49,882 nucleotides of DNA from a virus: IMG/VR virus record IMGVR_UViG_3300010396_000054, positions 1 through 49,882 of that record. One strand, given 5' to 3'. The notes beneath the pieces were generated by a model. The model was not told the DNA's origin, did no database searches, and worked only from the letters and a program-made list of their open reading frames with translations. Shown here piece by piece: positions 1 to 49,882 of the stretch (positions are counted from its first letter, which is position 1; the number at the start of each line of letters is the position of its first letter). The translations under genes were made by a program, and so were the position numbers.

Positions 1-1
1 G

Positions 2-1063
2 GATGCCGGCAAATCCATGCTGGCGCTTAAGCTTGCAATCGACGTGGCAACAGAACCGCCCGCGAGCGGCCCTATCGCGTTCCCGCCGCGTTTCTTTGGT
101 GGCGAAGTAGCGGCGCACGGCTCGGCGGTGATCCTCACCTCGGAAGATGACGCGAGTGAGGTGCACCGGCGCCTCAATGCTCTTGATCCCGAAGGCGCGC
201 ATGCAAAATCAGGGCGCCTGTATGTGGTGCCGATGATTTCGGCAGGGGGCGCGCGTCAGATCATTACCGATGGCGTCAACGGTCCGGCTGCGACGGGATT
301 TTGGCACGAACTGCGAAGGCAGCTCACGACAAAGCCGGATTTGCGCCTCATCATCCTTGACCCGCTGTCGAGTTTCGCGGGCGGCAACACCAACGACAAC
401 ACGCTAGCCGCGGCACTTATGACCATGCTTGCCGAGCTGGCTGCCGAGACGGGCGCAACGGCGATGGTCCTTCACCACTTCACCAAGGGTAAAGGGCAGA
501 TCAAATCGCTAACCGAGGCCCGAGACGCCATCCGCGGCGCCGGTGCGTTTGTTGACAACGGTCGGTGGGCGCTCGCCATGTGGGAAGCCGATGAAGAGTG
601 CGCTTATGACACTCTGAAAGCGCTGGGGCAAAAGGAGCGCGCCCGCGCCGCCGGTATCGTCTATCAGGGCGGCCTTGCGAAAAGCAACGCCCCCGGCGAG
701 AAGGTCATCCGCACGCTGGTTCGCAACGCAACCACCGGCCTCTTAGAAGATGCAACCGAGCAAGTGCGCGCCAGCAAGCCAAAAGCCGACGAAATAGACG
801 CTGCCCTCTATGCGGCCCTATTGCAGAAAAAACAGGCTGACCCGAGTTTCGCGTTCACCGCGAGCCCTTCGGCTTTGTGGACAGCATGGCGCGATATAAT
901 CAAACAGCTCGGATTGCCGGTGACAAAAGACGGCAAAGCGCGGGGCCGCGAGTGTATTACTGACGTGTTCGACCGTATGCGCCGCAAAGGCTTAATCGTG
1001 CAAACCGCAGATCGCACGCCGCGCTTTGAGCCAGCGGCGCCGGGCGAACGGGAGGGCGCGTGA
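2..1063 (+). CDS. RecA-like/RepA-type AAA ATPase, 5'-truncated by window edge
   Basis: The frame is open from base 2 and begins with DAGKSM, the end of a Walker A P-loop, so the true start lies outside the window. Further motifs follow: VILTSEDD after strand 2, a Walker B strand LRLIILDPLSSF, and LHHFTKG as a sensor-like segment. This order fits the RepA/AAA_25 group of hexameric helicase-like ATPases found in plasmid and phage replication modules, often beside primases. The C-terminal 90 residues look like a winged-helix or accessory region. It reads on the plus strand, opposite to most of the window. Replication role is inferred; recombination mediator is an alternative. The product's ATPase nature is well supported. 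Confidence 0.8.
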   Translation, partial: DAGKSMLALKLAIDVATEPPASGPIAFPPRFFGGEVAAHGSAVILTSEDDASEVHRRLNALDPEGAHAKSGRLYVVPMISAGGARQIITDGVNGPAATGFWHELRRQLTTKPDLRLIILDPLSSFAGGNTNDNTLAAALMTMLAELAAETGATAMVLHHFTKGKGQIKSLTEARDAIRGAGAFVDNGRWALAMWEADEECAYDTLKALGQKERARAAGIVYQGGLAKSNAPGEKVIRTLVRNATTGLLEDATEQVRASKPKADEIDAALYAALLQKKQADPSFAFTASPSALWTAWRDIIKQLGLPVTKDGKARGRECITDVFDRMRRKGLIVQTADRTPRFEPAAPGEREGA

Positions 1064-1152
1064 TGGATGCGCCAAGGTGGAAACCGCTGTGCGGATCAGG
1101 GAGATGAATCACCGATGGCATGACAACGAGCTTGCTCCTCTTGGATAGGGGG

Positions 1153-1263
1153 CTATTTGAGCGCCCAGGCGATTCCCAAAACACCAACCAGGGAATAGCC
1201 GAGCCAGAACAGGATGAGCGTCCATTCGACACAGACCGGCTCTTTGTGACGCCGCCAGGGCAT
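1153..1263 (-). CDS. small single-pass membrane protein (36 aa)
   Basis: A short minus-strand reading frame starts at ATG with a strong AGGAG ribosome site nine bases or so upstream. It encodes a basic N-terminus (MPWRRHKEP), a cysteine, and then one hydrophobic stretch of about 20 residues (LILFWLGYSLVGVLGIAWAL). No known family is recognised. It stands alone between the ATPase gene and the acyltransferase gene, both on the other strand. It could be a holin-like or superinfection-exclusion peptide, but only membrane location is supported. Confidence 0.5.
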   Translation of the reverse strand: MPWRRHKEPVCVEWTLILFWLGYSLVGVLGIAWALK

Positions 1264-1354
1264 GAGGAGGCTCCTGTTAACTATTAACCTTTGCGGGCGG
1301 GACAGAGGCGGGGCGCTATGCTAGGGTGCGCGCAAAACCAGGGAGGGCTGCAAT

Positions 1355-2446
1355 TTGTTCGACCGTCTAGCGCGGATATTTGAGCTGGACACGCGCTCGC
1401 GTCTCTTGCCGATGGAAGGGCTCCGCGGGCTGGCGATCATCCTGGTGTTTCTCCAGCACTATTGCCGCATCGCAACACACAACTGGCACTTAAATGGCGC
1501 CGCCCGTTGGCTCGCCATCGCCTTTTCAAGTTACGGCAATTTCGGCGTCGAACTGTTTTTCGTGCTGAGCGGCTACTTGATCTATCGCGGCCTCATCCTT
1601 GGTCGCGCGCCCTTTGCGACATTCGCGATGAGACGAGCCCAGCGGATTTACCCCGCATTTTTAGTCGTGTTCTGCATCTACGCGCTCTTCCACCCGGCGA
1701 CAGCGGATAAGCCCGTGGGCGATCTCGCCTACCTGATCAAAAACCTTCTGTTCCTGCCGGGGCTATTTCCGATCAAGCCCCTCATGGATGTCGCGTGGTC
1801 GCTCAGCTACGAGATATTTTTCTATCTGTTGATTGGCGCTCTCGTCAGCTTGCTCGCGCTGCGGGAGCGTTCGCGAGCTTTCCGCCTCGTCATTATCGCG
1901 CTCATGGCCGGAACCCTGACGCTCGCCTCAGCTTTACACATCCACGGCGTCCCGATCAGAGCCCTTCCCTTCTTCGGCGGAATGCTGCTCGCGGAAGTAT
2001 CCATTACAGAACCATTCTCTGCCTTTAGCCTCTTGGTGTTGGCATCCGCCTTTTTTCTTGGCGTCACAATGACGCTTGGGATCACCGTGGGCGAATGGGT
2101 CCAAAGCGCCGCGTTCGTGATGCTGACCGCAGGCTGCGTAGCCGGTCGAGGCCTAACGCCCCAGCTATTCTCGTGGAAACCTCTGCGTTGGCTGGGCAAT
2201 ATGTCCTACAGCTTTTATCTCGCGCATGGGCTAGCAATAAACACCGCCCTCCTTCTCGTCATTCGGCCGCTTGCTGATTTCTCGCATCCCGATTTGGCAT
2301 TCTGGCTGCTCGTCCCCCTCATCTTCTGCGCCTGCCTCGTGCCAAGCGCCGCGCTCTTCATCTTGATCGAGAAGCCGTTCTCTCTAACGCGGCGGAAAGC
2401 GCACGGCGTCTCGGTAGAGGCCGCGGCGACGCCTCAGTCTCCCTAA
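1355..2446 (+). CDS. membrane acyltransferase 3 family (OafA/YrhL-like)
   Basis: The 363-residue protein begins after a GGGAGG ribosome site with a TTG start. The early segment RLLPMEGLRGLAIILVFLQHY carries the Arg...H signature of acyltransferase-3 enzymes. About ten hydrophobic segments follow, with FFVLSGYLI and a late SYSFYLAHG motif typical of the family. These inner-membrane proteins transfer acetyl or other acyl groups to surface sugars such as O-antigen or exopolysaccharide. Its place beside receptor-binding fibres suggests modification of the host surface glycan, for example to block superinfection. Its last four bases overlap the convergent fibre gene. Family assignment is firm; the substrate is unknown. 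Confidence 0.9.
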   Translation: MFDRLARIFELDTRSRLLPMEGLRGLAIILVFLQHYCRIATHNWHLNGAARWLAIAFSSYGNFGVELFFVLSGYLIYRGLILGRAPFATFAMRRAQRIYPAFLVVFCIYALFHPATADKPVGDLAYLIKNLLFLPGLFPIKPLMDVAWSLSYEIFFYLLIGALVSLLALRERSRAFRLVIIALMAGTLTLASALHIHGVPIRALPFFGGMLLAEVSITEPFSAFSLLVLASAFFLGVTMTLGITVGEWVQSAAFVMLTAGCVAGRGLTPQLFSWKPLRWLGNMSYSFYLAHGLAINTALLLVIRPLADFSHPDLAFWLLVPLIFCACLVPSAALFILIEKPFSLTRRKAHGVSVEAAATPQSP

Positions 2447-5400
2447 GCCGCCACGGCGTAGGTTGGGAAGTCCGAGAACGTCACGCCGACATCCTGCGCG
2501 ATTGTTTTCGCGGCAGTGACGCCGTTGGTCAGAACATTCGTGCCACCAACAGCGCTGTCTAATTCAGGATAAGGCGTCGTCTGCCCCGGAGCGCTGAAGG
2601 CATAGATTTTTGCAATCGCTAGACCACCGAAGCCCTCTGCCACGCGCGTCTGACCGCCATTGCTGTTCTCGCCATTGTAGGTGCCGGTTGAGCCATCAGC
2701 GATAGGCGTATTCCACGGGATGCCGTAGCATTGAATCCCGCAGACGGTGGTGGTCGGAGTAACAAAATTTGAATTCCCGGCGAGCGCGTCTGCTTGCGAG
2801 GCGTAAAGGTTGAACGTCTGAGCGCCGCTGGCGACGCTCGAATTGCCGATGAAATACCATTGCCCGGCGTTAAAGCCAGCAGGAAGGGCCATCGCGCTCA
2901 GGGAGCATTGGTCTGTATCGGGGCCGCCGCCACCAAACACATTGCTCGTGGTCAGCATGACGGCCGAGCCGTTTGCGTAGGCGGTGCCCCCATTATTCAA
3001 GCCGCCGCTGGCGCTGCCGTATTGATAGCGCATCGAACACGCAGTGTTGGTGACAACGCCCGACCCACCGCTCCCGCGCACAACGACGGAGACTATCGCT
3101 GAATTTGCGGTGAAATTCAGTCCCACTCCATCGTTTGTATTGTTCGCGATGCCCTGCTTCGTTGATGTGATGATGCCGACATTCCGGCCTGCGACCGGCC
3201 AATTCGATCCCGTGACCGGGGCACTTGGCACAGATGGGAGCTGCGTCTTGTCCACCGCCCATTTCGTGACAGGTGCGGTGGACGCGAGCCCCGCGCCAAG
3301 AAGGTTCGGGCAATAGTTGGCGTCGGCGAGGTAATGCGAACCGCCATAGCACCAAGGCGCCGCGTAGGAGAGCATGAAATAGTTGAGATAGGTTTTGATC
3401 GCCGAAATACCATTGCCGCTGCCCTGATCCTGCCAAATATACGCGAGAGGCGCGAGAGCCATTGTCATGTAGGCGGTCATGAACCAGTCGAGGGCCTCGC
3501 TCCCGTTAATCGGGAAGAAGACAGGCGCCCCGTAGATTCCTGATCCTGTCCAGTCGGCTTTGGTGACCGTCCCTCCAGCGCCGGTCACGGTGACGGAACC
3601 GACAAATGAGGTCAGTGTGTTGAGGAAGGCGAAGTTTTGCTTCAGCACCCAATAGAGATACCCGGGCTTGGAAGCGCTTGGTTGCCCGACCCCTTCGATA
3701 TTGAGCGATCCATCGGCCCATGTCGCCGGCATGAGTTTCGCGGCATAGCCTAATGTCTGGAACGTCCATGCGGGCTCACGGATCGCGGTACTCAGAAGGA
3801 GGCCGTTATAGGTCGTCGCCGCAAGAGCGCATTGCCGCGAGTTAAAGTGGTTCTCTGAGAAATAATAGATCGAGTTTGCCGATGTGAACGTCAGGTCATC
3901 AAGCATCCACTGCTCGCCCTCGGCCAGATACATGTAAAGGGAATAGCGGGGGAGATGGTAGGGACTGAGGGATGCACCAAGCGCCCCGCCACCAGAACCC
4001 TGATGCAGAAGCTGGTTGGTATACCCGGCAAGCGTCAGGCTAGCGGCGAGAGAGGCGGAGTTATCCGGCATCGACACGCCATCGGAGCCCGTAAATGTCT
4101 GCGTGGCAGCCGGAACGATGTTCGGGACGTAGAGCGTAGTCGGATCAAGCAACGGGCTTGCATTTATGCCCGAAGCGAAGTTCGCCGCCGCGCCGCGGTG
4201 AGCCGCGAGCCAGCTAGCCGCGCTGCTCGTGTTTCCCGCTCTGAGTGCCAGCCAATGGACAATTGAAACGTCCGGGAAAAGCCCCTCGTTGTGACCGTCT
4301 CCACCGTTCCCTTCCCCACATCGACAGCCCGCAGTAGCCATCGGCCTCGTCAGGGGAAGAACCGTCATCTCTTCGCCAGACGGCGAGCCGTTGACGTAGG
4401 CCGCTTGTACCGTGGGCGGGTTTGAAATGCCGAAGCCAGTCAGACCGCCGGAGCCATTGGCGAGATCGCCGCCGACCGTACCGCTATTGAACGTGCTGGA
4501 GAATGGCGGGAACAGAAGCGTGGCCGTGAGTTGGTCGCACTCCGTCGATGTACGTTGCTGAATGATCGAATTAAGAGCCGTGTCATTGACCGACCAATCG
4601 GGGCGCCCCGTGAAGACAACTCCCTCGTCTCCGGTATGGAAGGTGCGGAAGCTTGAGCCAGCATTGACGCAGATGGTGGTGTAGCCCGCGGTCGAGTTAG
4701 CGGCGCCGCGGATCACCGTCGCGCCGTTCTGCCAGTTGCAGTCGAAGGTGTAGTTGAAATAAGAGGACGAGCTATCGAGCGTATTGTTGATCACATGGGC
4801 GTAGGCCCGGAAGGAATTGAACGTCCCATCGCTGTTTTTCCATCGCTCGACATAAACGCCACAGGTCATGTGCGCGAGAGAGCTGCCGCTCACGGTCCCC
4901 TTGATCGGCATGATGGCCCGCCACGCATCACAGGTAGGGCCTTTGGCGTACTGGTCTAGCCGCGCGCCATTGTGGTTGCCGTTCGCGTTAACGAGAGAAA
5001 CTGCCGCGTTGAAGCCGGCGCCAAACGAACCGTTGTCGGTCGCGGAGTTCTGGTAGGCATAACCAGCGCCTCCAGAATTGACGGCGATAGAAGTGCCGCT
5101 GATCGTGATTGAGGCGTTCGACGTGGCATTTCCGTTGCTGACGGTGTAGGTGCCATTACCCGTCCCATCGTTGAACTGCACAACGCCACCCGTAACCGCA
5201 CCCCCGCTGATCGTAAGGCCAGCCTGAAGCATCTTCGATGTGTTGGCACTAGCCGCTAGGATTTGCGCCGTGTGCAGATTGGCGATGGTGACTTTGTAGT
5301 CGCTACTTCCGGTGATGTCCGTGACAGTGTTTGATGATGCGTTGTTCCAAGACCCCGCCGAGATCGGGAAGGTAATTTGGACGGTTCCGTTCCCAGCAAC

Positions 5401-5742
5401 ACTCGGCAGCAACATGCGGAACACGGCGCCCATCAAGGAGCCATCGTCCCAGAACACCCGGTTGTCCGCCTGCCACGTCGAAAGCGCCGAGCCGCTGACG
5501 GTTGGCGTGGCGATTGAACCTGCGGGAACCGCGCCTCGCGCAAAGCCTTGAAATGTCGTCAGCGGCGCGGGATTTGGACTGGCACTGGCCGAAGTATTGG
5601 CGAATGTGATGCTGGTCGTCGGGCTAACGGCACCACTACTACCGCCCCGTAAGAGCAGAAATGCCGAGGCAGGCGGAGAAATCGCGCCCAATAGAGCCGC
5701 GCTCGCGACACCGCAGAGAAGCGCGCGCCTCGTACAGGTCAT
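2443..5742 (-). CDS. large exported or virion surface protein with signal peptide (1099 aa)
   Basis: The N-terminus has a typical signal sequence: TRR, a hydrophobic core, and cleavage-like PASAF near residue 28. Residues about 45-140 resemble a RIFT-barrel domain (FARGAVPAGSIATP, FWDDGSLMGAVFRML). The middle (about 450-860) is helix-rich with aromatic and glycine motifs that recall alpha-toroid glycan-active proteins. The last 220 residues look like a beta-sandwich of the concanavalin type. It is the last gene of the tail-fibre group and its start overlaps the upstream gene by four bases. A receptor-binding fibre or a glycan-degrading enzyme both fit. No catalytic residues could be assigned, so function is open. 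Confidence 0.55.
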   Translation of the reverse strand: MTCTRRALLCGVASAALLGAISPPASAFLLLRGGSSGAVSPTTSITFANTSASASPNPAPLTTFQGFARGAVPAGSIATPTVSGSALSTWQADNRVFWDDGSLMGAVFRMLLPSVAGNGTVQITFPISAGSWNNASSNTVTDITGSSDYKVTIANLHTAQILAASANTSKMLQAGLTISGGAVTGGVVQFNDGTGNGTYTVSNGNATSNASITISGTSIAVNSGGAGYAYQNSATDNGSFGAGFNAAVSLVNANGNHNGARLDQYAKGPTCDAWRAIMPIKGTVSGSSLAHMTCGVYVERWKNSDGTFNSFRAYAHVINNTLDSSSSYFNYTFDCNWQNGATVIRGAANSTAGYTTICVNAGSSFRTFHTGDEGVVFTGRPDWSVNDTALNSIIQQRTSTECDQLTATLLFPPFSSTFNSGTVGGDLANGSGGLTGFGISNPPTVQAAYVNGSPSGEEMTVLPLTRPMATAGCRCGEGNGGDGHNEGLFPDVSIVHWLALRAGNTSSAASWLAAHRGAAANFASGINASPLLDPTTLYVPNIVPAATQTFTGSDGVSMPDNSASLAASLTLAGYTNQLLHQGSGGGALGASLSPYHLPRYSLYMYLAEGEQWMLDDLTFTSANSIYYFSENHFNSRQCALAATTYNGLLLSTAIREPAWTFQTLGYAAKLMPATWADGSLNIEGVGQPSASKPGYLYWVLKQNFAFLNTLTSFVGSVTVTGAGGTVTKADWTGSGIYGAPVFFPINGSEALDWFMTAYMTMALAPLAYIWQDQGSGNGISAIKTYLNYFMLSYAAPWCYGGSHYLADANYCPNLLGAGLASTAPVTKWAVDKTQLPSVPSAPVTGSNWPVAGRNVGIITSTKQGIANNTNDGVGLNFTANSAIVSVVVRGSGGSGVVTNTACSMRYQYGSASGGLNNGGTAYANGSAVMLTTSNVFGGGGPDTDQCSLSAMALPAGFNAGQWYFIGNSSVASGAQTFNLYASQADALAGNSNFVTPTTTVCGIQCYGIPWNTPIADGSTGTYNGENSNGGQTRVAEGFGGLAIAKIYAFSAPGQTTPYPELDSAVGGTNVLTNGVTAAKTIAQDVGVTFSDFPTYAVAA

Positions 5743-7010
5743 GACGGATCGACCTCGACCGTCCAGACGAAAGCGGCAGCGGTGGTCGGGGACGATGCTG
5801 GAGCCCCCTGCACGTCAAGGTATCCCGCAGCGGCTTCGGTCGGCGTATCCGTTGTGTCGGAGCAGATGGAAGTCGTGGCGCCGGCGCCCGTGACGGTGCA
5901 GGTGAGGGACGTACTCACGGGCGTTCCCATCTGACCGGACGTAACCGGAATGAACCGGACGGTGAACACATACGATCCACTCCCGCCGGGCGTTGCGTTG
6001 TTATTGAAGACGATGCTTAGATTTTTCAGCGTGCCCGCGGGGATGGGGATGGGGCACCCGCTAACTTCGGAAGTACTCCCGCAAGCCGCCAGACCAAAAT
6101 ACTTTGTACTTGTGGTCGACAAGGTGACGGCAGTCCCGCCGCCTGATATGAGCGTCCGCGCCGAGCCCGCGCCCGCAATCGAATTGCATCCTAGCGCATG
6201 GGTCGTGGTATTGTAGGTGAGCGCACTGCTCGCTGCACTGCATGACGGAACCGATACCGCCGCGGGTGAAGCCGCGCTTCCGGTATCATTGAGCAGCACC
6301 GTGTCGGCGCCTTGGATTGCCAGCATGGAGAGCGAAACCCCATTGCTCGCGACATGCAGCACGCCGTTGGTGACGGCGAACTCGGAACCGGGCTGAAGCT
6401 GCGACTGGAAGGCGTGGTAGTTGGTGCCGTCGCTCAGCAAACAAACGCCGGAATCACCGACGCCCCCACCACTGACCCCAGGGAGTACCGAAGAGAGCAG
6501 GCCATAGACCGTGCCGAAGCCGCTGAGGGTCAATGCCCCGGTGTTCTCATTGCCGAAGCAGACGGTGTTCCCCGCCCCCAATGTCGCGGCGGTAATGCCG
6601 GTGAAGGTCGCGGCCGAGACGCTGTTGAGGAGGAGCGTGGTTCCGGCATCCGTCGTGGCGACGGTATAGGCCCCGGTCTTGACGGTGACGGGCAATGTGG
6701 CTTGCAGGGTGCCGCTGTTGTTGGTGAGGCCCGGGCCGATGGCGAGGCCGCCGAAGGTCCCCCCATTGTTATATTGGAGTTGGCCGCTCGTTCCTCCGGG
6801 GGCGCCGCTGCACCCTTCATTGCCAACAACAGTGCCGTTCACGTAGAGGCAATCGCCTGGAGTGCCGCCCGAGATCGGCGTGCTGCCGATGGTGATGGAG
6901 GAGGAGCCGGCGCCTCCCGTCCCGCCGTTGATTGGACCGAGCGCGAAGCCTTGCGCTGGGAAGACGAGAACTCCCGCAAGCAAGATCGCGAATAGGAATC
7001 TTCGCATCAT
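5739..7010 (-). CDS. tail-fibre-like protein with N-terminal signal sequence
   Basis: I placed the start at the ATG that overlaps the upstream stop as ATGA, giving 423 residues and the N-terminus MMRRFLFAILLAG. This is a clear hydrophobic signal with FPAQGFA as a likely cleavage site. The next 80 residues hold glycine-rich fibre motifs (NGGTGGAGSSS, GGTSGQLQYNNGGTFGG) common in phage fibres of this kind. A beta-rich middle with repeated TGA and SGT turns follows, and a C-terminal sandwich carries cysteine pairs. It most likely belongs to the receptor-binding apparatus. A leader on a virion protein is odd and is discussed in the findings. Confidence 0.55.
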   Translation of the reverse strand: MMRRFLFAILLAGVLVFPAQGFALGPINGGTGGAGSSSITIGSTPISGGTPGDCLYVNGTVVGNEGCSGAPGGTSGQLQYNNGGTFGGLAIGPGLTNNSGTLQATLPVTVKTGAYTVATTDAGTTLLLNSVSAATFTGITAATLGAGNTVCFGNENTGALTLSGFGTVYGLLSSVLPGVSGGGVGDSGVCLLSDGTNYHAFQSQLQPGSEFAVTNGVLHVASNGVSLSMLAIQGADTVLLNDTGSAASPAAVSVPSCSAASSALTYNTTTHALGCNSIAGAGSARTLISGGGTAVTLSTTSTKYFGLAACGSTSEVSGCPIPIPAGTLKNLSIVFNNNATPGGSGSYVFTVRFIPVTSGQMGTPVSTSLTCTVTGAGATTSICSDTTDTPTEAAAGYLDVQGAPASSPTTAAAFVWTVEVDPS

Positions 7011-7423
7011 GGGTTGTTCACCCTGCCCTGGAGGAAGAGCGGCGAGGCAAGCGTCAGCGTGCCGCAGCCGGTTGAGGACCACGCAAGCACCACGCCAGCG
7101 CTGAAGTTCTCGCCGATCAGGCCGAAGGATGAGAACGTATAGGTGCCTGCTGCCGGTAAGTAGATGCAGTCCTGATAGTCACCGCTCGCCGTGCCGGCGG
7201 TATAGCTGCCGTTCGTCGGAGCGGCCGTTTGATTGAAGATGTAGAGATAGCCCGCAGCGCTTGTGGTGACATAGCCGTCGAGCAACGTCCCGGGCTTGCT
7301 CTTGACGACGAGTGTCTGTCCGGTGCCAACCACCACCGGCAAGCCGGATAGAGATTGTGCAGGGCTTGGCACGGTCCAGGCCAGCGCAAAGCAGAGCGCT
7401 GCCGCAGCGAGGAAACGTCGCAT
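7007..7423 (-). CDS. small fibre-associated protein with signal peptide (138 aa)
   Basis: The ATG at 7423 is chosen because an AGGAG ribosome site lies about nine bases upstream and because it exposes a signal sequence, MRRFLAAAALCFALAW, with cleavage near SPAQS. The mature part is a compact beta protein (VVVGTGQTLVVKSKPGTLLDGYV...) with two cysteines (DCIYLP and STGCGTL) that may pair. It overlaps the next fibre gene by four bases. Its size and place suggest a fibre accessory or tip protein. No family was recognised by name. Confidence 0.5.
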   Translation of the reverse strand: MRRFLAAAALCFALAWTVPSPAQSLSGLPVVVGTGQTLVVKSKPGTLLDGYVTTSAAGYLYIFNQTAAPTNGSYTAGTASGDYQDCIYLPAAGTYTFSSFGLIGENFSAGVVLAWSSTGCGTLTLASPLFLQGRVNNP

Positions 7424-7525
7424 CGATGGTGGCTCCTGGTGGTGAGGATCGAAACTCATGGCACGCCTTGACCGAGGGGCGGGGCCGTCCCTATCGTCCA
7501 CCCTTTCTCGGGGTGGGAGATGTAC

Positions 7526-8529
7526 ATGGCCGGCGCGCCGTCTCTGGACAGTCCGCGCTTTTCATTCCGCGAGGCCGATCTGGGCGAGATCGAAGTGGCG
7601 CTCAGCGAGATCGGACATGTCGTGCTCGACGATCTCTGTGGTCGAAGCCGTTTCTCAGCCGGCTCCGCGAGCTCGCCGACGCGGCCTTTACGGCTGATGA
7701 CCGGCGATACGGCGGTCGCTATGCGGATGCCTCAGCGGCCATTCCGGAGGGACACCTCGCCGGCTTCCGGGGTCTTGACGAACTCGGCGACCAGGCGACC
7801 GCGATCGACGCCGCATTCTTCGAAGAGGTGGAGCGATCAGGACTGACCGCGCTGTACCGCCGCGTCTTCAAGGGCGCATTTCTCGTGGCCCGCAGCGAAC
7901 GAGTTCTGCGCCGCGCGAAGCCCGATACCCCTCTCTGTTTCGCCGGACTTCATTGTGACGGGCAGCTCCGCGCGCTCTCGTCGGAAGGCCTGCGCAGCGA
8001 CCGAGAGATGACGCTGTGGACGCCGCTCGATGATTGCAGCACTGATGATCGCCCCCGACTTCTCCTGCTGCACCGCGGCGAAAGCTGGCAGGAGCTTTTC
8101 ACGGTTGACGAGCATGTCAACGAGAGCGGCGCGACCTTTCTGCCAGCTCAGCTTTTCCCCGCGCATCTGCTGCGCGATGAGGCGCGCGCACGGGAGATCG
8201 AGGCGCGGGTTGATTCCGATTTCGCTCGCATCTTTGCCAATCGCCGCTGTTACGCTCCACGGGTCCCGCTCGGGAGCGCTGTCCTGTTCGAGCGAGACAT
8301 CTGGCATGGGTCCTTTTACAGTCCGCGCATGCCACGTGCGCGACTGAGCCTCGATTTCCGAGCCGTCGGCGAGTATCGGGTCACCGCAGAGAATAAGGGG
8401 TACGGCGGCTGTCTTATGGAGCGCGCCACCTTCCCGGCGGCGACTGAGGATTGCGCGGCCATGGACAATCCAGCGCCGCGGAGTTTCCCTTGGCCTTTTC
8501 GCTCTCAGCGGGCTCGCACGCGCCAGTGA
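7526..8529 (+). pseudogene. phytanoyl-CoA-dioxygenase-like 2-oxoglutarate/Fe(II) oxygenase, frameshifted
   Basis: The coding potential is split between two frames. From ATG at 7526 (GGGAG six bases before it) the product starts MAGAPSL and continues ADLGEIEVALSEIGHVVLDDL, a typical N-terminus of this family. Around 7635-7655 the family-like reading jumps one base back into another frame, which runs to 8529. The second part keeps the iron ligands: HCD in FAGLHCDGQL and the distal histidine in IWHGSF, followed by arginines in PRARLSLDF. So the active site is intact but not in frame with the start. It could be a decayed gene, a sequencing error, or a minus-one recoding event. It is a plus-strand insert between fibre genes. 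Confidence 0.6.
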
Positions 8530-9953
8530 CCATACACGGTCTCGCTTGGCGATTGGTTGCAAACGGTAACTCCTGTCGCGCTCACATTGGTGAGCGACAC
8601 ACTGCCCCAGGTTCCCCCGCCGACACCGTCCATCACCGCGCTGGCGGCGAGCGCGAGGCTTAGCACCGTTCGACCTGGGGCCGCGGTGGTGAGCTCGGCC
8701 GGATAAGCCACGTTGATCGCGGCGCTCGGTCCGATCGGTCCCGCCATGCCGAAAATCTCATAGCTGCCGTCGCCCTGCGCTTCATAACCAGGGTTGCCGT
8801 CGACGCGGATGTTGCGGCAGCCAGCCGGCACGCTGCAGCTCGCGACATTCCTGAACTTGCAGCTCGGGTCGATATCGCTGGCCGCGACCACCGACAGACC
8901 TTGGCCATCGATCTCGACCTCCTTGAGCCACGGCACCTGCAAGCCGCCCGTTGGAGTGAAGTCGATGCCGAGGATCGGCGCCGATCCGCCGCCGATTCCA
9001 CATGGGCCGATGAAGGCGCGGTTGATGCCACCGACGCCATTGACCGGCGCGCCGAGCGTGATGAGGGCGCCACTCACCACGGAAAAGAACGCCGACGCGA
9101 TCTCGAAATCACCGCAGTACCCACCGCCGAGCTTGAGGTTCGTCTTCGGCGCCGATCCGCCATCGGGAGGACCGAGGAAAATATAGCCGTCGAGCTCGAT
9201 GGCTTCCTCGTTGCTCCACCACACCATCGGAATGCCGGAGGACTTGGCCGAGCCGCCGTCGAAGCTCGAGAGCCCGACGCAATCGAGCACCACCGCCGCA
9301 TTCGTCCCGTTGCTGTTCGCGTCGATGAAATCCGAACCTTCCGTCTCGATCCACCACACCCCTTGGGGACCGGTGAGTACCGAGGCGAAAGCGCTGGTGA
9401 GTGCAAATCGGTTGTTCGCGTCGCCGCGCAGCACAGAGGAGCGCAGATTGTCGCTGGTCGGCGACTGGGATGGCCCTGCCTTGGTCTGCGTCCAGTTGCA
9501 GTCGACGAGCCGGGTGCGCAGCGCGCCATAGAGGTAGGCGTGCGCGATATTGCTCTGCGCATCGACCGTGACACGCTCGAAGCCGTTGCGCCGACAGTAG
9601 CTCGCGGTCGTGCCCAGCATCGCAAAGAGCACGTCCGGCGCCTCGGTGCCGTAATTCGCGATGCCGATATCCCGCATCTTCCAATCGGTCGAACCCGAGC
9701 AGTCCCACCAGATACCGCCCTGCGCGTCCGCGAGGAGCTTGGAGCCGAGGCCGGAGCCTTCGAACACCACACCGACGCCGCCAGTATCGTTGATGCGGCC
9801 GACGCGGTATTGGCCCGGCGGCACGAAGACGACGCCACCTCCCGCAGCGGCAGCGTTCCGGGCATTCTGGAAGGCAGCCGTATCGTCGGTCGTACCGTCG
9901 CCGACCGCGCCAAAGTCCGTCTTGACGTTCAGCACATAGGGCGTGTTGGTCAC
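8505..9953 (-). CDS. tailspike with pectate-lyase-type beta-helix
   Basis: The GTG start at 9953 overlaps the upstream stop as GTGA and has a GGGAGC site before it, giving 482 residues. A longer in-frame extension upstream is only the antisense-free shadow of the preceding gene. The protein opens with KTDFGAVGDGTTDDTAAFQ and VVFVPPGQYRVG, the classic entry of Pectate_lyase_3 beta-helices found in phage tailspikes. A long right-handed helix of short strands follows, and the end looks like a trimerising beta domain. Such spikes bind and often cleave host polysaccharide. It ends 25 bases inside the convergent oxygenase-like gene. Confidence 0.8.
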   Translation of the reverse strand: MTNTPYVLNVKTDFGAVGDGTTDDTAAFQNARNAAAAGGGVVFVPPGQYRVGRINDTGGVGVVFEGSGLGSKLLADAQGGIWWDCSGSTDWKMRDIGIANYGTEAPDVLFAMLGTTASYCRRNGFERVTVDAQSNIAHAYLYGALRTRLVDCNWTQTKAGPSQSPTSDNLRSSVLRGDANNRFALTSAFASVLTGPQGVWWIETEGSDFIDANSNGTNAAVVLDCVGLSSFDGGSAKSSGIPMVWWSNEEAIELDGYIFLGPPDGGSAPKTNLKLGGGYCGDFEIASAFFSVVSGALITLGAPVNGVGGINRAFIGPCGIGGGSAPILGIDFTPTGGLQVPWLKEVEIDGQGLSVVAASDIDPSCKFRNVASCSVPAGCRNIRVDGNPGYEAQGDGSYEIFGMAGPIGPSAAINVAYPAELTTAAPGRTVLSLALAASAVMDGVGGGTWGSVSLTNVSATGVTVCNQSPSETVYGHWRVRAR

Positions 9954-11341
9954 AGCTCGGCTCCCGTCGCGTACATGAGGGCTGAGGCGTTCTGTGTGCC
10001 GAACAGTGTCGCGTTCCCGGCGACCAGCGAAGTTGTGCCGATCGTCGCGGCGAATTCGATGGCATAGATCGTGGAGACGCTGAGCGAGATGCCGCCGGTT
10101 GGCTGATGCGCGCCGCCGCCGGAATCGGTGACCTGAAAGTTCGATGCGGAACTGACGGTAAGTCCGGTCGGCGCCACGCGCGTCGGCGTCGTGAACCCCC
10201 AGACGATCGTGCCCACGGTCGTCGACGTGCATTGTCCGAGCAGGCCGAACGTGCTCCCAGAGACCCCGCCGCTTCCCCACACGGGCAGGAAGCGGTAGCA
10301 CACCTCCTGCTCGACCGAGAGGGAGCGGAATTCGGGGATGGGGACATAGCTCTGCCCGCCCGCCACCGCCGCCGGCGCCAGGCGGATGTCGAAATCGCCG
10401 ATCTGGATGTTGCCGGAGGCGGCGTTGAGACCCGCGCCGAAATCGAGCGAGATCCATGCACCATTGCCGAAGGCCGAAGAAGCGGTCCAGGACCAAGAGA
10501 CGGTCGTCTTCGCCCCGTTCCCACAGGTCTGGAGCGCCTGGGCGTTGATGTCGGTCGTGTTCCCCGCCGGACTCCCTCCCGTCCAGGGAGCGGCGACACC
10601 TGAATCCGACGAATTGAGGTGCTTCACCGTCAGGGTCGGCGCGATCGCGACCCCCGAATTGTTGTTGATCGTCGCCTGGAAGACGACGACGCGGCCGGCG
10701 AGCGGCGCCGCCTCGTTGCCCTCGATCGGCTGCACCCAATAGGCATCGGAAAGACCAGATGCACAACTGAGCTGGAGCGAGTTCGCGCCATACCCGACCG
10801 AAGCTGCCTGTTGCCAGGATAGCGTGGCGCCCGTAGCGTGGAGATAGTGGCCGTCGAGCGTGTAGGCACCCGTCCCGGAACTGATACTGCCGGAGGTACC
10901 GCGAGAGGAGACGCGGCAGGAGGCGTTGCGGAATTTGTTGAGGAAGCCGCCCGAGAGAGCCGCGAGATCGTTGCCGCCATCGGCGTAAAGATTGGCGCCG
11001 AGCGGGATGCTGGAGACGATGTTGCCCGACTGGACCAATGCCTGGGCGGTGCCGGCGGTCCAGAAATTGCCGAAAATGTCACCGGCATTCCATGATAGCG
11101 GCGTTGTGCCTTCCTGACCGCGGACAATGGTGAGCGTATCCGAGGCGCGCGCCGTGCAATGGACGATCTCGAAGAGGAGACCCGTCGCGGCGTCGTTGAA
11201 GGTGCCGACGAAGTACTGGCCCGCCGAGGGATTGGCGAACTCGACGCCGGCGCCGGGCGTCAAGTTGACGCTCGTCGCCACATTGGTGATCGAGCCAGCT
11301 ATCGTCGTCTGCGCGTTGTTCGACCAAAGGATCGTGGACAT
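9950..11341 (-). CDS. tail fibre/spike attachment protein
   Basis: This 463-residue protein opens MSTILWSNNAQTTIAGSI and continues with NLTPGAGVEFANPSAGQYFVGTF, DTLTIVRGQEGTTPLSW and DIFGNFWTAG. These motifs are typical of the N-terminal anchor of phage fibres that sit on the baseplate. A lectin-like beta region (about 180-320) and a C-terminal domain ending ALMYATGAEL follow. The gene lies directly upstream of the beta-helix tailspike and overlaps it by four bases, so it may be the adaptor on which the spike is mounted. Fibre identity is likely; the binding partner is inferred. Confidence 0.65.
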   Translation of the reverse strand: MSTILWSNNAQTTIAGSITNVATSVNLTPGAGVEFANPSAGQYFVGTFNDAATGLLFEIVHCTARASDTLTIVRGQEGTTPLSWNAGDIFGNFWTAGTAQALVQSGNIVSSIPLGANLYADGGNDLAALSGGFLNKFRNASCRVSSRGTSGSISSGTGAYTLDGHYLHATGATLSWQQAASVGYGANSLQLSCASGLSDAYWVQPIEGNEAAPLAGRVVVFQATINNNSGVAIAPTLTVKHLNSSDSGVAAPWTGGSPAGNTTDINAQALQTCGNGAKTTVSWSWTASSAFGNGAWISLDFGAGLNAASGNIQIGDFDIRLAPAAVAGGQSYVPIPEFRSLSVEQEVCYRFLPVWGSGGVSGSTFGLLGQCTSTTVGTIVWGFTTPTRVAPTGLTVSSASNFQVTDSGGGAHQPTGGISLSVSTIYAIEFAATIGTTSLVAGNATLFGTQNASALMYATGAEL

Positions 11342-11356
11342 CTAAACTCCCGCGTC

Positions 11357-13447
11357 TCAGGGATAAGAGTGGGCGATGGTGGGCATTACGAAGCCGGGTG
11401 GCCCCCAGCCGCCGGTGATTGCTGGGAAGGAAACTGGCGAAGAGAAGGCGGGGCTTGTTAATGCGATGGTATAGGTGTCGCCGCTCAGCTGCGGATTCGC
11501 GCTCACCGGATTGGTGTCACTGGCCTTGTTGCCGTTGGTCTGGATAGACCCGCCGTCATAGTTCCAGTAGAGGTTATTCTCGATCGTGAAGTCGCCCGCG
11601 ACGTTGAAGCTGTTCTGAACGAAGGCATAGGCGCCGGTGGTCTGGCCCGCATTGACATTGACCGCGCCAGTATTCGACGCGATGACGATATTGCCAGTGA
11701 AGGTGGCACCCGCGTTGCTCTTGTTGACCGAGGTATTGTCCTGGCTCCAGTTGGCCGGGAAGGTAAATCCGCTCGCGCCCAGGTCCACGATGTTTCCGTG
11801 GAAGGTCACATTCGTCCCGTTGTGGTGGAAGAAGGCGCAGAGATTGCTGTTGTTCGACCCGAACCGCGTGCTCGGTGCGGCGATTACGTTGCCGTAGATA
11901 TTTACGTTGCTGCTGCTGTCATCGCAGTAGATGGCGTGACCGTTGGAATTGCTCGGCCCCCAGCCGGCGATGAAATTGTTCCTGATGGTGACGTTACCAC
12001 CAGTGGCCCCGGTATTTGCCATGTCGGTATAGATCGCACCGCAGTCGGCCTCGACCGTGTTGACGTTGATCAGGACGTTGTTCTCGATCACCGTCCCGTC
12101 GCAGCTCTGCCCCGCATAATAGGCGTAGGCAGCGATGCCGAACGCAGCGATGTCGTGCAGATAGTTGTTGCTGATCGTGCAGTTCGTGGCATTGCTGACG
12201 GAGAAGACGTCCGCTGGAGACCCGGTCGAGGTGAAGAAGGCCGCCTCGCAATTCGTGATCGTGCAGTTGGTGCTGCCGCCCTGGAATTCTACGCCGAAAG
12301 CGACGCCGTGCTGAAGCTTTATGCCGTTCCAGAGTATCCCGGAGCAGCCAGAGCCGTTGACGAACTGGTTCAACGTTCCCCCGCCGTCAAGGATAGCCGT
12401 GTTGACGCCGTCCGGCGGATAGTATTCCCAAGTCTCGTTGTTGTCGGCCGAGGAGAGATTCAGGGTGGCGCTGCGTGCGTAAGTTCCGGCGAGCAGATAA
12501 ATATGCTTGTTGGTAGTCGAGTTGCGCGCGGCCGTCTGCGCAGCCTCCAGTGTCTTGAAGGGCGCGGTCGCGGAATCCCCTGCATTGTTGTCGCTGCCGG
12601 TCGGAGAGACATACCAAGACGGCTTTACGACGCTCGGCGGCGCTGGCGGTGGCGGAGCAGGACCTGCCACGCTGCGCAGCGCGATCATTCCCGTATTGGA
12701 AGACCCCACACTCCCGGAAAGTCCAAAGGTCGCCGCAACCGAGCCTGGCGTCGTCTGCGTTGCCCATTCGCTGCCGAGATTTTCGGCGATCGAGGGAGGG
12801 GGAGCGGTTGACGCGAATATTTCGACGGCATCGAGCAGCCAGTGGTCATTCGAGACCGTGTAGGCAGCCGTGACCGTTCCGCCGCTCGTGGCCTGCTGGC
12901 CCAGCGCGGCGTTGTCGCCATTCGTGCTCTTCGAGACGTTGAGTTCCCACGACAAGGACGTGGGGAAGGAGGCGCTCGAAACCCCCGATCCGGTGGAGAG
13001 AAGGCTCAGGACATAGCTGCCGGAAGTCGTGCCGTTCAGCGAGACGGAGGCAGCGGTTCCGGGCGATGTATCCTGCGCGCTCACCGCGTCGCCCACCGAC
13101 CCGGCTCCGCTGAAGGAGATGCAGCCGACGATGCAATCGAGGTAGCCGCTGCCTGAGAAGGAGACCGAGACGGTATTCGGTCCTGTCGGCGGGTTGCTCA
13201 GCGCATAGAGGGCGATGCGCGTCGAGGACGCGGAGATTTTTGTATTTCTGCTGCCAGGGACGAGCGTTGCCGTCTTCCCGCCATAGCTGACCGAGTTGAT
13301 TGTCGGCGGTGTGCCGCTTGCATTCGTCGCCACCACACTGATGACCAGCCAATCGCCGGCCGTGTTGGTGAAGCTGTAATTCCCCGGCGATGAGATGAAG
13401 CTGTGCCCGGCGCCGCCCGGCTCCTGGCTGTCGATCGCTAATGCCAT
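11357..13447 (-). CDS. tailspike: N-terminal beta domain plus parallel beta-helix (696 aa)
   Basis: Residues about 1-215 form a beta-sandwich with repeated T/S/V/G strands (GDWLVISVVATNASG). A proline-rich linker APPPPAPPSVVKP leads to WYVSPTGSDNNAGDSATAPF, the standard entry of right-handed beta-helix proteins (DUF1565/parallel beta-helix type). Many N-rich rungs follow (NCTITNCEAAF, NNYLHDIAAFG, GNVTIRNNFIAGW). The architecture fits a second polysaccharide-binding spike. It sits between the baseplate gpI-like gene and another fibre gene, all on the same strand. Catalytic residues cannot be placed from sequence alone. Confidence 0.7.
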   Translation of the reverse strand: MALAIDSQEPGGAGHSFISSPGNYSFTNTAGDWLVISVVATNASGTPPTINSVSYGGKTATLVPGSRNTKISASSTRIALYALSNPPTGPNTVSVSFSGSGYLDCIVGCISFSGAGSVGDAVSAQDTSPGTAASVSLNGTTSGSYVLSLLSTGSGVSSASFPTSLSWELNVSKSTNGDNAALGQQATSGGTVTAAYTVSNDHWLLDAVEIFASTAPPPSIAENLGSEWATQTTPGSVAATFGLSGSVGSSNTGMIALRSVAGPAPPPPAPPSVVKPSWYVSPTGSDNNAGDSATAPFKTLEAAQTAARNSTTNKHIYLLAGTYARSATLNLSSADNNETWEYYPPDGVNTAILDGGGTLNQFVNGSGCSGILWNGIKLQHGVAFGVEFQGGSTNCTITNCEAAFFTSTGSPADVFSVSNATNCTISNNYLHDIAAFGIAAYAYYAGQSCDGTVIENNVLINVNTVEADCGAIYTDMANTGATGGNVTIRNNFIAGWGPSNSNGHAIYCDDSSSNVNIYGNVIAAPSTRFGSNNSNLCAFFHHNGTNVTFHGNIVDLGASGFTFPANWSQDNTSVNKSNAGATFTGNIVIASNTGAVNVNAGQTTGAYAFVQNSFNVAGDFTIENNLYWNYDGGSIQTNGNKASDTNPVSANPQLSGDTYTIALTSPAFSSPVSFPAITGGWGPPGFVMPTIAHSYP

Positions 13448-13450
13448 GGT

Positions 13451-15589
13451 CTAATCCAGGTACGGGCCATAGACATCGAGCGACGAACTTCCGTCGCCCG
13501 CGTAATTGGTACTCGTCCCACTGGCGAGGGAGACAAAGACTTGGGCAGAGGTATAGTTTCCGATCGTTCCCTTCATCCAGACGAGTTGCCAACCGTTTTG
13601 GCCGACAATGCTACCCGTGGACGAAACGCTGCCCGATCCTGTCGTATAGGTGGACACCAGAGCGCCCGTGCTTGGGTTGAAGATCGCGCCGGCAGTACTT
13701 GCGAATGTGTTGTCAACGAAGGAAATGAAAAGATTGCGGGAACCAGCCCCCGGCTTTACCCATGCCGCTATCTCGTAGGTCTGGCTCGCAGTAAGTGTGA
13801 CGCTCTGATAGATATAGTGGCCACCTGTCGCTGTCGTCTCGGTGATGACCGATGCGGCAGTCCCTCCGAAGGGATCGGCGACACCACCAGTCGTGTGCGT
13901 CGTGTCGTTGTTCTGCCAGCCCGAATTGCCGCTACCAGTAAAGCTTGGGTAGCCATTCAAGATATTCGATACACTCAATGAGACGCCGCTTGGATCGGTC
14001 AAGCCGCCATTGTTGCTGGTCGAAATCGACAGGCTAAGACCGGGATTGCTCGCCGACATGAGAGGCGTGTAGGTGAAGGTCTTGGCCGCAGTCGTCCCGT
14101 CGAATGCGACCGTGGCCGGCGAGAAGGTTCCGCCGTTCCCTCCGTCGCTCGGCGTGATGGTCGCCGTCGAGCCGCTGGCATTCGGTTGCACGCTGAAGTT
14201 GGCGCTCGCCTGACCAACCTTGACACTCGATGGTCCCGAGAGCGTGTAGGACGTGGCCCCTCCTCCTCCACCCCCGCCGACGCTCCCTTGTTCGAGGATG
14301 GTGAAACCCGATCCGGCGGTGAGTGGGTTAGATGCCTGCGCATCGGTGACGCCGTAGATGAGGTCCACCGCTGTGGTGGTGGTCTGCGCCCCGGAACTCG
14401 CCGCATTCGTCCCGATACCGGGAGCGGATTGATACTGCGCCGATGCCACGTCGAGCGCGCCCGACACATAGACGCCGCTGAATTCGTCCATGATCGCGCG
14501 GACCCCAGACGCATTGCCGCTGAAAAAGAAGGTCAGCGTCCGCGGACCGTTCGCGATCCCTTCGAGATAGAACATGGACAACTGCTTGCCGGTTGCCCCG
14601 TTCTGGGAAGTGGTCGTAATCTTGTAGAGGTTGCTCTTGTCGTCGGCGATCGATTGGAGATTGGTCGTCGAATCATAGACCACGCCGCCCAGCACAGCGT
14701 CGCCAGGCTGGACCGCGCTGCCGAAAGCAGCGGAGACATTGGCGCCCCCGCTCTCGGAGGGCGAGACATACCCCTGGACGTGCATGAAGACCGGCTTCGG
14801 CGGTTGCGGTGATGGTTGAGGCGGGGGAATCGGCGAGGGGTCGGCGAAGCTGACCACCTGCGGATTCCAATCGAACTGGAAGGGCAGCTCGAGCGCTCCG
14901 GACTGGACGGCCTCGACAAAGGTCGGCGCGAAGGCAAGCTGCGAGAATTGCTGCGCGGTCGTCTTGATCGAGTTGAGCGCGCACGAGTTCATGGCGAACT
15001 GATTCAGCAATGCACCGCCGACCACCTTGCGCAGGCCGCCGATGATCAGGATCGTGACTTCGCCGTCGACGCCGAAGGTGACGCTGATCTGATAGGTCTG
15101 GTCAACGTTCGGAGCCGAACCGTTCGCGCCGGTCAAGAACCGCATGACATGACGCTTCAGCCAGCGGATGTTGAAGACCTTGCCGTCGCCCTTGAAAAGG
15201 TGCCAGGTCAGGACGCGCTTGAAGACATCATCCGTCGTGGCGAAGTAGGAGGTCGGCGTTATGCGGCGGATCGCATTGAGCGCAAGAGAATCGAGCGGCC
15301 AAGTATTGAGCGCGCCGACATCCTTCGTCCCGCCCGAATAGAGGGTGGGGCGCGCCATCCCGTAGAGCCCCTCGGCGATCCAATCAAGTAGCGCTCCTGT
15401 GACGAGCGGGCTCGTCCAATTCGCCAGCACGGTCGTTGCGAACCAGTAGACATACTGAGTGACGAGCTGATTGTAGGCGCCGAAGAACGCCTGAAGGTCG
15501 TCGTCGTCCTCGTACTGCTTATAGAGATAAGCGGGGACGGTCTCCTGAAGCGATGTCGGCCCGCTCGGCGGCCATGACGTGTCGGTCAC
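13451..15589 (-). CDS. baseplate gpI/DUF2612-like protein fused to carbohydrate-binding domains
   Basis: The first 240 residues (YKQYEDDDDLQAFFGAYN, LDWIAEGLYGM, RVLTWHLFKGDGKVFNIRWL) match the tail-protein-I/DUF2612 style, a baseplate wedge tip that anchors fibres. Its place right after the J-like gene agrees with the conserved J-I order. A proline-rich linker (PIPPPQPSPQPPKP) then joins to beta domains with Ig-like and concanavalin-like features, and the C-terminus ends SSSLDVYGPYLD, typical of carbohydrate-binding folds. At 712 residues it is far longer than a normal gpI of about 200. So this looks like a wedge protein with its own receptor-binding tail. Confidence 0.7.
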   Translation of the reverse strand: MTDTSWPPSGPTSLQETVPAYLYKQYEDDDDLQAFFGAYNQLVTQYVYWFATTVLANWTSPLVTGALLDWIAEGLYGMARPTLYSGGTKDVGALNTWPLDSLALNAIRRITPTSYFATTDDVFKRVLTWHLFKGDGKVFNIRWLKRHVMRFLTGANGSAPNVDQTYQISVTFGVDGEVTILIIGGLRKVVGGALLNQFAMNSCALNSIKTTAQQFSQLAFAPTFVEAVQSGALELPFQFDWNPQVVSFADPSPIPPPQPSPQPPKPVFMHVQGYVSPSESGGANVSAAFGSAVQPGDAVLGGVVYDSTTNLQSIADDKSNLYKITTTSQNGATGKQLSMFYLEGIANGPRTLTFFFSGNASGVRAIMDEFSGVYVSGALDVASAQYQSAPGIGTNAASSGAQTTTTAVDLIYGVTDAQASNPLTAGSGFTILEQGSVGGGGGGGATSYTLSGPSSVKVGQASANFSVQPNASGSTATITPSDGGNGGTFSPATVAFDGTTAAKTFTYTPLMSASNPGLSLSISTSNNGGLTDPSGVSLSVSNILNGYPSFTGSGNSGWQNNDTTHTTGGVADPFGGTAASVITETTATGGHYIYQSVTLTASQTYEIAAWVKPGAGSRNLFISFVDNTFASTAGAIFNPSTGALVSTYTTGSGSVSSTGSIVGQNGWQLVWMKGTIGNYTSAQVFVSLASGTSTNYAGDGSSSLDVYGPYLD

Positions 15590-15592
15590 CGC

Positions 15593-17041
15593 TCAGCCCT
15601 GGTTGATGATGACGCCGGTCGACGAGCAGGTGAAGTAGCTCTCCGGGTCTCCGGCGATAATGCCGGTCCCCGATTCCGGACTCACCCCAACGCCATTGAT
15701 GCTGATATCGAACACCATGCGGGTCAGAAGCTGAGCGGGGAGAATCGACGCGACCGCCGTCTGGAATGTCGCCTGCAACTCGTAGAGGTTCATCGGGAAC
15801 CCGACCGCAATGCCATTGACATAGGCGGCGAGCGCGGGGGCCGCGAGCTGAGAAACAGCCGCGGGCGAAACGAGATTGCTCGAGGTGGTGTTCCAGGTCA
15901 CCACCATCGTCACCGTCTGCTGCGGTGGGTCGACGATCGGAATTAGATAGGTGTCCGGATAGTCGTAAACGGTGACCGAGATGTTGCGGTTGTTCGGGCT
16001 CAGCACGCCGCTCCCGACATAGGCAGCGGTAAAGGCGGAAGAGTTAATGGGCAGCGAGAATTCTGTCTCGCTGATCACGGTCGCGGTGTAGGCCGTCCCC
16101 GCTACGTCGTAGATCGCAGGGCTCGCGTCGGAGACCGTGACGATCTCGCCATTGACGAGTCCGTGGTTAAGGTTGGTGGTATAGACTGCGGGGTTAGCCT
16201 TCGTGATGCCGGTGACGGAGATGACCGAGCCCACCAGCGTGCTGATGTCGAAGAGCGCGGTATAGATCGCATAAGCGGCCTGATAGGGATCGCCGCCGCC
16301 GCAGATCACCTTCCACCCGCCGCCCGTCTGTTGCTGGACGGAGATGAGGCGCGTTTGCACACCCGCAACATTTCCGAGCAGGGTCTTCAGGTAGCGCGCC
16401 ATGCCTTGGCTCGCCGCCAGATTGGCCTGCTGAACGCGAAGTGCGTAGTCTTCCTGGGTTTCGTCCCCCGCCCCTGGCGTGCCCGTATTCGGATTGGTGA
16501 CCGTGAGGCTCACGCCTGGCGGCAGAGAGGTCACGATCTGATTGACCGATCCGGCCGGCACGTTCCATGTGCCCGAGGTGGTCGCGAGCGCGAAGAGCGG
16601 CGCTGAGGACCCGCTCACTCCGATGATGCCTCCGTCCTGGACGACGTACTGATTTGTGCCGTCCGAGACGGTGAAGCCCTTGGCGACAACAAAACCCGCA
16701 GCCCCGGCCGGGTTCGATGCGGGTCCGGAAACAACGATGAAGACACTGGTGTTTGAAGCGAGCCCGAGGGGCACCCCCAGCGCTTGGCCGAGTTCTGTCA
16801 GGACGAACGGATTCGCAAGAAATGGCGTCAGAGAGTTGATTGTGTCGATCGCCGACTGGTTGACGATCGAGAGGCCGGCCACCATCGTGCTGGCAAGGTC
16901 CTCGATCAGCGAGGCCGGCAGGTCTGCGGTATAGTCCGGGTTCGTCGCCGCGACGAGCGCCACTAATTGAGCGCGCAGCGTGGCGGGAGGCGTCGGAATA
17001 GCTCCGGCATCCGTCACGATGATGGTCGGAATCGCAGCCAT
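15593..17041 (-). CDS. baseplate J-like wedge protein
   Basis: The 482-residue protein has the family pattern: LIEDLASTMVAGLSIVNQSAIDTINS near 45-70, then the beta region with GFVVAKGFTVSDGTN and NVPAGSVNQIVT, then GDETQEDYALRVQQAN and a helical part. J-like proteins form the wedges that ring the hub. An extra module at about 274-347 (NHGLVNGEIVTVSDASPAIY) is an inserted beta domain that also appears in the sheath, plug and cement proteins here. The gene is followed within three bases by the gpI-like gene. Confidence 0.9.
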   Translation of the reverse strand: MAAIPTIIVTDAGAIPTPPATLRAQLVALVAATNPDYTADLPASLIEDLASTMVAGLSIVNQSAIDTINSLTPFLANPFVLTELGQALGVPLGLASNTSVFIVVSGPASNPAGAAGFVVAKGFTVSDGTNQYVVQDGGIIGVSGSSAPLFALATTSGTWNVPAGSVNQIVTSLPPGVSLTVTNPNTGTPGAGDETQEDYALRVQQANLAASQGMARYLKTLLGNVAGVQTRLISVQQQTGGGWKVICGGGDPYQAAYAIYTALFDISTLVGSVISVTGITKANPAVYTTNLNHGLVNGEIVTVSDASPAIYDVAGTAYTATVISETEFSLPINSSAFTAAYVGSGVLSPNNRNISVTVYDYPDTYLIPIVDPPQQTVTMVVTWNTTSSNLVSPAAVSQLAAPALAAYVNGIAVGFPMNLYELQATFQTAVASILPAQLLTRMVFDISINGVGVSPESGTGIIAGDPESYFTCSSTGVIINQG

Positions 17042-17042
17042 C

Positions 17043-17390
17043 TTACGTCGCTACCTGCGCGGTCAAAATGGCTCCTTGAAGCGTCACGGCATTGACTTGG
17101 TAGGTCGGGATCGGCAGGTTCTCGGTCTTCGCTATGACGAGTGCGGCGAAGAAGGGCGCAAACTGCGCTTGCGTCGCGGCTATGTAGAAATCGGGCGCGA
17201 TCTGCTGAAGCACCGACTGCTTCGCCGGAATGCCGTAATTGGCGAAGAAGGGGCTTTCGCCAAGGTTCAGCTTGAAGACCTGGACAAGCGTAGTCAGGTA
17301 GACTTCGGAATTATCCCCGTTCGGCGCCGTCTCGACGACGATCCAGGATTTCGATCCATCCGGATTGTTGATGCGGCCGTAGGTTCTCAC
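17043..17390 (-). CDS. probable gp25/gpW-like baseplate protein (sheath initiator)
   Basis: I use the GTG at 17390, which overlaps the upstream stop as GTGA; a TTG start nine codons earlier is also possible. The 115-residue product (RTYGRINNPDGSKSWIVVET, FKLNLGESPFFANYGIPA) has the size and the LxxxxGESPFFANYGIP feature of the small gp25/W-type wedge protein that starts sheath assembly. The position between spike and J-like protein supports this. The sequence match is by eye only, so another small baseplate protein cannot be excluded. Confidence 0.6.
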   Translation of the reverse strand: MRTYGRINNPDGSKSWIVVETAPNGDNSEVYLTTLVQVFKLNLGESPFFANYGIPAKQSVLQQIAPDFYIAATQAQFAPFFAALVIAKTENLPIPTYQVNAVTLQGAILTAQVAT

Positions 17391-18028
17391 GGCGAGGGAA
17401 GCTCTGACGGTGCCCAAGCATGGTTCACCGTCGTCACGGTCGCGCCTTGCGTGTAGTTATCGACCTGAAACGCATTGCCGCCGAGATAGGTCGTCCGCGA
17501 CCCGTATCCATTGACATCCGTCGAAAACGACTTCAGGCCGTGAAGAACCGCATTCCCCTCATTGTCGACGGTGAGCGTTGCGTTACCGCCGAGGTCCATG
17601 ACGAGTACGCCATTGGGTCCCTGCACCACGCGCTTCAGCGCGTCGCCGCCCGGCGGCGACCAGGCGGAATTTGCCACCGGCACGAACATCAAAGCCGAGA
17701 GGTTGGCTGGCCTCGAGAGATCAGCCGTTCCACCGCCTAGACCAGATATGCCCCCGAGATAGACGCTCGATGGGAAGGTGAGACCCTGCGTCTTTCCCGC
17801 CTCGACGGGAATCCAGTCGTAAAGCCAAGTTGCGATCGGCATCTCGACCTGGGGCAGCGTCCAGGGCGCGGCATTGACCGCAAACGAGACCGTGACGATC
17901 TGCCCCTCGACACTCACTGCCGTACAAGGAAGCGCTTGGCCGAGCTGAGCAATGGTATCGAGCACCTTCCTCTGCGCGAGCCGGTTGAGGCTCAGTGCGA
18001 AAGGCGTCTTTTGCGCGTTGTCGGTCAT
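17387..18028 (-). CDS. baseplate spike protein (gpV/Gp138-like)
   Basis: The product has 213 residues. The N-terminal part (ALPCTAVSVEGQIVTVSFAVN) looks like an OB-fold entry, followed by WLYDWIPVEAGKTQGLTFPSS and YLGGISGLGGGTADLS, as in the Gp138/gpV membrane-piercing spike. The C-terminal beta-strands (GNATLTVDNEGNAVLHGLKSF) would form the central spike stem. A good ribosome site of the AGCAGGAG type precedes the ATG. Spike then gp25-like then J-like is the classic myovirus baseplate order. Confidence 0.75.
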   Translation of the reverse strand: MTDNAQKTPFALSLNRLAQRKVLDTIAQLGQALPCTAVSVEGQIVTVSFAVNAAPWTLPQVEMPIATWLYDWIPVEAGKTQGLTFPSSVYLGGISGLGGGTADLSRPANLSALMFVPVANSAWSPPGGDALKRVVQGPNGVLVMDLGGNATLTVDNEGNAVLHGLKSFSTDVNGYGSRTTYLGGNAFQVDNYTQGATVTTVNHAWAPSELPSP

Positions 18029-18037
18029 CTTCTCCTG

Positions 18038-19117
18038 CTACTGCGGAATGACGTAAGGCTCGCCGAGCGTCACCTTGCCATTGCCGATCGGTGGTCCTGC
18101 ATTGGCGGGGAACGGTTGTGTCGGCGTAGCCACCAGATCGAAGGTCGTGTTCCATGAGAAGGCATCCGGCTGGCGGAGCCTGCCAACATGCCTCAATCGG
18201 ACGACGCGGAAGTCTCCCTGGAAAGAGCTGTTCTGCCGAGACTGGAGGCCAGAGGGGGACGAAGATGACGGTATGGTCGCGGGAGGCGCGACCGCGTCGC
18301 CTGTGAGGGTGGCGACCAGTGGCGGCAAGGTGATGACGGAGCCGAAAGCGATATCGGCACGCATCGCCGTCTTGATCTGGCACTCGTAGAGACCGATCCA
18401 GGTCGGCTGGCCGATCAGGTCCTCGAATGCGACCTGAGTCTTGGTCGCGCTGGCGTCCTGCGTTCCATCCGTGACAACGAGAGTATTGGCGGACGCCCCA
18501 ATCTCGACACCGTTATAGGAATCGCCCCCGATGATGGCGATCGACTTCTGTTTGACATACTCGGCGAGCTGCTGAAGGTTACCGTAGAACCCAGGCTCGT
18601 CATGGTTCTGGACGAGATTAGGCGAGATCGCCATCTGGACCTTCCACTGCGGGAAGGCGATTGAGAAAGCGCCCGTCAAAGCCGAGGCAAGTGTGGTTCC
18701 CGCCGGCCAGTTGAACGCGATGTTGACCGGCGTCCGGAGCCCCGCATAGAGGTAGGGGACGATCTGCATGTCTAACGTCATGCTCGTGCCTACCCAGTTT
18801 CCGTAGGCGGGATAAATCGTCCCCGAGACGATGAGACCGGACTGCGCTGGCTTGGCCAAGGGAAGCCCGGCCTGCATGCCGCCATAGACGGCGATGCTCT
18901 TGCCCACAAGGCTGGTGGCTTGCCCAACTTGCTGAAGCGAGATGCCCCAGATGCGCAGGAACGAGCTCGTCGAGATCGGCAACGCTTGCCCCGCCGTCGA
19001 GATGTCTAACTCGATGTCGAGCGCGCCCATGTCGACTTGACCGTTCACCTTGTTGGTGAAGCGCTGGAGAACCGCGCCGGACGTAGGCTCAGTGATGACG
19101 ATGTCGTAGAATCTCAC
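18038..19117 (-). CDS. baseplate hub protein
   Basis: The GTG at 19117 overlaps the stop of the preceding gene as GTGA, so I use it, giving 359 residues starting with VRFYDIVITEPTSG. The content is beta-rich with a domain order like simple hubs: an N-terminal beta domain (VNGQVDMGALDIELDIS), a central barrel (SGLIVSGTIYPAYGNW), and a segment LAEYVKQKSIAIIGG that resembles the hub/gpD central region. The hub joins the tube to the spike. It lies between plug-like and spike genes, as in compact baseplates of the Pam3 type. Identification is by position plus character. Confidence 0.65.
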   Translation of the reverse strand: MRFYDIVITEPTSGAVLQRFTNKVNGQVDMGALDIELDISTAGQALPISTSSFLRIWGISLQQVGQATSLVGKSIAVYGGMQAGLPLAKPAQSGLIVSGTIYPAYGNWVGTSMTLDMQIVPYLYAGLRTPVNIAFNWPAGTTLASALTGAFSIAFPQWKVQMAISPNLVQNHDEPGFYGNLQQLAEYVKQKSIAIIGGDSYNGVEIGASANTLVVTDGTQDASATKTQVAFEDLIGQPTWIGLYECQIKTAMRADIAFGSVITLPPLVATLTGDAVAPPATIPSSSSPSGLQSRQNSSFQGDFRVVRLRHVGRLRQPDAFSWNTTFDLVATPTQPFPANAGPPIGNGKVTLGEPYVIPQ

Positions 19118-19605
19118 GGGCTCACTTCGAACTGCTGCGTCGCCTCGCGGAAGACCAGCGTCGAGGAGAAGTAGCCGCCAGCCAGATTGACCGGGGCATC
19201 GAGAACGCCAAGCTGCCTCGCAATCCCGGGATCGTTGACGGCCGGCCACCGAACCGTGATCTCGTCGGCAACGACCGCCAGCACATCCCCGTTGTATCCA
19301 TCCGGAGCAAAGCCGGACGCGGTGAGTGCTACCGTGGCGCCCAGGACGTAGTCATGTGGGATGGACGTGACGGCATCGACCCATCCATTGGACCAGGAGG
19401 CCAATTCGACATCGACCGCTGAGGTCGATCCTATCAAGGGCCGGCTGAAAACCGGGTCGGTAGAGCCAAGCGCATAGACGGAGATGTACCAGCGCTGAGC
19501 GGCGATGTTCCACGTCACGACCCCTGTGTATTGCTGCCCGTCCAGGGTCGGCGAGAAGGTAAAAGCAGAGAAGGGCGATGGCGTGAATTGCGTCACCGTC
19601 GTCAT
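19114..19605 (-). CDS. baseplate plug protein (Pam3 gp18-like)
   Basis: The ATG at 19605 overlaps the upstream stop as ATGA, giving 163 residues beginning MTTVTQFTPSPFSAFTFSPT. The text FTFSPTLDGQQYTGVVTWN followed by AQRWYISVYALG and DPVFSRPLIGS matches the small plug domain described for simple myovirus baseplates. The second half (about 77-136, PHDYVLGATVALTASGFAPD) is an extra module with the same YNG pattern as domains in the sheath and cement proteins. The plug domain normally has about 100 residues, so the addition explains the larger size. Confidence 0.7.
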   Translation of the reverse strand: MTTVTQFTPSPFSAFTFSPTLDGQQYTGVVTWNIAAQRWYISVYALGSTDPVFSRPLIGSTSAVDVELASWSNGWVDAVTSIPHDYVLGATVALTASGFAPDGYNGDVLAVVADEITVRWPAVNDPGIARQLGVLDAPVNLAGGYFSSTLVFREATQQFEVSP

Positions 19606-20342
19606 GAGCCGCCACCCGTGGAGACAGCCCCAGCTCCTTGCAGGGGTGTGGCGGCGGGGACGGTTGGCGGTGTAGCGAGCGAGAACGGCGCCCCTACGGC
19701 CGGGGCAGCGCCGGAGAGCTGCGGCTGCCCGCTGATCTGCGTGCCGTTCGAGAATTTCTGCATGAGCGCATTCTGAGCGCCCTGCGCTTGCTGCAACGTG
19801 ACCAGCGGCTGCACGAAATCCCACTGATACATCATCTGGGGCTGCTTGGTATCCGCCGCGCTCACATCGGAGAGCTTGCTGAGCAGGCAGTTCGTATAGA
19901 TTTGCTTCGGCGTCGCGACCGTGAACGTCCCGCCCAGGCTCGCATGCTGCGCGATTACCGCCCGGAGAGCCGTCATGACCGCGAGGTGTGAAAGATAGTT
20001 CTCGTTCCCCTTGACCGGACAGATCATCAGGAGGGAGAACGAGAGCGGATTCATGATGATCGCGTTGGCCGCGACCGCCTGATTGGCGAAGGGGTACGTC
20101 CCGAAATCGTAATCGGCCAGCGTCCCGCCGGGGGTCGGCTCGTACTGGGCAAAGAAATCATCGAGGCCCAGATCGGTCGTCGCGCCCGTGAGCACGCCTG
20201 CCGCGAAATCCACCGCCTGCGTGATCGAGACAATAGGCAACATGCCGCCCAGCATGTTGCCCGCGATCCCGCCCACGAAGATGATGAGCGAGATGCCGAA
20301 GGCGAGCTTCCATGCCGCGAAGCCTGGAGTAATGCCGCTCAC
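19602..20342 (-). CDS. Dit-like or hub-associated tail protein
   Basis: This 246-residue protein lies between tape measure and plug genes. The N-terminus holds one hydrophobic stretch (WKLAFGISLIIFVGGIAGN). The centre (FANQAVAANAIIMNPLSFS, then LLMICPVKGNENYLSHL) resembles the Dit_N-type pattern in which a short beta-hairpin and an H/N-rich motif precede hydrophobic strands, and WDFVQPLVTLQQAQGAQNA resembles its end. The last 45 residues are a low-complexity Pro/Ala/Thr tail. Position fits a distal tail or hub protein. The family match is tentative. Confidence 0.5.
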   Translation of the reverse strand: MSGITPGFAAWKLAFGISLIIFVGGIAGNMLGGMLPIVSITQAVDFAAGVLTGATTDLGLDDFFAQYEPTPGGTLADYDFGTYPFANQAVAANAIIMNPLSFSLLMICPVKGNENYLSHLAVMTALRAVIAQHASLGGTFTVATPKQIYTNCLLSKLSDVSAADTKQPQMMYQWDFVQPLVTLQQAQGAQNALMQKFSNGTQISGQPQLSGAAPAVGAPFSLATPPTVPAATPLQGAGAVSTGGGS

Positions 20343-20343
20343 G

Positions 20344-22161
20344 TCAGATCGCCGCCGTCGCCGCGGTTACGACCGCGGACCCTCCGGTATTGTTCCTGAT
20401 CTCGACGACCGGGCGAGGCCGCGAGACGCGCGAACGGATCGATCCGCCGCCGAGAACGCGCTCGATTTCTCTCTCGGTTTCGGTAGGAACATGCGAGCGC
20501 CAGTTCGGTCCATACTGAGCAACATCGCGCGCCACATTGCCTTCGCCCCAATTGTAGGCTGCGACGGCTTTTGCCATGTCGCCGCCGAATTTACGTCTGA
20601 GGGCGGCCAGATAACGCGCCGCGCCGGCCGCGGAGGAGCGCCGGCTGAGCGGATTGACGCCCAAGGAGGCCGCCGTCGCCGGCATGAAGCCGAACCAGCC
20701 GAGCGCGCCTGCCTTGGAGCGCATGGAACGCCCATGCGACGATTCCGCGCCTTCGAGGTTCCATAGCGTCCCCGGCGGGAGGCCCGCCGCGCCTTCATAG
20801 GCCCGGAATGCCGAAGGCGATGCCGGGAACGGGACAAATCCCATCTCGGGGTCGATGACATAGCCGTATTTCTCGGTGTCGCGGTTCATGGCGTCGAAGC
20901 CGCCGATAGTTCCACCCGCCACGGCGCCGGCCGCCGCCCCGTAAGGGCCGCCGATAAGACCGCCAGCCACGGCACCCGCCCCAGCTCCAAGGAGCATCTC
21001 GCCGCCACCAGACCCTGCCGCCTTCGCCTTTCCGTTCGACGGGATGATCCCGAGCCATTTGAGGCCCGAGGCTACCGCATGGGCGAGGGCCGAGATGTCT
21101 TCGGCAAAAGACTTGACATCCGTCTTGAACTGCGGCGAAGAGACGTACTGGGCGAATTCCTTAATGCCCGCAGCGATGTCGCCCACGATCTCCTTGAAGC
21201 CTTCCGACCCGGCCAAGGTCTTGACCGAGTCAACGAGCGCCGATGAGAGTTCATTGAACTCGGGCAGCATCTTCGCCAACGGAACGGCGAGAGAGTTCTC
21301 CATCTCCTTTCCCGCTCGGTGAAGCTGCGTGACGAAATCCTGCCATGCCCTCTGTTGGCTCTTAGAGAGATTGAGGTCGCGTGAATCCCGGGCGAAAGCC
21401 TGCTGCTGGGCTTCACGCTCCGCCGGAGAGGCATTCAGATAGCGGTTGATCCCCTCGACGCCGATCCCGAGCTGGGAATAGCCATAGACGTTGGCGAGCG
21501 TGCCACGCATATTCGCTGGCACGCCACCGAAAAGCGTTGGGATGCGCTTAAGCAGCGCGGCACCAATCTCCGCCGAGTTTCCGCGGGCGATAAGAGCCGG
21601 CGAAATGCCGGCCTTGAGCAGTGCCACATATTCGGGGCTCGTCGCGTCAAAGACACCCGTGGCCACATTGCCGAGAACGGTGCCGGGGTCGACATAGCGG
21701 CCAAAATTGAGCCCGAAGGACTGTCCCTGTCCGTACCCAATGCCAAGACCAGCAGAAAAGCGCCGGCCGGAAGCAATCGATCCGCCGAGTTTGTCGAGCC
21801 CAAAGAGGCCGCCGACCCCGAGGAGACCTCCAACGGCCGTTGCCGCGCCAGTGAACTTGAAGACCGTCGCGATGCTAGATGCCGCCGCCTTAGTATGGCG
21901 CGCGATCAGCATCCAGGCGGTTTCGGAACTCCGTGCCTCCCGGGCGAAACCCTTTTGTGCTTCCAGGGCGCGGCGCATCATCTCGCCTTGGGCGAGGATT
22001 GCCGACATCGTGGCGTCGTGCGCCTTCTTTCCCTCACGCCCGACGCGCGCCCAGTCCATCGGGATCGCGCCAAGCTTGCCTTGGTATTCGCGAAACAGCT
22101 CCATGAAATCACGGAACTGCTCGTCGCGAACTTCCACGTCGAGGACGGATTTCGCCGGCAC
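20344..22161 (-). CDS. tape measure protein with C-terminal lytic transglycosylase domain
   Basis: The 605-residue protein follows the tail chaperone genes, the conserved spot for tape measure. Residues 1-100 are helical and charged, 90-125 and about 385-425 are Gly/Ala-rich hydrophobic stretches typical of membrane-inserting tape measures. From about 462 a goose-type lysozyme/SLT fold appears: AESSHGRSM with Glu473 as the likely catalytic acid, ALGWFGFMPATA, and AYNWGEGNV. This domain cuts peptidoglycan during genome injection. A stretched helix of this size would predict a tail of roughly 90 nm, an estimate from 0.15 nm per residue. Confidence 0.85.
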   Translation of the reverse strand: MPAKSVLDVEVRDEQFRDFMELFREYQGKLGAIPMDWARVGREGKKAHDATMSAILAQGEMMRRALEAQKGFAREARSSETAWMLIARHTKAAASSIATVFKFTGAATAVGGLLGVGGLFGLDKLGGSIASGRRFSAGLGIGYGQGQSFGLNFGRYVDPGTVLGNVATGVFDATSPEYVALLKAGISPALIARGNSAEIGAALLKRIPTLFGGVPANMRGTLANVYGYSQLGIGVEGINRYLNASPAEREAQQQAFARDSRDLNLSKSQQRAWQDFVTQLHRAGKEMENSLAVPLAKMLPEFNELSSALVDSVKTLAGSEGFKEIVGDIAAGIKEFAQYVSSPQFKTDVKSFAEDISALAHAVASGLKWLGIIPSNGKAKAAGSGGGEMLLGAGAGAVAGGLIGGPYGAAAGAVAGGTIGGFDAMNRDTEKYGYVIDPEMGFVPFPASPSAFRAYEGAAGLPPGTLWNLEGAESSHGRSMRSKAGALGWFGFMPATAASLGVNPLSRRSSAAGAARYLAALRRKFGGDMAKAVAAYNWGEGNVARDVAQYGPNWRSHVPTETEREIERVLGGGSIRSRVSRPRPVVEIRNNTGGSAVVTAATAAI

Positions 22162-22162
22162 G

Positions 22163-22821
22163 TCAGCCCTTCCTCACTCGATTGCGGAATTCATGCGCGT
22201 TGGCGATCACGATGTCATAGCGCTCGACGAAGGCTGGGAACCCGTCTCCGGACGCCCATGCAAGTATCGTGTGGATTACGGAGTCGCCGTTTGGCTCGGA
22301 CCAGAACTGCCGGTCGCGGTCGACATCCGCAAGGAATTTGCCCACGCCGTAGAGTCCGATGACGATGTCTGCACACCCCAGCGTCTCGCAAGCCCAGTCA
22401 GGAATTCCGTCCTTTGAGCTCTGGGCGTCATGTGCCAGCAGCAGGTAAAAAAAGCGATGTTGTTGTCGACCTCGGCCGCCTCCTCCTCATCAAGCATGCC
22501 GCCAGAGACCGCCTGTTGAAGGGGAATCGTGTCCCACTTACCGCCGTTCTGGAGGACGACCGTTGCGCGGAGCCTTATCTCGTCCGCCAAGGCATCCGCA
22601 TTCGTCCCGGAATCCTCGGCAACTTGGCGGATCATCCGCATCGCGACGCGGGTCGCAAAGCCGGCCATGTCGCTGTTCATGATCGCGCCATAAGCCTTGG
22701 CGATCATCTGCCAATGCGCGTCAAAGACCTCGCGCGAGACCGGAGCGGCGTGGACGAAGAGTTTAGATCCTTCGCCTCGGTCCATTTCGATGATGATGTT
22801 GAGCTTGCGGTCGATCTTCAT
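22163..22821 (-). CDS. tail assembly chaperone, long form by minus-one ribosomal frameshift
   Basis: Reading 125 codons of the chaperone, slipping back one base at the heptamer, and continuing gives a 219-residue product. I followed the minus-one frame by hand from the slip to its stop at 22163 and found no stop in between. The added part (YLLLAHDAQSSKDGIPDWA, then LYGVGKFLADVDRDRQF) is well-formed protein text, unlike the unshifted end. The stop lies one base before the tape measure ATG. This is the G/GT arrangement of lambda and the E/E' arrangement of P2. The recoding is predicted from sequence, not shown. Confidence 0.75.
22276..22821 (-). CDS. tail assembly chaperone, short (unshifted) form
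   Basis: The 181-residue frame begins MKIDRKLNIIIEMDRGEG and has a mixed alpha/beta body (VSREVFDAHWQMIAKAYGAI, RMIRQVAEDSG) as in gene-G or gene-E type chaperones placed just before the tape measure. At codon 125 it crosses the sequence T-TTT-TTT. The last 56 residues of this frame (Thr, Ser and Arg-rich) look unlike a folded domain. This suggests the main purpose of the frame ends at the slip site. It overlaps the upstream SDR-like gene by four bases. Confidence 0.7.
   Translation of the reverse strand: MKIDRKLNIIIEMDRGEGSKLFVHAAPVSREVFDAHWQMIAKAYGAIMNSDMAGFATRVAMRMIRQVAEDSGTNADALADEIRLRATVVLQNGGKWDTIPLQQAVSGGMLDEEEAAEVDNNIAFFTCCWHMTPRAQRTEFLTGLARRWGVQTSSSDSTAWANSLRMSTATGSSGPSQTATP
22447..22453 (-). 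promoter_or_regulatory. programmed minus-one slippery heptamer (TTTTTTT)
   Basis: Seven T residues on the minus strand read as T TTT TTT in the chaperone frame: the last base of GCT, then two TTT codons. Both tRNAs can re-pair perfectly after sliding back one base. After the slip the next codon is TAC. The site falls in the expected overlap of the two chaperone frames just ahead of the tape measure gene. Confidence 0.75.
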
Positions 22822-23369
22822 GCCGCAGCCTCCGCCGGCACTCGTCGCGCGCGCCAGTAATGAAGGCCGGCCTGACCGGCCATATCGATGCAGAGCCGAG
22901 CCAGATCGGGGGCCGTGTGGACGGTGAATTTGCCCGGGCGGATGATTGTCGCCTTGTGGTTCATGACCAATGCCATCTCGACCAAAAGACGATTCCGGGC
23001 GTATCCGGTATTAGCGCCCCATTCGACCCCATCGCTCGAGATGTAAACAAGGTTCACGTCGAGAGAGAGCAAATGGCGTGCAAGCCCAAGCACGCCATCG
23101 ACATCGGCGCGGAAGGCGTCGCGGTTTCCTTCACACTCGGCGAAGCCCTTGGTGCCGGCGCAGAGATAGGCGACATCGCAGGGCGGCGTAGCGAACTGCT
23201 CGCCGGCCGCTACGCGCAGCAGATCGATCTTGACGGAGGGATGCCCCAAGTCATCCTCCGGCCGGTCATGTCGGCGCGTCGAGACAGAGACCTCCTGGCC
23301 CCTCAGTTCGAGCAAGGTGACGATCGCCCGACCGAGGACGCCATCGGCGCCCACTACGAAGTGCTTCAT
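22818..23369 (-). CDS. SDR/RmlD-like nucleotide-sugar epimerase-dehydratase-like protein, degenerate
   Basis: The 183-residue product has a Rossmann entry MKHFVVGADGVLGRAIVTLL with GxxGxxG at 7-13, and VDGVLGLARHL and VNLVYISSDGVEWG as in extended SDR (RmlD/NAD-epimerase) proteins. The serine pair S111-S112 is present. The family Tyr-x-x-x-Lys is only partly kept: Tyr123 is followed by Arg127, not Lys. It is short for the family (usually 280-330), lacking most of the C-terminal substrate part. It sits between tail tube and tail chaperone, an unusual spot for a sugar enzyme. It could be a reduced enzyme or a structural derivative of one. Confidence 0.7.
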   Translation of the reverse strand: MKHFVVGADGVLGRAIVTLLELRGQEVSVSTRRHDRPEDDLGHPSVKIDLLRVAAGEQFATPPCDVAYLCAGTKGFAECEGNRDAFRADVDGVLGLARHLLSLDVNLVYISSDGVEWGANTGYARNRLLVEMALVMNHKATIIRPGKFTVHTAPDLARLCIDMAGQAGLHYWRARRVPAEAAA

Positions 23370-23405
23370 TGCTCCTGCTCCTGCTTTATCCGGCTTAGTG
23401 CCGTA

Positions 23406-23846
23406 TCAGTTCCACAAGGCGCTGTTAATCAGGTAATATCCGGTGAGCGCGAGGCCGTAGGCGTAGCTCTCGCCGTTGAAGCCCATCTCCTCGACATTCT
23501 CGATTGAGCAGTTGATGTAGGTGTAGGGCGTCAGCGGCGTGGCGTCCGGGCGAACGGTGATATCGCCCAAGAGCGAATTCGATTGCTCCTGCGCCTGCCA
23601 TGCAGCCGCGAGCGCTTGCGACTTGATAAGCTCGGCGGTGATCCGCACCGGCTGATACGGCTCCGGTGATTGAACCGCGCCCGTCATCGTCGGCAGGTTC
23701 GTGGTGATCGGTCCGTTCCGGACGACACTGATCCCGCGCCTTCCAAGGAAGGGGGCCGTGATGTTGAGCCCTGAGAAGTTCGGGATGACGATGGACGCCC
23801 GAACCCTGTTTAGAGTTCCTTGCGGCTGATTGGGATTTCCGGCCAT
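23406..23846 (-). CDS. tail tube protein
   Basis: The 146-residue protein directly follows the sheath gene, as tube proteins do. Its features are beta strands flanking ITAPFLGRRGISVVRNGPI, a helix LIKSQALAAAWQAQEQSNS, and a terminal strand region ENVEEMGFNGESYAYGLAL. This matches the tube fold in which a helix packs on a beta-barrel. No signal, linker or second domain is visible. The protein would polymerise into the inner tube of the contractile tail. Confidence 0.8.
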   Translation of the reverse strand: MAGNPNQPQGTLNRVRASIVIPNFSGLNITAPFLGRRGISVVRNGPITTNLPTMTGAVQSPEPYQPVRITAELIKSQALAAAWQAQEQSNSLLGDITVRPDATPLTPYTYINCSIENVEEMGFNGESYAYGLALTGYYLINSALWN

Positions 23847-23858
23847 GTGCTAGGCTCC

Positions 23859-25511
23859 TCAGACCGCGACGAAGTTCTGGACGACCAGGTTCACGACGAT
23901 CTGCGTGAACCCTCGGCTGGGCGTGTAGACGACCGAGATGCCGTCATAGATGCCCTCGCTGTAGTCATTCGGATTTTCCGAGTTGTAGGCAATGAAGGGC
24001 TCGGCATTGACGACGACCTGTCCGGCGAAGGTCCCGGCATTGAGCGCATCGTTGAAATCGCTGGCGCTCAATTCGGTCTTCGTCAGGGTTCCAAAGGCAA
24101 GGCCGTTGGTGATCGCCGTGCTCATCGTCTGCGCGGCCACGTCCTGCAACCGATTGATGCCGTCCTGGTTGTAGTAGAGCGGATTCACCGGATCGTTCGA
24201 CCCGTTGATGACCGCATTCGCCAGATTGAGGTCAAGGTTGATCTGGACCCAATCGACCGAATACCAGTAGGTCGCGTCGTTGCCGTCCTGGGTCGTGCCC
24301 CAGAGCTGAATCAGATCGGAGATGCCGCCTTCCGCGCCAGTCCCCACGACATTCGTAAAGGCCGCCTTGAGCGTCGTCAGCAGGCTTCCATTTCCCTGCG
24401 TCGGGAAGGCGGTGGCGCCGAAGAGGAAGGAGAAGGCGAAGGGTGTGACCTTGTTCGAGCTCTTAGGGTTGTAGTTGAGCCAGACCCAGAAGGCGGTCGC
24501 GAGGCTGAACTCGGTCGAACCGATACCGTCCGATTGGTAGGGCTGGGAAAGAAGCGTGCCCAGCGCCGTTTCGGCTCCTTGCGCCGAAGGAAGCTGCCAG
24601 ACGAGCGTCTCGCCGGAAGTCCCAAGCGCCGCCTCGAACCAGCCATTGTAGCCAGCAGGGAGATTCCCGGAGAGTTGGAACCAGTCGCCGACCGAAACCT
24701 GATGAGGGGTCGTCGTGATGGCGGTCGCAGTCGTCCCGGTCGCGGCCAGATAACTGAGAGCATTGCTGGGCCATGGGCCATAAGCCGGAGCTTCGATTTC
24801 GGAGATCACATCCTTCATCAAGGACGTGTATTTCGTATAGGTGGCGAGCGTCGTCGTCACGAAGAAATAGGTCTTCGCGCTTGGCGCTTCGAATTGCTTG
24901 ATGAGGCTGATGAAGCTCGCATCGCCGTCCCAGGACCGCGGCACGAGATAGGCGTAGAAGAACTGCGGCGACGAATTCTCGGCGATCCAGCTGGAGAGGA
25001 AAGAAACGCCGTCGTCGACGCTCCCCTCGCCCAGTTCGAGGACATAGACGCCCTGCCCGCTGCCTTGGCCGAAGAACGAGGTATTCATCTCGTTCAGCTC
25101 GGCAACATCTTCGGGAGTCCACACGCCGAGCTGCGTCGCCGCGCCGGGGTTGCTCCCCGGCTGATAGGTGAAGGTCGAGGCGCCCGTGATCGTGCAGGGG
25201 AACGTCCCATTGTACGCAGAGGGGGCCGCGCCGGAAACGGTCAGCTCGACGACGCTCCCGACTGGATAGCCATGAGGGTTCTCTGTCGTGGCTGCGACGA
25301 TTGCGCTCGATCCGGAGCCGGAAGGCGAGAGCGCGGCAAGCTGCTGCGCCCCCGCCAGATAGGTCGCGAGATCGCTCTTTTGCGTGAGGAGTTGGAAGGC
25401 GCCAGGCGAGAGAACCGTCGCGCCTTGGCTGATGAATGCGCCCGTCTTCTGCAACGTCGAGGGCTTGGGAGCCAGTTGCTGAGAAACGTTGACGGTTACG
25501 ATAGTCGGCAT
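23859..25511 (-). CDS. tail sheath protein (DUF3383-like) with two inserted beta modules
   Basis: The 550-residue protein shows the contractile sheath style: FISQGATVLSPGAFQLLTQ near the start, VYVLELGEGSVDDGVSFLSS, then a long domain with FSLATAFWVWLNYNP, and a C-terminal strand region IYDGISVVYTPSRGFTQIVV typical of sheath linking arms. Two modules of about 60 residues are inserted, at 70-130 (NPHGYPVGSVVELTVSGA) and 258-320 (TPHQVSVGDWFQLSGNLPAG). They resemble each other and domains in other virion proteins here. A sheath confirms a contractile tail. Confidence 0.85.
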   Translation of the reverse strand: MPTIVTVNVSQQLAPKPSTLQKTGAFISQGATVLSPGAFQLLTQKSDLATYLAGAQQLAALSPSGSGSSAIVAATTENPHGYPVGSVVELTVSGAAPSAYNGTFPCTITGASTFTYQPGSNPGAATQLGVWTPEDVAELNEMNTSFFGQGSGQGVYVLELGEGSVDDGVSFLSSWIAENSSPQFFYAYLVPRSWDGDASFISLIKQFEAPSAKTYFFVTTTLATYTKYTSLMKDVISEIEAPAYGPWPSNALSYLAATGTTATAITTTPHQVSVGDWFQLSGNLPAGYNGWFEAALGTSGETLVWQLPSAQGAETALGTLLSQPYQSDGIGSTEFSLATAFWVWLNYNPKSSNKVTPFAFSFLFGATAFPTQGNGSLLTTLKAAFTNVVGTGAEGGISDLIQLWGTTQDGNDATYWYSVDWVQINLDLNLANAVINGSNDPVNPLYYNQDGINRLQDVAAQTMSTAITNGLAFGTLTKTELSASDFNDALNAGTFAGQVVVNAEPFIAYNSENPNDYSEGIYDGISVVYTPSRGFTQIVVNLVVQNFVAV

Positions 25512-25546
25512 GCGGTTCTCCCGCTAGACGTTGAGCCGCGTGTCGA

Positions 25547-25936
25547 TCACTGATAGGAGACGGAGATGACCTGCGCGGCACCCGGCGCGACGGTGATGCC
25601 GGTGAGGCAGGGGAATTCCAGATCGATCGGCCCCACGGTCGCCGGGATCACCGCGACTTCGTTGGCGGTCGCGACCGCGGCAGTCGTGGCGCAATCGTTG
25701 ATCGTCCCGGCCGCGCCGGCGACGAGCACGTTGACCCGGATCACGCGGCCGGGGCTCGCCTTGATGACGTGTGTCCCACTGACATAGAGCGCGGAAGAGA
25801 CGCCTCCAGACGCGGTGACGAGCGCGCCGGAGGGGTCGAGCTGGGCCGGGGTAGCAACGCCGCCCGCCTGCGAGGCCAGCTGGGCGAAGGTGCGCTTGAC
25901 GGCGTTGAGGGCGACAGCAATAGGGCCTTGCGACAT
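25547..25936 (-). CDS. small virion or tail protein, unknown (129 aa)
   Basis: The gene is preceded by CAGGAG and begins with ATG. The product is a Gly/Ala/Val-rich beta protein: VALNAVKRTFAQLASQAGG, then SGALYVSGTHVIKASPGRVI and LVAGAAGTINDCATTAAVA. This looks like a small beta-sandwich decoration or stabilising protein. It lies directly before the sheath gene in transcription order. No family was recognised. Confidence 0.5.
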   Translation of the reverse strand: MSQGPIAVALNAVKRTFAQLASQAGGVATPAQLDPSGALVTASGGVSSALYVSGTHVIKASPGRVIRVNVLVAGAAGTINDCATTAAVATANEVAVIPATVGPIDLEFPCLTGITVAPGAAQVISVSYQ

Positions 25937-26031
25937 GCGAAATGCTCCTGGTTAGCCCATGGTGGGGCGCGAGGTTTTTGGTAAGGCCGTGCTGCTGCTA
26001 CTGTGTCCGCGGCGCTGGCCGGCGCGCGGCG

Positions 26032-27081
26032 TTAGGCGAGAAGCTGTCCCGTGGCGTCGTAAATGCTCGCCAGGGCCTTGAGGATCAGTTGGCGAACGAG
26101 ATTGTTCTGTCTCGTCTGCACATAGTTGACCTCGAAGTCGATCACCTTGGTCATCGACAGAGCGGTCAATTCCACCTGACCCAATTTGTCGTCGCGGACG
26201 ATCGGCATATTGGCGATGCCGAAAGTCCCATAATCGACTGTGTAGCGGCTGACGACATCAATAAAATCCTGGGCATTGAAGTTCCGCGTACCCTTGAGCG
26301 TCACCCGTACCGTTTCACGGGCCTGCTGGGTATGCGTCATCATCTTGTCAAAGAACGGCGCCGCCGAAAGAGCCTTAGTGGTCTCTGGCAAGATATGGAC
26401 CGTCGCATAAGGGGGCGCCTCATTCTGTGGCGCGAGGAAGGACGGCCAGAGCGTGAGAGACGGCTGCTGCGGCTGAAGCGGATAGATCGGAACGTAAGTG
26501 TTCAGCGCGAGCCAAAGCGGTAGGCTGTTCGAGACGACGACATTGGCTGAATCGAATGTGGCGGGATCATCGACGATCTGCGGGTCCATGTCGGAATAGA
26601 CCGCCGCACCCGCATAGTGCCAAGTCTGCGCTTGATCGAAGAAGTAGCCACGGGACGAGAAGGCGAAGCGCGTCTCCTCGTAGGAGCAGATATAGAGCTC
26701 GTCCGGGGCCAGCGCGTTTAAGTCCTGAATCTCTTCGTCGGTCGTCAGCACGACCCGGTTGACCGAATAGGTCTTCGCCTCCTCCTGGTGCAGATCGGAG
26801 GAGACATGGATCGATCCCTCGACCACGAGCGTTGGCGATGCTGTCGTAACCCGAGCCGGGTAATTAAGCGCCCAGGCATTCAGCGGCGATGTGTTGCCCG
26901 CGGCCCCTTTCGAGAGCGCGCCCTCGCGCACCCAGAACACATAGCCGTCGAAAGGCAGGATGAGGCGGCGGTATTTGGCGAAGGTAAGCTGCTCGTCCTG
27001 CGCGAGCGTCTTCCACCCGGCATCAACGGCAGCGCCGAGTTGCGGCTTCTGGGAGGCCAGCGCCTCCGAAAGCGAAACCAT
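26032..27081 (-). CDS. unknown neck/tail protein (349 aa)
   Basis: The product starts MVSLSEALASQKPQLGA and shows a structured mix (YRRLILPFDGYVFWVREG, VEGSIHVSSDLHQEEAKTYS, RYTVDYGTFGIANMPIVRDD). The segment DGYVFWVREGALS resembles neck or tail-connector components in other myoviruses, but I cannot name a family. The gene sits between small neck genes and the sheath group. Its ATG overlaps the upstream TGA. Connection of neck and tail is the best guess. Confidence 0.55.
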   Translation of the reverse strand: MVSLSEALASQKPQLGAAVDAGWKTLAQDEQLTFAKYRRLILPFDGYVFWVREGALSKGAAGNTSPLNAWALNYPARVTTASPTLVVEGSIHVSSDLHQEEAKTYSVNRVVLTTDEEIQDLNALAPDELYICSYEETRFAFSSRGYFFDQAQTWHYAGAAVYSDMDPQIVDDPATFDSANVVVSNSLPLWLALNTYVPIYPLQPQQPSLTLWPSFLAPQNEAPPYATVHILPETTKALSAAPFFDKMMTHTQQARETVRVTLKGTRNFNAQDFIDVVSRYTVDYGTFGIANMPIVRDDKLGQVELTALSMTKVIDFEVNYVQTRQNNLVRQLILKALASIYDATGQLLA

Positions 27082-27434
27082 CAGCCTCTCAGGGGCTCGA
27101 CATAGCGCCAGCCTTCGCGCGCCAAATACTCAGCGGTGAATGCCATCCTGTGGCCTCCGGGACGCTCCCAGGCGTGCTCGGGCATGACCCAGGCGAAGAC
27201 GAGCCGGGCGCCGTCCTTCTCAAGCACATGGCGCGAGCCGTCCGGGGTTCCGACCGGCGGATCGCAGGCGGGTGCCGGAGGAGGACCGCCGTGGATTACG
27301 GGCGGCTGGTCATGCTCCCAATACCCCCGGCCGGGGACGAAGCTGTGCCGTGTCTTCGCTTGCAGGGCGCGGGTCTGATTCGATTGCCGCGGCACCGAGC
27401 CGCCGATGACGCGAAGGGTCTGTTGCTTAGGCAT
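27081..27434 (-). CDS. unknown small protein (117 aa)
   Basis: The 117-residue product is rich in Pro, Arg and Trp (SFVPGRGYWEHDQPPVIHGG, APACDPPVGTPDGSRHVLE, then VFAWVMPEHAWERPGGHRM). Its end is FTAEYLAREGWRYVEPLRG, which looks like a small alpha/beta unit. No family is recognised. It overlaps the upstream gene by eight bases and the downstream one by one base, so it is translated with the neck genes. Confidence 0.5.
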   Translation of the reverse strand: MPKQQTLRVIGGSVPRQSNQTRALQAKTRHSFVPGRGYWEHDQPPVIHGGPPPAPACDPPVGTPDGSRHVLEKDGARLVFAWVMPEHAWERPGGHRMAFTAEYLAREGWRYVEPLRG

Positions 27435-27948
27435 TCGTCACCCAGGCGATGAAGCTGCTTTCGTATAGGCCGGTGTCCACGAACGATGGCCTGCGCGGGT
27501 TGCCCTTGGCATAGGGATGCTTTAGGCGATGCGACACGCCATCGAGAGCGGCCTGCGTCGGGACGCCAGGAATCCCGGAACTTTCCGCCTCGGTCGGCGG
27601 ACCAACGGTGAGGAAGGTCGAGAACATCGCCTTGATCTCGCCCATGGCGGCGCCGAGTGTCAGGTTCGGCCGCGCCTCGCCGCCGCTCATCACGCTCTCG
27701 ATTTCGCCCGCCAGCGCATCGGCGAACAACTCGGCGATCTTGGGCTGTTTGTCCTCATAGAAGGTTTCCATGACGTGATAGCGGTCCTCGAGGAAGGTCG
27801 CGACTTCCCCGGTCGTCACGGAAGAGCGACGCGCTGTCTTGGACAGCGGTTTTCCTGCCTTCAGCGCATTGTAGATATCGATGGTCGTCGCGACCTGCTG
27901 GTCCGAATAAGGGATGTCGACCACGCCGAGATGCAAGGTCAGGCTCAT
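27427..27948 (-). CDS. probable neck/head-tail connector protein (HK97-gp10-like)
   Basis: The 173-residue protein ends with FVDTGLYESSFIAWV, the 'PLVDTGxLxxS' style motif of gp10/neck proteins. The first 130 residues are helix-rich (TTIDIYNALKAGKPLSKTA, TFLEDRYHVMETFYEDKQPK). Its place just ahead of the sheath group fits a neck protein, which fits between capsid and tail. It starts just past an HNH relic and overlaps it by four bases. Confidence 0.6.
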   Translation of the reverse strand: MSLTLHLGVVDIPYSDQQVATTIDIYNALKAGKPLSKTARRSSVTTGEVATFLEDRYHVMETFYEDKQPKIAELFADALAGEIESVMSGGEARPNLTLGAAMGEIKAMFSTFLTVGPPTEAESSGIPGVPTQAALDGVSHRLKHPYAKGNPRRPSFVDTGLYESSFIAWVTNA

Positions 27949-28076
27949 AGGGATGCCCTCAATAGCGTTTCAGCGTGCTTCAACCATTCGCGCTGTCGCC
28001 ATTCCATTAGCGACGCCTTTCCTTTAAAGCCGTTGCACGGACTACATAGCCACTGAAGATTGGCAATGTCGTTCGT
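27945..28076 (-). pseudogene. relic of an HNH homing endonuclease (C-terminal part)
   Basis: Forty-three codons are open from just after the upstream gene's TAG, without a usable start codon, and end in TGA overlapping the next ATG. The text is NDIANLQWLCSPCNGFKGKA followed by LMEWRQREWLKHA. The motif N-x-x-x-L-Q-W-L-C-x-x-C-N-x-x-K is the hallmark of the HNH zinc-containing nuclease end. The first half of such a domain is missing. It is in the same frame as the preceding neck gene, separated only by one TAG. This looks like the remains of a homing endonuclease left by deletion. Confidence 0.65.
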
Positions 28077-28529
28077 CTAAGAGAGGCCCCAGAGACTACC
28101 GTATTGCATCGCCACAGCCATGTATTGGCGCCCATAGGGGTCCTTCAACCGAGCGAGATCGGCTATCGTAAATAGCTTGAAGTAATCAGGAACAGCCAGC
28201 GTGTCCGAGGTCCCTTGATCGCTGGCGCTGGCAACGGCTCCCCCGATGAAGGAGGTCAGATTCCACGTCTTACGGAGATCGGCGAAATAGGTCTGTCCCG
28301 TTTGATCAGGGCAGAAATTGATCAGGATGCTGGTGCCGAGCGAGTAGACGGCCAGCGTGTAGTGAATTGGCGATGCCCCCTGGATATCCAGGTTGACTAC
28401 CTCGATCGCCGAATTATAGGCGTCAGCGATGTAAGGAGATGTCGGCGGCAGGGCGCTCGTCGGTACCTGGACGACGTTCTCAAGATAGGCTGTGAAGTCC
28501 GCGAGCGTGGGGCCGGTCGACCAGCTCAC
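28077..28529 (-). CDS. probable head-tail adaptor/neck protein (150 aa)
   Basis: The product begins MSWSTGPTLADFTAYLENVV with SPYIADAYNSAIEVVNLDI, a helical pattern seen in small head-tail connectors that plug onto the portal ring. The middle (IHYTLAVYSLGTSILINFCP) is hydrophobic, and the end YMAVAMQYGSLWGLS is followed by TAG and the HNH relic. Location between capsid and neck genes supports an adaptor. Its true C-terminus may have been altered by the HNH event. Confidence 0.5.
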   Translation of the reverse strand: MSWSTGPTLADFTAYLENVVQVPTSALPPTSPYIADAYNSAIEVVNLDIQGASPIHYTLAVYSLGTSILINFCPDQTGQTYFADLRKTWNLTSFIGGAVASASDQGTSDTLAVPDYFKLFTIADLARLKDPYGRQYMAVAMQYGSLWGLS

Positions 28530-28735
28530 CGTACCCTCACGGTATCGACGGTGTGGCCGGCGGCATTCTCGATATAGGCGACTTCGCCGGCACCGACGGT
28601 CTCGGTCACTCGGTTGACGCCGGGGCCGATCATCTCGATCTCGCGCGCACCGCGTTCGTCCGGCGGCGATACCTCGACGCGCTCACACTCGACGATGCGC
28701 CGCTGATCGCCACGGACGAACTTGACGGTCATCAC
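28526..28735 (-). CDS. small unknown protein in neck operon (69 aa)
   Basis: A GTG (28735) overlaps the upstream TGA as GTGA; an ATG one codon later is an alternative. The 69-residue product (MTVKFVRGDQRRIVECERVE, VTETVGAGEVAYIENAAGHT) is a short beta protein with VxxG repeats, like small head-completion or decoration proteins. No family is recognised. Four-base overlaps on both sides make it part of the same translated string. Confidence 0.45.
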   Translation of the reverse strand: MMTVKFVRGDQRRIVECERVEVSPPDERGAREIEMIGPGVNRVTETVGAGEVAYIENAAGHTVDTVRVR

Positions 28736-29319
28736 GGCGCGGAGGCGCCCTTTCCGCGCCCACGTCCGCGGCCACGCTGGGCGGAAGCAGCTACCTCGCC
28801 CGCCCTCTGCGGAACGATATGCCCTTCCTCGATGACCCTTTCGCCAAATGGGGTCTGTTCGTCCTGCTCGATCCCCACATCGAATTCAGTCATCGGCGCG
28901 GGGACTTCCGATGCCTCCACGGCTTGCTGCACGATATTGCTCATCGCAATGGCAGCCTGCTTTCTGCGGTTTGCGCCCTCAGTCGTCTTGACCATCCGGT
29001 TATGGTCATTGACGACGCGGATCGTCTCCGCCTTTACGGGGGCGCCTACGGCCGAAACAAGCGTTATCCGCTTGCCGCGCGGCAACCGAGGCACATCCAC
29101 CTCGGCAACCAAGCCGTAAGGTTCGAGCTGCCGAAGAATGCTATTGATGGGCTCCATCCCATCATAGTCGCCAAGCATGATCTGTTGGCCCGGAGGGATC
29201 GGGGGGGAGATACGGGGCGGGATCACGACGCCGATGAGACGCTGCCCATCGGGGGTGAAGTCGATGCGGTAGTTGACGATCTGACGCTGTGTCGTGACAT
29301 TGGCGACGAAAAGCTTCAC
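28732..29319 (-). CDS. unknown virion-associated protein with RG-rich tail (195 aa)
   Basis: The GTG at 29319 is chosen because an AGGAG site lies about eight bases before it; an ATG further up has no such site and adds an unlike sequence. The product starts VKLFVANVTTQRQIVNYRID, has beta text IGVVIPPRISPPIPPGQQIM, helix ANRRKQAAIAMSNIVQQAVE, and ends RGRGRGRGKGASAP, a basic RG tail that could contact nucleic acid. It follows the major capsid gene. Function unknown; a head-associated protein is likely from position. Confidence 0.5.
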   Translation of the reverse strand: MKLFVANVTTQRQIVNYRIDFTPDGQRLIGVVIPPRISPPIPPGQQIMLGDYDGMEPINSILRQLEPYGLVAEVDVPRLPRGKRITLVSAVGAPVKAETIRVVNDHNRMVKTTEGANRRKQAAIAMSNIVQQAVEASEVPAPMTEFDVGIEQDEQTPFGERVIEEGHIVPQRAGEVAASAQRGRGRGRGKGASAP

Positions 29320-29403
29320 TGTGCTGCTCCTGCTGCTGGAAATGCGCGGGCCGTGGCTAGATGCACCCGACCACTGTTTGACGTTGCTCACTCACGACAA
29401 CGC

Positions 29404-29417
29404 ACCCGCGCGCGGGT
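29404..29417 (-). terminator. GC-rich palindrome directly after the capsid stop codon
   Basis: The 14-base perfect palindrome ACCCGCGCGCGGGT starts at the stop codon of the major capsid gene. In RNA it could form a small hairpin in the first bases after the coding region. There is no T-run behind it, so intrinsic termination is weak at best. It may instead mark the 3' end of the abundant capsid message, or protect it from decay. Confidence 0.3.
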
Positions 29418-30436
29418 TAGGTGTATTGCATCGAGACGACGGTGATCGCCTGCGGGCGCAAGCCCCAGCCGGAGGTAATGCGCCACTCCTGCACGACATC
29501 GGTCGCACCGCCCGCCAGCGGGCTCACGATCTCACGCGGTGCCGCCATGTCGCAATACTGCGTTGTGCAGGTGGGATTGCCCGGCTTGAGGTCTGCCCAC
29601 ACATTGGTGTCGACGGTAGCGCCTGTATCCGGCTTCTCGACCTCGGGCATCACGACCAGAACCGCATCGGTGCCCCCAGCGCCCTGACCGATCAGCGTGT
29701 CGTCATAGGCCCAAGTCACTTCGTCGCCGTTCTCCATCGCGACCTTCTCGACGGTCTCGGCGGTGGATGCCGTGCCTGCGCCGGGACGCTGGTACTGCAC
29801 CAACTGCACGATGTTGTATTCGAAGAGGCCGAGAACACGCTGCGGGCCGAGGATGGTGAACTTCCGACCAATGCCCAGCTGGTAGGTCCTCGTCTTGATG
29901 TTGAGGATTTGCTGGAGCAGGAAGAGCGCCATCTGCCCATTGTCGTAGGTCGTGACGGTATCATTTCCGTTGGAATCGGGCGGAAGGTTGAGCGCGGTTG
30001 CGCCCGACGCATTGAGCAGCCCTTCCCCATTGACGGGATTCATGCCCAAGAGAGCTGCGTCACGGGCGAGTTGGAAGTTCGCCTGCCGCATGCCGAGACG
30101 GTAGGCTTCGGGAGCCGCGAAGCCCCACCGTCCTGCCGCGGCGACATCGTGATGGTCGTACTGCGAACGAACCTTGAGCAGATAGGTCGCGGTCGAGATC
30201 ATCGCCGCCTGGATGTTGACGCCCGGCAGCTCGTTCATCGAGGATTGGCCCGCGGCCATACGGGTGCGGAGGTTGAGGGTCTTCGCATACACGAAGAGGT
30301 CGTCCTCAGCCATGCGGGTTCGCAGCTGGCGACCCGCGAGCGCTTCGGTGAAGCCGCTCGCCTGGCTGTACTGGAGCAGGATTTCCGGCTCCATGAAGGA
30401 CGGCTCGACGATCTGATAGGCAGAAGCCTGAAGCAT
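29417..30436 (-). CDS. major capsid protein (DUF2184/HK97-fold type)
   Basis: The 339-residue product shows the capsid style: FMEPEILLQYSQASGFTEAL, a long helix RLGMRQANFQLARDAALLG (spine-helix position), and beta elements YQLGIGRKFTILGPQRVLG, FEYNIVQLVQYQRPGAG, then VLVVMPEVEKPDTGATVDTN. A conserved end (WRITSGWGLRPQAITVVSM) fits DUF2184 capsids. A strong GAAGGAG site precedes the start, as for an abundant protein. Position next to cement and protease genes supports the call. Confidence 0.8.
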   Translation of the reverse strand: MLQASAYQIVEPSFMEPEILLQYSQASGFTEALAGRQLRTRMAEDDLFVYAKTLNLRTRMAAGQSSMNELPGVNIQAAMISTATYLLKVRSQYDHHDVAAAGRWGFAAPEAYRLGMRQANFQLARDAALLGMNPVNGEGLLNASGATALNLPPDSNGNDTVTTYDNGQMALFLLQQILNIKTRTYQLGIGRKFTILGPQRVLGLFEYNIVQLVQYQRPGAGTASTAETVEKVAMENGDEVTWAYDDTLIGQGAGGTDAVLVVMPEVEKPDTGATVDTNVWADLKPGNPTCTTQYCDMAAPREIVSPLAGGATDVVQEWRITSGWGLRPQAITVVSMQYT

Positions 30437-30502
30437 GGTGAATGATCTCCTTCGGGCGCGGCGCGCCCGCTAGTACGTTGATGGACGCGCCGAGCGCGAG
30501 GT

Positions 30503-31393
30503 TCAGATTTGGATGACTGCCGCGTTACCCGAATAATTCCATGAATAGAGCGACGTGGAGGAATCGGGTGCTGGGCTGGGGCTCACGACCTGGCTGTTGC
30601 CGGTCTGAACGTCGATGATGGTGACGGTGAGTGCGCCGCCCGAGCTGACGGTGCCGCCGCTGATGGTGAGCGTGAGACCCGTCGCGGCGGTGAAGTTCAG
30701 GGTCGTTCCGGTGGTGCCGGCCGTCGCCGTCCATTCGCCGTCGAGCTGTGCATAGGAACCCGTGCCGGTGACGCTCGAAAGCTCGAACGTATCGCCTGGA
30801 TTGAGGCCGTGATTGGCTGCCGTGGTGAGGCTGACCGCGCCAGTGCCGCTCGTATAGGTGCCCGACGAGATGGTGGTCGAGCTGTAGGGCTCGAGCTGCT
30901 GGTTCTGGAAGTCCCAGCTCACCTGCGTCGAAATCGGTTCCCCGCGCAGATTGACGAGATTCGGGCTGCACTTGACGGCGATGCGCGCGCGGGAGCCCAG
31001 CGGATACCACATGACGGTGCCGCCGGAGCCGATGATCGGCACGGGATTGCCCGGCCAATTGACCATCGAATAGTCTTGGTCGAAGACCGAGAAGCCCGCG
31101 ATGGGGTAGTTGCCGCCCGTGACGGTGGTGGCGCGCCCGACCGTCGTGCCGAGCGTGCTGCTGGGCGACAAAGGCGCTTGGGCCGAGACGAGGGTCGGCA
31201 CATCGGCATAGACCGCGACGCCGCCATACATGGCGATCGTCTCGTTCTGGCTGAGGATGCCTTGCCGAAGGGCGAAGCGGGTCGCGGGGTCCGGATAGGC
31301 GGTGCCCTGCGCGAGGCCGGTCGACGCAACATCGAAGAGACCGGTGTTGCCCACGGTCGTGGCCATCGGGTAGCCGGCAACGGTGATGCTCAT
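30503..31393 (-). CDS. capsid structural cement protein (Gp24-like) with beta module
   Basis: The 296-residue protein begins MSITVAGYPMATTVGNTGLF and has ARFALRQGILSQNETIA-type text followed by AGFSVFDQDYSMVNWPGNPV and MWYPLGSRARIAVKCSPN, as in cement proteins that clamp capsid subunits. A module at about 185-250 (TAANHGLNPGDTFELSS) is the same repeated beta unit seen in the sheath, plug and J-like proteins. The gene sits right before the major capsid gene. Identity is probable; the extra module is seen directly. Confidence 0.7.
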   Translation of the reverse strand: MSITVAGYPMATTVGNTGLFDVASTGLAQGTAYPDPATRFALRQGILSQNETIAMYGGVAVYADVPTLVSAQAPLSPSSTLGTTVGRATTVTGGNYPIAGFSVFDQDYSMVNWPGNPVPIIGSGGTVMWYPLGSRARIAVKCSPNLVNLRGEPISTQVSWDFQNQQLEPYSSTTISSGTYTSGTGAVSLTTAANHGLNPGDTFELSSVTGTGSYAQLDGEWTATAGTTGTTLNFTAATGLTLTISGGTVSSGGALTVTIIDVQTGNSQVVSPSPAPDSSTSLYSWNYSGNAAVIQI

Positions 31394-31437
31394 GTCCTGA
31401 GAGACCTTTCGTTCAAAAGAGGGAGGCGCGGATCAGC

Positions 31438-32406
31438 TCAGGCAGCCGAGCCGGAAGTGTTGAAGCGGCGCACATTGCGCTTGGTGGCGCCCGCGAAGTT
31501 GCGCATCCAAGCGTCGGGCGCGCCGCGGAACTCGGTGACCATGTGGCCGGTCGCGAGCCGCTTGGAGATCGGAACCAGCCTGCCGTCCGGAACGCCGGTC
31601 GGATTGGCGGCGGCCGAGAGGGCATCGGTCCTGATCTGGTCGGCAGCAATAGCGAAGGCGTCAGGCTTGAGACCGGAGAGATCGATGTCCTTCCAGCGAG
31701 CGCTGTGCTTCTGGAGTCCGCGCGCCATCCGCAGGTCGTAGGCAGCGGCGCTCTCGCCCGCGAGCGGCCGGGCGGCCTGATCGCCGAACTGGCCGCAGAT
31801 CGCGTCGTAGCGCGCCTGGAGATCGATCACCGCCTGATAGTCGGCCTCGGTCGTGGCCTTGGGGATGCGAGCGTCGAGTTCGCCCATTTTCGCCAGCACC
31901 GCCTTGACTTGATCGGCGGTGACGCCGATGAGCCTCATCGCCGCCGCGTCGGCCTTCTTGCGCTCCTCCTCTTCCTCCTTCTCGGCGTCCGCCTTATTCT
32001 TGGCGTCGGCCTTGGCCTTCTCCTCGCGCTTCTTCTCGTCCTCTTCCTCGGCGTCCTTGCGGGCCTTCTTGGCACGATCGGCCGCCATCTCCTTGGCCTC
32101 GCCCTTCTTCTCGAACTCGGAAGCGACTTCCTTCTCCTCGGCGTCGTGGCGCGACTTGTAGGAGGCGTCGTCGTCGTCGTCCTTGCGCGCAGAGAACTTG
32201 CTGCGGGCCGCGTCATCATCCGCCTTGCGGCGAGAGTCGGCCTCGGCCTTCTCCTTGGCTTCCGCATCGGCCTTGCGCCGGGCATCCTCTGCCTTGTTAC
32301 TCTCCTCGATCGCGTCCAGGCGCGTGCAGGCGTCATCGACCTTCTTCGCGATGCCCGCGATGGCGTCGAGAATCTTCTTGCTGTCGTCGTCCTTGGTTTC
32401 CGGCAT
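31438..32406 (-). CDS. possible nested scaffold protein from internal start (322 aa)
   Basis: Inside the fusion gene an ATG at 32406 is preceded by GGAG at exactly eight bases, and the product would start MPETKDDDSKKILDAIAGIA. It would contain only the charged scaffold and C-terminal helical parts, without Nudix and protease. Lambda (C and Nu3) and related phages make scaffold in this way from an internal start in the protease gene. The in-frame start and ribosome site are seen; use is inferred. Confidence 0.45.
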   Translation of the reverse strand: MPETKDDDSKKILDAIAGIAKKVDDACTRLDAIEESNKAEDARRKADAEAKEKAEADSRRKADDDAARSKFSARKDDDDDASYKSRHDAEEKEVASEFEKKGEAKEMAADRAKKARKDAEEEDEKKREEKAKADAKNKADAEKEEEEERKKADAAAMRLIGVTADQVKAVLAKMGELDARIPKATTEADYQAVIDLQARYDAICGQFGDQAARPLAGESAAAYDLRMARGLQKHSARWKDIDLSGLKPDAFAIAADQIRTDALSAAANPTGVPDGRLVPISKRLATGHMVTEFRGAPDAWMRNFAGATKRNVRRFNTSGSAA

Positions 32407-33435
32407 GCTTGAATCTCCAATTGCTGTCGCGAGCACTCCGCTCGGCTCGCCGCCCTTATCCCAAACGCCGACTTGGCAGATGGCGAGGTGATCCACCAAT
32501 GCCGGCTTACCCTCGATGAGAAGCGGCGAACCGTCCTCCATCGTGATTCTCTGATCGCCTGTTCCGCTGAGCAGGACGCCGGGCGATGTCGACATCGGCC
32601 CGTTCGTCAGCGCTTCAACGGCGCGGTCGTCGTAGATTTTTGCGATCCCCCACACCTCATCTCCTTTGAGGTACGGCAGAACGATCGTGCCGACGACGCG
32701 GTTCTCGAATTCTTCGCTGTTCAACAATCCCTTCTCGGGGTGGAACATGATCACCGGGAGCCCGTTGCAGCGCGCCAGGAACTCCTCGGTCAGATAATTT
32801 TCCGGGCGGCGATAGACGAACTCCGCCTCGCGGATGATCTTCCCGTCGTCGTCCTTCTTGTCGCTCCGATAGCTGACGCCGGTGCCGGAAATCCGCAGCG
32901 CAAAGAGCGAGACGTTCTTGTAGCGCTGGGGAGAAGTCAGTTCCCCATCACGGATGGCGCGCGCAATGCCCAGTTCGTCCAGCGTCAGCTTGGCGAGCGC
33001 GATGCGGCACCCGGGATGAAGCGGCTCAGGCGGCTCATACGGAGGCGCCCACGCCCACGCGACATGCTCGGGCGAGTCCTTCGGACCAAGGACAGGAACG
33101 AACTCTTCCTCGGCACGAGCGATGAAGGTCGTGAAATCAACATCATCGACCGGCCCAGGCTCAACCGCTTGTCCCGGCGCAACGGGTGTCGGAACCGCGC
33201 CTGTCGTCTCGCGCGGCGCAACCCGGCGCGCCCACGGCTCAAGCTTCTTCTCTTCGAGAGAAACGCCCGCTTCCTCGCGCGTCTCGCGGATCGCGGCGGC
33301 AATGGCGGCCTCGCCGTCCTCAAGACGGCCGCCAGGGAACCCCCAGAAGCCTGGATAGTCGCCGCCGGGGCCGCGCTTCAGGAAGAGCGCCTTGCCTCCG
33401 GCGAGGATCATCGTTCCCGCCGCGCGTGTGGTCAC
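31438..33435 (-). CDS. Nudix hydrolase - capsid maturation protease (DUF2213) - scaffold fusion (665 aa)
   Basis: Three parts are visible. Residues 1-140 form a Nudix domain with the box GRLEDGEAAI (Gly36, x5, Glu42, x7, then REXREEAGV at 50-58) complete. Residues about 172-345 match the DUF2213 head protease: FHPEKG (231-236), MSTSPGV (Ser282/284) and DHLAIC (His316), as in Ser/His prohead proteases. Residues 345-500 are a highly charged Lys/Glu/Asp/Ala coiled coil, a scaffold-like stretch. The rest is helical. The protease would cut scaffold and capsid in prohead maturation, while Nudix enzymes hydrolyse nucleoside diphosphates linked to other groups. The fusion is unusual; the combined role is unknown. 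Confidence 0.8.
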   Translation of the reverse strand: MTTRAAGTMILAGGKALFLKRGPGGDYPGFWGFPGGRLEDGEAAIAAAIRETREEAGVSLEEKKLEPWARRVAPRETTGAVPTPVAPGQAVEPGPVDDVDFTTFIARAEEEFVPVLGPKDSPEHVAWAWAPPYEPPEPLHPGCRIALAKLTLDELGIARAIRDGELTSPQRYKNVSLFALRISGTGVSYRSDKKDDDGKIIREAEFVYRRPENYLTEEFLARCNGLPVIMFHPEKGLLNSEEFENRVVGTIVLPYLKGDEVWGIAKIYDDRAVEALTNGPMSTSPGVLLSGTGDQRITMEDGSPLLIEGKPALVDHLAICQVGVWDKGGEPSGVLATAIGDSSMPETKDDDSKKILDAIAGIAKKVDDACTRLDAIEESNKAEDARRKADAEAKEKAEADSRRKADDDAARSKFSARKDDDDDASYKSRHDAEEKEVASEFEKKGEAKEMAADRAKKARKDAEEEDEKKREEKAKADAKNKADAEKEEEEERKKADAAAMRLIGVTADQVKAVLAKMGELDARIPKATTEADYQAVIDLQARYDAICGQFGDQAARPLAGESAAAYDLRMARGLQKHSARWKDIDLSGLKPDAFAIAADQIRTDALSAAANPTGVPDGRLVPISKRLATGHMVTEFRGAPDAWMRNFAGATKRNVRRFNTSGSAA

Positions 33436-33437
33436 TT

Positions 33438-33965
33438 TTATCCGAACTCCCGCTCGCGGATTTTGTCGGCTTTGTTCGCCAAATCCTCATGGCCGTGCAT
33501 GCGGGCTTCCCGGGCCGCAGCAAGCAAAAGCTTGCGGTCGTACTTCCCGTTGACCTTCGTTGGATATTTCTTCTCGCTCGGCAAAAGGAAGCCGGCTTCC
33601 GATTCCGACTCACCCTGGCGCTTTTTGCTGCCGACGCGGCCGACCTCTTCCTTCTCATGTTCGGAGAGCTTGCCGTGCGCGTTCTCTTTGACGCGTTCGG
33701 ACTCATCCGGCCGCGCACGCTTGAAGTCGTCGATCGCGCGGGAGAGCGCGTCCATGGCGCGGCGGCTTTCGGCGACATCGAGCCGCGAGGCAAGGCCGTC
33801 GAGCTGCTGGCTCAGCGCGTCCAGCCTGCTGGCGACCGTCTCTTCGTCACCGCGCGCCTTTGAGTAGGCAATGGCCGCCGCCTGCTTCGGGTCCTTCCCG
33901 GCGCGGATTTCCGTCGCGATGTTCTGCGAGATCGTCTCGCGCGAGGAACCTTCCTTCAGAGGCAT
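33438..33965 (-). CDS. small capsid-operon protein with [13 protein letters not shown] head motif (DUF6582-like tail)
   Basis: The 175-residue product opens [20 protein letters not shown] then [13 protein letters not shown] style text, a motif repeatedly found in phage head operons. A coiled helix ([20 protein letters not shown]) follows, then charged text, and the end [20 protein letters not shown] resembles DUF6582. Its stop is two bases before the start of the fusion gene. A role with protease or scaffold is likely by position only. Confidence 0.55.
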
Positions 33966-34046
33966 GTCCGTCCGATTTCCCTAACGCGAGGCAAGTGCGC
34001 TACCCTTCCCGGTTGCGCTCAATGCGGGCGCTTTCGGGAGGAGGTC

Positions 34047-34283
34047 ATGGTTACGATCTACGTGGTGGCGATGTGTTGGGTGCTCGGCCCTGCGGCCGGC
34101 ACATGCAACGTCGTGCGATCAACGGATTTCTATGAGAACCCGATCGTCAGTCTCGCAGCCTGCGAGCAGCTGCGGCGAATGTACGATCCGAAAAACCCCG
34201 ATGACGGCAAGCCAGTCCCGGGGATGACGGTCACCTATACCTGCCTGAAGCACGAGATTCAGGCGTGGGGACCGGCTCGGTAG
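34047..34283 (+). CDS. small secreted or membrane-anchored protein on opposite strand (78 aa)
   Basis: A strong GGGAGGAGG ribosome site precedes ATG by three or four bases. The product starts with a hydrophobic stretch (MVTIYVVAMCWVLGPAAG) that could be a signal or anchor, followed by cysteines (C10, C20, near NPIVSLAACEQL and VTYTCLKHE). It stands between two minus-strand capsid genes and ends by convergence with one of them; the two stop codons sit within GCCTAGGC. A moron-type accessory gene is likely. No family was recognised. Confidence 0.55.
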   Translation: MVTIYVVAMCWVLGPAAGTCNVVRSTDFYENPIVSLAACEQLRRMYDPKNPDDGKPVPGMTVTYTCLKHEIQAWGPAR

Positions 34284-34284
34284 C

Positions 34285-35112
34285 CTAGGCGACCTTCACC
34301 TGTTGCAGCTGCTCACGGCCTTTGGCCGTCAGCATCTCTGGCGCGACACGATTGATATCGCGGAGCGAGTAGAGCCAGGTGTAGAAGCATCGGCAGAAAG
34401 GCTCTTCCGAAGGTTTCGTGATCGCGTCGGTGTAGCCATCCGGCCCGACTTTGACGAAGTCCTTTTCCTGCGCCCAGGAGCCGCGGACGAGATAGATATG
34501 CTGGTCGCGTTCCTTGTGGTCTTCCCGAAAATTGTAGCCGGGCTGACGCCAGTGGGAATGCCAGACCCCCGCAATCGCTCCCGTGCCGACTGCCACGGTT
34601 TCCGACAAGGCGGCGGTGAGCTTGTGCCCCTGATCGATCATCACCCGACGCTCGACAAACGGCAGGTTCGCCAGCGCCTTTCGAACGTCGGACTTGACCT
34701 CGCGGCGCTCGACGACTTCGCTTCCGCCAGCGGGAATGCTCGTCGCCCATCCGGCAAAGCGGCGCAGCGTCTTCTCGACCATCTCATCGCGGTTCAGCTT
34801 GATGAGCGACGCGCTGGCAAGGATGCGTCGATCCAGCTCATCCCGGAGATGCGGCGCTACGTTCTGAAGCGTGTAGCGCGAAATGCCCGGGTGATGGCGA
34901 AGGATGTCGCCTCGCTCGATGAGCCGGCGGTAAATCGCCCGCATCGCATCCACCAGCATGTCCCGCAACTGAGCGGGGGGCATCATGCTTTGCTCGAGCG
35001 CCTCGCGGAGCCGCTGCATCCACAGGGCGACGCGTTCTTCGCTGTCAAAGCCGTGTTCGGTGATGTCCTCTACCGCAGCCGTGAGAACATCGTTGAAGCG
35101 CGGAGTAGCCAT
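34285..35112 (-). CDS. MuF-like head morphogenesis/minor capsid protein
   Basis: This 275-residue protein follows the portal gene and a small gene. N-terminal helices (ERVALWMQRLREALEQSMM, YRRLIERGDILRHHP) lead to a C-terminal region with GVWHSHWRQPGYNFREDHKE and EEPFCRCFYTWLY, the His/Cys/Trp pattern of the MuF-type capsid protein fold. Such minor capsid proteins sit at the portal vertex. Identification is by motif and order. Confidence 0.7.
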   Translation of the reverse strand: MATPRFNDVLTAAVEDITEHGFDSEERVALWMQRLREALEQSMMPPAQLRDMLVDAMRAIYRRLIERGDILRHHPGISRYTLQNVAPHLRDELDRRILASASLIKLNRDEMVEKTLRRFAGWATSIPAGGSEVVERREVKSDVRKALANLPFVERRVMIDQGHKLTAALSETVAVGTGAIAGVWHSHWRQPGYNFREDHKERDQHIYLVRGSWAQEKDFVKVGPDGYTDAITKPSEEPFCRCFYTWLYSLRDINRVAPEMLTAKGREQLQQVKVA

Positions 35113-35316
35113 TTAGAATGACGCTATGATCCTGTAGAGCGAGAACAAAGCGTCAAGCTGCGCCTCGTAGGCGGATATCGCCTCTAGGCGCGCAACCTCC
35201 GCTTTCTCGAATTCGCCCCGCCGGAGACAGTCCTGGACCCGGAGCAGGGCCTCGTGAGTGGTCTTGGCCGCCGTCGCCGCAGCGTTGATGGAGTCAACGA
35301 TGCGGCTGAGGGTCAC
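35113..35316 (-). CDS. small helical protein next to portal (67 aa)
   Basis: A GTG at 35316 overlaps the portal stop as GTGA. The product is all helix (DSINAAATAAKTTHEALLRV, EKAEVARLEAISAYEAQLDA) with a hydrophobic end FSLYRIIASF. It has no recognised family. Between portal and MuF genes it is likely an assembly or head accessory protein. Confidence 0.5.
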   Translation of the reverse strand: MTLSRIVDSINAAATAAKTTHEALLRVQDCLRRGEFEKAEVARLEAISAYEAQLDALFSLYRIIASF

Positions 35317-36845
35317 CGGGTAGCCCGCATGCGGTCGACGAGCCGGGCGATCTGATCGCTCGAGGAATTGGTCCGTCGCTTGCCGCGGTCCAGCATCCTC
35401 ACCACCGCCTCGTTGAACCCTTCCATGGCGTCCTGGGCCGCAAAGGGATGGCCCGGCTTCGGCTCCTCTAGGGGCATCGGCGGCACATAGTCAACCATCG
35501 CTTCGATGTCGAGGTTGAGCGGGTTGCTGAACAGGAACTCCATTTCGTTCATGTTGTCGGCGAACCACTGAACCAACGCGCCCTTGTTCTCCGGGTCCAG
35601 GTCGGGAAGCAATATCTGGACGGTGGCGATCAGGGCTTTCAGCTTGACATCGTCGACCTTGACCTTCTCGCTGTCCGGCTCCTCGAGGAAGGATGGCCAG
35701 ATCGCCTTGAATGAATTTTGCCAGCGATAGAAAGCCTGCTCGAATTTGACGTTCCGGTACTCCGGAAAGTCTTTCTGGATGGTCGCATAGAATTCCGGAT
35801 TCCAGGCCCGCAGTTGCGTGACCCGGTCCATGAAGGCATAGGGCTTTTCCATGCCTTCGCGGAACCGCTTCACCCACCGGGCGATCTCGCGCATGTCCTC
35901 GGAACCCTCCCCGAAGCCCTCGGCGAAGCTCTCCTGCGTCATGATCTTGGCCGGCATTCCAGCGCCCGCCGCGATATCCTCCAGAATGTTACGACGCGCC
36001 GTCGTCATGGCCGCATCGGTGTTCTGGAGGTTCAGCGTCTCTATCCCCTCGTCCTTCTCGATCGAGATGACGTTCCCCGTCGCTGCGGCCTGGATATAGG
36101 CCCGCTTGGTGGCGAAGAGGTTCTTCATGATGTTGTCGACGACGCTCCCGGCCGCCCGTAGCTTCGCGATGAAGACGCCCGCCTTCTGCGTCACCAGATC
36201 GTTCGTCTTCTGCGTCTGGATGTAGCTCTTCAGCGGATAGAGGGTGCGCTGGTAGACGCTGCGCCCGACGAAGCCATAGGCGCTGGACGTATAGCTGATA
36301 TAGATCGGCCGCTCATGCAGGAGAACGCAGGTGCGGCTGCGGTGGTACTTCCGGCCAGACACGACGATCTCCGTCGTATGCATGAAGTCCATCGCATTGG
36401 GGTTCTGGTTGAGGACCAAAGATCCCGCCGTATTCAGCGGGTCGAAGGAGTTGATGCTGATGTCGCTCTGCCAGATTTTGCGGATGTCGAGCGGCTTCTC
36501 GGTAGGCACCCCATCCTCGAGCAAGCCGAGCGAGGCAATCCCATAGACCCTGGACAGGCTGACGAGATCGGCGATCCTTCGGTCGCACTCGTCCTTGCGC
36601 CACTGGTCGAGGAACTGATCGCGCACCCGTTCTTCCGGGGAATCCGGGATGCTGATTTCCCGAGGCTGGGACTGCGCCATCTCGATGGGCTTGTCCGCCA
36701 GCTTCTCGCCCAGCGTGTGGTTGGTGTATATCAGCTTGCAGAGCTGATATGAAATTTCCGACCCCGGCTGAATATCGTCGGCATCCAGGAGTTCCTGAAG
36801 CACGGACCCCGTTCCGCTTGGGCCTATGACAACCGAGGTCGCCAC
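35313..36845 (-). CDS. portal protein (DUF1073-like)
   Basis: The 510-residue product has the portal pattern: FLDQWRKDECDRRIADLVSL, YGIASLGLLEDG, SINSFDPLNTAGSLV, LLHERPIYISYTSSAYGFVG, then SVYQRTLYPLKSYIQTQK and GMPAKIMTQESFAEGFGEGS, as in DUF1073 portals. The helical end WSFxxNPLNLDIEAMVDYVP lies near the tail. Portals form a ring at one capsid vertex for DNA entry and tail binding. Size and neighbours fit. Confidence 0.85.
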   Translation of the reverse strand: MATSVVIGPSGTGSVLQELLDADDIQPGSEISYQLCKLIYTNHTLGEKLADKPIEMAQSQPREISIPDSPEERVRDQFLDQWRKDECDRRIADLVSLSRVYGIASLGLLEDGVPTEKPLDIRKIWQSDISINSFDPLNTAGSLVLNQNPNAMDFMHTTEIVVSGRKYHRSRTCVLLHERPIYISYTSSAYGFVGRSVYQRTLYPLKSYIQTQKTNDLVTQKAGVFIAKLRAAGSVVDNIMKNLFATKRAYIQAAATGNVISIEKDEGIETLNLQNTDAAMTTARRNILEDIAAGAGMPAKIMTQESFAEGFGEGSEDMREIARWVKRFREGMEKPYAFMDRVTQLRAWNPEFYATIQKDFPEYRNVKFEQAFYRWQNSFKAIWPSFLEEPDSEKVKVDDVKLKALIATVQILLPDLDPENKGALVQWFADNMNEMEFLFSNPLNLDIEAMVDYVPPMPLEEPKPGHPFAAQDAMEGFNEAVVRMLDRGKRRTNSSSDQIARLVDRMRATR

Positions 36846-36849
36846 GGGA

Positions 36850-37026
36850 CTACTTCTTCACCGGCCCCGTTACGGGCGGGGGTGCGAACTCGCCGCACCA
36901 CTCGGCAGCATTCTTCTCAACGGCCGCAGGATAGCGCCGGCAGATGATGTGCTTCGGGACCGGGCGATCGTCGACCTTGGCGAATCGCGCGCCAAACCGG
37001 CAATTGGAACAGCTATCCGCCATCAT
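36850..37026 (-). CDS. cysteine-rich small protein, zinc-ribbon-like (58 aa)
   Basis: I found this frame by reading the gap; it starts with an ATG that overlaps the upstream TGA as ATGA. The text is MADSCSNCRFGARFAK, then HIICRRYPAAVEKNAAEWCG. The pairs CxxC, C and C are spaced as in a zinc-ribbon or metal-knuckle. Such small four-cysteine proteins often occur near phage packaging genes. Function unknown. Confidence 0.6.
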   Translation of the reverse strand: MMADSCSNCRFGARFAKVDDRPVPKHIICRRYPAAVEKNAAEWCGEFAPPPVTGPVKK

Positions 37027-37949
37027 GCCGCCTTGTCATAAGGGTTGAGCCGCGCCACAGTCTCGGCGAGCGCGGCATCGGAAGAAACCAAACTCGCATC
37101 CCCGGCTATCTCGATCCGATGCGAGAAATTCCACCAGTGATTCGGCCCGGCGCCACGAAGGGCCCAGGCCAGCACCGAGGCTTCATCGATCAGCCAGTCG
37201 TTGTCGGCGAAGGTCTTGGACCGTGGCGACATCTCGGCCAGGGCGAGTTCGTCCGCGCTGGTGACGATGTGCGTCTCGTCCCGGCGGTAGTGATCGACCA
37301 TCGCCAGATCGACCGTATTGCGGAACGGCAGATCCCGGTCCTTCACCACGGCGAAGGGATGAAGATGGAAGGCGCGGAGCACGACATTGCCACCCTCCTG
37401 GAAGTAGACCCCCCAGGGCAGGTGGCAGCGGCCCTCGCCCCAGAAGCACGACTTCGTGATCGAGTGAGCATGCCTGAGCGACCAGGCGAGCAGATCGCGT
37501 GACCGCATCGGCTTGACGAGCGATCGCCGGAGCCGGCTCGGCGCGAGGGTCCGCGTCCCGGATGCCACGATGGCGCGCGTCCCGGTTCGGAAGCGCCGCT
37601 CTGCTGCGACGAAGGCCTCGACAGAGACGAGCATGTCGGCGTTGAGGATCGCGACCCGCTCGCCCTTCTCGGCATTGTCCAGGGCCCTGCGGTGAGCCTC
37701 GGCGAAGGCGGTGTAGGGCGCGCCCGGCGCTGGCGGCGGGACGAGCGTCAGCTCATGCGCGCTCAGGGCTCTTGCGACCTCAACGGGCCGATCCGTCTGG
37801 ACGATGTACCGGACCCTGACGCTGCCGCGAAATTCGCGCTTCAGCTCGTCGAGAGCCGCGCGATGGCTGCGTAGGACGGGACCAAGGAAAAGCGAGACGT
37901 ACCAGTCACCCCAAGCGGGGACGGCGATGAGCCAGGAGCGGGTCTTCAT
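37023..37949 (-). CDS. glycosyltransferase-like protein A
   Basis: The start at 37949 overlaps the upstream stop as ATGA, giving 308 residues with MKTRSWLIAVPAWGDWYVSL. Text such as RVRYIVQTDRP, FAEAHRRALDNAEKGERVAI and LNADMLVSVEAF (Asn103-Ala-Asp-Met) is like the nucleotide-sugar binding strand and acidic motif of GT-A-type enzymes. A later region AWSLRHAHSITKSCFWGEGR and GPNHWWNFSHRIEI resembles a stretch of the larger protein 39383-40702, so both are related. It is the third gene of a glycan cassette. Donor and acceptor are unknown. Confidence 0.55.
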   Translation of the reverse strand: MKTRSWLIAVPAWGDWYVSLFLGPVLRSHRAALDELKREFRGSVRVRYIVQTDRPVEVARALSAHELTLVPPPAPGAPYTAFAEAHRRALDNAEKGERVAILNADMLVSVEAFVAAERRFRTGTRAIVASGTRTLAPSRLRRSLVKPMRSRDLLAWSLRHAHSITKSCFWGEGRCHLPWGVYFQEGGNVVLRAFHLHPFAVVKDRDLPFRNTVDLAMVDHYRRDETHIVTSADELALAEMSPRSKTFADNDWLIDEASVLAWALRGAGPNHWWNFSHRIEIAGDASLVSSDAALAETVARLNPYDKAA

Positions 37950-38695
37950 CGGAAGGCCTCGTATCTGAACTGCGAGACCCGCGGGATGAGGCTGCCGTAC
38001 TCGACGCCAACGAAGGGGCCGCGGGCGAGCTCGCACCCGTCAACCAGGATCACGGCGTCGCCGGTCGCGGCCATCTCGACGCGGACCCAGGAACGCTCCC
38101 AGCGGGCCATACCGACCGATGTGACGAACTCTCCGCCGAGGACCGAATACCAGTGATCATCTTCAAACAGCACGCCCACCGCGCGCCGGTCATAGACCAT
38201 GCCCGCGATCGCCGGCATCATGACCGCGCTGGGGGCGCCGGCGGCGAAGCCGACAAAGACCGCCCGCCGGTCTTTGCCTTCGACCAGCACCCGCGCCTGC
38301 ATGACGCGCACGTCGCTGGCAGTCGTCCAGAGCCGGGCGTCATCGACCCGGAAGCCGGCCTGCGCCGCCCCGTCCGCATCGACGTGGTGCGGCGCCCGCT
38401 CCATGCGCATCGCGTGCTTCACCAGCGCTGACTTGCGCTGCTCGTCGGTGAGCTTTACCGCGTGGTGCATCGGCTCGAGGAAATCGACGAAGCTCTTGAT
38501 GTGGCTGCCGAGGAATTCGGCCGGGGTTACGAGACACCAGCTATCGGCATCCGGGCCACAGGCGCGGTAATAGACCTCGTTCACCGCATCGAAGAAGAAT
38601 TGCCCGACATGGGCGGGCTCGACCAGCCCGATGGGGCAGATGATGTCCGCGACCGAAGGGCCTATTTCCTCTGCGCCCATGCGAGGATGGATCAT
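37946..38695 (-). CDS. unknown protein with lectin-like beta-sandwich C-terminus (249 aa)
   Basis: The ATG at 38695 overlaps the methyltransferase stop as ATGA. The N-terminal half is helical (VGQFFFDAVNEVYYRACGPD). From about residue 120 a beta-rich part (DDARLWTTASDVRVMQARVL, GKDRRAVFVGFAAGAPSAVM, VLFEDDHWYSVLGGEFVTSV) resembles concanavalin-type sandwiches that bind glycans. No family was named. It sits between glycosyltransferase and methyltransferase genes, so a glycan-related role is inferred. Confidence 0.45.
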   Translation of the reverse strand: MIHPRMGAEEIGPSVADIICPIGLVEPAHVGQFFFDAVNEVYYRACGPDADSWCLVTPAEFLGSHIKSFVDFLEPMHHAVKLTDEQRKSALVKHAMRMERAPHHVDADGAAQAGFRVDDARLWTTASDVRVMQARVLVEGKDRRAVFVGFAAGAPSAVMMPAIAGMVYDRRAVGVLFEDDHWYSVLGGEFVTSVGMARWERSWVRVEMAATGDAVILVDGCELARGPFVGVEYGSLIPRVSQFRYEAFR

Positions 38696-39357
38696 CGCCG
38701 CGGCCCGCAGCAGACGGCGAGCAGGTAATGGCACATTGGCCCGAAGCCGGTGTGTAGAGTCTCGTCGTTCATGCCGAACGGCAGGACGTAGGTGAACCAC
38801 TCTCGCAGATCGGCGACGAACACCGCCTGTGTCTTGCAGTTGACGTGCCCGGCAAGGCTTTGCGGCGAGGCATGCGCCTGACTTTCCCGGCTGGGCATGC
38901 CGATGACGGCGGCGGATTCATCCATGAGGCTGCCGCAGAGGTTCCGCATGAACGCGCCCTCGTCCTCGCCCTCAATGTGTTCAAGCACGTCGAGCGCCAC
39001 GGCGGCATTGAAGCTGCGGTCCTCCACCACGCCGCCGCGAACCAGATCATGGACGCGGAAGTCGATCTCGTCCCGGCGGTCATGCGTGCGCGCATCGCGG
39101 ATGAAGGCGGGGTCGAAGTCGACCGCCACCACTTTCCCGGCGACTGTAAGGAGCGGCGTGGCGAAGCCGTCGCCGCAACCGATCTCCAGAACCCGGGCCG
39201 CGCCGGCGACCATCTTCGCCGCGAACTTGTACCGGGCCAAGGTGAAGGCGAGCCGCTTGGGATCATGGTCGTAAGAGTGCGTCGCCATCATGCCGAGCGT
39301 CTGCGTGCCGCGCAGCATGCGGTGCTCTACGAGCACGTCGTATTGGGGCTCTTTCAT
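38692..39357 (-). CDS. class I SAM-dependent methyltransferase
   Basis: The 221-residue protein has motif I VLEIGCGDGF (near residues 55-65), an acidic end of strand 2 (VVAVDFDPAF), and a motif around FNAAVALDVLEHIEGEDEGA, all typical of class I methyltransferases of the UbiE/small-molecule type. A SD site of AGGAG type precedes the ATG. In this cassette it may methylate a sugar on a glycan. It could also act on DNA or another small molecule. Substrate unknown. Confidence 0.8.
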   Translation of the reverse strand: MKEPQYDVLVEHRMLRGTQTLGMMATHSYDHDPKRLAFTLARYKFAAKMVAGAARVLEIGCGDGFATPLLTVAGKVVAVDFDPAFIRDARTHDRRDEIDFRVHDLVRGGVVEDRSFNAAVALDVLEHIEGEDEGAFMRNLCGSLMDESAAVIGMPSRESQAHASPQSLAGHVNCKTQAVFVADLREWFTYVLPFGMNDETLHTGFGPMCHYLLAVCCGPRR

Positions 39358-39382
39358 CCTGCTGCTCCTGCTCGTCCTGCTG

Positions 39383-40702
39383 CTACTTGATCAGCCCGCT
39401 CCGATAGAGCTTCCCTCGCTGCTGATCGACGATGACCCGCGCTGCGGGCAAGGTCGATGGCTCCGGTTCCGGCTCGTTCCTTCCGATTCCGCACGCCGCG
39501 AGCGCGTCCTCGACGTTCTCATGCGGCTGAACTCCGGCAGCGAAATGGTCGCCCTTCCCGAAATTCATCGATTTGAGCGCTTCCCGCGGCACGCTGATGA
39601 CGGTCGTACCTTCGACCACCACGACGGCACGGTCCTTGCCGATCCCCGCCACATGATTGCCGAATGCGCGATTGCGCAGGGTCCAGCGTTCACGAGTGGG
39701 AACGGAACTTTGTTCGAGCGCGGCGTCGGCTTTGGCTTCGGCCTGCCGCCATCCTCCGCCTTCAATATCGGAGCCGTGGACATAGACGCGAGCGGAGCAC
39801 AACGCCTGGCGAAGAGGATCGGTTGTCGGATGCTCCCTGGCCCGCCGCCATATCTCGGCGATGGTCCCGCTCATCGGCCGGCGAGAGAACCCGAACTCCT
39901 TCTCGCTGGCCGTCGTGACGTGCAGGAACTCATCGCTGTCGGTGACGACGTAGTACTGTTCCGGGCGCGTAAGGTTCCACCAGGAATAATGACCATCGAT
40001 CGTCCAGTCGAGCACGGGGCTCGCATCATGGGGCCAAGGGAACCTGAAATCGATCAGCGCCGGCTCCCAATAGATGCTGTGCGTCACGATCCCGTCCGGC
40101 GCCGCTCGCCACCACGGGCCTCCCAGAACGTCATCGCCATAGGCCGGCTCTTCGGCGCTCCAGCAGCGAATCTGGCTGTGCATCAGCTCGCCGGCGCAGG
40201 CGGCCGCCAGTTCCCGCGGCTTGATTGAGACCGCGACCCGCTTGCCGAACCCGAAGGCTTCCCGCACAGCTTCCTCGCCGATCCGGAGGCCGAGGGTCAT
40301 CACCATCCGCCGACCGGGCTTTGCCAAGGAGAGCAACGTAGACAGACCGCCATCAGCGAAAACGCTATCGGCAAAGACCGGGACCGTTATGGCCCGCTCG
40401 CGCTCGGCCAGGCCCAGCATCGCGCGGTGTCCCCGGCTCATCGTCACATGCCGGCTCTCCGTGAGCGGAGAGGGCTGGAAGAAGATCGGGTGGAACTCGG
40501 CGTAACGCTTGGCCTCGCGGACCGATGGTCGGCTGGCGAAGTCGTCCCAATCCTCGCGCCGCGTCCAGACGAGAAAGACCGCGCGGCGATTGACCGAGGG
40601 AAGATTACCGGGCGCCAGCAGGGTCGGGAGCGCGATCTCGGTGAAGCGGCGCACGCCGGCTGCTCCCCAAGCCGGGACCATCAGCACGACGGGCGGGATC
40701 AT
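39383..40702 (-). CDS. glycosyltransferase-like protein B (439 aa)
   Basis: The protein starts MIPPVVLMVPAWGAAGVRRF. Like protein A it has VPAWG at the N-terminus and a SIYWEPALIDFRFPWPHDAS, DGHYSWWNLTRPEQYYVVTD region that matches the WWNF stretch of A. FLVWTRREDWDDFASRP and GRRMVMTLGLRIGEEAV lie where nucleotide-sugar binding strands would. A DSDEF motif (near 260) is a possible metal site. The C-terminal half is helical and charged. I read it as a second, larger member of the same family. The assignment rests on pattern, not on a search. Confidence 0.5.
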   Translation of the reverse strand: MIPPVVLMVPAWGAAGVRRFTEIALPTLLAPGNLPSVNRRAVFLVWTRREDWDDFASRPSVREAKRYAEFHPIFFQPSPLTESRHVTMSRGHRAMLGLAERERAITVPVFADSVFADGGLSTLLSLAKPGRRMVMTLGLRIGEEAVREAFGFGKRVAVSIKPRELAAACAGELMHSQIRCWSAEEPAYGDDVLGGPWWRAAPDGIVTHSIYWEPALIDFRFPWPHDASPVLDWTIDGHYSWWNLTRPEQYYVVTDSDEFLHVTTASEKEFGFSRRPMSGTIAEIWRRAREHPTTDPLRQALCSARVYVHGSDIEGGGWRQAEAKADAALEQSSVPTRERWTLRNRAFGNHVAGIGKDRAVVVVEGTTVISVPREALKSMNFGKGDHFAAGVQPHENVEDALAACGIGRNEPEPEPSTLPAARVIVDQQRGKLYRSGLIK

Positions 40703-40703
40703 G

Positions 40704-40775
40704 TCAGCCGCGCGCGAATCCCAGCCAGATGAGGCCGATGGCCAAGAGAGCCGTCCACAGAAAGGTCTCGCTCAT
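40704..40775 (-). CDS. 23-residue membrane micropeptide
   Basis: A short frame starts at ATG following GAGCAGGAGC and reads MSETFLWTALLAIGLIWLGF then ends in ARG. It is one transmembrane segment. The stop is one base before the ATG of glycosyltransferase-like protein B, so it is tightly coupled to it. No family is known. It may anchor or accompany the larger protein. Confidence 0.45.
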   Translation of the reverse strand: MSETFLWTALLAIGLIWLGFARG

Positions 40776-40794
40776 GCGCCCGCTCCTGCTCGCC

Positions 40795-41079
40795 CTACTG
40801 CTTCTCTCGTGGCGCCCTCTTGTGGCTGGCGCGACGCGATGACTGTCTGCTGTAATACTCGCGGGTCACCTTGAGCACGGCCCTTCGCAAATCGTCTGGC
40901 AGCTCTATCTCATCGACCCCAAAGCTCGCCCGCAGGCGAGCCTCGATCTCCTGGCTCAGCGTCCGCTCAGGTGTGCCGTCACGCATCCGCGCGGCCTCCA
41001 GCTGGTCGCGCAGTCCCTGGGACAGGCGAAAGCCGATGGTGGTGCTTTTCCGATCCTTCTCCGCAACTTTTCTGGGCAT
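40795..41079 (-). CDS. ribbon-helix-helix (Arc-type) DNA-binding protein
   Basis: The 94-residue protein has STTIGFRLSQGLRDQLEAAR, a beta-strand then helix, and TLSQEIEARLRASF, the second helix of the RHH fold. The tail is basic (SRQSSRRASHKRAPREKQ). RHH proteins of this type regulate phage or plasmid operons. It sits just after the terminase pair, so it could control late genes. The SD region upstream is unusually purine-rich. Confidence 0.75.
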   Translation of the reverse strand: MPRKVAEKDRKSTTIGFRLSQGLRDQLEAARMRDGTPERTLSQEIEARLRASFGVDEIELPDDLRRAVLKVTREYYSRQSSRRASHKRAPREKQ

Positions 41080-41294
41080 ATCCTGTTTCTCCTACTGCTC
41101 CTGCTTCTCGCACTCCCGCTGATCTTACTTTCCTCGACCAGCCGCCGCACCAGCCGGCACAGCGCGCGGCTGTTGTCGGTCTCGTCGGGCCGGCGCTCGG
41201 CGGCGATCTCCTCGTCGGTAGCGAAGAACCGGACGGCACCCGGCTCTATCGGCTGGGCGAAGAAGTCGGCCCATGCCTCAATGGTGGCGCTCAC
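40956..41294 (-). CDS. small protein of the EAWA-FFA pair, copy 1 (extended C-terminus)
   Basis: GTG at 41294 starts VSATIEAWADFFAQPIEPGA and continues VRFFATDEEIAAERRPDETD. This is clearly related to the gene at 41351-41536 (EAWAEFFATPVSPHHFRFFA). The frame stays open past the expected end and overlaps the RHH gene by 124 bases in another frame. The extra part is basic and Ser/Arg-rich, which suggests a lost stop codon by an indel. No family is known for either copy. Confidence 0.5.
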   Translation of the reverse strand: MSATIEAWADFFAQPIEPGAVRFFATDEEIAAERRPDETDNSRALCRLVRRLVEESKISGSARSRSSRRNRICPEKLRRRIGKAPPSAFACPRDCATSWRPRGCVTAHLSGR

Positions 41295-41350
41295 GCCACG
41301 ATGCCGATAACCAGAAGACCCCACCAGATCGCCGGCTCCCATGTGCTCTG

Positions 41351-41536
41351 CTAGGCCCGAGAAAGCGGCTCGGCGATGAGGAGCCTCTTCATCAAGCGAA
41401 AGAGCGCCGGGCCGCTGCTGCCTTCATCCGCCCTGCACTCCGCCGCGATTTCCTCGTCAGTGGCGAAGAATCGGAAATGATGAGGCGACACCGGCGTGGC
41501 GAAGAACTCGGCCCAGGCTTCGGCATCGTGCATCAT
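41351..41536 (-). CDS. small protein of the EAWA-FFA pair, copy 2 (61 aa)
   Basis: The ATG at 41536 overlaps the terminase stop as ATGA. The product is MMHDAEAWAEFFATPVSPHH followed by FRFFATDEEIAAECRADEGS and a helical end with LFRLMKRLLIAEPLSRA. It is a normal-length version of the gene next to it. Position directly after large terminase suggests a packaging-module accessory. No function is known. Confidence 0.55.
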   Translation of the reverse strand: MMHDAEAWAEFFATPVSPHHFRFFATDEEIAAECRADEGSSGPALFRLMKRLLIAEPLSRA

Positions 41537-42996
41537 TGAAATTCCGCCGCATCCCCCAAATTCAGGTAGACGCCGTAACACCAAGCGTCGAAAAGATCGT
41601 CGTCAACCATATCCTTTGAGCTTGGCCGGAAATTCAAGACCTGAGAGAGAAGGTGATTGCGCGTCACGCCCTTGTAGGTCTTAACCTTATCATACGCTTC
41701 AGCGCCCCATTTTACCCAGCCTCGGTTGACATAGCGGCTCGCGTTGATGCCGCGCTCCGTCTTGCCCAGTGCCGTAAGTTTAGATTCAATCGGGCGCGCC
41801 GGCAGGTTTTTGGATGCCGCCTGCTGCAAAAGGATAGAACCTGACGCCTTATCCTCGATCCAAGCACCCAGCGATCCCATCCGTGCGCCGCACGCCCCAG
41901 CAAGCCGCTCAAGTTCCGCAAAGACGCCGGGAAGCCAGTGCTCCAGAGATGCGCCCTCGATCTGGATCAGATCCCAGCCCACAATCACCATCGGCCAGCC
42001 GCCGACATACCGATCCGGGTTCCCTCGGGCGAATTCCAGCTTCGCAGTATCATCTACCGCCCAGTAGACGACGGCCGTACCATCGTTCGTCTTCCCGGTC
42101 TTAACCGCCGTGTCGATCGTCGCCATCACGGCATCGCAGCGACGCGGCACGGGAATGGCCATCCCCTCGACCAGCATGTCATCGGCGGTGAAGAATGATC
42201 CCTCAAGCGGTCTGGGGCGCTGCTCATAAAGCGCCGCCCAATCATACTCGCTTTGTTTCCGCGTTGCGGCCAAGACCTCCAGCGGATACTTTTCGGGCCA
42301 TAGCGCGCGCCCATCATCGCCGATGGCAGGAAAGATCAGCTTCTCCCACTTCTGGCCGCCCGCTACTTCAGCGTTAAGCAGACGCCCCGCAAGATCATCC
42401 TCGTGCCAGCGCGTCATGATCAGCACCACTGCGCCATTCTTTTCCAGGCGCGAATAGGCCGTAGAGGTGTACCAACTCCACACCCGTTCCCGGGTGCTCT
42501 CGCTCTCAGCCTCGACCCTGTCCTTTACGGGGTCGTCGATGATTAGGATATCGGCGCCTCGACCGGTGATCGCGGTTCCTACTCCCGCCGAGACGTACCC
42601 CCCGCCTTGAGAAGTGTGCCAGCGGTCCTTGGCCTGGCTGTCCTGCGCCAAGACAGTATCCGGGAAAAGGGCGCGGTATTCGTCAGAACTGACGAGGTTG
42701 CGGACCTCGCGGGAAAAATCCCACGACAACTCGGACCCATAGCTGGCGCTGATGATCTGGCTCGATGGCTCCTTGCCGAGAACGAGGGCTGGAAACCGCC
42801 TTGAGACGAGCTCGCTCTTTCCGTGTCTGGGTGGGGCGAAGATCATCAGCCTCAGCAGGTCCCGGCGGATCACCGCCTCGAGCGCTTCGGCTATCTTGTA
42901 ATGGAACTCTACGGCCGAGTAGCCGCGTTTCGTGTACTCAGTGAACGCGACGAGCGACGCTCTCGCCTTCGCCCGAGATTCCAGTTCCCGCCTCAC
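41533..42996 (-). CDS. terL: terminase large subunit
   Basis: I place the start at GTG 42996 (487 residues), where GAGGGAGA lies just upstream; longer in-frame sequence exists but it overlaps the small subunit strongly. Motifs: Walker A APPRHGKSELV near residue 55-62, ASYGSELSWDFS, Walker B ADILIIDDPVKD, and MTRWHEDDLAG. The C-terminal nuclease part has VMATIDTAVKTG and then VVGWDLIQIEG with acidic residues. This enzyme pumps and cuts DNA in packaging. It overlaps the small subunit by about 59 bases. Confidence 0.9.
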   Translation of the reverse strand: MRRELESRAKARASLVAFTEYTKRGYSAVEFHYKIAEALEAVIRRDLLRLMIFAPPRHGKSELVSRRFPALVLGKEPSSQIISASYGSELSWDFSREVRNLVSSDEYRALFPDTVLAQDSQAKDRWHTSQGGGYVSAGVGTAITGRGADILIIDDPVKDRVEAESESTRERVWSWYTSTAYSRLEKNGAVVLIMTRWHEDDLAGRLLNAEVAGGQKWEKLIFPAIGDDGRALWPEKYPLEVLAATRKQSEYDWAALYEQRPRPLEGSFFTADDMLVEGMAIPVPRRCDAVMATIDTAVKTGKTNDGTAVVYWAVDDTAKLEFARGNPDRYVGGWPMVIVGWDLIQIEGASLEHWLPGVFAELERLAGACGARMGSLGAWIEDKASGSILLQQAASKNLPARPIESKLTALGKTERGINASRYVNRGWVKWGAEAYDKVKTYKGVTRNHLLSQVLNFRPSSKDMVDDDLFDAWCYGVYLNLGDAAEFQ

Positions 42997-43303
42997 TCTC
43001 TCCCTCGCTGACAAAAGCAGCGAGTTCCTCGTCGGTGTAGCTGAGAATGTCGCGTCGGATGTTCGCATTGATCTCTTGCGCCGGCTTGCCCCAGCCGCGG
43101 TCCAGAATGCTGTTATTGGCAGCCACACGCGCTGCGTGAGGCGCCTTGGAATCCCCCGCAATCTTGATTAAGTTGGCGATCGCTTGCGCCGTATAGGCCC
43201 GAGCGAGGTCGCGGACATCGCCCAACTGTTTGGGGCGCCCTCCGGGGTTTCCCGACTGTCCTTTCTTGAAGCTCGTCGAGCGAATGCCGCCCTTACCTGC
43301 CAT
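42938..43303 (-). CDS. terminase small subunit (DUF5681-type)
   Basis: The 121-residue protein has GIRSTSFKKGQSGNPGGRPK, the DUF5681 opening common in small terminase-like proteins, then a helical body (LARAYTAQAIANLIKIAGDS, AARVAANNSILDRGWGKPAQ). It precedes the large subunit, the standard order. It would recognise the packaging site. The region just upstream has inverted repeats that may be that site or a promoter. Confidence 0.75.
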   Translation of the reverse strand: MAGKGGIRSTSFKKGQSGNPGGRPKQLGDVRDLARAYTAQAIANLIKIAGDSKAPHAARVAANNSILDRGWGKPAQEINANIRRDILSYTDEELAAFVSEGESEAGTGISGEGESVARRVH

Positions 43304-43315
43304 TGTCTGTTACAC

Positions 43316-43432
43316 CCTGTTCTCAGGCGATGCCACCTCGCTGAATGCGAGGTATTTACCAGAACGCACACCCATTTCGGGAACCACTCTGAAACGTAGT
43401 GTGTTTGCTGCGGGTTTACCCTGTCACCAGGG
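43316..43432. promoter_or_regulatory. inverted repeats upstream of terminase genes (promoter or packaging site candidate)
   Basis: In the gap between the divergent terminase and 43451 genes lie three inverted repeats: CCTG-TTCT-CAGG (43316-43327), ACCTCGC-TGAAT-GCGAGGT (43335-43353, seven-base stem), and CCCTG-TCAC-CAGGG (43419-43432). The outer two share ACCCTGT...CAGG, so they may bind the same protein. No clear sigma70 boxes are seen. It could be a regulator site for the packaging operon or the pac/cos zone. Confidence 0.4.
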
Positions 43433-43450
43433 GTTTGGGAGGATCGAGCG

Positions 43451-43591
43451 ATGGTCGCCTATCACGTCAGCACGCCGGTTGATCTCGCCTGGGCGGCGTG
43501 GAAGCTCGTGGGGATCGTGGGCGCCGCGTATGCGCTGGGGTGTGTGACGGGATTTGTCGGAACCGTGCTGTGGGCGGTGCTGTCAGGCTAG
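43451..43591 (+). CDS. small membrane protein (46 aa), opposite strand
   Basis: The frame starts with ATG eight bases after GGGAGG and gives MVAYHVSTPVDLAWAAWKLV followed by a hydrophobic segment (GIVGAAYALGCVTGFVGTVL). Its end overlaps the convergent cysteine-rich gene by nine bases. It is a single- or double-pass membrane peptide, possibly a holin-like or exclusion protein. Only membrane character is supported. Confidence 0.5.
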   Translation: MVAYHVSTPVDLAWAAWKLVGIVGAAYALGCVTGFVGTVLWAVLSG

Positions 43592-43759
43592 CTCGTCTTC
43601 CACCACAATTCCCGTGTAGCAGCAGGAATCGAGATGGTTACCGCCATGCCGCTCCCCGCAGGCTTTGCAGCGGCGCGTGGCGAGATTGTCGGCGCGCTCG
43701 GATTGAAGCTCTAGAACTCGGGCGCGGATGGCGTCGAAATCGTCGGCGGCGTGAATCAT
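43583..43759 (-). CDS. small zinc-finger-like protein (58 aa)
   Basis: The ATG at 43759 overlaps the upstream gene's TGA as ATGA. The text MIHAADDFDAIRARVLELQS is helical, then RRCKACGERHGGNHLDSCCY has a CxxC and a CC pair with histidines, as in a zinc knuckle. It ends with TGIVVEDELA. The knuckle is seen; the function is unknown. Confidence 0.5.
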   Translation of the reverse strand: MIHAADDFDAIRARVLELQSERADNLATRRCKACGERHGGNHLDSCCYTGIVVEDELA

Positions 43760-43956
43760 TTGCCCCGCAACACGAACCCGAACGGAACCGTCTCGGGCAT
43801 TCGATAGAGAGGCACACCAGAAGCGTCTAACAATCCCGTCTTGACCGGAGACTTATCCATCTCCTGGCAGACATCGGCCGTTACCGATGGCCCGCACCCC
43901 AACCCATCGTCATGGACGAAAGCGCCCTGCGGAATAGCGACATACCGCGACATCAC
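43756..43956 (-). CDS. unknown small protein (66 aa)
   Basis: A GTG at 43956 overlaps the upstream stop as GTGA. The product (MSRYVAIPQGAFVHDDGLGC, then CQEMDKSPVKTGLLDASGVP and YRMPETVPFGFVLRGK) is a small beta-type protein with two cysteines. No family is recognised. It lies in the small-gene string just downstream of the divergent control region. Confidence 0.4.
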   Translation of the reverse strand: MMSRYVAIPQGAFVHDDGLGCGPSVTADVCQEMDKSPVKTGLLDASGVPLYRMPETVPFGFVLRGK

Positions 43957-44099
43957 GGGTTTCTCATGGGCGGCGCTACCCTCTCCACCTCGACCACCAC
44001 CGGAATCCCCTTGTGCAGCTTATAGCGGCGCGTCTCGACGTATTTGCCGCCGAGGAATGATTCAACGGGAAGCGGGATCGCGGGTTTCGGATCGGTCAT
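43953..44099 (-). CDS. unknown small protein (48 aa), first gene of minus-strand string
   Basis: The frame begins at ATG 44099 and gives MTDPKPAIPLPVESFLGGKY followed by ETRRYKLHKGIPVVVEVERV. It is the first gene after the divergent control region, so its leader starts in the repeated DNA there. It ends by a GTGA overlap with the next gene. Function unknown. Confidence 0.45.
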   Translation of the reverse strand: MTDPKPAIPLPVESFLGGKYVETRRYKLHKGIPVVVEVERVAPPMRNP

Positions 44100-44112
44100 C
44101 TCAGCCTCGGGA

Positions 44113-44172
44113 AATGCGTAAATCTTTCTCTTTTCGCTGGACTTTTGGGGTAAGAATTACGCATTATACCCC
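44113..44172. promoter_or_regulatory. divergent operator with two nested inverted repeats
   Basis: Between genes reading away from each other lies AATGCGTAA (44113-44121) with its reverse complement TTACGCATT (44157-44165), and the shorter pair GGGGTA (44147-44152) / TACCCC (44167-44172). Perfect nine-base and six-base arms suggest repressor sites. A possible -10 box TATACC (44165-44170) with a weak TTTTGG 16 bases upstream falls in the same zone on the plus strand. The HTH gene 250 bases away is a natural candidate binder. Confidence 0.5.
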
Positions 44173-44194
44173 TTCGCGGCGATGGAGGGAAAAG

Positions 44195-44416
44195 ATGTTC
44201 ACCCGCCAGGAAACCCGCCAGGGCCGAACCTTCACCTTCGAGACCAACGGCTACCGCTTCCACGTCCTGCACTCAATCTCAGGGCGCTGGACGGTCTATC
44301 AAATGGAACTGGAGCCCCACGGCAAGACGTTTCTGGACGCCAACGCGCTGATAGCGCACTATCCTGTCGCCTATCGCACGTTGAGGGACATCGCCCGTGA
44401 GGAGATGGCCCTATGA
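44195..44416 (+). CDS. unknown small protein (73 aa) upstream of HTH gene
   Basis: The ATG at 44195 follows GGAGG by about six bases, a good site. The product (MFTRQETRQGRTFTFETNGY, then FHVLHSISGRWTVYQMELEP and ALIAHYPVAYRTLRDIAREE) is mixed beta then alpha. It could be an accessory regulator. It is the first plus-strand gene after the operator and lies ten bases before the HTH gene. Confidence 0.55.
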   Translation: MFTRQETRQGRTFTFETNGYRFHVLHSISGRWTVYQMELEPHGKTFLDANALIAHYPVAYRTLRDIAREEMAL

Positions 44417-44425
44417 GGGGGTTGC

Positions 44426-44608
44426 TTGACCGGCCGGGACTTCAAAGCGTGGCGCAAGCGCTTGGGACTGACCCAGCAAGAAGCGGCAGATGCCTTGGGC
44501 GTGTGCCGCAAGACGATCGTGAATTACGAGAAGAGCAAGAAGCCGCTCAAAGCCCATATCCCGCTGGCGTGCGATGCGATTATCCAGAGGCTGATGCGTG
44601 AGCAATAA
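44426..44608 (+). CDS. Cro/CI-type (XRE) HTH transcription regulator (60 aa)
   Basis: The TTG start follows GAGGGGG. The 60-residue protein has MTGRDFKAWRKRLGLTQQEA, then ADALGVCRKTIVNYEKSKKP, the two-helix HTH of the XRE family. It is about the size of Cro. It probably binds the divergent operator just upstream. A role in a lysogeny or early/late switch is inferred; a repressor of CI length was not seen here. Confidence 0.8.
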   Translation: MTGRDFKAWRKRLGLTQQEAADALGVCRKTIVNYEKSKKPLKAHIPLACDAIIQRLMREQ

Positions 44609-44638
44609 GGGCGATTTTCGGGAACGCGTCGCACTCAG

Positions 44639-44655
44639 CGGCCGAAAATCGGCCG
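44639..44655. terminator. probable bidirectional terminator stem
   Basis: CGGCCGA-AAA-TCGGCCG is a perfect seven-base stem with a three-base loop in the gap between convergent genes (HTH on plus, NusG-like on minus). A second, weaker stem CCTT-CCCGCG-AAGG follows. There is no long T-run, so efficiency is uncertain, but the location fits a terminator for both sides. Confidence 0.5.
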
Positions 44656-44678
44656 AGGGCCTTCCCGCGAAGGGTGGT

Positions 44679-45281
44679 TCACGCAGCCGCTTCGGCCAAC
44701 GCGACCTGTTCCACCTTCACTTCTACAGGAACCTCGCGGCCGAAGCAATAGCCTTTCAACTCAAGCCTCGCCCCCATCACCTTCACCACGGGCATAAACG
44801 CACCCGCATGAGCCCCGTAAAGAATTTGCACGATATCTTTCTCTTGGAACCGCCTCTGTTCCGGGGGTTGGTATTTGTCCACCAGCCCGTCCGGATCGGC
44901 CTTCTCGATCCATCCCTCGACAAAGCCCGGAGGCACTACGATAGGCTCGCCCAGCGCCGAGACGATGCCCCTGACGGCAGGGGCCATCGCGCGGGCCTCA
45001 AGCTGGTAGGGCGCTGTACGGAACAATCGCTCAGCCGTGGGGATGATAGGTTCGCCGATAAACACATAGCCGGGCCAGATCGGCTCGACCAGCACTTGAG
45101 ACGCTTTCGGAGGCGGCATTTCCCGAAGCGGCAGGAACGCCGCAATCCCCAGCCGCAGATACTGCCGGTGGGCGATGCGCTCGGCTCTCGGGACGGTAAT
45201 CGCGACATACCACTGAGAGGGCAATGCCGGCGAAGGCAGCGGCGGCTCAATGACCATGTGCTTGCTGAGGCTCCCGTCCAT
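44679..45281 (-). CDS. NusG-like transcription antitermination protein (NGN + KOW)
   Basis: The 200-residue protein has an NGN domain at about 23-125 (QWYVAITVPRAERIAHRQYL, VLVEPIWPGYVFIGEP) and a KOW domain at about 145-195 (FQEKDIVQILYGAHAGAFMP, VVKVMGARLELKGYCFGREV). This is the NusG/RfaH layout. Encoded by a phage and placed just upstream of the structural string in the direction of transcription, it is a likely specialised antiterminator for late genes. Bulk NusG of the host is usually 170-180 residues. Paralog status is inferred. Confidence 0.75.
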   Translation of the reverse strand: MDGSLSKHMVIEPPLPSPALPSQWYVAITVPRAERIAHRQYLRLGIAAFLPLREMPPPKASQVLVEPIWPGYVFIGEPIIPTAERLFRTAPYQLEARAMAPAVRGIVSALGEPIVVPPGFVEGWIEKADPDGLVDKYQPPEQRRFQEKDIVQILYGAHAGAFMPVVKVMGARLELKGYCFGREVPVEVKVEQVALAEAAA

Positions 45282-45283
45282 AT

Positions 45284-45478
45284 TTAATCACCGCGTCTTT
45301 GCTCTTCGATCGCCTCGCGCACAACGTCGTTGTACCACTCCGCGACGATGGCGCAGAGAAGGGCTACCGCGACAGCAGCAAGGCTCCCGTATCCACCCCA
45401 TACGTCCCGAAACTCGTGAAGCAAGAGACCCAGAACGCCGAACCTGATGAACTGGCGATCTAATCCTTCAGTCGTCAT
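45284..45478 (-). CDS. small membrane protein (64 aa)
   Basis: The product reads MTTEGLDRQFIRFGVLGLLL, then GGYGSLAAVAVALLCAIVAE and a charged end with REAIEEQRRGD. One or two hydrophobic helices are present. It lies two bases before the NusG-like start. Membrane location is clear; a holin-type role is possible but not shown. Confidence 0.5.
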   Translation of the reverse strand: MTTEGLDRQFIRFGVLGLLLHEFRDVWGGYGSLAAVAVALLCAIVAEWYNDVVREAIEEQRRGD

Positions 45479-45505
45479 TTCCGCCTCCCGTCCAGGTGTC
45501 GAGAA

Positions 45506-46681
45506 TCATGGCGCATCGCCCTGTCGGGCGACCGCGTGCTCGTGAACGGAGCCGCCAAGAGGCGTCTCCGCCGTTCCGGCTTCGCCCGCTTGCGCAAGGT
45601 CCGACCATGGCGGCTGGTGCTGCATCAAGTCACGGAGATTTTCGGCCGTGTTGTTTTCGTAGCGCCATTCCACGTTCAGCCAGCCGTGGCCCTTCTCGCA
45701 CTCCTTGAAGACGATGGTGCAGTGCTTCATGCCCTCCGGAAGCCGTTCCATCGCCTCTCGCAGCAAGCGGGCGAAGGCGGGGATGGCGGTGCGAGTAGGG
45801 GCTGCAAACGAATGGTGAGTAACTGTCGTGCGCCCCTGACGATCTATCCACTCGACATCGCCATCAGGCGAGCGGCGGCACAGGGTTACATTTTCTCCGT
45901 CTTCCCCTGCGCGGCGAGTTCGCAACCATACGCCTTCCGGCGCCATCTCGATTGGCCGCCACCCGTCCTCCTGCTTCTGGGCGGCGGCGAGGGCGGCGTC
46001 ATATTTCTCAGGCGGCAGGAGATCGCGAAGTACGCCTCGCGCCTGATCCCTCTCCGCGTCGGCTTTATCGGCCGCAATCACCCTGTGCGAGGCGACAAGA
46101 AATCCAATAGGATCGGCACCACACCCGATGGCGCCCTTCGTGATCTCTTGCAGATAATCGCACACGCGACGCTCATCCGGGTTATAGGGTAGCGGCGCGT
46201 CACCGATCGGGGTGAAGGCCGCGTTCAAGTGACTTTCACGCTGCCGAGTGCGCTCTTTGATGGACGGCTCCCTCTCCGCGCCGGCAACGCGGCGATCCAA
46301 GTCCTTGATGCGCTCGCTTTCGGCCAGGGCGGCATTCATGGCACGGCGCTCCTCATCGCGGCACACTTCGATGAACTGTGCCAGCCTCTCATTCTCCGCC
46401 ATCTGCGCCGCGAGGGCTTGGGCGAGGGCGGGGACGAGAGAGCGGGCGGCGGCGATGAACTCCATGTCCATGCTGTGTTGATGAAACTCATCGCTTTTGT
46501 CGTCTGCGAGCGCCACTATGCACTCAACGTTATCGCGGAACCCTGTCACCGCGCGGACAGAGATAGTATGCGGGTCCGTCGAGACACCGCACTCCTCCCA
46601 GGGGCCCGGCGTCGCCTTCTCTGCCAGTTCCTTCGCCTGCGCGATCAGCGCCTTGAGGTCGGGGGTGTCAGGGGAGCTCAT
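45506..46681 (-). CDS. Ead/Ea22-like phage accessory protein (391 aa)
   Basis: The ATG at 46681 overlaps the upstream stop as ATGA, so it is preferred over the long in-frame extension, which is low-complexity. The opening SSPDTPDLKALIAQAKELAEK, then ATPGPWEECG, is a common start of phage accessory proteins found near replication genes. The middle has LVPALAQALAAQMAENERLA helices, and the end NPDERRVCDYLQEITKGAI plus PIEMAPEGVWLRTRRAGEDG recalls small phage domains. Role unknown. Confidence 0.55.
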   Translation of the reverse strand: MSSPDTPDLKALIAQAKELAEKATPGPWEECGVSTDPHTISVRAVTGFRDNVECIVALADDKSDEFHQHSMDMEFIAAARSLVPALAQALAAQMAENERLAQFIEVCRDEERRAMNAALAESERIKDLDRRVAGAEREPSIKERTRQRESHLNAAFTPIGDAPLPYNPDERRVCDYLQEITKGAIGCGADPIGFLVASHRVIAADKADAERDQARGVLRDLLPPEKYDAALAAAQKQEDGWRPIEMAPEGVWLRTRRAGEDGENVTLCRRSPDGDVEWIDRQGRTTVTHHSFAAPTRTAIPAFARLLREAMERLPEGMKHCTIVFKECEKGHGWLNVEWRYENNTAENLRDLMQHQPPWSDLAQAGEAGTAETPLGGSVHEHAVARQGDAP

Positions 46682-46974
46682 TGGCCGTCCTTCTGGATCG
46701 GGGATGGCCCCGGAAATACGACGCCATAAATGGGGTCGCCGAGAACGAGAAACGAAAGTCTCGCCTGCCGTTCGCCAATCTCTCGCTGCAACCGGGCGAT
46801 CTCTTGAGCTGGCGTCTCGTCCTCCTGCTCGGCGGCGAGCGCGGCGAGGGCGTTCTTGATCTGCCGACTTTCGGCAAAGTCCCGGTCGGCTGCCAAGTCT
46901 CGCAATATGCCAGCGTCGGCGGCGGCAATTATGTCCTCCAGCGCCTCGCGCATGGTTGGGGTGGGGTTGGTCAT
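46678..46974 (-). CDS. unknown helical protein (98 aa)
   Basis: The ATG at 46974 overlaps the upstream TGA as ATGA. The text MTNPTPTMREALEDIIAAAD, RDFAESRQIKNALAALAAEQ and AQEIARLQREIGERQARLSF is helical with a coiled pattern. It is part of a string of small genes of the early-region type. No family was recognised. Confidence 0.5.
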   Translation of the reverse strand: MTNPTPTMREALEDIIAAADAGILRDLAADRDFAESRQIKNALAALAAEQEDETPAQEIARLQREIGERQARLSFLVLGDPIYGVVFPGPSPIQKDGQ

Positions 46975-47294
46975 TTCCGCCCCCTCGCCGTCTTCCGCTT
47001 GCGCGCCGGGGATTTCTTGCGCTTCGGGTTGGCGGGGGGTTTGCGCTTCGGACGCGGCGCGCGACGTTCGACCGTGGCGGCTTCGGTAACTTCGGGCCGC
47101 TCCGCACGCGCTTCCTCCGTCTTCGCAGCCTGTGGGGCCGTTTCGGCGACCGCTACGGCAAATTCGGACGGCTCCGACCACTCGCCCAGCAACTCGGTAA
47201 GGCGTCTCCGATATTCCCGCCACACCACTACCACCACGATGATCACCGCGCCCACCACCAGCGCCGGCCAGCTCCACAACGGAATGCTCAGCAT
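46971..47294 (-). CDS. membrane-anchored protein with basic tail (107 aa)
   Basis: An N-terminal hydrophobic helix (MLSIPLWSWPALVVGAVIIV) with YRRRLTELLGEW after it anchors the protein. The C-terminal 45 residues are Arg/Lys/Pro-rich (VERRAPRPKRKPPANPKRKK), which could bind nucleic acid or acidic lipid. The ATG overlaps the upstream TGA by one base. A membrane-linked replication accessory is one idea. Confidence 0.5.
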   Translation of the reverse strand: MLSIPLWSWPALVVGAVIIVVVVVWREYRRRLTELLGEWSEPSEFAVAVAETAPQAAKTEEARAERPEVTEAATVERRAPRPKRKPPANPKRKKSPARKRKTARGRK

Positions 47295-47494
47295 CAGACC
47301 GTCTCCTTTCCAGCCGCTTCACGCGACAAACGTGAAACAATGGTCAACACCTCTGCCGCTCTTGCCTTGCGGAGAATCGCGGCGCGCCGCGGGCGGTAGA
47401 CCTCGCGCATGTAGCGGGCGTGGCATTTGCGCCCCCAACGATTGCCCGCGATGCGCGGCTCGGCCTTGCAGCGGGTGCAGAGGGGGCCGGTCAT
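47294..47494 (-). CDS. small zinc-finger-like basic protein (66 aa)
   Basis: The ATG at 47494 overlaps the upstream TGA as ATGA. The product starts MTGPLCTRCKAEPRIAGNRW and continues GRKCHARYMREVYRPRRAAI. A CxxC and a CH pair suggest metal binding, and the basic helix suggests nucleic acid contact. It is placed directly after the replication protein. Confidence 0.55.
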   Translation of the reverse strand: MTGPLCTRCKAEPRIAGNRWGRKCHARYMREVYRPRRAAILRKARAAEVLTIVSRLSREAAGKETV

Positions 47495-48372
47495 GCCGCG
47501 GCTCCCTTGCGCCATGGTTTCAGCGCCTCGATCTGGTCGGCTGAAAATTCCGCGAGCAGGTGCTTGGCGGGGTAACTGTCTTCCCACGGCGCCGGGCCGA
47601 AGTTCGGGAACCACTTGCCCCGTTTCAGCGCTTCGGCAATGCGGGCGCGATGCCCTGCGTCAGGATCGACCGCGGCAACAGCTACGCGCGCAGGCTCGTC
47701 TTCCCACCGCCGAGCATTCAGCCATGTTGCTGGGTGCGCGATCTTCTCCGGCTCCCGATGCGCAACCTCGTCGGCATAGCGGCGAGCGCCAGCCGTCAGC
47801 GTCTCAAGCGGCACCAGTTTGAGCGCCGCAACGAACGCCCGTTCGGCTGGCTGTCGAGCGACGTGTCTCGGGTAGACCGCGTACCATGCTTCAAACTTCG
47901 CGAGCGTTTCGCTGTCGAGCACGCCTCCCCGCTTGCGGGGGGCTTTTGGGGGTATATCTTTCTCTTCTACTCTCTTCTCCTCTGTCGTTTCGGCGTTACC
48001 GGCCGTTTCCGAAACCGTTTCATTTTGTTTCACCCGTTCCCTGTAACGCCTCACGCGTTCCGTGCTCGTACCTCCTTGTCCTGACTGCCTCTTTTCCCAG
48101 GCTGAAACGGTGCCGTCCGTTTCAATCATGCCGCGCTCTCGCATGGCTTGGAGAATGGTCAGTACATCTTCCGTATTGAAGTCGAAGGCTATCGCGATCT
48201 CTTCCGCATCGGCGTTTCGTGCGTTTCCTCGCGTTTCAGCGTTTCGTGATGCGTAATCGAGAACCGCCCACCAGACGGCGACGATCTCACCGCGCGGCCT
48301 ACCGGCCCGCTTCGCCACGACCGCAAGCTTCGGATCGAACGGCGCGCCGTGATAGGACTTGAACCAATCCAT
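47491..48372 (-). CDS. replisome organiser/helicase loader-like replication protein
   Basis: Residues 1-90 resemble a winged-helix DNA-binding domain (MDWFKSYHGAPFDPKLAVVA, IAFDFNTEDVLTILQAMRER). A charged linker with RYRERVKQNE follows. The C-terminal part FEAWYAVYPRHVARQPAERA and EKIAHPATWLNARRWEDE is a motif common in phage replication proteins near DnaB. It would bind the origin and load the helicase coded next to it. Good in context, moderate in detail. Confidence 0.65.
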   Translation of the reverse strand: MDWFKSYHGAPFDPKLAVVAKRAGRPRGEIVAVWWAVLDYASRNAETRGNARNADAEEIAIAFDFNTEDVLTILQAMRERGMIETDGTVSAWEKRQSGQGGTSTERVRRYRERVKQNETVSETAGNAETTEEKRVEEKDIPPKAPRKRGGVLDSETLAKFEAWYAVYPRHVARQPAERAFVAALKLVPLETLTAGARRYADEVAHREPEKIAHPATWLNARRWEDEPARVAVAAVDPDAGHRARIAEALKRGKWFPNFGPAPWEDSYPAKHLLAEFSADQIEALKPWRKGAAA

Positions 48373-48375
48373 GTG

Positions 48376-49776
48376 CTAGGCGCTCCGCGGCTGAAGACTG
48401 GCGATGACGCTTTTCGCGCCGTCGAAATAGACTTTCACCGTGCTTATTGGGCCGCCGCGGTTCTTCGCCACGATCAGCTCGGCGTGATGGCGGCACTCTT
48501 CGAGCGCCACGTCATGGTCGGCCAGGGCCGCCGCGTATGCGGCGTCAGTTGTGGTCGGCTTCCTGACTGGCTGTTCTCGCTCGAGGTAGTAGGCTCTCCG
48601 ATAGGCGAAGATCACCACGTCGGCGTCCTGTTCGATGTCGCCGGACTCCCTCAGGTCCGCCAAGGTGGGGCGCTTGTCGTCGCGCTGCTCCACGGCCCTG
48701 GAGAGCTGGGAGAGCAGCAGGACCGGAACGGGGAGTTCCTTGGCGAGCGTCGCAAGGGCGTTGGTCGTGTCGCCGATCTCCAGCCGCCGGTTCTCCTGCC
48801 GACCGCCCTGGCGCATCTTCTGCAAGTGATCGATAATGACGAGGGAGAGGCCGCCCTGCCGCATCATCCGCCGGCACGCCTGGCGGATGTACGCGGCGGA
48901 CACCGCCCCCCGTTCGTCGATGAAGACCGGCAGGCGGCCGATTTCCTCGCCGGCATCCATGACCCGGTTCCAGTCGTTGTCGGAGAGCTCGCCGCGGTCC
49001 TGCTGGTCGGTGGGAATTCCGGTGAGGCGGGAAATCCACCGGGCGACCCAGAGCTGCCGGGTTTGCTCGAGCGAGAAGATCGCGACCCGGCCGTCCTTGC
49101 GCGCGACGTTGTGCGCGATGACGCCTCCGAGGAGCGACTTCCCCATTGACGGTCTGCCGGCGAGGATATGGAGCCGGCCGGCTTTCAGGCCGCCCAGGAG
49201 CCGGTCGAGATCGTGGAGACCCGTGGCGAGGCCGGTGATCCTGCCGCCCGCCTTGTGCGCCTCGGAGACAGCGGCGACATGCTCCTTGAGGGCTTGAGAG
49301 GCCGGGACGAGGCCGCCGCGGCTGCCGTGCTCGGCGAGGGCGTAAAGCCCCTCCTCCGCCCGCGCCACGATGCTTTCGGCCGCGTCTTCCCGCCCCGACA
49401 AGGCCGCTTCCGTCATCTCGTTCGCGATCGCGACGATTTCGCGCCGACGCCAGCACTCGAGGATGGTTCGGCCATAGTCGGCGGCATTCACAACGGAGAT
49501 CACCGACGTTACCAGCCTAGCGAGGTAGCCGGCGCCGTCCTTGTCTTGGTCGAAGAGGTTCTTGAGCGAGACGCCGTTTGCGACGCGGCCGGCGGCAATG
49601 AGCTTTCCAGCCGCCTCGTAGAGACGGGCGTGCATCGGCTCGGAGAAATGCTCAGGCAGCAGGAAGTCCGAGACCCGTTCATAGGCGCGGTTGTCCATCA
49701 GGATCGCGCCCAGCAAGCCTTGCTCGGCCTCGACGTTGGTCGGCATCACCAAGGGCTCGCGCTCGCCGAAGGGCAT
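48376..49776 (-). CDS. dnaB: replicative DNA helicase (DnaB-like)
   Basis: The 466-residue protein has the N-terminal DnaB domain (NVEAEQGLLGAILMDNRAYE), linker, and RecA-type core: Walker A GRPSMGKS at 207-214, the strand VAIFSLEQTR, Walker B LSLVIIDHLQ near 310-319, and LAKELPVPVLLLSQLSRAVE followed by LADLRESGDIEQDADVVIF, all textbook DnaB motifs. It unwinds DNA at the fork and partners with primase. The start is just after the upstream stop; an ATG ten codons later is an alternative. Confidence 0.9.
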   Translation of the reverse strand: MPFGEREPLVMPTNVEAEQGLLGAILMDNRAYERVSDFLLPEHFSEPMHARLYEAAGKLIAAGRVANGVSLKNLFDQDKDGAGYLARLVTSVISVVNAADYGRTILECWRRREIVAIANEMTEAALSGREDAAESIVARAEEGLYALAEHGSRGGLVPASQALKEHVAAVSEAHKAGGRITGLATGLHDLDRLLGGLKAGRLHILAGRPSMGKSLLGGVIAHNVARKDGRVAIFSLEQTRQLWVARWISRLTGIPTDQQDRGELSDNDWNRVMDAGEEIGRLPVFIDERGAVSAAYIRQACRRMMRQGGLSLVIIDHLQKMRQGGRQENRRLEIGDTTNALATLAKELPVPVLLLSQLSRAVEQRDDKRPTLADLRESGDIEQDADVVIFAYRRAYYLEREQPVRKPTTTDAAYAAALADHDVALEECRHHAELIVAKNRGGPISTVKVYFDGAKSVIASLQPRSA

Positions 49777-49882
49777 CTAGGCGGCCTTCCTGCTCTTCGC
49801 GAGCTTGTCGCGGTACTCGGTCATAAGAGCCTCGGCATCGTCGGGGACGAACGAGCGGCAAAACCGTTCATAGGCGGCGAGA
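49777..49882 (-). CDS. C-terminus of an upstream gene, cut by window edge
   Basis: The last 34 codons of an open frame run in from the right edge: RFCRSFVPDDAEALMTEYRD, then KLAKSRKAA and TAG. The stop is directly before the DnaB start, with no gap. The text is helical and charged. It is likely part of the same replication operon. Nothing more can be said. Confidence 0.5.
   Translation of the reverse strand, partial: LAAYERFCRSFVPDDAEALMTEYRDKLAKSRKAA

Follow-up and report, generated by a model that had tools for sequence, protein, structure and literature searches.

In cluster O mycobacteriophages, a methyltransferase is encoded together with glycosyltransferases (GTs), and the authors proposed that the capsid receives methyl and glycan groups (PMC4351075). 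For the Corndog cluster, capsid/protein glycosylation is reported and Corndog gp38 is named as an essential GT (PMC12363180); the genes concerned encode an O-methyltransferase (gp35), GTs (gp36-37) and an N-acetylglucosaminyltransferase (gp38). This layout was examined in Catdawg, Firecracker and Dylan, in which the portal and protease genes flank a methyltransferase and three GTs. In the Che8 type, the GT gp110 is reportedly needed for capsid glycosylation, and mycobacteriophage glycans have been reported on both capsid and tail tube (PMC12619734 and PMC12363180). The GTs of pelagimyophages have been interpreted instead as modifiers of lipopolysaccharide (LPS) (PMC7029224).

Here, a glycan-enzyme cassette is described from the window, that is, the whole 49,882-base virus record analysed, and compared with metagenomic contigs, most of which are fragments. 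The first-pass annotation had called this locus the best candidate for an undescribed system, which is too strong: Corndog-cluster phages have three GTs and an O-methyltransferase in the interval from portal to protease, and virion glycosylation has been reported for them (PMC12363180). The cassette is real and recurrent; its concept has precedent, but the enzyme family is new and occurs in other phages.

Layout of the cassette in the late structural region

By Pfam and PHROG matches, the minus strand of the window carries a tailed-phage structural operon, in which genes for a tape-measure-like protein and for a conserved protein of the tail accompany the features listed in Table 1. Between the terminase large subunit (TerL) and portal genes lie GTa, a methyltransferase (MT), LEC and GTb, which share one orientation, with starts that overlap neighbouring stops. 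All open reading frames (ORFs) of the first-pass annotation were recovered at their positions, and the overlapping run that it had placed within the structural operon is borne out by 4-nt overlaps at three joints (MT/LEC, LEC/GTb and GTb/58-aa ORF); the distance from the end of the 58-aa ORF to the start of the portal gene is 4 nt. Because of these overlaps, and because within 34000-45600 the single sigma-70-like promoter match falls on the downstream side of the cassette and terminator-like matches show no excess over shuffles, the cassette and the structural genes are likely to share one transcript.

Table 1. Features of the cassette and its surroundings in the window
Feature	Position	Strand	Length	Match or basis
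TerL, terminase large subunit (upstream boundary of cassette)	41533-43161	-		phrog_38, 5e-87
ORF upstream of GTa, weakly Arc-repressor-like	40795-41079	-	94 aa	phrog_228, 0.034
Putative hydrophobic ORF directly before GTa	40704-40775	-	23 aa	ORF list, sequence
GTa, divergent member of the GTb family	39383-40702	-	439 aa	
MT, predicted class I SAM-dependent methyltransferase	38692-39357	-	221 aa	Pfam
LEC, probably beta-rich, fold undefined	37946-38695	-	249 aa	
GTb, predicted GT-A fold glycosyltransferase	37023-37949	-	308 aa	predicted structure
Cys-containing ORF	36850-37026	-	58 aa	sequence; weak phrog_15838 match, 0.006
Portal (downstream boundary of cassette)	35313-36845	-		phrog_146, 3e-47; Phage_portal_3, 1.4e-10
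Head-morphogenesis protein	34285-35112	-		
NUDIX-protease fusion	31438-33435	-		
Major capsid protein	29417-30436	-		
Sheath	23859-25511	-		
RmlD/epimerase-like SDR, tail operon	22818-23369	-		Pfam Epimerase, 2.1e-9
ORF weakly similar to the PhyH oxygenase of L001	7312-8529	+		BLAST E 0.033; no Pfam match
Acyl_transf_3 membrane acyltransferase	1355-2446			

The premise that in known phages the portal immediately follows the packaging genes is only loosely true here: the TerL-portal gap ranges from 340 to 4133 bp across 40 relatives, so that extra genes at this site are in themselves not unusual. What is unusual in the window is the glycan set and the size of the gap, 4.7 kb. Homologues of MT, the GTs or LEC were undetectable in all 40 portal relatives for which TerL and portal are both in view; the larger gaps of these relatives hold small proteins that appear beta-rich by eye. 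A search of six other portal-relative records with the GTb-family alignment gave no match. A horizontal insert was also considered on the basis of composition, the cassette having a G+C content of 0.65-0.66 against 0.60 for TerL and portal; this signal was set aside since the GC3 of the cassette (0.78-0.84) falls inside the range of other genes in the window.

A new glycosyltransferase family and its partner proteins

GTb, GTa and LEC gave no significant Pfam or PHROG match, and neither GT had a tblastn match among 50,697 phage records. The AlphaFold model of GTb (pLDDT 91.5, pTM 0.91) matched mostly GT-A glycosyltransferases in a Foldseek search of the PDB with probability 1.0, the top matches being AvpGT, chondroitin polymerase, WrtF and TarP. 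Overall TM-scores against these PDB structures were modest, mostly 0.3-0.45, and so indicate the fold and the broad activity of GTb but not its sugar. On the predicted structure, GTb can be confidently assigned as a GT-A fold glycosyltransferase.

The first-pass annotation had described the two GT-like proteins as related, a relationship that emerges through profile methods only. Pairwise BLASTP gave no signal between GTa and GTb (E 0.22), and its blindness to their relation makes profile methods necessary. Comparison of GTa with the GTb-family alignment, which comprises 12 sequences (GTb of the window and 11 from IMG/VR), gave an hhalign probability of 89.6% (E 1.9e-6), collinear across 258 columns, and a six-frame search of the window with the family HMM recovered GTa at E 4.6e-8. 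The two proteins have P-W-G, A-D and V-T-x-x-D-E columns in common, the last motif lying near the C-terminus, also in GTa, and D105 of an N-A-D motif, which falls short of a full DXD, is invariant in 12 of 12 family members and in GTa. By these comparisons GTa is a predicted remote homologue of GTb and receives its GT-A assignment through homology alone; used as a query, it did not find relatives of its own. Two short-peptide pattern scans, which distant homologues could escape, found no cellular homologues of the GTb family. The GTb family, for which neither Pfam nor PHROG has a model, is a new enzyme family.

The assignment of MT as a class I methyltransferase held up well: it matches Methyltransf_25 at 4.5e-11, above the curated cut-off, and Methyltransf_11 at 6.7e-11, and is by sequence a predicted SAM-dependent enzyme of this class with a conserved SAM-binding domain, closest to small-molecule methyltransferases. 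Its homologues include proteins with 53% identity in contig L001 and 47% in contig L062.

The description of LEC as lectin-like, by comparison, found no backing. LEC homologues are confined to the cassettes of L001 (40% identity) and L062 (35%), too few for a good model, and its AlphaFold prediction is accordingly poor (pLDDT 44.7). The fold search proposed in the first-pass annotation returned a GT-A fold for GTb but no significant hit for LEC: Foldseek gave nothing below 1e-3 and ranked a CBM9 sugar-binding domain first (E 0.07). Residues 158-186 of LEC scored E 1e-8 against designed six-copy Kelch proteins, which was rejected as homology because a 29-residue stretch is multiplied by the repeats of the target and natural Kelch proteins score 0.8 or worse. 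Over its first 40 residues, LEC has weak similarity (E 0.01) to the C-terminal end of a Vibrio phage protein whose other parts look like a tail spike, which hints that LEC itself might belong to the virion.

Recurrence near structural genes of other viruses

Two contigs carry the set of LEC, MT and GT genes. In L001 (IMG/VR 3300040757_000019) the cassette occupies the same slot as in the window, after TerL, and the order is TerL, a small ORF, MT, a PhyH oxygenase (Pfam 7e-12), LEC, GT1 (66% identity) and GT2. L062 (IMG/VR 3300044714_000074) belongs to a virus related to the window phage, with a portal of 56% identity and homologues of head, tail and baseplate proteins. Its LEC, SDR, MT and GT (57%) are grouped before the sheath gene, and its TerL-portal gap is without the cassette; a search for the gene set in other phages recovered the set in both contigs, but in a different slot in L062. 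Two further family GTs of the L062 virus lie between the head-morphogenesis and protease genes, with an ORF typed by eye as C5-cytosine methyltransferase-like between two of its family GTs, and the GT of L087 is likewise in a pre-sheath position. The SDR in the tail operon of the window is 32% identical to that inside the L062 cassette (E 1e-28) and is a probable detached member of the glycan set. Together with the pre-sheath positions in L062 and L087, its location suggests a set that is stable in content and mobile within the late operon. Since the same kinds of genes come together again in independent contigs at 35-66% protein identity, this association is more than chance.

The GTb family as a whole comprises the window and 13 further IMG/VR viruses, which were found by protein-based scans and not by position (L083 shares sequence with L082, and the two were counted together). 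In 14 of 14 viruses, the family GT genes have same-strand genes for head, connector, packaging or tail functions nearby, and in the 13 further viruses a family GT lies within about 5 kb of a structural gene, L057 being the weakest case. The neighbours are TerL in L001; the portal in L056, joined by an adaptor in L084; a head-tail adaptor in L055, accompanied by the major head protein in L054 and L082; the major head protein in L058; the sheath in L062 and L087; tail proteins in L057 (weakly), L069 and L090; and Hc1 with the tape measure in L092. The partners of the GTs vary: besides MT, they include proteins that look GT-B-like by eye and one with a match to a PHROG named alpha-2,3-sialyltransferase.

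In the family tree, many deep forks are without resolution. GTb of the window groups with L001 GT1 and the GTs of L062 and L087 (support 100/99), and the L058 GT groups with L001 GT2 and one GT of the L062 virus (99/99). As the L058 GT adjoins the major head protein of another phage type, the latter grouping points to an exchange of GTs between unrelated phages.

Possible role and relation to known systems

The cassette probably serves the late-expressed glycosylation of a virion protein with a methylated glycan. GTb and GTa, as cytoplasmic GT-A enzymes, would build a short glycan during particle assembly from nucleotide-sugars supplied by the host, perhaps with the help of the phage SDR, and MT would cap or decorate it with methyl groups, both the sugar and the order of reactions being presumptive. 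LEC may belong to the virion and there carry or hold the glycan, or it may act as an accessory binding factor. As the cassette genes are embedded in the structural operon, the acceptor would most likely be a virion protein of the head, neck or tail. This position is the main positive argument, to which the Corndog precedent lends support; structural genes occupy much of a phage genome, however, so that position alone is modest evidence. Virion modification, as the first-pass annotation had proposed, is a reasonable lead in view of the GT-A fold, the kinship of GTa, a real MT, the overlapping gene run and the recurrence in 13 viruses.

LPS, too, is made by soluble GTs and methyltransferases of this sort, which counts against a virion acceptor, as does the occurrence of the MT family in viral contigs L061, L065 and L066 away from structural regions. 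The window further encodes an Acyl_transf_3 acyltransferase, a typical surface-glycan modifier that likewise counts against such an acceptor, and a pectate-lyase-like fibre, and the two together suggest that the phage deals with surface glycans. A late addition of methylated sugar to host LPS or capsule, which would block superinfection or keep progeny from sticking to debris, is hence the main rival and a serious one, although rather unlikely. The GT, methyltransferase and SDR, as well as the PhyH oxygenase and sialyltransferase-like GTs of relatives, are typical of surface-glycan pathways, and the published interpretation of the pelagimyophage GTs (PMC7029224) runs in the same direction. Against it, the GT lies in the late structural operon in all 14 viruses, and the capsid is the reported target of Corndog-type sets, which have the same layout (PMC12363180). 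The flippase GtrA (PF04138) is absent from the window and L062 records and no integrase was found in the window record, so that these possibly incomplete records give no sign of lysogenic conversion.

A neutral or selfish accessory block ("morons"), tolerated in a variable gap and having no virion role, would fit the range of TerL-portal gap sizes and the other gene content in relatives, as well as the tail-operon location of the cassette in L062 and of the GT in L087. It is an improbable account, given that open frames and catalytic-type columns are conserved in divergent members and that LEC, MT and GT remain together despite relocation. Glycosylation of modified bases in phage DNA by GTa and GTb is very improbable. 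Phage GTs able to glycosylate DNA are on record (cited in PMC12619734), and the C5-cytosine methyltransferase-like ORF of the L062 virus would suit such a role, but the thymidylate-synthase/hydroxymethylase family (PF00303) is absent from the window and L062 records, which may be incomplete, the cassette lies among particle genes and not replication genes, and MT is most like small-molecule methyltransferases.

Beyond glycosylation of the virion in the window phage, it is tentatively conceivable that the GT family, so far found in phages only, is specialised in glycosylating virion proteins in several types of phage. It would pass from one phage to another, unrelated one in late-operon modules whose other members are a methyltransferase, an SDR, an oxygenase and sialyltransferase-like proteins, and one lineage would use LEC as a dedicated glycan carrier or holder on the particle. 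If the virion is the acceptor, glycosylated particles would not be peculiar to mycobacteriophages, and environmental tailed phages would have arrived at the strategy on their own with a different set of enzymes. It would then become testable why a phage coats a Golgi-free particle, for instance for resistance to proteases or binding, or for the tuning of adsorption. In addition, a defined GT-A family lacking a Pfam or PHROG model could annotate some of the unknown genes in viral metagenomes.

Among known systems, GtrABC serotype conversion resembles the cassette in phage-encoded glycosyl transfer; the cassette differs in its late-operon setting, in the soluble GT-A type of its GTs and in having no GtrA beside it in the window. 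Pelagimyophages, which are marine, also have GTs among structural or tail-fibre genes, but theirs are mainly GT8 and many lie in a host-recognition cluster (PMC7029224). As regards the Che8 type, its F1 relative Maravista has GT genes near the 3' end, outside the structural operon. With the Corndog cluster, the window shares an overlapping run of one methyltransferase and several GTs within the operon of the head genes. Its slot, however, follows the portal, whereas that of the window lies between TerL and portal; its methyltransferase is TylF-type, whereas MT is Methyltransf_25/11; no LEC was seen there; and no homology could be detected between the three Catdawg GTs and the GTb family (hhalign probability 0.1-0.9%). 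Since the GTs lack detectable homology and the methyltransferases belong to different families, the window cassette represents the same kind of arrangement built from other families, rather than a member of the Corndog type.

Genes of the late operon and the TerL-portal interval

Upstream of the terminase genes, the NusG-like protein (Pfam match 1.7e-5; transcription antiterminator phrog_6386, 1.5e-10) could drive the long late operon. The short ORFs that follow TerL encode EAWADFFAQPIEPGAVRFFATDEEIAAERR and EAWAEFFATPVSPHHFRFFATDEEIAAECR, and the pair apparently represents a tandem duplication, with the copies ~242 bp apart. Within the TerL-portal gap of five portal relatives (loci L005, L006, L012, L025 and L028) lie small proteins of variable copy number; these are of the VGT...PTSYE...PHATHK type, apparently beta-rich, and are possibly head decoration proteins.

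Features of the window and of a related virus (L078)
Feature	Coordinates	Strand	Location and basis
Membrane acyltransferase	1355-2446	+	Window; Acyl_transf_3, 3.9e-26
ORF with PhyH-like C-terminal stretch	7312-8529	+	Window
Fused NUDIX hydrolase and DUF2213/head maturation protease-like domains	31438-33435	-	Window
Two adjacent short ORFs with similar peptides	41125-41584	-	Window, just after TerL
NusG-like protein	44679-45281	-	Window, upstream of terminase genes; Pfam and PHROG matches
C5-cytosine methyltransferase-like and Gp37/Gp68-like ORFs	G001:55803-58296		L078; both typed by eye

Plus-strand genes

Located at the fibre end, on the strand opposite to the structural operon, the acyltransferase gene encodes a product for which acylation of a host-surface or virion glycan is possible. 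The PhyH-like ORF carries an apparent frameshift close to 7640, and a search for family matches to it returned none that was significant.

Gene neighbourhoods in other viruses

The NUDIX-DUF2213 fusion is retained in the related phage 3300044714_000074 (homologue in L078), where the methyltransferase-like and Gp37/Gp68-like ORFs are interspersed with GTb-family glycosyltransferases within the head operon. At six further IMG/VR loci (L054, L055, L056, L058, L082 and L084), the gene immediately preceding the glycosyltransferase genes encodes a protein that either matches the PHROG named alpha-2,3-sialyltransferase or resembles a protein that does, the whole being flanked by structural genes.
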